A program made the translations under genes and the position numbers. Of a DNA stretch of 64,000 nt, positions 1-64,000 are shown one piece after another. The notes beneath the pieces were generated by a model. The model had not been told where the DNA came from, did no database searches, and worked only from the letters and a program-made list of their open reading frames with translations. Position 1 is the first letter of the stretch. Each line of letters opens with the position of its first letter. The DNA comes from Morinoia aosen (lineage: Eukaryota > Arthropoda > Malacostraca > Amphipoda > Talitridae), in the NCBI GenBank assembly GCA_030386875.1, contig CM059579.1, positions 19,998,484 through 20,062,483 of the forward strand. The letters run 5' to 3'.

Positions 1-522
1 TAAAAAACAAAAGTTACGGCTCGAATACGTTCTTATCCATTTCAAAAAGTGTAAAATAATGATTGATTGAATGATAATATTTTCACTTGTACGAGAAATT
101 TATTACGGGAAGGTAGTACAATAACTGAAATAGTACACATAAATAGCAGTACATTAATAAGCAATATACCTAGTGGTATACATAAAACACAACGCAGCTA
201 ACGTGTTGATGCTTATTCGCTGAGTCACATCCAAAATCAGTCCGAGGGCTAGAATAATCATTCTCTGTATTAGTTTCCCCTACACAAAAAAAACATCGGT
301 CAGGTTTGCTTCAGAGCAGCTACGCCTACCTCCCAACAGAGGACAGATGCATAATACATATCACTGCGCTAAAATCAAAATATCAATATTCGATAAATTC
401 GAACCCAAAAGCTCACCGTGCGAACATTTTACAACATTATTGGGCAGCTCGACGTTTACCGCACCGCGCGAGCTAAAAAAGTGCGCACGCGGAGCAGTTG
501 AACTCTAAATGAAATCCCTGAC
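1..522 (-). other. Downstream intron of the MGAT4-like gene (partial)
   Basis: This is AT-rich sequence after the donor at 522. I see no further exon, transposon end or tandem repeat in it. It is called intron only because the exon at 523..681 ends with a good donor in an open frame. Confidence 0.5.
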
Positions 523-681
523 CTGACATCGGGATCAGCGTCGGCCAGCAGCAGGAAGATGAAGATGTCCTTCTTGTCGTCCTCGGAAGTCTCCCTCAGG
601 AGCGAGTCCAGAGTGCGGTGCAGGTATTCCTCCTTCCTCCACACGGACGCTATCCCAATCGTCATGTACCGCTGACGCAAA
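523..681 (-). CDS. Internal exon of an MGAT4-like (GT54) N-acetylglucosaminyltransferase gene
   Basis: GT54 enzymes add a beta-1,4-linked GlcNAc branch to N-glycans in the Golgi. Read on the minus strand, this 159-bp exon includes IGIASVWRKEEYLHRTLDSL followed by an acidic stretch and FIFLLLADADPDV. This matches the start of the GT54 catalytic domain, which has a (T)IGI.(S/T)V.R..YL..TL.SL pattern and then a hydrophobic strand ending in a D-rich turn. The acceptor is the CAG ending at 682, after a pyrimidine-rich run. The donor is GTCAGG at 522. Both ends are in phase 2, and the acceptor phase fits the donor of the upstream exon at 2501. A nearer CAG, ending at 672, would give a stop after joining, which is why the longer exon is chosen. 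The rest of the catalytic domain, with its DxD region, lies outside the window. The assignment is from remembered family motifs, without a search. Confidence 0.65.
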
Positions 682-2500
682 CTGCATCAAATGAGAGCAA
701 GACTGCATATTTTGCGCAACATAAATCGTGAGTTCAATTTCTCTCTCGGTCCATCTGCGAGTTTTGGTCTAATTTTGTCGCTCAGCGATGACGCAGACGA
801 GTAATGGGAGCGAAAGTGCACAATTTATCTCGAAGAATATGCGAGCATCAGCGCTCTGAAGGCAAGTCGATCAGTTTGAGTCAAGGTAGGCTCTCAAATA
901 TGGAAGGACTGGTCATAAGAGCATTACTCATAGAGTGCAAAAACTGGACGAGTTCACGGTACTTCTGATTTGGGATAGGCACTAAACTGCTCAATTTATC
1001 AGCGATTTTAAGATGGATAGATAGGAACTCATGTGAATATTAAAATTCATGGTTTTATGGTACAGGTTTGTTTCCTATCGTAAATACTAACTACTCAAAT
1101 CCTTACACTTATATGTACGAGTAAGAATTATTTAAGATTTGTTTGAAAGTTTGCGAAAATTGAAGAGAAGAAATTTTCAAGAAATTGAAAGGGAAATCAA
1201 ATTTTTCATTCTTCCAATGGCATATACGTACCTTGGACCGGTAATATTTGGCCACTCAAAATGAGGAACCGCAGTAAAAAATGACTGTTCAGTTTCTGAA
1301 CAACTAATTTTGACTTACACAATCTTCTACAAAGGATACGTCCTGAAACAGCTTTTTGGGCCTAATGCAATATTGGGGGAACACAAATATTATCGTATGG
1401 ACCGAGCTCGGCTCCTCCCTCGCATACGATAACCCTTCATTTCGTCCGAGATGAAAATTTCACCACAACATCACAGCTCAGCTTGATAAGATTTACCCCA
1501 CGCAAACTGAGGAAGTTTATTTCCGCGCTACACTAATCCATGTTGAGCTTAACGCTTCAAGATTTCATCATCGCAGGTATATTTCAATATTGCACCTTCA
1601 CCCCATGTTTTTGTGGGCACTATTTTTCGAACAATAGATCACTCACAAATGGCCAGTCAAAATTGTCGTCGAGAGAGACGTCATCACGGCGAATGATAGA
1701 GATGGAGTCGAGGTTAGTTTTGAAGATGAGGATGGATTTATCGTGGATCAGTATCGTCGTGGTAGCACGTATACCGTCCTCTGGAACGTGCTACTCGTCC
1801 CCGGTATCTCCGTGATGCTTGTCCCCGGTATCTCCCCACTACCTGTCCCCGGTATCTCCGTGCTACCCGTCCTCGGTATCTCCGTGCTACCCGTCCTCGG
1901 TATCTCCGTGCCACCCGTCCCCGGTATCTCCGTGCCACCCGTCCCCGGTATCTCCGTGCCACCCGTCCACGGTATCTCCGTGCTACCCGTCCCCGGTATC
2001 TTCTCGCTACCCGTCTTCGGTATCTTCCCGCTACCCAACCCCGGTATCCCCGCTACCCGTCCCCGGTATCTCCGTGCTACTCGTCCCCGGTATCTCCGTG
2101 CTACCCGTCCCCGGTATCTCCGTGCTACCCGTCCCCGATATCTCCGCTACCCGTCCCCGGTATCTCCGTGCCACCCGTCCCCGGTATCTTCTCGCTACCC
2201 GTCTTCGGTATCTTCCCGCTACCCGTCCCCGGTATCCCCGCTAACTTCCTGCTACCCGTCCCCGGTATCCTCGCTACCCGTCCCCGGTAACTTCCTGCTA
2301 CCCGTCCCCGGTATCCCCGCTTCCCGTCCCCGGTATCCCCGCTACCCGTCCCCGGTATCTCCGTGCTACTCGTCCCCGGTATCTTCTCGCTACCCGTCTT
2401 CGGTATCTTCCCGCTACCCGTCCCCGGTAACTTCCTGCTACCCGTCCCCGGTATCTCCGCTACCCGTCCCCGGTGGAAACGGGCCAGAGGGACCACTCAC
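682..2500 (-). other. Intron between the two MGAT4-like exons
   Basis: This 1819-bp intron is defined by the GTGAGT donor at 2500 and the CAG acceptor at 682. Its first third, in gene sense, is the 24-bp minisatellite at 1789..2474. The remaining 1.1 kb (682..1788) is AT-rich and has no recognisable feature. Confidence 0.6.
1789..2474. repeat. GC-rich 24-bp minisatellite inside the intron
   Basis: About 30 head-to-tail units of 24 bp, with shorter and longer variants. The + strand core is CCCGTCCCCGGTATCTCCG. Variant blocks ending in TTCTCG or CTTCCTG recur in the same order, so blocks of several units have been duplicated. The unit is a multiple of 3, so long frames stay open on both strands (repeating VPGISVLP on +, TGSTEIPG on -). 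These frames are artefacts. On the transcribed strand each unit carries GGGG and GGG runs. Confidence 0.95.
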
Positions 2501-2702
2501 CCATCATCGCGGCCGATGTCATCCCCCAGAATTACGGTATCGTTGGGGATGGGGATCGGGAACGGCACGTCTGTGAGGCCGCTGCCGCGCACCAGCTGGT
2601 AGTCGTGCGCCCCCGGCAGCGCGGCGGACGAGACGTTCAGGTCCTTGTCTCGACCGCCGCTGTGGCCGCCCGTCCAGCTGTCCACGAGGTACCCGCACAC
2701 GC
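2501..2702 (-). CDS. Upstream exon of the same MGAT4-like gene
   Basis: This GC-rich 202-bp exon reads on the minus strand through GYLVDSWTGG, LPGAHDYQLVRG and PFPIPIPNDTVILGDDIG. It would be the luminal region just before the GT54 catalytic domain. The acceptor CAG ends at 2703 after a T-rich tract. The donor at 2500 is a consensus GTGAGT. It starts with two bases of a split codon and ends with GG. Joined to the exon at 681 this gives a glycine codon and an open frame across the junction, which is the best evidence that both exons belong to one gene. The base composition contrasts sharply with the AT-rich flanks. Tandem repeats begin within about 30 bp on both sides. The preceding exon was not found; it should end with one base of a split codon. 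Confidence 0.6.
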
Positions 2703-2729
2703 CTGACACGGCGAAAAAACGATAAAAGA

Positions 2730-2935
2730 AAACAATTACACTTGATCTTCGAGTTGAATATCTTTACCGAACTTCCACTTATGCGCACTTTGTTATTAAT
2801 TAAACTAACACGACAATTACACTCTATCTTCGAGTTGAATTTCTTTAGCGAACTTCCACTGATGCGGATGTTATTAAACAAACACGACAATTAAACTCGG
2901 TCTTCAAGTTAAATACCTTTAGCGAAATTCAATTA
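2730..2935. repeat. Tandem repeat of about 75 bp, 2.7 copies
   Basis: Three successive copies start near 2730, 2810 and 2883. Each contains a variant of CGACAATTACACT, then TCTTCGAGTTGAAT, then TTTAGCGAACTTCCACT. The copies differ by a few substitutions and small indels, and the last is partial. The array starts just upstream, in gene sense, of the acceptor of the exon at 2501..2702. Confidence 0.85.
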
Positions 2936-5900
2936 TTGAAGTGGACACAATTAGTTTCAGGAATTAAACTAAAACGATGCTTGATTCAAATTAAAAATAA
3001 CCAGGACTCATGCTTGTTTGTACAAGTTGAGATGATATCGTATAACTCAACGATCGACTATACCATCATTATAAAAACAATTCTTTTATCGGAGGAAATC
3101 TTACAAAAACTGATGAACAAATCAAATGTACAATCCATCCGTCAGCAGAACCGATTTTTAACTTGCAAATATTTAAACCTCTGTAGAACAAGAAGACACA
3201 GTGAAAATATATTTAAAAGCACGTAGGTTCCAGAAAAAAACACATCTTTTTACATGAAAAATAAATGTTTTCGCATTAAATCGCCGAGTTTCATACTGGT
3301 GACCTGTAAAACCGATGCATCACCACACAAAACGAACGGCGTATATTTCACAACACAGTTAAAGACTAATTACGGAGCTTAACTAAATAATTCTAAGGAA
3401 TTTAAAATAGCTGATCCACATTCAGGAAAGTTCGAACAAGTCAAGTAACAAGGATGAAAAACCATTCTCTACAGTTACACTGCTGGTAGCTTTTAATAAT
3501 GAAGGGCGTTTTACCGGCAGCTTATCATTACAAATTCCTGAAAAACTCGACAGTCATGAAAAACTCGTGATGAGCATGTGAATCGACTTCAACGAATGTA
3601 ATACTGAAATCAGAAAGTTCTATACATTAAGTAATTAATGCTTGACACGAGCACGTTCCAATACAAGCAGCATAAACCTTCAGCGAGAAAAAAACTAACA
3701 CGAAAATAACCACTGGAAGGCCCCGAACGGCATAGCAGAATACATCGGCAACTCATAAGAGCAATCGAGGGAGGCAGAAGAATCAGAGCTCATCGATAAA
3801 TACAACCCTAGGCAAATTTTGATAACTACTACAAATATCCAGCGCGCTTCCTTCCGGCCCAAAGAGATTGACTCACAAATTTGTTTCATTATGCGAACGA
3901 AAAATACGAGGTAGTCGAGATTGAGGATTTAATGGAATGGAAAACTGGAGCCATTCGTGGGGAACTTGCAGCGATAGACCATGACATACTGAAGATAAAA
4001 CTCGGCCTGCAGGAGCTCCTTAAATAAGTCACAAAGAAGCGATACGAGAGACGAGGAATGTTCGCAGTACTCATGCAGGTCTAGTTATCAAGATAGAACG
4101 TAGAGCACGTAATTCGAGACTTAATGGAGGAAATTAATGATAGAACATTTCAAGCATCAATATACAAATCGATTTATTTTTTGCCAGAAGAGCATCTTTG
4201 CTTGCTGACAGATGACTTGAGGAAACATCTTCGTTAATCACCCTATCATCATTTAAAAACCGCATTCTACAGTGTTTCAGCTCTTGACCTAAGAAGAGAG
4301 AGTAAGTGAAGTGCAAATATATAACCGACTGAGGAGCTTTCTCAGTAAGCTCTTCAACCCGTCATCTACGTTTGCAATAATCAGCAGAGGAGCCGCGTTT
4401 ACTCTGTTAAAATACCGCAGTTGCGGGACGAACTGATACCGAACTAAGGTCTTCCTTGTACAAAGAATGACGTTTTACCCTCGCGCCACTCAAGACAAAG
4501 AGTGGCTTGATATTTCAAACAAGCGCCACTGAATACATATTTCAAACGAGAAGGAAGAGCGACGTCGCAATCGAATGGAATAGATTTGTACAAGCAGTAC
4601 TTGAGCAAGGAGTTGAGCAAGGATGAGTTACATTCCTGTCGTTGATAAAGTATCAGCGTACAAACTCTCCTGGGTTGCTCCCCAGCAGATATTGTTCGCA
4701 AGACTTCCATTAATGGGAGAGACTGTACGTGTACTTATATCAAGTATTTCTGTACTTCGAAATTAAACGGTGAGGCAATACGGTACACATTCAAAGTAAT
4801 GAATTGTATCAAAACACATCCGCAATTTTGCTTCAAAAGAGGCGAAACGATTACTGATGAAATAACTCACATTCGGAAAGGCTTCTAAATTAATTCACGG
4901 TTGAAAAAATGGTTAATTACCAAAGCGAATTTTGACAGCCACGTTAAGCCTGAGCGCGTCTCAACAACACTGAGGCAAAAGGAAATTCTTTTATAGTCCC
5001 TAGCTGATCGGAGTCTTGTACTTATAGACTAACATTTAACTAAATAAATGCTCAGGTCTTTAAAACATCTTTATTAATTGCTACATAATTACATTCGCAT
5101 TGTAGGATGGTTTTCAAGTGAGTGACGTATAACTCAAAGAGTAGAAAATTTTCCACGTATAATCTCCCCTACTCGTCTTCTCCGGGCAATTACCAGAGGA
5201 ATTTCTTTTACTAAGGAGAAAGACGGGGATGCGAATTGAACCATAATTTTTCTTGTTCAAGTCCAATGCTTTACTCTTCTCACGACGACTGGCGTAGAGA
5301 GCACACCACCGACAGCCTGCAGTGACGAATCTAAACAAACTCTCTCTTGCTCCTTATCAAGGAAATCTTATACCGTACATTCCTCTTGAGAGTTACATTC
5401 TCTCGTCCAAACTCCTAAAAGCGCTGAACTCATGCTGCACGGGATACAAATTTCCACACAAACCATCGTAAGATTGCAACATTACTAGTAGAACCTTAAA
5501 AGTTAATGTAGACTAATTAATAGATTATCTTACTTCTAGGCGTATTGTCAGGAGTTGTGTAGAGCCAAAGAACATTGCAGGATATTAGCAGGGCAGCTAA
5601 TATCACGAGTACGAGGGGAGCGGGAGTGTTGGCAGGCATGGCTGATAGTTAGATCGTGTGACGTCATCGAGCGCTGCCGTCTCTGATTGGTTGAACGCCG
5701 AAGGCTGGACTGATGAGGTACAAATGACGATTGGACATGATTTTTATCCCGTCCTGGAAGAGACCAATGAAGGCGCCGATACCCTAGCAGAGTAACCTGC
5801 AAAAGGGGAAACGAATATTTCAACACAACAGACTTACTGAGCTGGGGTACAGCTATCTTAAACATAAGTTAATAGCGTATTTTAATGCTTTAGTGTAACG

Positions 5901-7899
5901 CTTTTAACGTCACATCCTTTCTCTTGAAAAGCTTCCAGTGACACTCAGCCTAATCTTCCTTATTTTCGGTTCGATAGCGCCATCAACCAATAGGATTTTG
6001 TGAGCTGTTCCGAGTACAATAAGTTGACTCTGGAGCATCTGAAGACTACAAGTGGTGCTGCAACCACAACAATTCCAGCTCCGTCTATTGTGATTACACG
6101 GCGTTACAGCGCGCGAATTTATTGAAATCCAACATATTGTCAGGAATGTGAGAGGCAAAATGCAAGGAATCTTCGTCTTCCTAACTCACAGCCAAGACAT
6201 GACTGCAGTGTCAGAAAACGACAGCTATTTTACGAATTCCAGTTCACTGCTAATGTTTCCTAGTTAAAATAACGACCGTCTAAGATATTCTGAATTGAAC
6301 AGCCATAAAACTGAAGCAAAGCTCCATACAACTCGACAGAACGTGAGCGGCTCACCAGGAAAATGCAGCTACCGTCGGAAGCAAGCACTAATCACTCGGC
6401 CATCACGCAAGAGGCAGCTCCACCAACCAACAGCGAGAAGATAATCATCAGTAATGAACGCAGCCTGCATCTTTCTTTGTTTCAACCATTACCTCCACAA
6501 CAGACCTTTGCTTGATTACGCCTGAGGATGGAATTGCACGAATTTTACGGTTTGAAACCTGGTTGATACTTATACTTCGTGCAAAATAAAACTATACTAA
6601 TACGGTGAAGTTGCGATAAAGAATTAACTCGGGCATGATGCCAAATTTTTTACATTAATAAACGTCTGAATTTCAGGTTAGCGATATTTCAAACTCAGAT
6701 ATGAGAACAAGCATCACGATGAAACACTCATTTCAAAGTTCAACAGGCCAAATTTTTTTATAAGTCTCATTTCTAAATTTTGTTCATTGTTAACACGGAT
6801 ACGTTTTCTTTAGCCTATTAGTTGATAAACATTTGCGAACACAATTTTGTCACGCATCCAAGTTCCAAAAAAGAGGGACAGTGTCCTGCATGACGGGTAG
6901 CGTTTGAGTGTTGGTCAAGGCGGTTATTTATGCTTTTCCGATACTTTTTATTCTATCAGCGTATTCAACCGCTGTCGAAAATGTTATTTGAATACATGAA
7001 TTTTATGCTTTCGGTGCAGTTATTACTGACAAAAAATTTACTATGAAGCGTGACGGCTTCGATCAAACGTAAAGATAAATAGACGCGAGTCAAAAAATCG
7101 ACAAGGAAGAGCACAAACAGAACGAGAAAGATTTACGGGCTATCACACCCGAGTAAACTGTGCAAGAACCTCGAGTGTCTTACAATTACGCGTAGTTACA
7201 AAGAGCAGCGAAGTGCACAACTGACACGCATGATCACACGAGCACTAGAACGATAAACTTTGCGAACTGTTCTCACGAGCATCAAAAATGGTTGCATAAA
7301 AACAGAGGCAGCGTCACTTGACACATGTGCTCGGCGAGCTGAGCTACAAAGTTGCCTCGTTCCTCCCTCCAAGGAAGGACTTGCCGGGGCTACGCTCGCA
7401 GCTTTTGCTTGGATATGCACGAGGAACTGCCTCCTCTCCATACGGTTTTCGGGCACCCTAAATTGTTTTATTTTTCGCCTTACTTGACAGTTTTACAGAA
7501 GCACCACAAGAACATGCACGGCGTTTTAAAAAATTGTGTTCAATTTCGGCGGAATGCTGAAGCTACACTGAAGAAATACTTTGAACGTGACGACAGAGCG
7601 TCTAAGTTAAAAAGCTATGGTAATTTATTTTCTAATAATTGGAAGAGAATGATGACGAATCATAAGCAAATGACATAATTCATTTTTGTACGTTTTTTGA
7701 AATTAGAAATCGTTTCCACTTAGTGATGGCAATCACAAAACAGAAACTCAGTTCAGATCAAATAAAAGCTACATCACAAAGACATAAAATGCTAGTTTTT
7801 GTTGACACGGTGCGCTGCAGCTGGTGTGAAGAGGTTAGTGTAAATCTTCAGAGGTACAAACAAGGCCAAGGGAGGAAAATATGAAAAAAGTAAACACTT
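2936..7899. other. AT-rich sequence with no supported feature
   Basis: All reading frames here are short (105 residues or fewer). They lack recognisable motifs and consistent splice structure. No terminal inverted repeats or tandem arrays were seen. The part just right of the exon may be the preceding intron of the MGAT4-like gene. 7200..7480 is somewhat richer in GC but encodes nothing I recognise. Confidence 0.5.
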
Positions 7900-8273
7900 T
7901 AAGACAAGATAAGTTAGTTTAAGCTTCCCAAACCGCAACAAAGGTGTTCCAAAAAGCGGAAGGATGAAAGCACCATTTAGTATAGAGGTAACAGAACGCC
8001 GAATCTATGCGCAAGATATGTTCCAACACTAGATAGAAACAGTAAGAAAAGAACGAAGGCTGTGAAACTCGATAGAAGTTGAATAAGAAAGTTCTAGATG
8101 TTGAAAAATAGGTGAGCAGTGAACCGAAACAAGGTAGTTCTTAACAAGAAAAGAAACGTATTTTACTTCAACAAAAAGAAGGGCTGTCTAACTTTTAGCT
8201 AGGGACCTGCAATTTTCCCCGCGGGAGTGCTAATTTCCACACACACAGTAATAGTTGTATCCCTATGAGGGGA
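7900..8273 (-). repeat. Family D SINE-like copy 1
   Basis: This is a diverged full-length copy. Family D is about 360 bp. Read on the minus strand it begins with a CCCCTCAGGGG head, then GGGAATTAGCGCTCCCAGG, and ends in AT-rich DNA after GGGAGGCTTAAAC. Conserved internal blocks on the + strand are GCACCATTTAGTAT, GGACAGCAGTGAACCG and TTTCAACAAAAAG. This copy retains all of these with substitutions. Confidence 0.85.
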
Positions 8274-9471
8274 ACATAGACACGATGACATTCGTACCAG
8301 AGAGAGGTCAGTTGTGGAGCGCGCCTGCCTCCAGATAGACAACAAAAGGGAAGCGTGAAGACAAGTGTAACATATCAACTCAACCAATAAATTTGGCGAA
8401 CCATGACTGGTCAGGGTTCATTAGCGCAACGCGCAGCTCCTATGTAAGACTTGCTAGCGAGCACAGATTACGTCTTCAACTTTTCATAGTGAAATATAGA
8501 GAAAAAATCCGCAGAGGAAAGCCAAGTTTACGGGTCACGTTTCAGAACAATCTTCTCCAGCTTTTTACTTGAATGAGTACAATAAAAATTGCCGGTTAAA
8601 TTAATGCTTATCAATAATGAATCATACACTGAAGTTATGCGTGATTTTTTTTAAATTCAACTCTGTTAATCAATAAGTTTTCTACTTCATGATGCTCAAT
8701 TGAAGCCGTCACTGAAAAATATCTGAACATTTTCATCATTGGCAGAAGTGCTTCTTAAATAGTCTATAAAGAACAGGGCAACTTGTTAGTCGTTTGACAT
8801 CGCTTTGTTGAATATATTTTCCTAAATTTGAAATTGTCGCGTAATTTTTTAGGATAAACAACGTAAATACAGCACACAATCAGTCAAATGGCAACCAATA
8901 TGTGCTGCTCAACATACACAAAGAATCTCAATCACAATCTTAAAAAATAAGGTACAATCAGTGTTGATGGTTAACTTATACATTCATATTACCCGCCCGT
9001 TTGTAAAGAAAAAGACGTAAGTCGCCATTACGCTAACCAAGCGGATACATTTACAAAATATCTGGGCACACGACTCGTATTTATGACGTCAGCATGTGCT
9101 TTAGTCGCCGGCTCGTATTATACTCTTGCACCACTGCACTCGAGGAGGCCTGAGCCGCATCACAATAGTTTCCAGCAAGCTCCCCACAACGCTCGCAACA
9201 CAAGGCCAGCCGGCCCTATCACCCATGACTTTGTGCAATGGTACTACTCGGGTCACCACACAGAACTATCCAGTGTTCCACAGCTTCGCAGCTACAGTTA
9301 TGCCCGAAATTATTCATACTCCAGAATTTTTCTTTAATATGTTTGAATATAACCCCCAATGGGCCACTTTTAATCTTAGAACATGTGTTCAAAGTTTAGA
9401 ATGTATTCCAGAAAGAAGCGCCAATTCAAAGTTTTTGAGAAAATTATATTTTACCAATTATGAACAAAAAA
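8274..9471. other. No supported feature
   Basis: AT-rich DNA between the D copy and the Tc1 relic. The overlapping frames at 9083..9524 show no known domain and run into the Tc1 terminal region. Confidence 0.45.
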
Positions 9472-10615
9472 CAGCACGTTACACCATGTTCGTATCTGTT
9501 CGTACCTATTTCAAAAAACTGTAACAAATTTTTCATTTTAACACTGCTTCCAGACGGTTTTTGTAGTTTCACTAATAGGTTCTAGCGAACATGAGGAGAT
9601 TTATTGGACCACTTCTCCTTTATAGTTTCATCCAATTCTTCATGATTTTTAGGCTTCCTTGCATTCACGTTTATCTCAACAATGCGCCACAAATTTTCGA
9701 TAGAATTTCAATCTGAACTCTGGTCTGGCCCGTGTGTTTTAACCTTTTCTCAACAGATGCAGCAGTATTCTTTGGATCGTTATCATGTTGAAAGACCATG
9801 TCGGGCTCAAGATCAAAAGCTTCGCCCGACTGTTTCTAATTTTCACAGAGAATTTTGATATGTTGCCCATGTTTCAAGATTTCTTCGATTTTTACAAGGC
9901 TTCCAGTTCCACTGACTGAAAAATAAACTCGAAACATACGACTTCCACCTTCATGTAGCACAGTAGGAACAGTGTTTTTGGCTTACAAGCTTCACATTTT
10001 TAGCTTGAGGAAAGAAACATCATTGTCACCGAAAAGTTCTTTGCCTCCTCTGACGACAGACACGGTGACCGGAAGCTAGTTTCTTCATCAATATATTTAT
10101 TCTCTGGCAAATGCAGAAGCGAATCGAGCTTTAACGTGTCTAGCCGTAAAAAAGCGTTTTCCTTGCTCTAGTCTACATTCTTTCAGTCCTTCCATCACAA
10201 GTGTTCTTTACAGAATCGATCTTGAAATTTCTATTCGCTCTGTACTTGGATTTTGCAACAACACTTTTCCCGGTGACTCTGGGGCTTCGTTAACTTTTAA
10301 CACTACCTTGTCCGGGCGATCGCGGTGATAGCTTCTCCTTTCTTCCTTGTCCTGTAAGATTCTGAACGAGACTGAAATTTTTATCGTGTATAATACTTTG
10401 AACTTTTTAAACTGAGACATCATATCGATTCGAAACTGATTTGTAGCGACTTCTATTATAGTTAGCATCTACAATTTTCCCTCTTAACTCGGTGTTGAGC
10501 TATTTTATCAAAGTGTTGTCTTGACTGTTGCTCAAGTTGAAACGAAAAATTTCATGAAAATTAACGTTATGTAAGTACACTTAGCAGAATGCTGTAGAAA
10601 AACTGGAATATCAGC
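9472..10615 (-). pseudogene. Tc1-like transposon relic 1
   Basis: Tc1-type DDE transposases cut and paste elements at TA sites. On the minus strand, around 10468..10210, the sequence resembles the Tc1 N-terminal helix-turn-helix and linker, ending PSTERIEISRSIL. Further along (about 9840..9770) it reads DMVFQHDNDPKNTA, the typical QHDNDPKH motif around the second catalytic aspartate. Frameshifts and stops separate these parts. The left end (about 9472..9510) resembles the left end of relic 2 at 54459 (CACCATGTTCGTAT against CACCATGTTCATAT). The right terminus is lost where D copy 2 begins. Confidence 0.8.
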
Positions 10616-10619
10616 ATTA

Positions 10620-11010
10620 TAAAATTAGATTAGACTGAAAGTTTAGTTTGAGTCTCCCTAGCCATAACAAAGAAGTTCCAAATAGTGGAAGGATGAACAC
10701 ACTATTCAGCACGGAGTTGAGGGACCGCGAATTCTATGCACACGTTTGTTCCTATCCAAGACCCCCAGCGCACAGAAATACTAAGTTGAGAAGAAAGTTC
10801 ATCAAATAAGACGAAAGTTGGAGGAGGAAGTAATAAGTGAAGAAAAGCAGGACAGCAGTGTGCCGAGAAAAGATGGTCCTTACCAAAACAAAAAATCTAT
10901 TCGACTTGAATAAAAAGGTCTAGCTATTCTTTAGTTTGAGACCTCACGTTTTCCCCCAGGGGAGTGCTAATTCTCATCGATTCAGTAGTTATATTTCGTC
11001 ATAGAAGACA
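10620..11010 (-). repeat. Family D SINE-like copy 2
   Basis: It starts with ATTAGATTAGACTG at its AT-rich end and carries GACAGCAGTGTGCCG and GGGGAGTGCTAATTCTCA. The CCCCTCAGGGG head is degraded. It sits immediately against the right side of the Tc1 relic. Confidence 0.8.
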
Positions 11011-11700
11011 AAAACATAATTTATAATTTTCTATCACTATAAAAAATGGGTTTGAATAGAAATAAACATAGTGTTTACGTTGTTTTACTTCATTATTTTT
11101 AAAGCATTATATTTTCAAAAACTTTGAATAGGAGTTTCTTCCTTGAACACATTCAAACCTTTGAGCACAGGCATTACGAAGAAAAGTAGCCCATCGAAGG
11201 TTTTATTCAAATATATTCAACACAGGTATATGAATAATTTATGGCGTTATACTGTTATGAGGGTGAAATGCGCCACGCATACTTCATACACGAACTGCAC
11301 GCATCCAGTCTTTCACGTACGTGAAGGAAACGAGCTCATAAGTTGGACTTATGAAGGTATTTTACCGACTACAATGTGACATAGCCTTCCAGTAAGAGTC
11401 ATTCATGGACTCAAAGTATAATTAGGTGAATCAAAGAATTGGCTGCAAAAATGCAACATTTAGTTAGGTTTGATGCATACATCATTAAATTGCAAGAAAT
11501 GGTTTAGTGATAGTTCATTATTTGTTACTCCTACCCGTAAGACATCGAGGCAGTATACCAAGTTTGAGAGGCCGAAAAAGACACTTCACACAAAGATATT
11601 TTAGAATTTTAAGCAACTTGTATAAGGAGAGTGATGATGAACTTTACTGGTTATTTATATTAAGAGAAGTTTGTAAAATATTCCTCGTTCGATGAAACAG
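11011..11700. other. No supported feature
   Basis: AT-rich sequence with frames of 78 residues or fewer and no known motif. Confidence 0.45.
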
Positions 11701-11948
11701 TAAACTTCTCGTGATCTGAAAAACATAAATGTAACCTCAGATATCAGGATAGATAATCGAGAAATAGAAAGAAAGAAAAAAAAGAAAAATAAAAGAAAAT
11801 AAAAGAAAAAAGAAAAAAAAGAAAAAAAAAGAAAAGATAAACAGTTTATTTCCAATAAAGTTGATACATGAAACGTAAAACATTGGGTTTTAAAACATCT
11901 TAACATTAAGATCCTTAGTTGATACTAACACACATGGGTATCGTAATA
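11701..11948 (-). repeat. Family F retroelement 3' end with purine microsatellite
   Basis: Read on the minus strand this is GGTATTACGATACCCATGTG, then TTTTAAAACCCAATG, then TTTATTGGAAATAAAC, then a long CTTT/CTTTT tract (11755..11835). The same order occurs on the + strand at 20517..20652, and the latter half recurs inside elements A and B. The variable length, the AATAAA-like tail and the terminal simple repeat suggest a 5'-truncated LINE or a SINE. The family is not identified. Confidence 0.6.
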
Positions 11949-13138
11949 CCTATGGCAATTGTCGAAACAAATAATTGAGAGAAAAGCACGAAAAAATGCG
12001 TTCCTCTTCGTTGCGTTAATCTGATAATGACAATACATATAAATACAAGTGACTAAGAAAACCTAATTCTGGTGCCGCATTGTTGGAAACGCTCTCGTTA
12101 GGGCGCACTTAGATTGAAATACGAGCATAGGAACTAGTGATTTGGAGGATTAATGTTGAAAGTAAGATGAGCAGGTTTAAATCATTCTCCGCCTTATAAG
12201 GTCGACATTGGGAACAATTTTTTCATTCTTATGTAGTTGACCAAAAAACGAACTCAGAGAGAATGTAATATTTTACAATTACACAATATTTATAGTATTT
12301 CCTACGCTAATAATGCCGGGACAAAGGAGTTCACCGGAGTCTAAAACACGAGAAGGATTGTCGTACAAAGTCAACTATAACATTCGCAACTTAACTTTGA
12401 CAATACGAGAAGTTAACTACCTAAATAGTGTTGTCACAGCGTAACAAACGACAGATTGCTACACAAGACTAACCAGAACATTTTAGGACAGGAAAAAGAA
12501 AATAAACTCCTAAAATATTTTAATATTTAAAAGGCCCTGAGTGGATATACATAGATAGGTGGCATGACGGCCCATGTTAATGCTTATACAAAAGATCAAG
12601 AGAAGAAACAAAAATGTATCCCATGGATAGTTAGTTGAAGTTTAATAATGTTTATTTATGAGTGCAATAAAACATATGTAAAGATTATGAAGTTAGTGGG
12701 GTGAAAACACTTGTGACAGTTTCCACGTACAAAGAGAGAAATAAATCCTATAATCTTTACAACGTACTCAACAATATTGGTCAGATTAACAAGTTCAGTT
12801 AACTGCTCACGTTATCAAAAACACCCAGTGAACAGCAGCAACAGCCAGAATAGAGTGAGGGAGGTCAAAACCTACAACATCACACAGAGCCACCAGAGAG
12901 GAGAACAGGGCAGTCACGTTATCAGAAAAGTCGCGCGCCAACATTTCCGGTCAAAACTGGCTGGTGCGAGATGATCTCCTTCCCTGTCCTCACGGAGTGG
13001 TGTTGGCATCATCTACCGGCGCAGGATACGGAGAAAGGGTCCATGTCCATTATTTGCGTCCTTGATAATAGACTACGATATTTTCTCTCCGTATATTTGA
13101 GAGAGAGTGATAAGGACGAGTCAGGAACCTGACGCAAC
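11949..13138. other. No supported feature
   Basis: AT-rich sequence. A slightly GC-richer part at 12780..13060 contains no convincing exon. Confidence 0.45.
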
Positions 13139-13141
13139 TAA

Positions 13142-15177
13142 AGCTGGGGATACATTGACACTCTTTTCAACACTCTGAGTGTCACTTCGACGGGCACATA
13201 CACTGTTGCCGGGCTAGCAGGCGGGCAAAGTGAGGTTCACTTGGACATTCTCCCTAGCCATTCTTTGCCGCCGCCTGCCCGTCAATCACTCCATCTACAG
13301 ATGAGCCGTAGCCTGCAGCATGTCATCAGTAGGGATGTGACATTGAACATATTGCATATATATGCTTTTGAGTATATTTTAGGTAGCATAAAATATGCCC
13401 GCAAGTATATATGCAGTGTGAGCATATCGCATATTTTACTCGGAACAGCATAAAATATGGCGAACATGCATGATTAACTGTAAGTGGCAGTAAACTGAAA
13501 CCTAGTAAAACCTTCCCATTACTTTTAAATTATATTCTTTTTTTCATCCAGTTTTATTTAATTCTTTTTGAATAACTGGATCAATTTTGTAAATTGAAAT
13601 TTTTCGTAAATCAATAATAATTGTAAGTTGCTACAGCTACTTCAAAAGTTTACTTTAATTTTGCGGGAATTAGCTCAAGTTTTTTTAGATATAGTTCCTT
13701 ATGAAGTGTATTTGAGATTAGTGCGGCTAAAAGTGATCTACAATCATGCCGAAGGTGAACAAGGAGCATCATATTTAGAATACTTCAAGGAATTTGAAGA
13801 TTTTCAAGCCCAGGAAGAATTTCTCTATCGCATTTATTGCGAGAAACAGGTGATATATACAACTTTTTTTCACTCAGAACACGTTAGAGAAGTTTTGCGT
13901 GGTACAAGGTTTTAGTTTCTAAATATTATCACTCAGAACTTTGTTCGGCTTAGTGCACACTTTAACAAATTATTGTTATCGAAGGATATGAATAATTATT
14001 ATTGCTCTTGCATAACAATACAGGGACTTCTTACTTCGAGAGCAATAAAATTAATGGATATCGTAGAGGAAACATTGAAGAACAGATATGATACAAGGTA
14101 TTATGAAGAGTTAAATTGCATTTTGGTGATGAACAAAGGTTTTGAAAAGATAAAAACAATCAACTCAATTTTGACTCGTGAGATCTCTGACGCAATGGAT
14201 GAATCCATAAAGGAATATTCGAACTAACTTGCTTCACTTTTGCTCCACTTGTTTCTTGCGATGTCGAGTGGAAGTTTTCGCAGTGTAAAACTTGGCTGGC
14301 AGATGATCGTAGAAGATTTGTTTTTAAAAATCTCAACTACCACGCAATTATCAAGAGCAACCCTCGAGTTTGATGCTAAAATATATTCCTCGTATAAAAG
14401 AAGGATTAAGAAATGTTCCTTGCATTCATGAAAAAATATATAGTTCAGAACCAGCCTTGGATTAGATTACTTTTTTTTTCGTTCGTTATCATCGTCCTTG
14501 ACTCGTTCAAATTAGAATTATTTTTGTTTCAAAATATTTATGTTTAGATAAGTTATAAAAATTAGTTGAGAATTGTATACACTCAATTATTAATAGAAAA
14601 TTATGAAAGAAATTATTTTTTCCGTGTATGAAGAAGAACACTGTATCCTGTATCATTGTTTCTGTACAATTTTCCTCACAAAAAATATAAATTTGGAGCT
14701 ATTCAAGTGAAGCATTTATATGGATGCATATTTCTGCGTAGCATGTAATATGCGCTTCCACAATTATGCATAGAGTGTAGCATATATGCATCGAGTGTTT
14801 CTACATATGGTTTTTCTAGCATAATTCTTGCCGAAGCCTTCATATTTTATGCTGCATATGCGCAACAAAAATCAGCAAAAACAAGAACATTGAAGAACGT
14901 GCAATCAATGACATACGAAATAAATTATTAGCGCTATTCTACTAAGCATCAGCAGCTCCTGGCGAGAAGTACTAGAGCGCGGAGCGCAGTACCTCCCAAC
15001 GTAGCGTCTGGATTGCAACTGAGCAGTGTGAGCAACACACTCTGCCCGCCGACTTTGACGCTTCTGCTGCCTGCTAGCGCTGTGCCAATGTGAACGATCG
15101 CTGCCCTTTCGCTGCGCGCGCTTGCCCGCGCCCGATGGTTGTGAGCTTCCAATGCGAGTGTCAATGTATCCCCAGCT
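13142..15177. mobile_element. Element E: PIF/Harbinger-type DNA transposon, 2036 bp
   Basis: The ends are perfect inverted repeats beginning AGCTGGGGATACATTGACAC and continuing for 22 bp or more. They are flanked by a direct TAA at 13139..13141 and 15178..15180. A 3-bp TAA/TTA duplication is typical of PIF/Harbinger elements. Just inside are GC-rich arms (to about 13310 and from about 14945), each containing GCTAGCAGGC. The AT-rich core holds several short + strand frames but no recognisable Harbinger nuclease or Myb protein. It is therefore non-autonomous or carries foreign sequence. Confidence 0.85.
13628..14431 (+). pseudogene. Unidentified broken reading frames inside element E
   Basis: Three consecutive + strand frames (95, 84 and 63 residues; 13628..13915, 13973..14227, 14240..14431) are separated by stops within a few dozen bases. 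The first contains YLEYFKEFEDFQAQEEFLYR. The second contains LKNRYDTRYYEELNCIL. The density of charged residues and the co-linearity suggest the decayed remains of one longer protein, possibly a transposase, but I do not recognise a family. The block is bounded by AT-rich sequence with repeated GCATAT motifs (13350..13460 and 14720..14870). That pattern could mark another transposon nested in E. Confidence 0.35.
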
Positions 15178-15180
15178 TAA

Positions 15181-15441
15181 TATAACGCCCAGTCTTGTGG
15201 CACAATAATTCCTCCGACATGGCAGTTTTATGGTCCTGCGAAGGAGCTGAAATCTTGCAATATTCGAGGTGCAAGAGTGTCAAGTTTCCTTACCTAAAAA
15301 ACAAAGTTGAAGGCAAGAAACCATTTGTGGGAAATTAGAACTTTTAAAATTTCAGTCCGCTGCTGAGAACATACGGTTCAACCGGACGCTTCTTCAAACT
15401 TTTGCATCAGTGAGATGGTCTAACTTCACATGCAGTTACAA
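15181..15441. other. Short spacer between element E and MITE C1
   Basis: No feature seen. Confidence 0.4.
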
Positions 15442-15449
15442 CTTCATTC

Positions 15450-16000
15450 GGTAAATCTGAAGGACTTGACAGTTGTCGATTTTCCACTTTTTGGTGCCTG
15501 AACTTAATTAATTGAATCAAAATAAACAAGTTTTCTTCTATGCACTTTTCGTCTCAAATGAGTATTTCACGATTTATAGCGGTAAGTTTAGTTTCGTCAT
15601 TGATGACAAATGCGCTCGAATAAACAGCTACTCGTCGATTTTAGAATTTTTGTTCCTTGAAACATGGTAATAACATCGAAATAAACAACTTTTCTTCTAT
15701 ACACTTTTTTCGTCAAATGAGTATTTAACGAGGTATAGCGGTAGGTTTGGTTTCGTCTTTCAAGACAGAGCGCTGGAAGCGAGACGCCATTGCAGTATTG
15801 CCATACAACTCGGTCAAAGAATTTCTTTCCGCTTCAAAGACTGGAGTCAGTCGCGGTAAGTCATTTACCGCTATAACTAATAAAATACTCATTTGAGACA
15901 AAAAGTGCATAGAAGAAAACTTGTTTATTTCGATCTAATTAACTATGCTAAGGCATCGAAATTTACAAAATCGACAACTGTCATCTCCTTCAGATTTACC
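15450..16000. mobile_element. MITE C1: foldback DNA element, 551 bp
   Basis: The ends are inverted repeats GGTAAATCTGAAGGA..., about 34 bp with three mismatches. They are flanked by a perfect 8-bp direct repeat CTTCATTC (15442..15449, 16001..16008). The interior arms are also inverted: AACAAGTTTTCTTCTATGCA with CAAATGAGTATTT and ATAGCGGTAA on the left recurs in reverse on the right. The molecule can therefore fold back. An 8-bp duplication is usual for hAT and P elements, but the termini do not match the common CAGGG hAT ends, so the superfamily is left open. It has no coding capacity. Two relatives occur at 44180..49661. Confidence 0.9.
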
Positions 16001-16008
16001 CTTCATTC

Positions 16009-17793
16009 CTCGAGGTGTTCTTTACTTGCCCGAATTCGAAGACAAATGTGCTATTAGTTTTCATGGTTAGTTAATGAAAAGATTTATTTCTAAGGAATTT
16101 AGTCAAAAAAATCAAAAAAGAAAAAAACACAAACGCTGAGCAACAGTTGTCTCGCACAGTATGAGGCGGCGTTTTCAAGAGCAAGCGGAGAGTGACACTA
16201 GGATTAAAACTATACTAAAGAAATTTTAGAATACAGAGCACGTTCAGGGATAAACTGGTTACATGAACTTATTAATAACACACGCGCCATGCAGTCGCTG
16301 CAGCCTGACGCAATTACCAACGTAACCTGAAGTTGATACATTAGGATGCAAGGGATGCACCGCGTAGCGCGGGGAGAGGAAGGCTAGCGCAAGTTTTACT
16401 TTCTAGTGAACATTGTGAAACGAAAGAAGCGAACTGGAAATAAGCAGCTAGATGTCCACTTCTAGCAGAGGAGATTAAGCAGTTAATGTTTACAGGACAC
16501 AAAACGAAGAGTTTCTCCACGTAATATGTCGAAGTATGATATTTTATATTTTCAGTGAGGTACGAGCAAATAAATTGTATTATGAACTGGAGAAATTAAT
16601 ATTCTATTGAATTACATAAATACACCTTTATTACTAAAAATTCATCATTTATAAAATGTTGAAAGATTCTTTAAAATCGCATCAATAGGCTCAAGAACTG
16701 ATGAGCACGGTATCACATGTGTCATATTTTACTACAATAGAGTGCAGAAAAACCATAACACGAGATATTCCGGAGTGTTGGGGGAGGCTGCAAAAAGATA
16801 ACTATAGAGCACATAGTACACAAGTCCCGTCGACTGTGGGCGGTTTGTATCACGGGAGTAGTGACATGCATTCCACAACATGCTTGTTTAACGGCAGTAG
16901 TTACACAACATGCTCGCTTAACAACCGTAATTATACTGTACACATGTATGCGAAGTATAGCATTCACTGCAAGTACAGGACGTAAAGAGAATGTCACTTC
17001 ACTGATTAGGCACCCAAGGCAGTAGCAGGACACCGCACCTCTGAAGTCCGTTGACGCATCCACATTACAATTCTAAAGTCTTTGCCCGAGGCAGACACAA
17101 TTATATTGTGAGAGGATGAAATCCGTAGTTACACAGGAATTTAATAACTGTAGTTATACAGCAAAATAACACGGCAAGAGGTGCTCAGGAATGAAATTCT
17201 ACATAATACATCATAGTAGCTAATTTTAAACGATACTCTTTCTGTTAAAGATACCCTCAGTTGGCCATTTTGACGTTTTTAAACGCTTGCTACAAGGATA
17301 TACCACTACTAGTATGGACTCGAAAACAAACTTAAACTGATAACTGACTGGCAATTATACCAATAAGTACCATCCGATACTTTTTTACGCTATAAACGTA
17401 CCATAGTAAGATGTTCGTATAACTGTGAGGAGCGTATTCATAACGAATATTCTAGAGCATTAATATTTTAGATACAACAAATAATCTAGACAAGAGCATT
17501 CCTGCTGTCCATGGTGAGCCTCATGGATGGCAGGACGGAGATTACGCTGTGACGATGCAAAAATGAATCTTGCAGCTTTCCGAAAGGAACGAGCGGAAGA
17601 GACGCGTCTCCAAATTTTTGCAGTATATGGCTCGAATGAGAAATGAGACTAAAGATAGATAAATCCAGCCTAAATTTTTCACCGGATCATCTATGATTTT
17701 AGCCACTAAGTGCAGAGGCAATGCTTGGACGGCTAAAATAATAGATGTTCGAGCAAAAAAGTACAAGCACCAACGACAGGTGAAAAACAGTAC
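16009..17793. other. No supported feature
   Basis: AT-rich. A short imperfect duplication of about 35 bp lies at 16873..16935 (ACAACATGCT...AACGGCAGTA then ACAACATGCT...AACAACCGTA). The overlapping frames on both strands at 16701..17063 have no recognised motif. Confidence 0.45.
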
Positions 17794-17794
17794 G

Positions 17795-18254
17795 ATAATA
17801 CTTAGCGCTACTTTTGACACACACATGGATCAATGAAAAATAATTGCCATCAATACAAATACAGTATGATACTCGTGCAATTGGGCAAAGAATTTGGCTC
17901 ATTTTTAGTTGCGTACTGTGTTAGTAACACTCAAAGTCATAATTTTCATTTAACAAATGCTACACGAACTTTTAGGTCACCAGTTCGATCTTGAAGGTTT
18001 TTTGAGTTCGGAAAAAACGCTGAGGACCCTCGAAAGAGAACAGAACGCTGGCAATACTTGGGACGACGCCACGAGAACGAGATACGGGAGGTTAATCTTC
18101 ATGCGCGCTGAGGATTTCAATGTTTACATCGGTAGCGAAACGCCGGAATATCTGCGCTTGTGTATAATTTCCCATGTCACGGAGGCAAAATTAAATTAGA
18201 TAATAATACTTAGCGCTACTTTTGACACACACATGGATCAATGAAAAATAATTG
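17795..18254. repeat. 52-bp perfect direct repeats flanking a 356-bp segment
   Basis: ATAATACTTAGCGCTACTTT and the following 32 bases are identical at 17795..17846 and 18203..18254. Between them is a + strand frame of 80 residues (17957..18199), more even in composition than its surroundings, with no recognised family. Either a tandem duplication has diverged between its ends, or a segment was inserted with a long duplication of its target. Confidence 0.9.
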
Positions 18255-20515
18255 TGTCAATGAAATTTTTTCAATGAAAAAATAACTGCGATGGTGGGAC
18301 ACTGTGGCACACGAACGGCTCGTGACGGATCTTGCTGTAAGGAATATAAGACACTGAGGTCAAATTTACACAAGTTTGTAGCTTCAGCAAGAATTAAACA
18401 AGAGCAAGATTAAACAATTAAACCACCTAAAGAGGTGGTGAGTTATGTGCGCGAGAGGAATGCAACAAATACGTACGTTGCGTAGAGGCGAGTACTGAAA
18501 TCAAGTTTCATGCATTAGAATAATCCGTTAGGAGTTCCAAACGCTCGTTAACAACCAATTTACACAAGCCAAGATATCATATGATACTAGTGACAACTTT
18601 AACACTGAATCCTCAATAATAGACTAGAATTCAACAGCTTTAATAACACAGTGTTCGTTTTTCCAAGACAAGAAAGCTGGAAAAAAATAGTGAAAAAAAT
18701 ATTATTAGCAATAGCGAAATCACCAGTGCTGTTAACACCTCATCTGACAAAATTTGGTGAGTTGTATAACAGTAGTTTGTTGCTTGCTTGCTTGGCCTGT
18801 ACGGGATACCTGAAAACTGCACAATGAAAGCAAATCTCTGTTTCGGCAATTGCTGATTATATTGACTGAAAATTAGTCCGACATAATACATATTTTCGCA
18901 AAAAATAGAACTAATAGACAGAACAGAAGATTAATATTCAACGACAGATTTCCGCAATGTAGCTCGACTTACATAAAAAACCTTCGTTTTAGACGGTGAG
19001 GATACAATAGCTCATCAAATCAAGTATGTAGAACATATTGAATGTACAACAAGCTTTCTATCTTTTTTATTCCCTAACCTCCATGTTTAGAAGCTGCTAC
19101 TCTCACAACTTGGGTTCTTCGTAAACATTTACAGACTAGGTGCTTCCACGAGTGGTCATTTAGTTAAACATGCCGCTGTCACTTCATGTGGCTATGATGT
19201 GTTACTGTACCGGCGCCGTTAAAAGGACGGCTACGTCCCCGACTTCTATTTAGCTTTGTGAGGTGTAAATCATAATACTCCAAGCCCGGTAAGGACGAAT
19301 TAACTCGTTTTCGCCTAATTTATGTTCACGTGAACACGTCCGAAACATTATGAACCCAAATCAGCCCCACACAAGTGTACACGTCGGTTCAGAGCCCTCC
19401 ACAGCTGGCAACGAATTCAGCATTAATAACGCCATGAAAACACGAAAAAATCGTTCGAAAAAGAATCATTTCGTTCAAAAACTCAATGGGGAAGATATTA
19501 TTTAACCTGCAAGTATAACCATTACTCTCTTTGCTTATTTGAAGATCATGAAGTGGGTGATGAGCGCTTTCGTGTTTTGCTTTTTACTGCTCCAATATTT
19601 CGGTATCAAACCTTCAAACGCAGACACGGAGCAAATATTCATACAATAAAAGTCTATGTTGCTTGGTGGCGGCTGCTTACTTGTTTGGTCGTCCTTCCTC
19701 AGTCACTCATCATTGAATAGATTCTTTAGCACAAGATAATTGCCATAAACTACTATTTGTGATTAGCATTCAATTCATAGTTAATGAAATTTATTTCAAA
19801 CTCTTCCTAACAGAAAATTTGAAAGGATCGAAAGAATAAAAGAAACGTTCAAAATGCTCACTCAATATTTTTATTGTAATGAATCATAGCTTTAGGGAAG
19901 TAATCATCTGCTCGAACTTGTGAATGACTTCTTTCAAGTGAGAACTTTACAAAGCCTGTATAAAATTCACATAAACTGTTTCTGAAGGCAATAGGATACT
20001 GCTTCGGATGGACCAATATTAGCTGAGCATATCACAATCCGATACTACTATCTATAAAAATAGGTATTTAATTTCAAGTACTACTCCTATCATGTTGTAC
20101 GCATTGCAGTTGTCGTTGAATAATAATCCTTTTCATGTTTCTAACCTAGGTAGACTCTTTTGTGCCTCTATTATTAGCATGTAAATATCAGAAATTTGTA
20201 GTGTGTTAAAATATATATCCTCCTAGGTCTTTGATTGGCATACTAGTTGATACATAGAATTGAAAATATATTTCTGAATGTCGACCTCATAGTCTTAGAC
20301 GAAGAATTATTTTAATTCACCCGTTTTACTTTAAAAAAATAATTCCCTATACCTAAGTCCCTGAGATCGTATTTCAATGTGTGTGTGCACTAAAGTGTTT
20401 TCAACAGCGCATCGTCACTGAAATTATGTATCCTTTCCAAATTGTAGTTACGCATATTATCAAACCTAAAGTAAGCAAGAAAGGGAATACATTGTGCTCA
20501 ATCATTTGTTTCAGC
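18255..20515. other. No supported feature
   Basis: AT-rich, with frames of 83 residues or fewer. No terminal repeats or arrays noticed. Confidence 0.45.
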
Positions 20516-20516
20516 T

Positions 20517-20652
20517 AGTGACATGGGTATTACGATACCCATGTGTGTGTATTAGCTACTGGTCCTTTCTTGAAAATATTTTTTAAATCAACGATGTTTT
20601 TTATATCATCTTTATTGGAAATAAACTTTCTTTCTTTCTTTCTTTCAGAATG
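20517..20652 (+). repeat. Family F retroelement 3' end, second copy
   Basis: It begins with a small hairpin (CATGGGTAT, TACG, ATACCCATG), continues to TTTATTGGAAATAAAC and ends in (TTTC)n. This is the same order as the minus-strand copy at 11701..11948. D copy 3 follows directly after the simple repeat. Confidence 0.65.
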
Positions 20653-21010
20653 GATTAGATTCGGCATTTTGAGCCTCCTGAACCACAACAGTGTTTCAAA
20701 AACAGGAAAGGGGGAGACCATTTTGTCAGGAGATCTAGGAACGAAAAATCTGCAAATCTATGTGTTTTTCAACGGCTATTCTAATCTACGTATATGTGAG
20801 AACGTACGCACAAGGTGGGTCACTCGACCTGCATGTAAAAACAATAAGACTGAAGGACGTTTACGAAATAGGATGAAAGTTGAAGTAGAAAGGAACAGAT
20901 GATGAAAAAAGGAAGGCAGTGAACCGAAAAAAGGAGGCCCATAACAAAACAAAAACCAATTAATTTCAGAAAAAGGAAGGTCTACATAATATTCAACTCG
21001 GGTCATGTTA
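20653..21010 (-). repeat. Family D SINE-like copy 3 (diverged)
   Basis: Recognisable by GGATTAGATTCGGC at its AT end, GAAAGTTGAAGTAGAAAG-like and GGCAGTGAACCGAAAAAAGG blocks, and ATTTCAGAAAAAGGAAGG. It lacks the GCGCTCCCAGG head and has internal indels, so it is an old copy. Confidence 0.65.
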
Positions 21011-22232
21011 GAACATATTTTTCTCCTTGCAGCTCTTACAGAACGGCCACCACGGCTGAACCTAACGCCGATGCTCTCACTTTAGCATTCAATGTTCGCA
21101 AGAAAATCGATGACTTACAAAAAGGCTTACACTTCTTCACGCGTTTTAAAAATGCTACTTGTTCGCCATATTTGCCTTAGACTTGAGTTACTAAATCAAT
21201 ATATAAATATATTTAAAGCAAGCAGCCTATTTCTGCAGAAAAATACACGTATTGAAACACGAAATTTACCACGTTTTGACGTCAAATTTATATCTTGGAC
21301 AAGTGAAATGCTGTTGTGCGGCACTACGGTGCCGAAAAAGAACAGAGACTTTAGCCAGCATGGTGAACTGATTATCAAAAACAGGAAAATAATTTTGAGG
21401 AAGTCAGGAGTAAAAGGCGAATTTCAGCGCCCAAGCTGCGAATTCATTTCTTACAGCAGATCTCCCCAACAAGTCAATGCGCTGATACCGCATAGCCATG
21501 AACGTTTGCGAATACTACGCCGAATTCTCATCCAACGTTAACACCGGTGATAAAATGCTTACGATATTCTCCAATGGTGTATACAAAACAAGATTAAGGC
21601 ACTATAGACAACCATCGACTAAATTGCTACTCTATTTCCGTTTGGATGAGAATGATAAACGTACAAAGAGATAGTACGTTTATCAGACTCTTAGGCACCT
21701 CGTGAAACATTGAAACCTACCTTGAAACACAGTAAAACTTAATCCTAGACACGAATAAATTTAAAGAGTACGTTGATCGTCAAGCATGTCGACAAACAAA
21801 GCGCAAAGCATTTGAATGTCGCACATTCTCCGTGGTCCTACATTCTTACTCTCCGTATACGATTCTTTCTCTCCGGGTCATTCAATGTTGAATCGCGCCA
21901 GCAACGATCACAGTAAACGTATTTAAATCTGATAACGACGGAAGTTTAAAATTTAACCAAATTTACCCAGCTCAGTCATGAAGTCTGTTCCTGCACTCAA
22001 TGTCGAGTGAATGCCAGCGCAGAGAGGGGGCTTCAGGTCCGAACTTCCCTGCAGAGGTGCGCTCTCGAGCTGCTTTGATGCTCCGGCTTAATAACGGCGA
22101 CGTCAGAAAGATAAAAACTGGGCACTAAGTCATCGAACTTGCGCACTTCAGCCAGAAGAATCTTTCCATGAGCGAGAGTTAAAAATGGCCGAAATTAAAG
22201 AGCTCGTAAAGTTGCAGGGTTGCATATGAGCA
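21011..22232. other. No supported feature
   Basis: It contains a 149-residue + strand frame (21092..21541) with no recognised domain, no signal peptide and no clear splice or promoter context. I do not call it a gene. Confidence 0.45.
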
Positions 22233-22242
22233 CAAGTCACAA

Positions 22243-22604
22243 TTATTATTATTATTATATACGAAAGTTTTAGCCTCCCTTAACCACGACAAAGATGTTC
22301 CAAGAGAGGAAGGAGGAAGGCACCATTTAGCATGGAGTTGAGGGAACGGGGAATCTGTGCACAAAGTACACAGAAACAGTAAGCTAAGAAAGAAGTTCAT
22401 GAAACAAGAAAAAGTTGAAGAAGAAAGTAGTAGGTGCTGAAAAACAGGACAGCAGTGAACCGAAAAAAGATGGTTCGTAACAAAACAAAAACCTATTCTA
22501 TTTCAACAAAAAGGAAGCCTACCTAACCTTTAGCTCAGGCCCTCGCATAGTCCCCCTGGGAGCGCTAATTCCCATAGATACAATACCTGTATCCCCCTGA
22601 GGGG
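22243..22604 (-). repeat. Family D SINE-like copy 4
   Basis: Full-length, from the (TTA)n end to CTGAGGGG. CAAGTCACAA occurs at 22233..22242 and 22609..22618, a target duplication with four extra bases at the head end. This is normal for target-primed reverse transcription. Confidence 0.9.
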
Positions 22605-22944
22605 AGCCCAAGTCACAAAAGCGTCGAATATTTCATTCTTCTTCACATGACAGAAGCTCAAGTTTTTTTGCAGCATACAGTAATTGAATGTCAGTATCAT
22701 AGGAACGAATAGTTAGCGTGCAGACCATTTATAAGCTGATAAGCTGATAAGTAAAATTTTATTCAAACAGATCGTACAAGAGAGTGGACGGTACAGGCTT
22801 CCATAAATAGGTATTGGGAGAGGCGAAGCACGGCTATCAGCTATAAATCTCGATCACTATCAACTAGACTTCGGTGTTATTTTGTTAGCACGAATTTCCG
22901 AGTCGTGTCAGTTATGCAGGAAATTGAGTACCATTGCTATTTCT

Positions 22945-23110
22945 TTCGTGCAACTAATGGTGTTCATGTAGAGGTCTATTAAATAAGGTAAAGAACTTTA
23001 ATAAATGCTGAATACAATAGAAAAAATCTGAATGAAGTATACTGTCAATTGTATTTGTAATAAATTATTGCAATGGTAAAGTGCTCAGTGCCTGGCACTA
23101 GTAGATGCAG
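22945..23110. mobile_element. Solo end of the mariner-like family seen at 40786
   Basis: CAACTAATGGTGTTCATGTAGAGGTCTATTAA and the following bases, with AACTTTAATAAATGCTGAA and AATCTGAATGAA, match the right terminal region at about 41636..41790 in the same orientation, with substitutions. No transposase sequence is attached, so it is a fragment or a decayed end. Confidence 0.65.
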
Positions 23111-25606
23111 AGAAAAAACTAATACTTTTTAGTTAACATTTGGAGCAAACACAAAACTAATATTTCTGCTAAGAACTAGTGAGTGAAAAGATATAACTAG
23201 AACTATTGTTAGTATTTGGTAAATGGAAGTGTTAGAAACAATGGAATTAAAAACAGGATTGCATCCACTTTAGGTAGCTTGTTGAGGAAAAGACAGAACT
23301 AGCAGAACTATATTTAATAAATGCAAAATTAAAAATTGTACAAGTTAGAGATTATTTAATGCAAAAAAAGAACTATCATGTAACAGATAAGTGCAAATAT
23401 GGCAACAGAAACGAGCCCGGTTACCCATTCCCGGTTGTCCCCAAGTCCCGACAGACATCGATCACGCACAAGCACGTAAGAAATACATTTAAATTTAAAG
23501 TCATCAATTTTTAAGCACAGGCATGACCATTACATCAAGAGTAGTACCATGATTAGACAGTTTTCACTGCATATTATATAGCCATGATCACCTTATTGCC
23601 AAGCCATGTTAACGCAACTATCCGACGTTTCATTATCAAAGGAATCGTGAATATATCACACAAAGAAACGCAGTTTGTGATGCGTAGAACTAGCGCTAGT
23701 AAGTTGGAAGTGCAATACAGAACTTTCGCTGATAGCTAATGAGCGCAAACAATGGAACAGGACAGCAGGAACAAGCTACGCAATTAGTCTAATCCTTCAT
23801 TCTGTGCCCGTGAGTTTGCTCAAGACGGCAGCTCACTTAGTGTACTAAATTCAACATATTGTCGACTATCGAATTATGCATTTTACGTGAACCACAACTT
23901 GAAAAGATAAAATTGGTCCCAACTATTTATAAGTTGATCCAAGCTCCATCTTAGTGGAATAATAATAGGGACTAATTTTTGTACGCATTAGATGAGGTTC
24001 ACGCAAGGTCGTATCGGGGATCAACTGCATGTACTTGCAAATTATGCCAAGATAATACAAAAATGGCTGCGGGCCGTGATCCACAGCCCTCGTAATTTTA
24101 ATATCAGCGTTGTAATGCCCAGCGTCAAAAAGGACAGAATTTTCATCAAGTTGGAGCTGTATTCAATTCCTGGAAGCTGTTTTTAAATGGAAAGTTCATT
24201 CATGTTTTTTCTATTTTCATGTTAAGATAATATTAGAATGAATTGCCATCAATATAGATAATTAGCAATTCAAAAGGAAAAGAAATTAGCAGTCATTACG
24301 TTGCGTTTAGGCTTGAAGTCAAGAAATCGGAAGTATAGGAACGAACTGACCAACCAAGAAACAAACTGCGCAGGTTATGGCGTGAGAAGGACACACCTGA
24401 TGGAAGATTAACTTTGCTCATTGTAGAATTTAATTTTCGCCTTCATGTAAGCAGGATTTGTGTGAAGCATTAAAATGCTAAGCCGGGACACAGCTCGCGT
24501 GAGCGTCACTATAGCACGCATGCACGACAGCTGGAAAACTGCCAGCTTACGAAATGTGTTTAGGAACCCGAGTCGTCCGTTGGTGCTGCGGCACTGTGGC
24601 AAGTCATATTTCAAGCCTAGTGAACTGTTTTGTGTTGATTCACTAATGGTCCGTTAACAGAGTCAATAAGAGGTATCAAAAAGAAATTATTAGATCGTCC
24701 GATTACTGATTTCCAAAAATCCTGTGCACTAAATTCACTCTGTGAAGCCGAAAATTTTCGGAACAAACGAATAATATTTGCGGGTTTAATTACCAATACT
24801 TGTTTCTTCCGAAAATCAAAAGTAGAATGACGTATTTTAATGAAAATACATGCACATTTTAGTTCGCTTTACAGTATTAAAATATTCAAAGACTCAATGC
24901 TTCATCAACCTAGAGACTAGACAGTGCATACGAGTTGCGAAGTGGCGAAGTGGAGCCAAGAAAGAGTCCTCCATGGTTGAAAATATCAGAACATTTTTTT
25001 CCACTCGCTTGCAATTTGTTTCTTCATCAGCTTGGTGCACTGCCAGGCGGATGAGGCTAGCTTTATTTTAGGGGAGTTTTCCCCAGCTAAAAAGGTCGGG
25101 AAAATATTTTACTATGAAAAGAGACTGCATTTAAAGTCACTTTGCTACTCTTTTCCCACAATAACGAAATATTAAATAGCTGTATCTGTGATACTCGTTA
25201 CCACACATTCTGATTAATAATTCTACTCAGGGTAAATTCGCGTGAGGGACTGGGTTTGAACAAAAATTGTTAGTCTATTTCCCATTGGAGAAGAAACAAA
25301 AATAACAATTTTCGAAACGGTCACTAGTGCTTCTATTATTTCCACAAGGTGATACAGTGCACGCCTTGCCGCGTAACTTACGCCATTAGAGGCGCCAAAA
25401 ACAAAGTTTGTGTTGTTTTTACTTCTTCGCAGCTTCGGCGAACGTTTTTAGAAATTTTGCACACTTGAAACTTTCACCATTTTTTGGCTCCTGAACTTTC
25501 CTTAGTTTGCCATTGAGCTCGACAGAAAAATATGTTCCTCGAGAATAGCCCTAATTCTCAGGGAAGAAGAGCAGAATTTCTCGTCTTTGTTCACAAGGAA
25601 AGTTTA
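23111..25606. other. No supported feature
   Basis: AT-rich. Frames are 73 residues or fewer. A run of repeated AGAACTA-like words (23100..23400) suggests weak local duplication only. Confidence 0.45.
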
Positions 25607-25607
25607 G

Positions 25608-26402
25608 CCTCCATTACGGTGCTCTCAGCATCCATTTTAGCATTCTCAGCATCCATCACGGCATACTCAGCACCCATTACGGCATTCTCTGTCTCCATTA
25701 CGGCATTCTCAGCATCCATTACGGCATTCTCTGTCTCCATCACGGCATTCTCAGCATCCATCACGGCATTCTCAGCATCCATCACGGCATTCTCAGCATC
25801 CATCACGGCATTCTCAGCATCCATCACGGCATTCTCAGCATCCATTACGGCATTCTCTGTCTCCATCACGGCATTCTCAGCACCCATTACGGCATTCTCA
25901 GCACCCATTACGGCATTCTCAGCACCCATTACGGCATTCTCAGCATCCATCACAGCATTCTCAGCATCCATTACGGCATTCTCAGCATCCATTACGATGC
26001 TCTCAGCACCCATTACGGCATTCTCAGCACCCATTACGGCATTCTCAGCATCCATTACGGCATTCTCAGCATCCATTACGGCATTCTCAGCATCCATTGC
26101 GGTGCTCTCAGCATCCATTACGGCATTCTCAGCATCAATTACGGCATTCTCAGCCTCCATTACGGCATTTTCAGCATCCATTACTGCATTCCCAGCATCC
26201 ATTACTGCATTCCCAGCATCCATTACTGCATTCCCAGCATCCATTACGGCATTCTCAGCATCCATTACGGCATTCTCAGTATCCACTACCGTTCCCAGCA
26301 TCCATTACGACATTCTCAGCATCCATTACGGTATTCTCTGTATCCATTACGGCATTCTCGGTATCTGTTACGGCGTTTTCGGCATTTTCAGGATCCATTA
26401 TT
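25608..26402. repeat. 21-bp minisatellite, about 38 copies
   Basis: The core unit is CATCCATTACGGCATTCTCA plus G. Variants are CACCCATT, CTGTCTCCAT and CATTCCCAGC. Identical variants cluster (six CATCACGGC units at 25734..25850, three ACTGCATTCCC units at 26180..26240), showing local unit duplication. The unit is a multiple of 3 and contains no stop in several frames. Frames of 295 residues on + (ASITAFS repeats) and 236 on - (ENAVMDA repeats) are therefore open without evidence of translation. Confidence 0.95.
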
Positions 26403-27180
26403 TTTCTCTGCAACACTGACACACTGTAAAGATTGGACAGAGACAAAAATCGTCCAACACGAGGTTACTTCGCGTTAACTGCGTGTCCGAGGCTCTCTGA
26501 CATAAGACACCACCTTAGTACAGTGATCTCAGACCTGTAAAAGAGCTCGGCGTAAAAGATTTTGGTTGTTCCTGGCTCACGTTCACCAGGCAATGAATGA
26601 GTCACGTAAAAACGCGCAGTTCTAAATTACTGACCTTGGACACTCTGCAGTCCAAGAAAGCAATACTGCGAGCCCGTCTCTATGTAAAGCTACACAGAGT
26701 CACGTGAGTGTCATGTTGTGTTCTCCCTTGTCACCTTTCAGAACCCGAGTGTTCGTATTAGAAGCTTCCTTTTACTGCGAAAATTCAACGAGGTTAACTT
26801 GTACTAAAGCAGTTCGTAGGGTATCAAAGTTACTCGATGTTAAGCTGTAAGTGATACCGATGAAGGTACTAATTAATTTTGGGAAACATCTGCGTTCATT
26901 TGTTGCGACGTGCATTCGAGAGTACTAGTGAATGTGTTTCGTACACAGTACTCAAAACGAATACGCAATTTTCTCATCTTAAACGGGCTATGGAGAATTT
27001 GAACATTCCCCATTGCCCTGAGAGGCGCATTGGGGTTAGACCTTTACTTTCAGATCAACAGGGCTTTAGGCAGGTGAGCTGAGAGCTACCTTAACTGTTT
27101 TCCGCAGATACTTTTTGAACCTTCTACGATTGCATACGCTATGTGTGCGTCAATAATTGTGAGCGATTTTATATAGGCGT
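26403..27180. other. No supported feature
   Basis: Mixed composition. No exon, repeat or transposon end recognised. Confidence 0.4.
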
Positions 27181-28430
27181 CCCCGGTTGTAACTGCCGCA
27201 CTTCGTGCAAGGAGTGAGCTCTATCACGGAGCACTTGTGGGTTGCGAGAGTCTCTCGTTGACTTACCTGGCCGTCGTTCTGGCGGCGCCGGACCAGAGGC
27301 TTCACGCCTTCCTCCGTGCTTCCTCGCCCTCTTCCTATTCATTATTAACTACCTGCTTAATTCTTCTTGCCCATTTACTTGGTCGTTGCTGGCCGACATT
27401 TTTGCCACTTAATTTACTATACCTTTGTTACTTGCTCGATTAACTTATTTCTCGCCATGCTGCTATTGTGTGAATGTGAGTGTGCGTGTTAATTTAACTT
27501 TATCGCCTTCTTAAACTTACTAAAGAGCCGATTTGCTCAACTTACTTTGAATTTTCTCTTTAAATTCTTACCTGGGGCCTGCCGGCTGACAGCAAGTAGG
27601 CTGTCTAGGGCTCTGGGTAGATCTTTACTTGAACATCTAACTCTTGATTCATCTGTTTCGGCTCTACATGAGCATTTCTTTGCTTGCTCATTTACCCTTC
27701 TTCATTCTGAGCTCCGGAAGTGTCCATCACACTGAGGCTCAACTTAAACTCAGGTTAGCATTGCAGTGTTTGTTTGTGCTTTGTTTGTACCTCTATACTA
27801 GAGCTGAACCATAAAGGCCCCAGCTGCTTTCCATTTTCTTTAACCAGTCCATCCTTCCTTGCAGTATCGTCAAATTTCACCAGTAATATCCGGGGGTGGG
27901 GACGCGGAGCATCGGGTCGCACGGGTTGCCAGGTTTTTAATTCGACGCGTATAACTGCTCCGAAGCCGCCACTTGGAAGTTCTACCTCGTCAAATCTGAG
28001 ACTGCTTGTCTGCCTACTGCTTAAGCTGTCTTAAGATTCCTACGGCAGACAACCACTTGCATCGACGCCGAGACCGGCAAGGATCAGGACCACTTTCTTT
28101 GCTCCTGGAGGAGGATTCCCGCAGAAGTCTACTGCTCCCCACATTTCTCTCGTCGCGGCAGCGCTGACATAGCCAACGCCGTGCAAGGGGACGCCAATCG
28201 CCACTGTTTTAGGTTTTAACACTTGAAATAATAAATTATCTAATTCCTATTCGCAACTATCTTGGTATTGTTAAGATTAGCGTTAATTGTTGCGTAGAAA
28301 ATTTCGTTAAATTAACCTTCTTTGTTCCGTTGAAGGTATTTTAAAATTTCAACTAGCAGGATAATAAAACCTTGCTATTGACCTTGTTGTATTAAACCTA
28401 TTTGTGTGGGTTTCCCACAGGGCATTCATG
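27181..28430. other. Unidentified GC-richer block
   Basis: This block stands out from its AT-rich surroundings. It carries pyrimidine-rich stretches and several frames of 60 to 86 residues on both strands, none with a known motif. The word TCATTCTGAGCTCCGGAAGT (27703..27722) recurs inside the Harbinger-type element near 46816, which hints that part of the block is repeat-derived. An untranslated region of a retroelement or of a host gene are both possible. Confidence 0.3.
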
Positions 28431-29400
28431 GTCTCTGACAAGAAACAATCAAAGCCATGCTTCACCAAACAACACAAGGAATGAATGAATGGAAGGAGTG
28501 AGGGCCGGGAAGTACAGAGTGGCGTGAGGAGACAGGAGCACGGATGCCGTCATTTGATGCGGCCGCGACGCCCTGCGAAGATGACGCGAGACACGGCCGG
28601 AAGAGCGCGTGCAGGTGCAACGTGTTGCTGTCGTAAGCACACGCGCGTGCTGAGGCCGAGGCAAAACGTTCAAGTGAATTCCATGGTAACTTTAGATCGT
28701 AAACATAAGTGATACAGGCAGGACATGACGCTATTATTCAAATGAAACATTAACTGTTTCCAGAATTTCGCATGTTCGTTACGATCGGTGTTTCAAATGA
28801 TGGATGGTTCGTTGTTATCGGTAAAATTGTGATCACTTTATTAGAAATCACGATTTTAAGACAAATTGCACAGCATTCGACACCATGAAATGATTTGCAT
28901 TACAAAACCTATGAATCAAAATACGTGCATCTGAAATTACAGAGCACTCGAATGCTACAGCTAGGTAACAGAGCATGACACTGAGACGACCGAGTACAGG
29001 CTCTCATCATCAAAAGTGAGCTAGAAATGAGATTGAACCGCAGCGAGTAATTTCGAAATACTTTTTCACAAAAATTGACTTTATGACGAAATTGAACATA
29101 TGCTCAAAAATAACTTTCGGATCTACAGCGACCTTTGACTTGCTACATACAATATTCAGGTATAGAAGTATAGCGCCTCCACCTTCACAAAGTAGCGGCC
29201 GCGTGAGCAGCTCTTATACGAGCATGCGAAAACAAGCAGGATGATGCCAGCCACGCAAGGCATCTTTAAACCTCAAACGACCGGGGACACGGAAAGATGG
29301 TAATTTATTCAGCAGAAGAGGAACTTTTTCTCGTGTTAGTATTTATTTGCAGCGACACCTGAGAGCTCAGCGGCGGTAAGTTTGTGGCATCAGGGAGTCT
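28431..29400. other. CpG-rich patch followed by AT-rich sequence
   Basis: 28485..28680 has many CG dinucleotides (GCGGCCGCGACGCCC, GACACGGCCGGAAGAGCGCG) in otherwise AT-rich DNA. Frames are open on both strands for about 70 codons. It could be an unmethylated promoter or first exon, but there is no supporting splice or homology evidence. Confidence 0.3.
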
Positions 29401-29800
29401 GGTCGATATGTGACGCAAGGTAGCGCTTCTCAACCTTGGCCTTAAGCTTTACAACCACGGCCTTTTGGCTTCACAGCATAACCTCAAAATTTAGAACATG
29501 GCCTTAACTCAAGCATTGCCTTAAGGTTTCTAAAGATGGCCTAAGGATTTATCATTTAATAATTGATTTTTGAGTATAACCTCAAATTTTCATTGAGTTC
29601 TCCAACATCAGACATGAAATTGCAGACATTGACTTCAGCATATGAGCTTTTTCCTTCAAGATTGCAGCGATTGTCTTCAAGTAGTTCCCCTCTACTGTCG
29701 GATTTGAGTCGTCCGCTGTTTTTCCACCTTTACCTTTGCGCCTCCAATTCGCATTCATAAATGGCCAGCTCTTGACTTCACATTGGCTAAAAGTTTTCGC
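29401..29800. repeat. Weak GGCCTTAA-type degenerate repeat
   Basis: CCTTGGCCTTAAGC, ACGGCCTTTTGG, ATGGCCTTAACTC, TTGCCTTAAGG and ATGGCCTAAGG recur at irregular 20 to 30 bp spacing between 29425 and 29550. The rest of the interval shows nothing clear. Confidence 0.5.
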
Positions 29801-29814
29801 AGCTTTTGTTCCAA

Positions 29815-30105
29815 CCAGTTGTTTGTTCGCATCGAATGCTTCATAGCCAAATATTTGTTCGAATTAAATGTTTGTTGACTACTTCAACGTTCGAACTGTT
29901 GGCGTGAGTTTCAACTAATTAATTGTTAGAACCAATAGAGAGTCTTCTTACTACTTCATTGTTCGAACCAATTGTCCATTAGAACTAGTTGTCTCTTCGA
30001 ACCAATTCTCTGTTTGAAGCAATTGTTTGTCTGGAGTAATTGTTTCTTCGGAACAATTGTTTGTTCGATGCAATTGTTTGTTCGCTCCAATAGCTAATTT
30101 CTGAA
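29815..30105. repeat. Degenerate repeat of about 20 bp (CAATTGTTTGTTCG-like)
   Basis: Variants of AACCAATTGTTTGTTCG recur roughly every 20 bp. They are clearest at 29950..30095, where CAATTGT recurs several times followed by (T/C)TTCG or a close variant. Divergence is high, so the array is old. Confidence 0.7.
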
Positions 30106-30727
30106 TCAGTAGTTTCTAACCCACAATAGTCCTCATTCAAAAGCCGTACAACGCGTACATGGGTCAACATTTCCTTCACGATGTTTGTTGAACTGTCTGA
30201 GAAAATCAGCGTAGCTACAAAAACAATCGTGAGGAAATATATTCTAAATAGAACATTAATTCGACAACAATCCTAACGTACTCTAGGTGTTTTAAGCAAC
30301 TTGAACGCTAACAACCTCAGACACATATTCTAGTCAACCAAATAAAGGATTTATACAGTTATTAGATAAAATATATCTAAAAAACTGACTCACCAAGACT
30401 TTCTCATCAACTAACCAGGGAGCAGCACATAGTACAGCATCAAAGCTTTTTCGGTAATAGATATGAAAATTATTCGCATTGAAGAAAAGCGGTTTTGAAA
30501 CTCCTCGTTTCGGTCCCTATGAGTAGTTGTAATTCGTTTGCGTGAGAGTAACATACCCTGAAATGCAAACCCGAGCAAGCTACTATTCTTGAGCACGTTA
30601 ATTTACAAATTTTAGTTTCATCACAATGAGAAAGTGAAAAAAATAAAAGCTCTATTTTTATTATTCATTAATGTTCCCTTACAAACCTATTTTTAACATC
30701 TTTCCGTGCCGAGTAATTAAGAATCCA
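30106..30727. other. No supported feature
   Basis: AT-rich, with short frames only. Confidence 0.4.
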
Positions 30728-31453
30728 TTATTATTATATAAGAAAGCTTTAGCCTCCCTTAACCACGACAAAGATGTTCTAAGAGAGGAAGGAAGAAGGC
30801 ACCATTTAGTATGGAGTTGAGGAAACGCGGAATCTATGCACAGGGTGCACAGAAACAGGAAGCTAAGAAAGAAGTTCATGAAACAAGAAAAAAGTTGAAG
30901 AAGAAAGTAGTAGGTGCTGAAAAACAGGACAGCAGTGAACTGGAAAAAGATGGTCCGTAACAAAACAAAAACCTATTCTATTTCAACAAAAAGATTATAT
31001 TAGATTAGTCGTTAGTTTTAGCCTCCCTACCCAGCAAAAAATGCGATCCAAAGAGAGGAAGGAGGAAGGCACCATTTAGTATGGAGTTAAGGAAACGCGG
31101 AATCTATGCAGAAAGGCATAGAAACTAAGTTGAGAAAGAAGATCATGAAACAAGACCAAAGTTGAAGAAGAAAGTAGTAGGTGTTGAAGAACAGGACAGC
31201 AGTAAACCGAAAAAGGTGGTCTTTAACATAACAAAAACATTTTATTTCAACAAAAAGAAGGCCTATCTAACTCTCAGCTCGGGCCCTCACATTGTCCCCC
31301 TGGGAGCGCTAGTTCCCATAGATACAATAATTGTATCCCCCTGAGGGGATTTCAACAAAAAGAAAGCCTACCTAACCTATAGCTCGGGCCCTCACATAGT
31401 CCCCCTGGGAGCGCTAATTCCCATAGATACAATACTTGTATCCCCCTGAGGGG
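30728..31453 (-). repeat. Family D SINE-like copy 5, split by copy 6
   Basis: The AT-end part is 30728..30993 and the head part is 31349..31453, ending CTGAGGGG. Removing copy 6 and one target duplication restores a normal D sequence. The copy has its own imperfect target duplication, AATTAAGAATCC before it and AATTAAGCATCC after it. Confidence 0.9.
30994..31348 (-). repeat. Family D SINE-like copy 6, nested in copy 5
   Basis: A full-length copy, from ATTATATTAGATTAG to CTGAGGGG, flanked by a perfect 14-bp direct repeat ATTTCAACAAAAAG (30980..30993 and 31349..31362). The length and variable sequence of the duplication point to L1-like retroposition rather than cut and paste. Confidence 0.92.
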
Positions 31454-32035
31454 AATTAAGCATCCAAAAGAATCATGAAACTAAAGATAACGGCAACATC
31501 TAAGATGCAGCAGCTTAGCGTGCAAGCCTGTATGATATTACGCAACAGAACCTATTGCAACGCAACAGAACGAGACGCATGCACACAATACCGCCATAGT
31601 GGAGCATTTCTAGCAGGAAGACCGGCGGGCTAAGCCTGGGTCCAGTAAGGACGGCGCTCCAGGTGTGCCCTGGTGACGTATATAGCCGGCCGTATCGCAG
31701 ATACTGCTCTGCTACAGCTGCAGGGTTTGGTGGACGCACTATTTCCGCTCAACAACACCGCTGACGCTAAGCGAAGCACATATTTTGGCTCAACTGCATA
31801 TGATACTGTCATGCTTATTACATCTAATAAATAAATGCTTGTAATTGTAGATGACATGAGCAAGACGAGCAACAATTGCCGTTAAAATGTAACTAATAAA
31901 ATTGGTAACATTTGCGTGAATCTAGAGAGGGACAGTCTAGAGCCTATCATCTAGAGAAGTACAAAATAGAGCATAGGATAAATTGAGACACTTGCAGTTT
32001 GTTCTACAACGTATAATATACAAGATGCAGATAAG
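31454..32035. other. No supported feature
   Basis: 31510..31760 is GC-richer, with a GTATATAG word at 31678 and no recognised coding. It might be a retroelement regulatory fragment, but nothing confirms it. Confidence 0.4.
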
Positions 32036-32402
32036 ATTGTAAGATTATAAATTAGATTAAACCTTTCTAACCAAAACAAAGGTGTTCTAAAGAAGAGGAA
32101 GGCACAATTAACATGAAATTGAGGGAACGAGGAACCTACGCAAAAGGTGCGCCCCCACACCCGGTATATAGAAACAATAATACCAAGTAAATTTCTGGAA
32201 ATAAGATTAAAGTTGAAGAAGTAAAAAACACCGGAAAAAGGACAGCAGTGAACCAAAAAATTCTTTTAGCACGGCAAAACAAAAAACCTCTCCTGTTTCA
32301 AGAGAATGATGACATATCTTACCTCAAGCTAAGGACCTCACATCTTCCTCCTGAGACCGCTTATTCCCGTTGAACCCTTAGCTATCTCTCTGCGAGGGTA
32401 CA
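32036..32402 (-). repeat. Family D SINE-like copy 7
   Basis: Diverged. It keeps GGACAGCAGTGAACC, the AAAGTTGAAGAAG block and a worn CTGCGAGGG head. It carries the longer middle segment (GCGCCCCCACACCCGG) that copies 1, 9 and 12 also show in part. Confidence 0.8.
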
Positions 32403-32517
32403 GAAGATGCGACATTTTCTACACGAGCTGCAACACTAAATTGAAGACATGCAACATTCAAAACACGAGAAGCAAAATATTCCCCATACCAGCACCAACA
32501 TCAATTGCGCGAAGTGT

Positions 32518-32770
32518 ATTTTAATTATTAAACTAGTCCAAGACTCCCTTACCACAACAAAGGCAATCTCAAAGGAGCGAGGAGAAAGGGCTATTTTATA
32601 CGAAGTGTAGAAAACAGAGAATCTATGCACAAGGTGTGTCTTAGCAGGATACTTTGTGCATGGAAACAACAAGTTAAGAAGCGAAAGGAAGAAAAGGCAA
32701 AATAAGATTTTGAAGACGGCATGAATATTGAGAGAAGCCAGGTGGGCATGAAAGATTAAAGCCCCGAACC
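32518..32770 (-). repeat. Family D SINE-like copy 8 (partial, diverged)
   Basis: Shows CCAAGACTCCCTTACCACAACAAAGG, GAATCTATGCACAAGGTGTG and AAGATTTTGAAGA blocks in the usual order. The head third is missing or unrecognisable. Confidence 0.65.
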
Positions 32771-33242
32771 TATCCATTGCTGCGGTAACCTATAAACATA
32801 TCCTTTGGAGGCCTGCAAGAAGCGTAAATTTTGCCGCACGTTGTGCAATATTTAGGAAATAAAACACATTTCAACTGCACTAAGATCACACCGGTTCAGG
32901 AGTAACACGGTAGCCGGTTCTATTTACAAGTATTTAGCACTTGACACTCGACGTCAGTTAGCTTTCTGACTCCAGGGCGTTAATGAAATATTATAAATAC
33001 TTAAGGAAACGATTATGCAAATTCACTCTCAGTGTGCGACAGCGTACGGCATACGAAGATGACCCTGTTAGCACATGCACTAGAACAGAACATGTGCTGA
33101 TAAAACAACATGGGCAGTATTCACGAGCAAAAATTCGCTTGAATGCGTGTATGGGGACTGAATTTCAGTGATTTTTATTATGGGTATGAGCGTTCAGTAG
33201 CCAAGTCGACTGAGGGAATTTTTTGCATCAGTAGCACTGCTG
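32771..33242. other. No supported feature
   Basis: No motif or repeat recognised. Confidence 0.4.
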
Positions 33243-33529
33243 TGCTCTCCGTGGTACAGTGGTTAAGGGATTGGGCTCGTATGTTGGAGTCGCCGGTTCG
33301 TATCCCGGCGCTGGCGCGGAGATTTTCCCCGTTGGGTATAAGGGAAAGCTCAAGCACAATACCCCAGTAACCCCACTCAACCCAGGTGTCGGAAATGGGT
33401 ACCGGCTTTACGGGGGAACCGTCAAGGTGTCCTATATATAGGGTTAGTTATAAGACATTTGAAAAACCAATGCTAAGATCATATGTATCAGGCTTGATTG
33501 GAAATAAAGCATCCCAAAGATGCCGATGT
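33243..33529 (+). repeat. tRNA-derived SINE, copy S1
   Basis: The head looks like a tRNA gene with an A box (TGGTACAGTGG, about 33253) and a B box (GGTTCGTATCC, 33295..33305). A non-tRNA body follows (CCCGTTGGGTATAAGGGAAA, CAGGTGTCGGAAATGGGTAC). The tail is GATTGGAAATAAAGCATC and GATGCCGATG. Two more copies, inside elements A and B, have the same boundaries. The long conserved non-tRNA body excludes a functional tRNA gene. Confidence 0.9.
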
Positions 33530-33746
33530 GTGAACCTGTGACCGCGCACATTGTTTGAAATCCGGAGACAGAACTGCGAAGTATGACTGCAACACAATGA
33601 GGAAGACAAGACCGGAAGGAGGCACACACAGTCGAGCGGAGCGGACTAGAACGACTCGCAGGCCGTTGGCGTTAAAATGGAATTATTGTCACGATGTGTA
33701 GCAAGGTTCCGTCGTCGCGTACGTGGAATACTTGAAAGTGAAAGAG
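33530..33746. other. Spacer between SINE S1 and the satellite
   Basis: Nothing recognised. Confidence 0.4.
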
Positions 33747-35949
33747 TTCAGGAAAGGAGAGTAACAGCAGTGTGCGATGGAAGAAGAGTTCGGAAATGGG
33801 AGTAACAGCAGAGTGCGATGGAAGAAGAGTTCGGAAAGGAGAGTCACAGCAGTGTGCGATGGAAGAAGAGTTCGGAAATGGGAGTAACAGCAGAGTGCGA
33901 TGGAAGAAGAGTTCGGAAAGGAGAGTCACAGCAGTGTGCGATGGAAGAAGAGTTCGGAAATGGGAGTAACAGCAGTGTGCGATGGAAGAAGAGTTCGGAA
34001 ATGGGAGTAACAGCAGAGTGCGATGGAAGAAGAGTTCGGAAAGGAGAGTCACAGCAGTGTGCGATGGAAGAAGAGTTCGGAAATGGGAGTAACAGCAGTG
34101 TGCGATGGAAGAAGAGTTCGGAAATGGGAGTAACAGCAGAGTGCGATGGAAGAAGAGTTCGGAAAGGAGAGTAACAGCAGTGTGCGATGGAAGAAGAGTT
34201 CGGAAATGGGAGTAACAGCAGAGTGCGATGGAAGAAGAGTTCGGAAAGGAGAGTCACAGCAGTGTGCGATGGAAGAAGAGTTCGGAAATGGGAGTAACAG
34301 CAGAGTGCGATGGAAGAAGAGTTCGGAAAGGAGAGTCACAGCAGTGTGCGATGGAAGAAGAGTTCGGAAATGGGAGTAACAGCAGAGTGCGATGGAAGAA
34401 GAGTTCGGAAAGGAGAGTCACAGCAGTGTGCGATGGAAGAAGAGTTCGGAAATGGGAGTAACAGCAGTGTGCGATGGAAGAAGAGTTCGGAAATGGGAGT
34501 AACAGCAGAGTGCGATGGAAGAAGAGTTCGGAAAGGGGAGCAACAGCAGTGTGCGATGGAAGAATAGTTCGGAAAGGAGAGTCACAGCAATGTGCGATGG
34601 AAGAAGAGTTCGGAAAGGGGAGTAACAGCAGTGTGCGATGGAAGAAGAGTTCGGAAAGGAGAGTAACAGCAGTGTGCGATGGAAGAAGAGTTCGGAAAGG
34701 AGAGTCACAGCAGTGTGCGATGGAAGAAGAGTTCGGAAAGGAGAGTCACAGCCGTGTGCGATGGAAGAAGAGTTCGGAAAGGGGAGTAACAGCAGTGAAC
34801 GATGGAAGAATAGTTCGGAAAGGAGAGTAACAGCAGTGTGCGATGGAAGAAGAGTTCGGAAAGGAGAGTCACAGCGGTGTGCGATGGAAGAAGAGTTCGG
34901 AAAGGGGAGTAACAGCAGTGAACGATGGAAGAATAGTTCGGAAAGGAGAGTAACAGCAGTGTGCGATGGAAGAAGAGTTCGGAAAGGAGAGTAACAGCAG
35001 TGTGCGATGGAAGAAGAGTTCGGAAAGGAGAGTAACAGCAGTGTGCGATGGAAGAATAGTTCGGAAAGGGGAGTAACAGCAGTGTGCGATGGAAGAAGAG
35101 TTCGGAAAGGAGAGTAACAGCAGTGTGCTATGGAAGAATAGTTCGGAAAGGGGAGTAACAGCAGTGTGCGATGGAAGAATAGTTGGGAAATGGGAGTAAC
35201 AGCAGAGTGCGATGGAAGAAGAGTTCGGAAAGAGGAGCAACAGCAGTGTGCGATGGAAGAAGAGTTCGGAAAGGAGAGTAACAGCAGTGTGCGATGGAAG
35301 AAGAGTTCAGAAAGGAGAGTAACAGCAGTGTGCGATGGAAGAAGATGAGTTCAGAAAGGAGAGTAACAGCAGTGTGCGATGGAAGAAGATGAGTTCAGAA
35401 AGGAGAGTAACAGCAGTGTGCGATGGAAGAAGATGAGTTCAGAAAGGAGAGTAACAGCAGTGTGCGATGGAAGAAGATGAGTTCAGAAAGGAGAGTAACA
35501 GCAGTGTGCGATTGAAGAAGAGTTCAGAAAGGAGAGTAACAGCAGTGTGCGATGGAAGAAGATGAGTTCAGAAAGGAGAGTAACAGCAGTGTGCGATGGA
35601 AGAAGATGAGTTCAGAAAGGAGAGTAACAGCAGTGAGCGATGGAAGAAGAGTTCAGAAAGGAGAGTAACAGCAGAGTGTGCGATGGAAGAAGATGAGTTC
35701 AGAAAGGAGAGTAACAGCAGTGTGCGATGGAAGAAGATGAGTTCAGAAAGGAGAGTAACAGCAGTGTGCGATGGAAGAAGATGAGTTCAGAAAGGAGAGT
35801 AACAGCAGTGTGCGATGGAAGAAGATGAGTTCAGAAAGGAGAGTAACAGCAGTGTGCGATGGAAGAAGATGAGTTCAGAAAGGAGAGTAACAGCAGTGTG
35901 CGATGGAAGAAGATGAGTTCAGAAAGGAGAGTAACAGCAATGTGCGATG
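33747..35949. repeat. 41/44-bp satellite with higher-order structure, about 52 units
   Basis: The core is ACAGCAGTGTGCGATGGAAG plus AAGAGTTCGGAAAG. Three zones follow each other. 33760..34550 alternates two 41-bp variants (AAATGGGAGTAAC...CAGAGTG and AAAGGAGAGTCAC...CAGTGTG) in 82-bp dimers and some 123-bp trimers. 34550..35330 is mostly uniform 41-bp units, with a sub-variant GAATAGTTCGG. 35335..35949 is mostly a 44-bp unit with an added GAT (GAAGATGAGTTCAG). The sequential variants indicate successive amplification waves. The many 60 to 137 residue frames are by-products. Confidence 0.97.
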
Positions 35950-37875
35950 GACCTGAAAACAAGAACGCCATGCAAACAAGAGGATGGAATGGGAATGGAG
36001 CCCTCGCGAAGTGATTATTATGCGTGCGACGATAACACCGTCTGGGGAGACATTAAATTAAAAAAAAAACGACCCAGTGCAACACGAGTTTGCACGGCTC
36101 ATCAAAATTAACGAAACGAAGTACAGCCTCTACCCTGACGATGGAGGACAAATAATATGCATCTACTAAGTGGTACACAAATCAAAGAACAAAAAACTCG
36201 ATTTACGACTTCCATAAATAAAAACAAACATCTGTTCTCGGAAAGAGCCGTAAAGCATAATAGCCATCTTTTCATTAAGGTAGCTCAAATAGCTCGCTCC
36301 TGTGTGTTACCATGGCAACCAATAAACAAGCGCTTTGTTTCAGCGGTCTGGAACGTTTTAATTATCCAGCTCATTAATCAGATTCGCACTCACAGCTGTT
36401 TTTAATTAAAAGAGTAATTTGTCTATATTTGTTTTCTGCTCGTACGAAAGAAGAAAGCACGTACGTAGCAATGCAGTCATAAAATTCACGTTTTCTCTGT
36501 TATGAAGATTAAACTGAAACTCTCAGGCGAGAAAACGTGTTAAGGCCAAACAAACACGTGTCTACATAATCCATCCAGGTAGCCATTTCATACGTTGTTT
36601 TGTCTCACCGTGTGCGATGTGTGAAACAACGTCAGCTTCAAGTGTGCAGCCAGTTCACTTCCTGCCGTGTATGGAAGTCAATGGTATCTTAACTGCAGTT
36701 TAACTGAACTATAATTCATGTCAACACTTGATTGGTCCGTCTCTGTTCTATAAACAGTGAGGAGTGAGAGATATTTCTTTTTGATGTCAGGATGCAGCGA
36801 TGATGGACTCATTAATTGCAGAACAAAGCGGAGAAAGAGATCCTTGTTTTGTCCATCCACCGGAAGCTGCCGGAAGCTGGCGTTCAAAACTTAACTCAAT
36901 GGCAAAGCATCAGAAGTGTGTTGTAGACCAGCACGGCTTCTGACGCTAAGTTCTAAAAAAGCACGAAAATGCGATGACCAGAGTTTTGTGTAGCCACGTG
37001 AATAAGTGAAATTTGGTGCACAACGTTCGTAACTCCCTATATATATATATGAACAATACAATAATTTCCGATCTTGCAGTCGTCTTAGGTTTTATATGAA
37101 ATTTGGCGGTTGCCTGTCGACCCGGCTGTCAATTCTCAAAGGGTCTCTGGGCAAACTATACGAGTACAATACAATGACTCTTATCCAAAAATCAACATCT
37201 CCCCCATGTTTTTCGCAACTAAAAAGGAAGCCTGGCAGTGTTCAAGCTTCAAGTTTAAGCCGCCGCGACGCAATAGAGCAGATTTTTTGGTAACGAAACT
37301 TCATATTTCAAACTGGCCACACATGATTTGAAAACAAAGAATAAGAAATATTTCCTTTGCTGATACACAGAGGACTTTTCATCGTTTTCGAAGTTCTATA
37401 TAAACGTTGAAAACTTCCATAATTTTCAGCTCGGGTAAGCAACTCGTCCTTTAGGGTAGAAAATTCTCCATAAGTGTGTGCGATACGCCCCACACCGTGA
37501 ATTTCACAGGAGTGTCCTCACATGTTCTATTATCTGAAGAATAAAAACTCACGAGTAACCACATCAGCTCCATCTTTGACGGACACGAACTGGTTACATG
37601 CTGGTCAATTTCCTGAGCTAAAACATAGTATTGCTTCGCATGAATTAATTACTATTGCATTCTCATACTCGCAGGAATGAGCTGTCAGTGAAGCACTAAA
37701 TTGATTCAAAATCGATTTGTACTAAAGGTTTTGAAGTTCAGTCAGTACCCGATATGCACTCATACAATACAAAAACCTTTGATGGAAAGTTTGCTTCTAT
37801 AGATGAACAATACTAACCTACTGCGAAATTAAATACGAATACATTAGTCACCGATGAAGGATAAATATAAGTGAT
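35950..37875. other. No supported feature
   Basis: AT-rich to mixed. All frames are 82 residues or fewer and show no known domain. A short (TA)n tract lies at about 37038..37050. Confidence 0.45.
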
Positions 37876-38240
37876 TACATTAGATTATATGTTAGTTTAA
37901 GCCTCCCCAATCGGTACGAAAAAAGAGCGTATTGAAGAAAGGAAGGAGGAAGGCACCATTTAGTATGGAGAAAAGGGAATGCGGAATCTACACAGAAGGG
38001 GCATAGAAACATTAAGTTGAGAAAGAAGTTCATGAAACAAGATAAAAGTTGAAGAAAAAATTATTAGGAGCTGAAAAACAGGACAACAGCGAACCGAAAA
38101 AATGTGGTCCTTAACATAACAAAAGCATTTTATTTCAACAAAAAGAAGGCCTACCTAACTGTCAGCTCGAACCCTCACACATTTTTCCCCTGGGAGTGTT
38201 AATTCTCACAGATACTATATAGTTGTGGCATCCTGAGGGG
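37876..38240 (-). repeat. Family D SINE-like copy 9
   Basis: Full-length, from TACATTAGATTATATG to TCCTGAGGGG. Its minus-strand head contains GAGGGTTCGAGCTGACAG, which resembles a pol III B box (GGTTCRANNCC). Possible imperfect target duplication: ATAAATATAAGTGAT before, ATAATATAAATGAT after. Confidence 0.88.
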
Positions 38241-38898
38241 ATAATATAAATGATAATACAAAGTGCAGCAGTAAATTTGGGTCAAACAAAATTTCCCACC
38301 AACAATGAAAGGTAACTGTTGGATAATTGATAGGTTGTGTTTACACACAAATCAGTACACAAGGTGGCAATATAGCAAACATAGAAATACTGTGCCCCAA
38401 AAAATGCTGTTTACAATAAATCCGTCGCACTAAAGTGATGCAAATTATGAGGGCCAGCTGTTACTTGGAACACCTATTTCGTATCATTTTGAAAACCACC
38501 ACGTTTGGTTAGCAATCTTACATTTAAAGCTTGCTAATTACAGCTTGCTTTGAATTCGTTTCGTGGCCTGAAGGAGAGGACATGTATCAGAGTAACGAGC
38601 TGCGCAGAGCACCTGCAACAGACACGATGCAGCATGAACTGCTGGTCGCAGTTCTGAATTACCTTGACAAATGACACAAGGAAAACTAGCTGTCAGAGGA
38701 TCGCTTTCAATGGTGATTAAAAAAATCAGTAACTGAGAGATTGCTCGTGAAAATACTGTTTCTTGTTGAATATTATTAATACAAAAAATTAGCAGGAACA
38801 ATTTTTTATGTCTCATTTTAAATTTTACCTCGGAACCTGAAAGACTGTTCATGAAAATACAGTCTCTAGTTAAATTCTACTTATAAAAAATTCAGAGG
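38241..38898. other. No supported feature
   Basis: AT-rich. A minus-strand frame of 104 residues (38538..38852) has no recognised motif. Confidence 0.4.
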
Positions 38899-38912
38899 AA
38901 AAATCTATCAAT

Positions 38913-39274
38913 TATTATTATTATTATATAAGAAAGTTTTAGCCTCCCTTAACCACGACAAAGATGTTCCCAGAGAGGAAAAAGGAAGGCACCATTTAGT
39001 ATGGAGTTGAGGGAACGTGGAATCTATGCACAAGGTGCACAGAAACAGTAAGCTAGGAAAGAAGTTCATGAAACAAGAAAAAAGTTGAAGAAGAAAGTAG
39101 TAGGTGCTGAAAAACAGGACAGCAGTGAACCGAAAAAAGATGGTCCGTAACAAAACAAAAACCTATTTTATTACAACAAAAAGGAAGCCTACCTAACCTT
39201 TAGCTCGGGCCCACACATGGTTCCCCTGGGAGCGCCAATTCCCATAGATACAATAGTTGTATCCCCCTGAGGGG
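38913..39274 (-). repeat. Family D SINE-like copy 10
   Basis: Full-length, with (TTA)n at one end and CTGAGGGG at the other, between perfect 14-bp direct repeats AAAAATCTATCAAT (38899..38912 and 39275..39288). Confidence 0.93.
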
Positions 39275-39288
39275 AAAAATCTATCAAT

Positions 39289-40783
39289 ATTTCATACAAA
39301 TTTCACCTACAAAATATTCACGATCAATGGAACAAGATGCGCAGGCTAACAGCATTGCGAGGGCTTCATTACTAAATGCCAACAATTAAACAAAAATAAC
39401 GTTAAAAAAATCGCTACACCGACAAAAGAGAAACCAAAATTACGGAAGAGCACGTCAAGATGCTTAGCAAAACACAAAACGAAAATAAATGCCATCAAGA
39501 ACCTGTTAAAAAGTTCCTAGAGCACGAAGACAATACTTGAAGTTATGAGGATGAGTAAATTTCATTAAGAACGTGTTGAAAACACTACCACAGCACGAGC
39601 ACTTGAGGTTACGAGGAAGTGGACAACGGAACCAGCAACGGAAGAGGAGCGCAATACCAGCAGCGTGAGAAGAGCACATTTGACAGCAGAGTTTCATGAC
39701 ACGCAGCGCGCCCCGCCAGGGACAGCGCAACATGTGGGAGCGCAGCAGCTACGGTCGGTCGCAGCACGCGTCAGACAGCAAGGTGTGACACCGGCTATTC
39801 CTGAACGCCGGTCGATAAGTATAGTTGCAGGAGCTGCGCCCCACCGTGGAGCTCGGCCGGATTTTCAACCAATTTACGTCATCACAGCGGCATTGCAAGC
39901 AGCGCAAGTTTATTTAAGCGGACCTACGTTGTCGGTTGGGATACTCCGACGACTTAAATTAGCTGAAAATCCGGTCCTTTGTCTTGTTATCTGCTTCCTG
40001 CTCAAATGCGAACTGCTAGTGAATTTCTGTTCGTATTTGAGCAGCGGTCATGTCTCACGTTACTGGAGGTAGCGAGTTGAGGTGTCGTACACGCATTCAG
40101 ATGATGAAGGGTTATTCAGAAATGTACGGTACGTGCCCAAGATTGAGGTCTGATGTTATTTCGGAGAGCTGATCAATAAAATGTGAGTTGCTAAATAAAT
40201 TCATTGGAATCAATAGTTAACTTATTAACTGGTAAAATTAAAGCATTTCTACGTAGTTATATTACGCAACTACATTTGAAATGAAAAACTGCAAGACATA
40301 AACAATGCCAGAGATTTCGGTGTAGTTCAAAATGGAAAGCAAGATAAAAAGGCGATTTGAATAACCATTGACTAACCACCAAGTTGATGAAGGTTGGATT
40401 GCAACTATACTCCAAAGACAAATCGACGGTAAACAATTAAGCAATTGGAAAAATGACGCCGAAATGGAATTGAGTTCTAATTCAAGACAAGAAACAAAGT
40501 AAGACATACACGTTAGATGGAAAAAAATTAAATACACTGATTCACTCCGGAAGTACTAACACTTGATGAGAGTAATCATTTGAAAATGTAATTGGCTCAA
40601 AAGGGACTCATTAGAAGAAACAAGATATGCAGAGGAAAATACCGTACATTGTAAAACTATTAGTTGTAGATTTTCCTAAAAAAACGCGTCTCAGAAATAT
40701 CAAGAGCTTAATAATTTAATCTGAACTCTTATTTCTTCACATTCAAATTTTCAAATATAAAAGAAAATGAGAACTGCATAAAA
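39289..40783. other. GC-richer block 39660..40080 in AT-rich DNA
   Basis: The block has a 135-residue + strand frame (39665..40072) without a known domain. It also has a TATA-like TTTATTTAAG (39910..39919) followed by GC-rich sequence, with TGTGACACCGG near its middle. This could be a solo LTR or a promoter, but no paired terminus or target duplication was found. The flanks hold nothing recognisable. Confidence 0.3.
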
Positions 40784-40785
40784 TA

Positions 40786-41792
40786 CAGGGTGTCAATAAA
40801 GTCTCTTTACCCTTTCAAAATTTATAACAAAGGCAATTGATAGGATATTTTATTTAAATTTGTTCTACTGCATTCAGCGTTTATAAGCGATTTTTTTTAC
40901 CTCATTTAATAGACTTCTACATGTACACCATTAGTTGCACGAAGCAGATCAAGACTGTACTCGAATTCACCATGTTCGCTGTAGCATAGCCTCATCAATT
41001 TGCGTCATTGGCATCAGGTATCCTTTGCTTTCGGTCAGTAATGTCTCGTCTCTTTGTTCGATACACGATATCTTCAACATAGCCCCATAGATAGAAGTTT
41101 AGGGAAGTGATATCTGGTGAACGGGGTGGCCAAGGAATTGGCCCATGCCTTCCAGCCCACCGGTCTGGAATAGTTTGATTGAGGAACCCACGAACATGCA
41201 GTCCCCAATGTGGTGGTATACCATCTTGCTGAGAATGATGGTTGTTTTAAAGTCATTCAGTAGTAGTGCCACATATTCAGTTAACACGTTGACTGCGACA
41301 CGACCCACCGGTGGGTCGTGCTTAGGTTTTTCCTGCTGCGAAACGACCCATCGATGGGTCGTTTTGAAAAATTCTAACAACCTTTCTAAATTAGTGGTAT
41401 TTAACAGGCCCAGTTAATGTTTGATATTTACAAATTTGCTTATCACTTTTGACTTTAAATTCAAGTTGAATATTGAACTTCGGTTTAACCCATCGCAACT
41501 AACGTGTTAAAGGGTCCAGGGAAATATTTGTAGTAACTGATGTCTCGTTGAAGAAAAAATGGACCAATTGAAGAGGCACTTTACTGCAGGCGAACATATG
41601 GCAAGAAATTCAAGTACGGTCTTCATGTGATTCGTACAACTAATGCATAGTGTCCATGTAGAAGTCTATTAATACGCTAAAAAGAACTTTAACGAACGCT
41701 GAACACACTAGAACAATCTGAATAAACTACCCTATGAATTGCATTCGTAATAACTTTTTTAAATGGTACAGAGACTTTATGGACACCAATTG
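40786..41792 (-). mobile_element. Mariner/Tc1-superfamily transposon relic with long inverted ends
   Basis: The ends (CAGGGTGTCAATAAAGTCTC on the left, a diverged complement at the right) pair over about 160 bp, including TAGACTTCTACATG. They are flanked by TA (40784..40785, 41793..41794). On the minus strand, about 41225..40960, the sequence reads PPHWGLHVRGFLNQ, then PIPWPPRSPD, then LWGYVEDIVYRTKRRDITDR. This is the C-terminal catalytic half of the WPPRSPDLTPLDFFLWG type of IS630/Tc1-mariner transposases common in insects. The N-terminal half is largely missing and a piggyBac-type MITE interrupts what remains. Confidence 0.85.
41285..41506. mobile_element. piggyBac-type MITE, 222 bp, nested in the mariner relic
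   Basis: TTAA flanks it on both sides (41281..41284, 41507..41510). The element ends are inverted: CACGTTGACTGCG and its near complement CGCAACTAACGTG. The TTAA duplication is diagnostic of piggyBac. Near the left end are two perfect palindromes, CGACCCACCGGTGGGTCG and ACGACCCATCGATGGGTCGT, about 35 bp apart. It is too short to encode a protein. Confidence 0.85.
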
Positions 41793-41794
41793 TA

Positions 41795-42076
41795 TATCAG
41801 AAAACTATTTGAAGTATTGAAGCTTTTACCTCACAAATTCATTCAATTCAGCATGAATAACAGAAACAGCGGCCACTTCTCAGCGGCGCAGCACTGAATA
41901 AGTTATTTTACTAGCCACATGGAATATATTGGACCGGAAAGCAAATTGTTGAGCATAAGCCAACTCCGCCTAACATGCATGAAGTTTTTCAATGAAAAAC
42001 GAGTTATTTGCAAGAGCTAAGTGCTGGCGTGTTTCCTTCCCATAGTTCTCGCAACTCGAATTTACAGTGCATGTGT
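41795..42076. other. Spacer, nothing recognised
   Basis: No repeat or motif seen. Confidence 0.4.
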
Positions 42077-42143
42077 CAGGACTGGAGAGTCGGAGTCGAG
42101 GTCGGTCGGAGTCGGAGAAAAATTGACCGCCTCTCTAGCCCTG
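42077..42143. mobile_element. Very small hAT-type MITE, 67 bp
   Basis: The ends CAGGACTGGAGAG and, on the other strand, CAGGGCTAGAGAG are inverted repeats with two mismatches and begin with the CAGG typical of hAT elements. Direct repeats GCATGTGT (42069..42076) and GTATGTGC (42144..42151) match at six of eight positions. The interior is TCGGAGTCG-rich, as in several known hAT MITEs. Confidence 0.7.
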
Positions 42144-42589
42144 GTATGTGCGACACTGTTGGACTCACGGTGAGGTAAAACAAGTACTTGAACCATTCAA
42201 ATAAGTAATACAACAGTAGTTTGTGGAGCAATTAAATCCAGAAACTTACAAAGTGAGAAAAATATAGATTGATACAAATTAATATTCATCGAAAATATAT
42301 TTCTTTACATCATAAAAACTATGAATAATTTATAACATACATTGAGAAAAAATCATTTGGACTCCTTCTAAAGCAAGTTTTAAGTACGTAATATTTGTAA
42401 CTTTCGAAACCTTAATCGTTTGTCAGCGATGCAACGCCATCAAGAGATTTTAAGGTTAGTTTTACATCAGAATCTTGCCTAAAGGCACTGCATGATATTA
42501 AAGCTAAGGAAATTGTCATAAGAAGTAAAATATCGTATGATTTCTACATACGCTATAAAAACGAGCTATCGGATAATTTGTGAGGATCT
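42144..42589. other. No supported feature
   Basis: AT-rich, nothing recognised. Confidence 0.4.
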
Positions 42590-43560
42590 CAATGTCCCTT
42601 GAAGAATATAGGTCGCAGTGTGTAGAAATGGAAAATGACTAGGATCATGGAAAACTTTCCACGTTCTGGTGTACACCGACAGATCACAATAGTAAATTCA
42701 CAAAGTATGCAACGAAAGGTCATAAACAGTTCGTTCGTGATAAGAGAAGAAATTCACGAATATCTTAGAGCCGCTGGAACGCAGGCCTGACTGAAAGGAA
42801 ACAATCAGCATGGCCGGCATAACCTCAGGCTGCAAGAGCTCAAATCACGATCTCTCCCCAAACCCCCCCAGACCCCATTACTGAAGAAACGGCATTCAAA
42901 ATAACGAGCAAAATTTGCCTAAACAAAGTTAGGGTATGAAAAGGATTTTAAAATTAATTCTTGTGGTTTGATACAGCAAGATAAAGCTTTATAGCCCTAA
43001 TGTTGCCACTCATGTTTGGAGAAATGATGGAACAACCTACGCAGAGAATTGTGAAACACGGTAGCGAGAGTATAATGGGACAAGATACATGACAATTTAA
43101 ACTAATTTAAGTAAATAGGGATAAATAGTGCTACCTATCGTGAGATATAAAATAATTTGCAACAATCTGCCAAAGAATTTGATCTAAAATCAGAATGGCA
43201 GCTCCAACAGGACGATGATTCCAGGAATACAACCAAGGCAATTCGCGAATGGATCGAACGGAACTAAGCAATGTCACTGACATGGATTGTCTGTCGCCGG
43301 ACCTAATTTTGATAGAAAATTTACGTTACAAATTCAAAGTTAGAACCGCACAAGACGGCCGAACAACCTCAATGAATTAAAGATGTTTTCAAATGAAGAA
43401 TGAAATAAGGTTTCACTCAAATCTTGCCACAATTTGATCAAAAATAAATTACAGAAACCGCTCAAGGAGCTGAAACAACAGGAACTACTCAAGAACTAAA
43501 GATAAAGTTCGCAAAGGCTTTTTCGCTTAAGTAAAATTTGAAATAGCACTCGCATACACA
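42590..43560 (+). pseudogene. Tc1-like transposase relic 3
   Basis: Read on +, the translation in shifting frames resembles a Tc1 transposase in the right order. About 42640..42760 resembles the linker after the HTH. About 43196..43265 reads LQQDDDSRNTTKAIREWIER, matching the QQDNDPKHTSK block with its catalytic aspartate. About 43275..43330 reads LSPDLILIENL, matching the SPDLNPIENLW block that follows it. Stops and frameshifts are frequent. It differs from the other two Tc1 relics in sequence and lies on the opposite strand. Termini were not located. Confidence 0.75.
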
Positions 43561-44171
43561 TGCCTAAAAAAAAAGTTGTTGATTTTACTCACAAGTTCGG
43601 CTTCTCCGGCAAAGCTCCATGTTTGCTAAGGTAGTTAATAACACATTATATAACACTTGGAACTCGAGGCAACATCGTCTGTAAGCAAGGTGTAGGGGGT
43701 AAGTATAGATATAGCATGGGAGACTGGTTCTCTGTGAAAGTTTTCAAGCGACATGCTGAAAATATACAACATTTACTTCAAAGTCCAACAAGTTTAGTTA
43801 CTAAAGTTCTTTGAGTTAAATCAAATACGATCAAAATGCATGGATTGCGATGTAATATAACCAGAAAAAAGTGAATTTTTTTCTCGCACTCAAGTAGCTG
43901 AGTTCTATTTTCAGAGCAAAATAAAACTTTGTGATAAACTTTTGCTCCGACGGATAAATAGAAACTTAGGAAGTTTCTAGAAAGAAACTTAGAAAGGTGG
44001 ATTTTCCGCAGGATGAATATCTGAACACGATTAATAAATATGTACCCGGAGCGGAGGAAGATATAAGTGTGGGTGTGCCGCCACTTTCCCTCATGGATCA
44101 ACACGACATTCACTATATATGATGTGCTCAAGCTGCGGTTCAGTAAGCGAACGAGGCAAGTCGGTAACAAA
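43561..44171. other. No supported feature
   Basis: A minus-strand frame of 139 residues (43778..44197) runs into MITE DNA at its start and has no known motif. It is not called. Confidence 0.4.
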
Positions 44172-44200
44172 TTATCTTCGGTAAATCTGAAGGACATGTC

Positions 44201-44748
44201 GGTAAACCTGAAGGAGATGACAGTTGTCGATTTTCCACTTTTTGGTGCCTGAACCTAATTAATTGAATCAAAATAAAAAAAGTTTTCTTCTATTCTTTTT
44301 TCGTCTCAAATGAGTATTTTACGATTTATAGCGGTAAGTTTAGTTTCGTCATTGATGACGAATGCGCTCGAATAAACAGCTACTCATTGATTTTCGAATT
44401 TTTGTTGCTTGAAACATGGTAATAATACCGAAATAAACAACTTTAATTCTATACACTTTTTTCGTCAAATGAGTATTTAACGAGGTATAGCGGTAGGTTT
44501 GGTTTCGTCTTTCAAGACAGAGCGCTGAAAGCGAGACGCCATTGCAGTATTGCCATACAACTCGATCAAAGAATTTCTTTCCGCTTCAAAGACTGGAGTT
44601 GCGGTAAGTCATTTACCGCTATAACTAATAAAATACTCATTTGAGACAAAAAGTGCATAGAAGAAAACTTGTTTATTTCGATCTAATTAACTATGCTAAG
44701 GCATCGAAATTTACAAAATCGACAACTGTCATCTCCTTCAGATTTACC
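44201..44748. mobile_element. MITE C2, inserted in the end of C3
   Basis: A 548-bp family C copy, GGTAAACCTGAAGGA to TCCTTCAGATTTACC, in the same orientation as C1 and closely similar to it. The flanking 8-mers GACATGTC (44193..44200) and GATATGTC (44749..44756) differ at one base. The target lies within C3's own terminal repeat. Confidence 0.9.
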
Positions 44749-45129
44749 GATATGTCAGTTATCGATTTTGTAAATTTCGATGCCTTAGCATAGTTTATTA
44801 GATCGAAATAAACAAGTTTTCTTCTATGCACTTTCCGTCTCAAATGAGTATTTTATAAGTTATAGGGTAATTCATCAAATATCGAACAGAAACCACGTGT
44901 GTCTAGAAATAACCTTCATAAATTGGTAACTTTTGCTCTGAATAACTGTTGCGGGCCTCAAGATTATTCTTGAACAGTTGCTTTCTTGCTCTGTGATGTC
45001 GCTTTAAAGACAACGTAGATTATTGGTATTTATTTATTGTTCTAGAAATCGAATTCTTGTACAACATAATTTCATCAATATCGAACATGAATCGAACAAG
45101 AATTTTGATCCGAACAGGATGGTTTGTCA

Positions 45130-45380
45130 ATTAGTTCTCCTCGTATGGAACTTTTGTTAGACTATTAGCATGCCACGTATGGTTTGTCTATTAGTACGCA
45201 TCGTATATTTTGTCCATTAATATGCCTCGTATGGTCTATCTATTTGTACACCTCTGATAGTTTGTCTACTAGTACACCTCGTATAGTTTGTCAATTATTA
45301 TGCCTCGTATGGCTTTTCTATTTGTAAACCTCTGATGGTTTGTCAATTAGTACTCCTCGTATGGAACTTTTGTTTTAGGA
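45130..45380. repeat. Degenerate 26-bp minisatellite in element A
   Basis: Units like TAGTTTGTCTACTAGTACAC plus CTCGTA recur about ten times, alternating CTCGTATGG and CTCTGATAG joints. The same array is at 51925..52215 in element B in reverse, so it was present in the common parent. Confidence 0.88.
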
Positions 45381-45394
45381 CGTCCTATATTACG

Positions 45395-45480
45395 AAACTT
45401 TTTAAAACCCAATATGTTGACATGTATCTCATGTGGCCACTTAGAAAATAAACGTTTTTCTTTCATTCCTTTTTTTCTTT
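45395..45480 (+). repeat. Family F tail inside element A
   Basis: TTTTTAAAACCCAATATG, then TAGAAAATAAACG, then a T/C-rich tract, matching the 3' half of the copies at 11701 and 20517. The copy in B lies at about 51815..51900 on the minus strand. Confidence 0.55.
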
Positions 45481-45503
45481 GGTGCACTGGATTTTCTTGG
45501 AAG

Positions 45504-45780
45504 TGCTCGCGGTGGCACAGCGGTTAAGGGATCGGACTTGTATCTTGGAGCCGCGGGTTCGTATCCCGGCGCTGGCGCTGCGATTTTCCCCGTTGGGTAT
45601 AAGGGAAAGCTCAAGCACAATACCCCACTCGACCCAGGTGTCGGAAATGGGTACTGGCTTACGGGGGAACCGTCATGGTGTCCTATACATAGTTTTAGTT
45701 ATAAGACATTTGAAAAACCAATGCTGAAGATCATTTATATCAGGCTTGATTGGAAATAAAGCATCCCAAAGATGCCGATG
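45504..45780 (+). repeat. tRNA-derived SINE, copy S2, inside element A
   Basis: Same structure as S1: A box TGGCACAGCGG, B box GGTTCGTATCC, body and the GATGCCGATG end, then (TTTG)n. It lies at the equivalent place in element B, so it has been carried along as a passenger. Confidence 0.92.
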
Positions 45781-45829
45781 TTTGTTTTGTTTGTTTGTTT
45801 AAAATAACTGTCTCATTACTTATTTTCAG

Positions 45830-46210
45830 GAAGCATTTGAATGGAGAGTTATCAAAATTTGAATATGATGTCGATGTTTCATTTGCAGTGCTTGTTGAAC
45901 CATCATTGTGATCATCAACCTGTGTGACCTTTTTTGGAGTAGAGTGTAGAGCACTCGTCAATGAATTATTATTGATGCTTGCATCAATTTTCTTGGCAAG
46001 GGATTGATCATCAGTAAATGTTGCCAGACGAATCATTGATGATCTTGAGAGCCTTGGAACACCAGCAGCTGATTGGTCGCCATCTTCAACTATTCAATGT
46101 TATTATCAAGCGTTAATACAATATTTTAAGGAAATGACACAGGCGTTCAATAGATCGATTCAGTTATTTAATAGAATTAAGAATCGAAAAGCCTTGTTCG
46201 AGGCATAAAT
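45830..46210. pseudogene. Unidentified fragment shared by A and B
   Basis: On + the tail reads IDDLESLGTPAADW, then CYYQALIQYF, then RIKNRKALFEA and a stop (to about 46208). On - a different frame (45740..46036) runs SLAKKIDASINNNSLTSAL. Both are only partly kept in B, where small indels shift the frame. It may be the remains of a captured or transposon-encoded protein. I do not recognise it. Confidence 0.3.
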
Positions 46211-46471
46211 TCATGATTTTTAAGGAATTTTGATTCGAACACCTTTGTTCAGTATTTAATACTGACATGAAATAGGAACTGAATGTCGAACATGGAATAA
46301 TTATCAAGTTTTTAGCGGGAAAGAAAAAAAATACAGCAACAGAACATCATATGACAACACTACTCTCTAGTTATGACGGGAGGTTGACGGTGACCCAACA
46401 ACAATTAAACCGTAGCAATTTTCCCGAGGTGCGTAAGATTTTTCAAGTGAAAAAATACGACCAATTTCTAA

Positions 46472-46815
46472 AGCGGCCCATAGACGATCAATTTTATTGT
46501 CAATATAATTGACAATGATGAATATTGACAATTATATTGATCGTCTGTGGGCTTGATTGACGACCGTCAATTAATTGACTCAATGTATTGACGCAATAAA
46601 ATCGGTTTGAGCCCGTAGACGATAAATTTCATTGTCAATATAATTGTCAATGATGAACATTGACAATGATATTGATCATGTGTGGGCTTGATTGACGACC
46701 GTCAATTAATTGACTCAATGTATTGACGAAATCAAATCATTTTGATTTTTTATTGATGGTCCGTCAATATATTGAAACGTCCATTTGGACGCGTCAATAT
46801 ATTGCGTCAATATTT
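46472..46815. repeat. Left subterminal repeat cluster of the Harbinger element
   Basis: Two similar blocks (46472..46608 and 46609..46742) each run from a GCCC(A/G)TAGACGAT start to GTGTATTGACG-like words. A further stretch of TCAATATATTG repeats follows. The right end at 48765..49042 holds the same words in reverse. Confidence 0.85.
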
Positions 46816-47900
46816 CATTCTGAGCTCCGGAAGTCGTAGTGTATGCACCTGAAAATACTTCGAATTTTATTTATGTGTACTCGCAGATCTGTTACTTCAT
46901 GCATGCTGGAGTGCGCTGCTTCGAATATATGGTACTTTTTATGTCTTTTTATGAAAAATATAATTTGAATTTAGTGAACTAATTTTATTTATAATTATTA
47001 GCCTATTTATTAGCATTATGTAGGAAAGTAAAAACTGGGACTTTTTCCTTGGAATCGGCGACTTTCGTACGGCTAAATCTGGTACTCTTAACAAAATACG
47101 TAGGGTAAGTTATGGCAACCAGGGCTGAGGGTGCTTACAAGCTAAAAGACTGAAAGCGAGAAAGCAAGCGAGAGAGAAAGATGTCAGCAGGATCTATCAC
47201 TCACAAAAAACACGCAGTTTGCTCCTAAATGTCATGGAGAGATGTCTATAACAGAAACGAGCAGTACAAGCATGTGTTTGTAACGTTGATTTCATTCCTT
47301 CTTCATCCCATTGCTTTGAAACATGTAATCTGTCCCTGTGCTTTGGATTTTTTGAGTTCGAAATGCGAGGTACAGCATTAACTTCGAGTATCAGAAGTTC
47401 AGTGTATGCTGGAGGAATTGAGCAGTACGCCAACCTTATCGACATCTCACCGCGCACCACCAGGCAGCCAGCTTCTATCTGCAACTCTCAAGCGTGAAAC
47501 AATCTTCGAGTCGGTTTCTTGCTTCAGTCAATCCTCAGTCTTTCTCGCTCGCCCTCTTGCTTGCTTGCAGTGTATGCACTCTCATAGGAATCCATGTTAA
47601 TCAATTCAAGCTCGCTAGCTTTCTCTCATCAAATCGTTTGGTGTGCAGGCATCCTGACACTTTAGATATTTAATAGCTAGATCTATATGTTTTCGCTTTA
47701 ACCTTGCTGTAAAGTTTGGATTGTAGATATTAGCTAAAAAAATCTAGATGGTTTTTTAGCTTGCTTGATATTATCTTGCGGGAATTACACCTAAGCGATG
47801 CATATGATATATTACTCAAAATTAATATTATGCATTCGCTGTAATGTTTACTACTTCATTCTCATAAAATTTGCTGATTTGCTTAACCAAATTATTTGAA
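46816..47900. other. Interior of the Harbinger element, unidentified
   Basis: No recognised coding. 47130..47590 is richer in GC and has open frames on both strands (95 residues on -, 64 on +) without known motifs. It shares the word TCATTCTGAGCTCCGGAAGT with 27703. Confidence 0.4.
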
Positions 47901-47939
47901 TAGCGAACTTACCACTTTCAGAACACGTTATGTTCAGAT

Positions 47940-48360
47940 TATGTAGCAGACCAAGACGGCTACTGCCACGTTTTTGGGCCACCATAGTGCAACTTTTAAT
48001 TGTGATCATATGGTTGTTATGTTAAAGCACATCTCCAACTGCAAACCTATTGATGATGTTCAAATGCATCTAACAAAATGCACAAACATTATCAAAAATG
48101 TATTGTATCCTCATTTCGAAAAACTGACCAATGATAATGGCAACAATAAGTTCAGTTTATTATTGGACGAAAGTAATGATATTTAAATCATGAAACTACT
48201 TGGGGTATCAGTTATATGTATACTACAGCGATATATCTGAAACGGGAAATCAACTTAGGAATTGCATAATTAGTAAAATGTGATGCAGATAGAATTGTGA
48301 CAGCCTTAAAACAATTGTTGATAAGTATCTGAGCATTGATAATTGCATTGCTAAAGGGAC
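47940..48360 (+). pseudogene. hAT-type transposase fragment
   Basis: The frame at 47974..48186 contains KCTNIIKNVLYPHFEKL and ends NNKFSLLLDESNDI. This is the region around the first catalytic aspartate of ZBED/hAT transposases (F.LL.DES.DI). After a frameshift the downstream sequence resembles the next hAT blocks: GVSV.Y, then CDADRIVTALKQLL, then KGTDN near 48350, where GIGTDNA is expected. No BED finger and no dimerisation domain are present. It stops exactly where the Harbinger transposase remnant begins on the other strand. Confidence 0.7.
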
Positions 48361-48766
48361 TGACAATCGCCAGTCGCCAGATATCTCAGCGTGAGCGACA
48401 GCCGTTGGCTAGGTGATATCGGTTCTCGCATGTTTGTTGATTCTTTCTGTATATATGGAGTGAAGAGATGGAAAAGTTGATCAAATGATGTAGTGTCCAT
48501 TCGAAGATAGTTCTTGAAATCTTCTGGCTCATTTGAACGTAGTTCTTTCAGCAATGCGTCGATTCCGAATATTCTGCCACGTTCCCTGATCCAGTTTTGG
48601 CCCATGTCTTGCATTTACGCGGGGATTTTCTTGAAGTTGAAATTGCCAACGCGAGCGCTACAATGGTAATTACTTCGTCGTTTATCACGTACGGCGTCCG
48701 CAGAGCAAATGACTGGTTTTCATCAATTACATGGATGCAAAGATTGACGCCGCAAGTGGGCAACAA
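48351..48766 (-). pseudogene. PIF/Harbinger transposase N-terminal remnant
   Basis: Minus strand. The first frame (from 48766) reads INDEVITIVALALAISTSRK. A second frame (from about 48605) reads WIRERGRIFGIDALLKELRS, then FKNYLRMDTTSFDQLFHLF, then LSLTLRYLATGD and a stop at 48351. This is the conserved pre-DDE part of HARBI1-like nucleases (W...R...G....LL.EL, then F.NFLRM....F..L, then RL..TLR.LATG). One frameshift near 48600 splits it, and the catalytic domain that should follow is gone. Confidence 0.8.
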
Positions 48767-49669
48767 AAAATCTCATCAATATATTGAGTCAATGATATTG
48801 ATAATTAAATTGATCGTCTATGGGCTCAAACTGATTTTATTGCGTCAATACATTGAGTCAATTAATTGACGGTCGTCAATCAAGCCCACAGACGATCAAT
48901 ATAATTGTCAATATTCATTATTGTCAATTATATTGACAATAAAATTGATCGTCTGTGGGCCGCTTTAGTGGGCAAAAAAAAAATCTCGTCAATATATTGA
49001 GTCAATAATATTGACAATTAAATTGATCGTCTATGGGCCGCTTAAGGGTCGTACAGAAAATGCGTTCGCAACAGCTGGTAGCAGTTTGCAGCTCACAGAA
49101 ATGAGTTTTTATCACTAAAATAGGAGTTTTAGATGTAAGATCACCGGCACTGAGCAAGTTTGGATGCTTACTAAATTTATTACGCGCATATTTCCAAAGT
49201 TGTTCGATAATCAGTTCAGTTCGATATTTGATGAATTACCCTAGCGGTAAATGACTTACCGCAACTCCAGTGTTTGAAGCGGCAAGTTATTCAAGGAGCA
49301 GGTCGGACAGCAACACTGCAATGCGCACTCGCTTCCAGCGGGATCGTCATCAAAGACGAAACCAAACCTACTGCTATACCTCGTTAATACACATTTGACG
49401 AAAAAAGTGTATGGAAGAAAAGTAGTTCATTTCGATGTTATTACCATGATTCAAGCAACAAAAATTCGAAAGTCGATGAGTAGCTGCTTATTCGAGCGCA
49501 TTCGTCATCAAAGACGAAACTAAACTTACCGCTATAAATCGTAAAATACTCATTTGAGACGGAAAGTGCATAGAAGAAAACTTGTTTATTTTGATTCAAT
49601 TAATTAGGTTCAGGCACCAAAAAGTGGAAAATCGACAACTGACATATCCTTCAGATTTACCTTATCTTC

Positions 49670-50602
49670 TTAGCGCCACAAGGTAGATATTGGGTTCAGA
49701 ACTGCTCTACATTACCTTAAAGGTAATGTTCTACATTACCTTAATTTGAGTCAATCAGTATGCTGAATCAGTATTCTGTCGTACAATTGAATAATATTAA
49801 AGTCCTTTTCTTCTTCTTGAAAGGCGGCCTGTCACAAACGCTTCTCATTCCTTACTCAACAATGTTACAACTTCCCTCTACTCTAAAATTCCTTTAATTT
49901 TTTTGACTAAGCTTACTGGAACAATCTCTACGAAATATAAGGATCACAGGCAATATTAATGAACTTGTAGACAAAAGTCTTATAATTTACAGCGCTATGT
50001 ACTCAAACCATGTGAATCATTTTATCCAGGTCTAAAGTAGAGCAATCCCTATCGTGCGTTTATTTAAGTACAAGAGATATCTTTCATCCTTTTCTAGGTA
50101 CAGATATTTTCTAGCACTCAACAGTCCTTCAACATTTCACCAACTCCCAACATTAACAAATATTTCAAACCCATACTTCTAGTTCCTCAGGACTAAAAGT
50201 ACTGTTTAAATACAAGCAATGAACGAAAATGAGGTAAAAAAGTGCCTGCCGCTCACATTGAACGCTTGTTTCCTAAATGCAGAGAATGACAGCTCGCAAT
50301 TCTAGGGTGGTTGTTGCTGCAAGTAAAGATGATGAGCCGACGCTTGCACTTAATGCTGCACGCATGCTAACATGCTCGCTGTCCCACACTATAAGCTGAG
50401 GATGCGCACTGTGACTCGTGTCTAATGACGCGCACGGTACCTCACAAATCCCTGATGTTCAACAATAACTCAGCACTCGCAAAATAACCATTTATTGATA
50501 GATTTATAAGACTGAAAATGTAAGTAAAAGATTATTTCATTCAATCAGACGCTAATTCACGCGGTAAAAGTTTCTCGTTCTCATGTAAATAAAATTTCCT
50601 AT
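49670..50602. other. Spacer between the nested stack and element B
   Basis: AT-rich. No recognised feature apart from a short tandem ACATTACCTTAA motif at 49704..49745. Confidence 0.45.
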
Positions 50603-51506
50603 TAGGGTAATTCATCAAATATCGAACTGAACTGATTATCGAACAACTTTGGAAATATGCGCGTAATAAATTTAGTAAGCATCCAAACTTGCTCAGTGCC
50701 AGTGATCTTACATCTAAAACTCCTATTTTAGTGATAAAAACTCATTTCTGAGAGCTGCAAACTGCTACCAGCGGTTGCGAACGCATTTTCTGTACGACCC
50801 TTACAAATTGGTCGAATTTTTTCACTCGAAAAATCTTACGCACCTCGGGAAAATTGCGACGGTTTAATTGTTGTTGGGTCACCGTCAACCTCCCGTCATA
50901 ACTAGAGAGTAGTGTTGTCATATGATGTTCTGCTGCTGTATTTTTTTCTTTTCCGCCAAAAACTTGATAATTATTCCATGTTCGACATTCAGTTCCTTTT
51001 TCATGTCAGTATTTAATACTGAACAAAGGTGTTCGAATCAAAATTCCTTAAAAATCATGAATTTATGCCTCGAATAAGGCTTTTCGATTCTTAATTCTTT
51101 TAAATAACTGAATCGATCTATTGGACGCCTGTTTTATTTCATTAAAATATTGTATTAACGCTTGATAATAACATTGAATAGTTGAAGATGGGAATTCTGG
51201 TGAGGGGCTACCAATCAGCTGCTGGTGTTCCAAGGCCCTCAAGATCATCAATGATTCGTCTGGCTACATTTACTGATGATCAATCCCTTGCCAAGAAAAT
51301 TGATGCAAGCATCAATAATAATTCATTGACGAGTGCTTTACACTCTACTCCAAAAAAGGTCACACAGGTTGATGATCACAATGATGGTTCAACAAACACT
51401 GCAAATGAAACATCGACATCATATTCAAATTTTGATAACTCTCCATTCAAATGCATCTTGAAAATAAGTAATGAGACAGTTATTTCAAACAAACAAACAA
51501 AACAAA

Positions 51507-51793
51507 CATCGGCATCTTTGGGATGCTTTATTTCCAATCAAGCCTGATACAAATGATCTTAAGCATTGGTTTTTCAAATGTCTTATAACTAACACTATAT
51601 ATAGGACACCATGACGGTTCCTCCGTAAAGCCGGTACCCATTTCCGACACCTGGGTCGAGTGGGGTATTGTGCTTGTGGGGTATTGTGGGTACCTTATAC
51701 CCAACGGGGAAAATCGCAGCGCCAGCGCCGGGATACGAACCCGCGACTCCAACATACAAGTCCGATCCCTTAACCGCTGTGCCACCGCGAGCA
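51507..51793 (-). repeat. tRNA-derived SINE, copy S3, inside element B
   Basis: Complement of S2, with B box GGATACGAACC (+ strand view) near 51730 and A box near 51776. A partial duplication of TGTGGGGTATTGTG (51670..51690) lengthens the body compared with S1 and S2. Confidence 0.92.
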
Positions 51794-51924
51794 TTTCCAA
51801 GAAAATCCAGTGCACCAAAGAAAAAAAAAATGAAAGAAAAACGTTTATTTTCCAAGTGGCCACATGAGATACATGTCAACATATTGGGTTTTAAAAAGTT
51901 TCTTAATATAGGACATCCTAAAAC

Positions 51925-52215
51925 AAAAGTTCCATGCGAGGAGTACTAATTGACAAACCATCAGAGGTGTACAAATAGAAAAGCCATATGAGGCATAATA
52001 ATTGACAAACTATACGAGGTGTACTAATAGAAAAACTATCAGAGGCGTACAAATAGATAGACCATACGAGGCATATTAATGGACAAAATATACGAGGCGT
52101 ACTAATAGACAAACTATACGTGGCGTGCTAATAGCTATTAGCACGCCACGTATAGTTTGTCTATTAGTACGCCTCGTCTAACAAATGTTCCATACGAGGA
52201 GAACTAATTGACAAA
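51925..52215. repeat. 26-bp minisatellite in element B
   Basis: Reverse complement of the array at 45130..45380, with units such as GACAAACTATACGAGGCGTA. It is interrupted by the long palindrome at 52093..52176. Confidence 0.88.
52093..52176. repeat. 84-bp perfect palindrome
   Basis: Two 42-bp arms with no spacer, centred between 52134 and 52135 (CTAATAG|CTATTAG). The arms begin CGAGGCGTACTAATAGACAA. It covers more than one unit of the 26-bp array. It is absent from element A, so it formed after the copies separated. Confidence 0.95.
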
Positions 52216-52474
52216 CTATCCTGTTCGAATCAAAATTCTTGTTCGATTCATGTTCGATATTGATGAAATTATGTTATTAAAAATTCGATTTTTAGAACAA
52301 TAAATCAATTCCAACAATCTACGTTGTCTTTAAAGCGACATCACAGAACAAGAAAGCAACTGTTCAAGAATAATCTTGAGGCCCGCAACAGTTATTCAGA
52401 GCAAAAGTTACCGATTTATGAAGGTTGTTTCTAGACACACGAGGTTTCTGTTCGATATTTGATGAATTACCCTA

Positions 52475-54458
52475 CCTACGAAGCAGTTAAATGTTTTCAA
52501 CAAAGAAGAAAATTCATTATTCGAACGCATTCAACATGCTTCACTTCATCTGCCATCATTGTATACTTTCGAATGTAATTCGTAGCTCTGAAGTCAAACC
52601 ATATTTACTACAGCAGGTTATTTCTAGTCGCACGGAAGAACAGTGTGGAAGAAAACATGGTATTCCATTTCAAGAGGAATCAAATGCTCGAGCTTCACCT
52701 CCCTAGAGAAAAGCCAAATAATTAACCATCGCAAATAAATTACAATTGAACACAGCAAGAACCCACACCAGAGTAACCTCGGTGCATTAGAGTTCATCTT
52801 AATAGAAGGATGTTGCGCGCTTCCACCGAGAAAGTAATTCTCAAGAGCACGCATATGAAAAATTCCTGGAAGTCTTGACTAAAATAGAATCTCTCAACGA
52901 TATAGAATATTTGCTTCTTGAGATACTGGAATGAATTTCCGAGCGTAACTTTTCTTCTTTAAAACCGTACTGCGCACATAAGAAACGTATTAAATGCACT
53001 GCACGTTTCCTCGGAATAAAATTAGAGCATAAAGTTATCGTAACCGACATTCGTTCTTCAATAGAGAAGTGTAGGAGTGTGCACGTAACTGTTTCACAGT
53101 TAAGCATCCCCTTCAAAATATATTTCTTGGGAATAAAAAGAACAAAAACTGATAAAAATATGCCGTATTCAGAGAAAGAAATAGCTCTAATTTTCAGAAG
53201 CGCAATCTTCAATTTTTAAAAACACATACCTCCTTTTGGAAAGACGTTTCCTTGTTTTCTTCAAGAAAAAGGGAAAGTTAATACTTCAATAGGAGGCAGC
53301 ATTTTCGTCGGACAAGATGAGTCGCGCACGAAATTACCACAGAAGATGTGGTCTGGCTGCGGTAATAATTATTACAATCGTCGTCTGCTGGCGCAGGAAC
53401 ATAGGCAGTCGAGGGAAGGCGTCATGCAACGAAGTCGTTTCTTGAGCGCAGCGGCTCAAATGTAAAGCTTCGGACCAATGAAGAAAAAGCCGTCATGTGA
53501 CTACGTTTAGTGGCATCTACAATTTTTACATTTTCAAGTTTCCTACTTTAACGTCGCATATGCTGCACTTATCATTGATAAAAGGATTTTGATAGTAAAT
53601 GGTCATAGGTTTATACTAATTTCAAAGGGGAAATTCATATACAAGCGCATATAAGTACCAAATTTGCAGTTTTCATTATTGAAGCTGGTATCACTGTACG
53701 TATAAAAAACTCATCCTCCCATACTATTAGAAATGTTAATTTCATACAAAAAGGCACTCAAAGAAGGTGTTCTTAAGAACAAAGAGAACCATACCAAGGC
53801 TGTATTATGACGTGCCAGGGGTAAGCCAGCGAGAATTATCGGGACTGCGCTCAAAATGACCAGAATCGCTTACTCGAGAGGTGGAAGAGATGAGCAGGTG
53901 ACCTGTGCATCAGTGGTTACGAGAACGGAAATCTGATTTTTACTTTCACTCATTTTATCATCTTCCGTAAATCTCGCTCATTGATGTAAAGCAACAGCGT
54001 CCAGTTGATCATTATGGTCATTGGTGTTACTAACATGATATATTTTGAGGCACTGTAGTGATGATAATACGAATATGAACAATCATTATTTTCAAATGAC
54101 AATGTTAGTATTTGAAACTAAATTTTACTCGTAATAAATATCGCGAACTTCAAGACACGAAATGCTTAAACTAAATAAAATCCTAAATCGATAAAGACAG
54201 AACTGAGGATAAAAAATTTTAATGCTGAATTTTTAAGCAGAAATGATAATTTATGTAAAATAAAAAAAACGATGTACTGTTACACGCAAAATTATTCGTA
54301 CTCCTGTCTTCTCAAATATCGTTGAATAAAACTTTCAACAGCCTGCTTTTTCGTGAAGCTTATATTAAAAGTTTCGAAGGTATTCCACGGGGTAACGCCC
54401 ATTCCAAATATTATTATTTTAAAAAACATATCCTAAACAAATAACGGAAACAAAAAAA
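52475..54458. other. No supported feature
   Basis: AT-rich. A minus-strand frame of 123 residues (52841..53212) and a + strand frame of 71 residues (52491..52706) have no recognised domain. 53300..53470 is GC-richer without other support. Confidence 0.45.
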
Positions 54459-55637
54459 CATGCACCATGTTCATATTTATTCGCACCCTTCTCAATAACC
54501 TGTAGTGAGACTTTTTTAATAACAGTTTACAGACGTTTTCTGAAATCTACAAATAGATTCTTGCAAACATCGACCAAAATATAGGGCCACTGGGTGTCCT
54601 TGCATTGACAATTTCCTTAACGATCTCTTCAAATTTTCGATAGGATTCAGGGCTGGACTGTGGTTTGGCCCCTACAAAGCCTATACTTCCATGCTCAGCA
54701 GCATGATTAGGATCGTCATCATATTGAAAGACCATGTCGGGCCTAAGACCGAGACCTCAACAAGACAGCGCCAAATTTGCACTAATTAATCTTTCTCCAT
54801 GATATCTTTACCCTTCACAGGGCATCCAGTTTCATATCCGGAAAAAAAAAACATCCGACTCCTACCATTATGTTTCAGAGTTGGAAAAAGAAAGCTTAAC
54901 AGCATCACCATTATTTCACCAAGCAAAGAAGCATCAAAAGTTCAATCATCCCCGAAAAGTTCAATCTTCGTCTCATCGCACCACAGACTCGGTGACCAGC
55001 AACTAGTTTCTTTTGTATTATATTTTCATGATAAAATAAACGGGCTTTAACATGTCTAGCCGTGAGAAAAGTCATTTTTCTTGCTCTGTTTCTAACAAAT
55101 CCTTCCTTCCCAAGTATTCTTTGTAGTGTTGATCTAGAAATTTCAATTCCTTAGATTCGGAAACTTAGATTCTGTAACAGCACTTTCCTTGTGACGCTCG
55201 GGCCTTTGTTAACATCTCACACCACTGGTCCTGGCGAGCGGAGTGGAAGCTTCCCATTTCTTCCTCGTGCCTAAAGGTTCTGAATGGTGCTCAACTTCAT
55301 ATGCTTCTGTATACTTTGAACTGTTGACACAGTGAGCATTCATTAATTACTTCAAAAATAATTTAGACACTCCCATTCTCGTGAGTATTCATTAATTTTC
55401 CTCTCAACTCGATGATGCGAGCTCATTTTTCTTCACCATGTTGTCTTGACCGTTGCTTAAGTTGAAATGAGAAATTTTACAAAACCTCACGTTATGTAAG
55501 CGTAGTAAAATCCTCTAGAATAAGCTGCATTATCGGCATTAAGAAACTAAATTCACATCCTACTATAATAGCATCATTAAATGAGTTTGCTTCACTCTCC
55601 GAGATAAGTACGAATAAGTTTGAACACGGCGTACATG
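54459..55637 (-). mobile_element. Tc1-like transposon relic 2
   Basis: The inverted ends pair as CATGCACCATGTTCATATTT on the left against CATGTACGCCGTGTTCAAAC on the complement of the right (55608..55637). Between them the minus strand encodes broken Tc1 transposase. About 54735..54690 reads MVFQYDDDPNHAAEHG, the QHDNDPKHT region. Sequence near 55330..55160 matches the N-terminal part seen in relic 1 (ASQGKCCYRI against SPGKVLLQN). It is about 1.2 kb, in the same orientation and subfamily as relic 1, with many stops. Confidence 0.82.
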
Positions 55638-56104
55638 CTATTTATATCAATCATAATTTGCTTAAAAAGTTATTTTTCAGAAACTTTGCATTTGCGCTTC
55701 CTTTTACAACACTTTCTAAACTTTAAGTATAAGTATTACAAAATAATACAAAGTAATGTATTCCATTGACAATTTTATTAAAATATATTCAAGAATGAAA
55801 CAGAGGTAAGAATGATTCTCAGCGTGCTTATAGGGAGCATTTTTCAACGGCTTCATGTTCCATCTTACTGCTCTTCGTCAAAAAGACGTTTTCTTCCATA
55901 CACGCGCCCCATGCTATGAATACCTGCAAAATTTCAAGCTTCGAGCCTCGATTCTTACGGAGCTCAAGGCGGAAAATACAGACATCACCGCATGATTTAG
56001 TCGTGTTACACAAGGAGTAGAAAATACTTATCAGTTGAGCAAGGAACTCCTCCCTCCAAACGAACTTTTGCTTTTCTACCCGATAAACCTACCTGATTGA
56101 TCGA
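55638..56104. other. No supported feature
   Basis: AT-rich, nothing recognised. Confidence 0.4.
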
Positions 56105-56470
56105 AATTCAGTTTCAGCTTCCATAACCACAATAAATGTGTTCAAAGAGAGGGAGGATGAAGACACCATTTAGTATAGAGCTAGGGGCATACGGAATTTA
56201 TGAACAAGGTGTTCCCACACAAGATTCCTGCTCATAGAAACAGTGAGTTGATAAGGATGGATATCAAATAAGATAAAAGTTGAAAAAGAAAGTTAAAGGG
56301 GTTGAAAAAGCGGACAGCAGAGAACCGAAAAAGGATGGTCATTTCACAAAGCAAAAATCTATTCTATTCCAACAAAAAGGTCTACTTAACTGTCAGTTCG
56401 GGACCTCATATTTTACCCATGGAGGTCCTAATTCCCATAGTTACACTAATTGTATTACTTTGAAGCGGAA
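56105..56470 (-). repeat. Family D SINE-like copy 11
   Basis: Shows CAGCTTCCATAACCACAATAAATGTG, ACACCATTTAGTATAGAG, GGACAGCAGAGAACCG, CCAACAAAAAGG and a worn ACTTTGAAGCGG head. It has the longer middle (GGTGTTCCCACACAAGATTCCTGCTC). Counting split copy 5 as two pieces gives the 12 D segments mentioned elsewhere. Confidence 0.82.
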
Positions 56471-57924
56471 AAAGGTAAATAAAAACAATCAAAAAGGTTT
56501 CACGACAAACAACCATATAAACACTCATTTGGAATTACTTTCTTGGTACCTATGAGTTCGCTGACTCGTCATGGTGAGGTAACTTGCAGTGTAGTGAGGA
56601 ATAAAACACCTCGCTTTAGATCCCCACGTTCAGACGCTAAGGAAGGATTTTGCTTCGAGGCGTCGTGCCCCTCCAGCAATGGAAGTTCCATTAAACTGAA
56701 GAGCTCGCTGCCAGGGTGACGAGCTGCTTCTGGTTTTCGCACGGCTAGACTAATTAAAACTCTGGCAAGCTCCTCATTTCACGTGGCGCACACCAAACAA
56801 ACTTCAAAATTGCATTTTTTAATTTCCCTCACTTCCCCTCCCCTCATCCCGCCCTCGTCCATGCGGTCGATCTCTGGAAGCCCTCTCCAAACAGCCTGAA
56901 GGATATTCTAAGGGGAAACAAATGTTCATCAAGTGTGAACGTACACGTCTTTATAGGTCATAAATCTGACGCCAGTTAGGATAGATTTATAAACCCGCTT
57001 CCTGTTCGATTTTTCTCCGTATTTCAGGCATTGTACTAATGAACACTGAACGTTTACGAGCTCTGGTTACGCTACTGCTCAAAACACATTTACTGATTCG
57101 TTGAATTCATTTAAGGAAGTTTATATTTTTTGAGACCCTCATACTTCAGATGTCACTCGTACAGTCAAGATTCTATCACACAATACAAAAATCTTCAAAT
57201 GAACAGAAGATGACGAGGCCAGCGCAGACACGAGCAACACCACTTGCATCACACTTCACGCTCCAAGCACGCACGCCAATACTGAGCCATTCTTCCCAGA
57301 GAATGGCTAAGACTCCAGGGCAGGCTAAGACTCCAGTGTGTCGGCCGGGCGATCAGATATTTATCAGCAAAGGTTCGATCCCTTACGGGGCGGGTCAAGT
57401 ATTCATCGTGGGGACCTGGATATGGCCTATAGATGATAGATCAACGCACATACGCAGTGGCAACACAATCACAGGCGCAAAAAAACGAGATTTCTTTTCG
57501 CAAGGAGAGACTCTTTTCCCCAAAAAATAGCTACTCATCTGATGTTAGAGAAAACTTGTTTGAGTGTCCAATTTAACGCGGGTCACAGATACGGAGTAGC
57601 ATCTTCCTCCAGGTTTTGCTCCCTCCGTGATGTGAGAACAAAATTTTGTCGAGGACGAAACTTTTCCTTCTAGCAACAGCTGAGATCTTCATCATCACTC
57701 AAACTCTCTCCGACAGAGCCTACCGAATTAATCTCGGAGGCGAATTTCTCGGAAGAATTTGAACCATAAACATGACGAAACTAATTGTAAGCTTTTCTCA
57801 TGACTCGCTACGGTTGGAGGAAAGGGGCCCAAGAAACATGATATTAGAATGGTTGGGAGCTGCAGCTCTCCTCTGTCGTAAATTAGGATCTTCCACGAAA
57901 CCTGAACCTGATACAATTTTTTAA
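56471..57924. other. No supported feature
   Basis: Mixed composition. The 126-residue + strand frame at 57150..57530 has no known domain. A B-box-like GGTTCGATCCC at 57374 lacks the rest of a tRNA. Confidence 0.4.
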
Positions 57925-58500
57925 ACAATTTAAACAATTTATTTACCACAGGTGATACAGAGATAAAATGTTTCTTAAGTCTAGTACAATGGTCAAATTT
58001 GAGTATAGCTACCTGTGGGCCCGAATAAGTTCAGTGACTTCTAGGGCATCCTACCATCAAGGTTAGTCTTAGGAGTACAATAATGTTTAACCTAATTCAC
58101 TTAAACTAGAGACGCATTAGACTGATCAATGAGATAAGTAACTCGAAATTAGATACTTCATTTCACAATATAGTTCATATGGACTAGATTTAACAGTATA
58201 TTCGACAAACGATTCAAGAACAGACTGAAGATCGGCGAAATTCATCAAGGCAAATTACATTATTAGGACCATTTATGTAGGGGACAAGGTTTGACTTTGT
58301 GATCTTACACGACTAGTAATCTGATAGGAAGTGAGACTCAAGACTTTTTTTGAATACCTTGTAAGAATTACTTTCACGGATCTCCGCAGGTATTGAGTTC
58401 CAAGTTTTAGTTCCAACGAATATATACACTCTATGAATAACGATATCATACACATTTTCCATACCTAGGAAATATTGAAACCATCACAAAGTAGCCTATA
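57925..58500 (-). mobile_element. LINE 3' end with C-terminal coding remnant, copy L1
   Basis: On the minus strand a frame running to a stop near 58313 reads HRVYIFVGTKTWNSIPAEIR and then SYKVFKKSLESHFLSDY. This is the (G)..WN.LP..IR...S...FK..L pattern at the C-terminus of many LINE reverse-transcriptase polyproteins. About 350 bp of 3' UTR follow and end GTAAATAAATTGTTTAAATTG. Upstream coding is not recognisable past about 58500. The clade was not determined. Confidence 0.75.
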
Positions 58501-58860
58501 CTGACTCGTACAAAAACAAAATATGCTCATATCGAGACCTACACCACTGAAGTTGCCGATACTGACAAGTCGGGATACTCGACGCAACTTGGCTAGAACT
58601 CAAGGCTCCGCAACTCGACCAGTGACACATGCCCACACACCTCCGCCAAGTTGAAGGGTTCTCGTGGAAATCCAATCGGCTTTTCGTGCCGCCTCCGCAC
58701 GGACGTCCGGGCAGCAATATATGCTTGGCTCTCAAGGGCTGACCACCCCGAGAGATTCTGTCGCAGAATCAATATGAATACGTTCAGTGATACCACAGCG
58801 TGGGTGCATGAAGCTCGAAGTAGGCAGTTTTCTTTTTAAAAGTACCACGCGATCGTCGTT
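58501..58860. other. GC-richer link between two LINE ends
   Basis: Frames are open on both strands for about 65 codons (58593..58839). They may be diverged upstream LINE sequence of either copy, but no motif confirms it. Confidence 0.35.
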
Positions 58861-59095
58861 AGGTTCAAAATCTTGAGTGAACCAATTCATTGGTCAATAT
58901 AGTGCGAAACTAGGTGTAGTGCAATAGGTTAAACATAATTGTACACTTTAAAATAATATGGAATATAGTATGCCCTAGAAGTTGCTGAATTGATTCAGGC
59001 CCACAAGAAGCTATAGTCGAACGTGTCCATAATAAGATGTAAGTAACTATTAACTGCTGTATCGCTTGTTGTAAATAAATTGTTTAAAAATAAAT
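58861..59095 (+). mobile_element. LINE 3' UTR, copy L2, inverted relative to L1
   Basis: Shares AATAGGTTAAACATAATTGTAC, ATGCCCTAGAAGT, CAGGCCCACA and TTGTAAATAAATTGTTTAAA with the L1 UTR in the same order, on the opposite strand. No coding is attached. Confidence 0.8.
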
Positions 59096-61452
59096 TTCTG
59101 TTTAAGGTATTCAAAACACTAAAAATGATGGAGCAGGCTTCGACATTGGCAAGCTGTGTAGGGAGGGATCTCCAGCACTGTCAATTTAGATGTGAGAGCC
59201 AAATCAACAAGCCATTCCGAAAAGAGATCTATGCCCTGACATGTGCTCAGGTTTAACGGTATTGCAGTGCTCAGCTTCATTGAGGAGCTAACACGAGGAA
59301 AATGACTGATGCAGACACATATTTTTATCCCCCGAAAAAAATTATCCCACAACGCATAGGAATGCACGTTATCAAGACCTAAAATTATCCTTTTTGTAGA
59401 AAAATGCGGTACACTAGGGTGCGTGATTTGATATGCGTTTCCTCTGATTGTATAAAAAGAGTAAATAAATATCATGTTTTATTATATATCACCCTACCGT
59501 AAAAAACTGCCAAGAACATAATTAGGTGTCCACATAGTGAATATCATTACGTTGCTTCCAGCATTCGTACCTTCGCAACTAGGCCTGCAGCGCACTCTGG
59601 TCGCAGAGTCCGTTCTAGTATTATAATTTATTATTGCCTCCCGTTCATTCCTCAATTAGAACTCACGTTATCAACTGTGACACATAGTTGCTTTAAAATT
59701 TTATCATGAGCCTCAAATCCATACGATCTCCGAATTTCAGAGTTTTGTATAATTATGGAGCTACACCTCCAGTCAATGACACACAGAGCGTTTTCCCACA
59801 AAAGATTACAATGTGATTCAACTTCGCCCTTGATACCCATAATTCAATTAATTTTTAACATGTATTATTCTGTGAGTTCCTTTCATTTTTGTACTTTTTC
59901 CTCACTTCAGATTTCTGGGTGATGGTGGACAGAAGTTCGAAAGGTTCTGTTTTTATAGCAGAATGTTTTTGCCGAGCTGTTTTCCTTGCTATCCTTTTTT
60001 CAGAATATATTTCTGAACTATAACAAGAGCCTTGCACGTCTGTCCGTCTGTCACACTTTGAAAATATTACAAGATAAGGCCAGCACCACAGACTTAGGAT
60101 TTTTCTTTCTACCCGAGGGCGAGTACACTAACACATGTGAGCAGAAATACGTTTCCACCGTTCTTTTTTAAAAGAGTACATGGCAAAAGAAAACGAATGT
60201 TTTATGGAACATCACCGTATCGAATGCCTCCATTTATCACGCTTCGCGCACAGTGCATGGCGTACACATTTTTTCATCCTTTCGAACGTGCTCAATTTGA
60301 ACTGCAAACCCAGGTTCGTGACACAGATACACGATACAATTACTTTGTTTTGGTAATGTTAAAGTACGGTAAATTTGATTCGGTTAATGCAAGGTTATGT
60401 CAGTTTACTTCAAGTTATTTCAGTTCAAGTTGCGTCTAACAACGAGCTCACCCAACGGCGCACGTGTTAACTAGAAACTTCAAAATCCGTGACCCGTTGA
60501 GTCAGGACACAGGGTCAGACAAGGATTCATATTTAATGAATTTTAGTAAAAGAAAAACTACCAACGTTCCACGATAGTCTGCGCCACTGTACAATATATT
60601 AAATTCAATTTTGATGCACAGGAATTAGCTGATAGGATTTATGAAACCTGCACAAATTTATATCAGAACAAAATATTCAGCATTCTATCAACAACCACTA
60701 TGATCTTCACTGACGAAGTGCTTTTTTAACTGTCTAGAATGTTAAGTAAAAACCGTTCATATCTGGTCCAGGAGTAATTAACCCTCGTAAACTGGACAAA
60801 CGATCACTGCAAAGTGCGAAAATTACTCTCAGTGCTGTGGAAGATTTCGACGCTTAGCGTCTTGATATTTTCGAGAAACGGTTAGAATGATGAATTTCAA
60901 CTCGTTAATGTAAAATAGTTCAGAGTTTGTTGGATCCACACGTCGTGGAATTCTCCACCAATATGACCATGAGAATCATGACTAATATATTTTCCAATGA
61001 TATTGAATCATATTCACCTTCGGAAGTAATATCATCACTGACCAGCGTAATATTTAAAATCTAGGGGATATGAATACAGCGTAGTAATCTAATTACGAAA
61101 AATACAAATGGCTCAATACTACACGTTTATCGACGTTCATTCGGAATCCTGCACGACGTTTGCAATTCTATCAGGTCATCCCATATGTTCAGTCCTAATT
61201 TTAACTTTTTTAAAAATTGAACAAAATTTAAATAGTATTTTATAATGTTTACTGTAGCTGATCATTATTTTTACGCTTAGATGCATTTAAACCGATCAAA
61301 TCTTATTTTAAAAAACAATAAGATTAAAATTTGTTTGATTAAAATCCTGCAAACAAGCACGGGGCCCAAGAATAATTTGAGGCACCTAATGATTTAAGAG
61401 TTCAAGAAAGGAAACTCAGCCGCGCCTTCAGACTACCATTTCTTTCTTAGCA
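59096..61452. other. No supported feature
   Basis: AT-rich. Frames of up to 118 residues (59119..59475 on -) and 100 residues (60137..60439 on +) have no recognised domain. Confidence 0.45.
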
Positions 61453-61556
61453 TTTGGGAAAAACAGCTTTTACAACGGGAGAAAAAATCATTTGGGAGAA
61501 ACAGCTTTTGCAACGGGAGAAAAAATCATTTGGGAGAAACAGCTTTTGCAACGCAG
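61453..61556. repeat. 38-bp tandem repeat, 2.7 copies
   Basis: CATTTGGGAGAAACAGCTTT plus TGCAACGGGAGAAAAAAT at 61453, 61491 and 61529. The last copy is partial. Only two substitutions separate the first from the second, so it is recent. Confidence 0.95.
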
Positions 61557-62186
61557 AAAGTGGTTGAAACTATAATTTGTGAGTTCGAAACAAAACCAAA
61601 AGAATAATACAATGAAGAATTTACAACAAGCTTATTGATAGATGGAAGGTAGTCATAGAAAATCCGGGAAAGTACATTGATGATTGAATCTTTTATTAAA
61701 TGTAACATTTGCTCCCTTGTTTTATTCAATCAAAATTCAGACAGAACTTCCGGGATGACCTGATAATACTTGAGATCTAAAGGCAGCAGTAACGAACGAA
61801 ATCAATGTTCACGGAACATCATTCAAATGACCATGACAAACTTCCGAAAGAGACTTGAAAACTGCGTCATCAATGGCTGTCGCAACATAAGTGATATGAT
61901 TTTCAAAACTTCTCAAAAATCAAATTATCCTAAGTGTACTTCCTTCTCATTCCTTTATATTCCTTGCTTGTAGTAATAATATCACATTTGTTATCTAAAA
62001 TCTCAGCATCGTTTTTTTCGGATTCGTATTTTTTTAGATTAGAACAAGAATTCGCCATTTGAAACAGATCGTATCGGGCAGGCTGAAAGCTTGCGAGATT
62101 TAAATTTTTCCCTGTATTAATGCCAAAATCAGAGAAGTGTTTACGACGTACATCTCCACTAAATGCTGTATTTTGCCCTGTACAGT
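61557..62186. other. No supported feature
   Basis: AT-rich, nothing recognised. Confidence 0.4.
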
Positions 62187-62605
62187 AACAGTACGCCCCT
62201 GCTGTTCGCGGGGATTACGTACCTTCCCCTCGCGCGAATCCTGGAAATCCGCGAATTGTTAATACAGTTTTGGCTTAGATCGAACGCCTATTTATGATAC
62301 TTTTTGCGCTAAAATATGCTTTCCATACACATTTTACAAACAGTCTCACTCATTAATACAGTAATTTAATGTAGTTATGTAATATGTAGCAATACCAAAT
62401 TAAAAACAGTAATAACGCGGTACAATATATACATAGTAATGATACGTTAATAAATTTTGTATTTTATTGTAAGCGTTTTTCTGCTAAAAAAAAATAGCCA
62501 GAGAAATGCACAAAATTGCCAGAATTATGAAAATAACTGAAAGAGCAAAATCCGCGAGTATGCGAGGCCGCAAACAGAGATCTGCGAATGGGTGAGGGCA
62601 TACAG
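62187..62605. mobile_element. Pogo/Tigger-like MITE (probable)
   Basis: The left end CAGTACGCCCCTGCTGTTCG CGGGG and, on the other strand, the right end TGTATGCCCTCACCCATTCGC are imperfect inverted repeats. They resemble the CAG...CCC...ATTCGCGG ends of pogo/Tigger MITEs. The AT-rich centre has no coding. The last few bases on the right and the TA duplication are not clear. Confidence 0.5.
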
Positions 62606-63039
62606 GAAGCAAACCGTACGCGGTAACCTCCTATTGAAAAGAATACGCAAACAAGGCTGTCAGAGTTTCATACATTCATATATTAGAAACATAACCATAT
62701 TATTTGAATGAGTTATGGAACATTAGTTGGGAGATAACTTGCTTCGGGATATTCAAATTATACCGTCAATTTGCGTGGCACGAGTACACTGTTTTTATCT
62801 AACACAATCGAGTCGTGTACATCGGCTTTAAAAAACTCATCCAAAGCTGGCATCGTTTAATGATTATAAAAATTACACAAGGTAATACGGATATTTCTCA
62901 AACAAAAATACACCCCGCTGCTGAGAGTGACTTCCTTTATGCTGTTGGAGCTCCTCTTACCTCATAAGAAACGGGAGGCTATTTTACGCCCACACTTCGC
63001 GATGGATGACCATTGTAGGATCCCGCTTATTAATTGTTA
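62606..63039. other. No supported feature
   Basis: AT-rich spacer before the terminal array. Confidence 0.4.
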
Positions 63040-63852
63040 TGCAGCTCCTGGATCCCGCTTGTGATGCAACTCCTGGATCCCGCATGTGATGCAACTCCTG
63101 GATTAAGCATGTGATGCAACTCCTGCATCCCGCTTGTGATACAACTCCTGCATCCCGCTTGTGATGCAACTCCTGGATCCCGCTTGTGATGCAACTCCTG
63201 CATCTCGCTTGTGATGCAACTCCTGCATCCTGCTTGTGATGCAACTCCTGCATCCCGCTTGTGATGCAACTCCTGCATCCCGCTTGTGATGCAACTCCTG
63301 CATCCCGCTTGTGATGCAACTCCTGCATCCTGCTTGTGATGCAATTCCTGCATCCCGCTTGTGATGCAACTCCTGCATCTCGCTTGTGATGCAACTCCTG
63401 CATCCCGCTTGTGATGCAACTCCTGCATCCTGCTTGTGATGCAACTCCTGCATCCCGCTTGTGATGCAACTCCTGCATCCCGCTTGTGATGTAACTCCTG
63501 GATCCCGCATGTGATGCAACTCCTGGATCAAGCATGTGATGCAACTCCTGCATCCCGCTTGTGATGCAACTCCTGCATCCCGCTTGTGATGCAACTCTTG
63601 CATCCCGCTTGTGATGCAACTCCTGGATCCCGCATGTGATGCAACTCCTGCATCCCGCTTGTGATGCAACTCCTGCATCTCGCTTGTGATGCAACTCCTG
63701 CATCCCGCTTGTGATGCAACTCCTGCATCCCGCTTGTGATGCAACTCCTGCATCCCGCTTGTAATGCAACTCCTGCATCCCGCATGTGATGCAACTCCTG
63801 GATCAAGCATGTGATGCAACTCCTGCATCCCGCTTGTGATACAACTCCTGGA
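63040..63852. repeat. 25-bp minisatellite, about 32 copies
   Basis: The unit is GTGATGCAACTCCTGCATCC plus CGCTT. Variants are GGATCC, CATGTG and GATCAAGCATG; a GGATCC CGCATG / GGATCAAGCATG doublet recurs at about 63065..63110, 63500..63540 and 63790..63810. No stop occurs on the minus strand in any frame, so three long overlapping frames (up to 264 residues) appear. Because 25 is not a multiple of 3, each frame cycles through all three unit readings (MQELHHKRD, GVASQAGC, RSCITSG). Confidence 0.96.
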
Positions 63853-64000
63853 TTTCACTTCATCCAACTCCTGGTTCCCGATCCAACTACCTACCAGATA
63901 ATCTCGATTTCAACACTCCAGTAGACGATCCCGATTCAACGCTCCACTAAAAAATCAATCCGGATGCAACAACACTCTACCAGATAATGAATCCCGGTCC
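63853..64000. repeat. Diverged edge of the 25-bp array
   Basis: CATCCAACTCCTGG, GATCCAACTACCTACCAGATAAT, GATTCAACGCTCCAC and GGATGCAACAACACTCTACCAGATAAT are progressively degraded relatives of the unit. The array may continue beyond the window. Confidence 0.55.

Follow-up and report, generated by a model that had tools for sequence, protein, structure and literature searches.

How many insertions does a nest of transposable elements record, and in what order did they happen? A stack of repeats at 44172-49669 of a 64,000-nucleotide stretch of the Morinoia aosen genome (hereafter the window, a portion of contig C24) raises this question, because a first-pass annotation, made from the letters alone, had read it as a five-part stack with exact target duplications at four levels. 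We compared its parts with their relatives across the 1.99-Gb genome (29 contigs). The nest is real and the observation is confirmed, but the interpretation overcounts the events: the locus records, base by base, four insertions at a single place.

A nest legible from its junctions

Every boundary of the stack can be read straight from the sequence, and the interrupted hosts are continuous on both sides of each insert, as had been claimed. The features, followed by two uninterrupted reference copies from elsewhere in the window, are listed here with their evidence; lines that name no strand carry none.

44172..44179: left target duplication of C3, 8 bp, TTATCTTC (sequence)
44180..49661, reverse strand: C3, an older C MITE of about 550 bp, interrupted by C2 and A; its own sequence is 44180-44200, 44757-44864 and 49244-49661 (full-length fit of the reconstructed 547 bp, reversed, to C1 and C2)
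44193..44200: left duplication of C2, 8 bp, GACATGTC, one base unlike the right copy
44201..44748, forward strand: C2, a younger C MITE within the terminal repeat of C3 (526/547 identical to C1)
44749..44756: right duplication of C2, 8 bp, GATATGTC (sequence)
44863..44864: left TA duplication of A (sequence and A-family flanks)
44865..49241, reverse strand: element A, non-autonomous, TA target, ends GGGTAATTCATC, oriented opposite to B and interrupted by H (A without H aligned lengthwise with B and 29 copies)
45503..45784, forward strand: tRNA-SINE-like stretch within A, family cargo (A-family alignment and 40/40 best-scored places)
46469..46471: left TAA duplication of H (A alignment and flanks of H relatives)
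46472..49042: element H, PIF/Harbinger-like, non-autonomous, within A (relatives L042-L044; absence from other A copies)
47947..48366, forward strand: putative hAT-transposase-like relic within H, family cargo (motif KFSLLLDESNDI, recognized by eye; Pfam negative)
48351..48614, reverse strand: putative Harbinger-transposase-like N-terminal fragment within H, frameshifted in the window (named by eye; Pfam negative)
49043..49045: right TAA duplication of H (A alignment and flanks of H relatives)
49242..49243: right TA duplication of A (sequence and A-family flanks)
49662..49669: right target duplication of C3, 8 bp, TTATCTTC (sequence)
15450..16000, forward strand: C1, uninterrupted C MITE used as reference, with CTTCATTC at both sides (alignment)
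50605..52472, forward strand: B, uninterrupted A-family copy used as reference, with TA at both sides (genome matches and flanks)

The junction duplications bear out that C3 holds C2, in its own terminal repeat, and A, at a TA, and that A in turn holds H, at a TAA. Three of the four are exact (8/8 for C3, the TA of A, the TAA of H) and the claim of exactness stands for these; the C2 pair agrees at 7/8 positions, and this single differing base counts against a perfect record.

Excision in silico, which the first-pass annotation had proposed as a check, restores both hosts. With C2 and one 8-bp copy removed, and A and one TA removed, C3 becomes a 547-bp element. Reversed, and only then, it can be aligned from one end to the other with C1 (551 bp) and C2 (548 bp), at 494/546 and 491/546 compared positions respectively (about 90% each); unreversed, the identity is about 65%. 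C2 is in turn 96-98% identical to the 39 other best places listed. Family C has the makeup of a MITE, with a length of about 550 bp, inverted repeats of about 136 bp at 85%, an 8-bp duplication and 6,016 sites genome-wide (at most 2 mismatches; reversed-pattern control 0). Among the full-length C copies whose flanks could be read on both sides (22, C2 itself included, eight of them from loci L045-L051, which were chosen because they have adjoining C fragments), the 8-bp flanks match at 7 or 8 positions in 21; the odd one, at L046, matches at 4 positions in register.

With H removed, A aligns lengthwise with B and 29 other fetched copies, from which it differs by 3.1 to 4.2%, and these 30 copies lie within 0.5-1.6% of their majority sequence. 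The failure of C3 or A to align with family members, which the first-pass annotation had named as refuting its reading, did not occur for either host. TA stands on both sides at 33/33 A-family loci. Ends of A number 3,377 genome-wide (at most 2 mismatches; reversed-pattern control 0), and their pairs have two main sizes, about 1,646 and 1,823 bp (44 pairs among 100 listed end sites). H is missing from B and from the 29 other aligned A copies and has full-length relatives of its own at L042-L044. The 42 outer bases of its terminal inverted repeats are identical at 40 positions, and its flanks show the TWA target duplication of PIF/Harbinger elements: both sides read the same TAA or TTA in three copies (that of the window, L042 and L043) and agree at 2/3 positions in L044. 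Taken together, the flanks of the C, A and H copies put the duplications beyond chance. Ends of H occur 3,744 times in the genome (at most 2 mismatches; reversed-pattern control 0); some lie only about 196 bp apart.

What moved these elements? The TA duplication suggests that A may be Tc1/mariner-like. The 8-bp duplication of C would suit a hAT element, but hAT elements have CA-type ends and those of C are GGTAAATC; hAT was rejected for C. Matches to the Merlin-type profile PF12762 number 101, and no C ends were seen at the 5 inspected (4 with 1.5-kb flanks, 1 in part); for the one next to a C site on contig C2, considered as the mover of C, the part inspected showed a separate element, whose ends are different, lying in a C cluster. 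A 7.3-kb pair of A ends was considered as an autonomous A, and the 2.2 kb inspected held LINE-like coding, judged by eye. No transposase moving A or C was thus found in these 5 of 101 Merlin-type places or in this part of one A-end pair, and six open frames of A and B, two of which cross an A-H junction, had no Pfam match. More widely, Pfam gave no meaningful match for 10 open frames from the nest and B, for 10 from other parts of the window, or for the fetched H fragments. The superfamily names given to A, C and the hAT-like piece follow duplication length or resemblance by eye, and are used here as provisional labels.

Nesting fixes the order of the insertions in part: C3 preceded both C2 and A, and A preceded H, while C2 is unorderable against A or H. 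The first-pass annotation had suggested comparing divergence ages with other copies, and the FastTree terminal branches (C3 0.028, A 0.030, C2 0.013, H 0.0043) fit the nesting order, yet they fail to separate C3 from A, which are about equal. Such branches are upper bounds that depend on the relatives fetched, that of A in particular because its relatives were chosen for likeness to B.

Clustering of families A and C

Is the nest a matter of chance, or does A seek out C? A lies inside a C in 5/34 A copies (33 loci and the A of the window), namely in the window and at L020, L023, L034 and L040. At L020 another C copy also holds both a C and an A, and the A sits at the same TA as in the window. 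The host C there differs from C3 at 72/547 positions, and on this ground a joint move of C3 and A as one composite was rejected. L040 was a further candidate for this TA, and its flanks show another TA about 6 bp away, so that only the window and L020 share the site, in different C copies; L034 has a similar ACCGCTATA motif. Such reuse is what would be expected if A targeted C, or a motif in C, and the nest reflected target choice and not chance in a repeat-rich stretch.

We regard such targeting as unlikely, because the neighbourhoods of A are themselves rich in C. In the sequence flanking 29 A copies (87 kb), 10.7% is C; next to 7 C copies the figure is 5.8%, and in 20 random stretches of 2.5 kb each, taken from 11 contigs (50 kb; 1/20 hit), it is 0.67%. 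With 3-kb flanks, C is present at 14/29 A loci versus 1/20 random stretches (Fisher P = 0.0013). L015 and L018 belong to one duplicated segment, with flanks 99.7% alike over 2,870 bp; when L018 is dropped and the flank set to 2.5 kb, C is present at 13/28 A loci versus 1/20 (P = 0.0029). On contig C1, an exact C site is found no more than 5 kb away from 4/40 forward A-end sites versus 0.35 expected (P = 0.0008), and a smaller set, among the matches listed on contigs C1 and C2, gives 3/12 versus 0.11 expected. A lies directly inside C at 3/29 of the flank-measured loci (L020, L023, L034), about what the local C density predicts, and regional clustering therefore explains most of the A-in-C count, special targeting being unneeded.

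The enrichment extends beyond C. Excluding L018, 11.3% of the A flanks match other A flanks, compared with 0.3% for the random set, a smaller one, against itself (the former figure is 18.0% with L018 included, inflated by the L015/L018 duplication). Cross-matches, again without L018, cover 4.3% of the random set against A flanks and 5.0% of A flanks against the random set. A flanks are poorer in G+C (0.368 versus 0.401 for random stretches). By distance from A, in 250-bp bins, C density runs 10.5, 17.4, 18.1, 10.2, 4.4 and 3.5%, which may indicate, from few elements, a scale of roughly 1 kb. Regional clustering of this kind may be the reason why nests recur.

Cargo carried by A and H

The remaining parts of the proposed five-part stack are the SINE-like stretch in A and the hAT-like piece in H, and here the caution is that an inner piece counts as a separate event only if sister copies of its host lack it. 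In the copies scored, they do not. With B as query, the SINE interval is covered in 40/40 best-scored A-family places, B included (the best 40 of 4,776 first-look candidates; in 37 of these 40 the match runs over all 1868 bases, the other 3 being partial or split), and in the 31-row alignment each of the 30 rows set against A has 284-285 compared bases across it. Since all scored members carry the stretch, the SINE was inside A before A inserted and is not a local event; for the copies scored, it is family cargo. In the same way, a query from the interior of H covers the hAT-like interval in 40/40 H places, the window included (the best 40 of 2,663 first-look candidates), which places this relic inside H before H inserted and makes it family cargo of H in the copies scored. 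SINE-less relatives of A or hAT-less relatives of H may exist beyond the best 40 scored.

That the SINE and the hAT-like piece were instead separate local insertions into A and H, for five or six independent events in all, is thus highly improbable: both pieces do lie within A and H at the places described, but their presence in every scored sister copy has already refuted it for those copies. Of the stack as first described, four nested local insertions remain. The order of activity drawn from it likewise stands as a partial order over three duplication classes (8 bp, TA, TAA/TTA), and the locus leaves the SINE unordered: all it says of SINE activity is that this came before the scored part of family A spread.

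The nature of the cargo is less firm than its position. We take the stretch in A to be a tRNA-headed SINE, from head boxes recognized by eye. ARAGORN called no tRNA in the window, an Rfam scan of the window had no match, and no duplication flanking the stretch could be made out. It is 89% identical to a copy at about 33242-33532, for which 39 other places are listed at 92-96% identity. In H, the putative hAT label comes from the motif KFSLLLDESNDI, again recognized by eye; Pfam scans of the nest frames and of the fetched H-copy fragments returned no hAT profile. A 140-aa frame of H resembles, as we judge by eye, the N-terminal part of a Harbinger transposase. It is open in L042 and over the translated part in L043 and L044, frameshifted in the window, and encoded at 150 scored genome places. 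Pfam gave no match for it, and the two PDB matches, at E 1.6, were taken as chance; neither a full transposase nor a profile match was found in H.

We are therefore confident, with little reservation, that the stack arose by four successive cut-and-paste insertions of non-autonomous DNA transposons, of which A and H were already composite on arrival. The older C MITE would have entered host DNA first, duplicating 8 bp; the younger C2 would have followed into the C3 terminal repeat, again with 8 bp duplicated; an A-family element, also later, would have entered C3 at a TA; and the Harbinger-like H would have come last, into A at a TAA. Each was presumably moved by a transposase made elsewhere, and A with its SINE-like stretch, like H with its hAT-like and Harbinger-like relics, would have been amplified together with its cargo. 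The evidence is direct for the boundaries and duplications, for the way the reconstructed hosts fit from end to end, for the cargo carried by each scored member and for the partial order. A genome search with the left host flank (43500-44179) found that flank itself as sole match, so that no paralogous empty site can be read for C3. That misassembly or recombination between repeats produced the stack is scarcely credible, for although all its parts are high-copy repeats, the usual ground for assembly errors, each junction pair has the duplication typical of its family, the interrupted hosts run on across every insert, the host flank matches only itself and the contigs are chromosome-sized (58 to 121 Mb, 11 contigs).

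A bolder reading is conceivable, though we would not bet on it: family A might be a DNA transposon whose cargo is a complete tRNA-headed SINE with its promoter boxes, and cut-and-paste might have taken this SINE to what may be well over a thousand sites, with A and C favouring the same neighbourhoods of about 1 kb, A reusing one TA in C, and the families building self-reinforcing nests. If the SINEs distributed by A do have functional promoters, bursts of DNA transposons would account in part for the number of SINE copies.

Relation to known systems

Families A, C and H may be undescribed, and each has familiar relatives. Non-autonomous PIF/Harbinger elements have a TAA or TTA target and inverted ends, as does H, which also contains what looks by eye like a Harbinger transposase fragment; H differs in carrying a hAT-like relic as well, and in the full transposase and profile match that were not found. 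Tc1/mariner-type MITEs duplicate a TA on insertion, and A does the same, whereas its ends begin GGGTAATTCATC and no transposase has been tied to the family.

Closer parallels exist for the cargo and for the nesting. MER6/MER6A is a Tc1/mariner-type MITE with a SINE part (PMC6887750), and like A it is a non-autonomous DNA transposon amplified with SINE sequence as fixed cargo, a retroelement copied by a DNA transposon. The SINE part of MER6 comprises body and tail and lacks the tRNA-related head, and MER6 appears inactive now (PMC6887750); the stretch in A has a tRNA-like head by eye, and the aligned copies of A remain close to their majority sequence. SaTar multimeric arrays show a similar local accumulation of small non-autonomous DNA elements, but they are non-nested and microsatellite-associated, and the elements of the window are nested (PMC5907723). 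In the TinT (Transpositions-in-transpositions) approach, element-in-element insertions are likewise used to order activity, there over thousands of nested retroposons, here at one locus that yields a partial order only (PMC3014933). With TinT and MER6 as precedents, the kind of structure is well known, and the stack is a clean but ordinary repeat pile-up in a large genome.

Nested insertions elsewhere in the genome

A second stack, built like the one in the window, lies at locus L020 (G000:C8:48613650-48615468 and its flanks; contig names such as C8 are distinct from those of the MITE copies). There, a younger copy of the C family, a MITE of ~550 bp, sits inside an old C copy with its duplication ATAAGTAT identical at 8/8 positions, and the old copy also contains a member of A, the TA-target non-autonomous family with SINE-like cargo, at the TA position of C that A also occupies in the window. 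Insertions of C into C with exact 8-bp duplications were likewise found at L045, L047 and L049, three loci that were chosen for adjoining C fragments and hence give no rate of C-in-C nesting.

Paired ends and duplicated segments

On contig C3, the A copies L015 (59286689-59288547) and L018 (60269794-60271652) lie in a single duplicated segment: across 2,870 bp, the sequences that flank them are 99.7% alike. On contig C1, two pairs of A ends are spaced 7.0-7.3 kb apart (36953570-36960872, where LINE-like coding was seen by eye in the 2.2 kb read, and 37310258-37317272), and they perhaps belong to one duplicated segment, because C sites lie ~3 kb beyond each pair. Further A-end pairs on this contig, at 21969488-21993307 and 22545938-22569757, span 23,820 bp in each case, perhaps reflecting a segmental duplication. 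Ends of H, the PIF/Harbinger-like element, occur ~196-197 bp apart at G000:C2:16565363-16565559, C2:61323296-61323492 and C4:471891-472086, perhaps as a short MITE form of the family.

Merlin and SINE copies, and other repeats of the window

Merlin-type transposase (PF12762) has 101 matches in the genome, several within open frames of >350 aa, which suggests that these elements may be young. Six SINE copies with near-equal scores share one strand across ~1.3 Mb (G000:C20:5177206-6467045), carried perhaps by a larger local repeat.

In the window, a further dispersed family has three copies that are ~94% alike (22240-22605, 30727-30993 and 38909-39275) and others, mostly 66-85% alike, at 7909-8286, 10621-10995, 31011-31472, 37873-38254 and 56104-56473. 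Shifted self-matches mark four tandem-repeat arrays (1787-2474, 25603-26400, 33742-35951 and 63034-63880). Within B, the window's uninterrupted A-family copy, 52089-52180 forms a near-perfect palindrome of 92 bp; in copies ~95-96% alike to B the self-match is shorter, at only ~46 bp.
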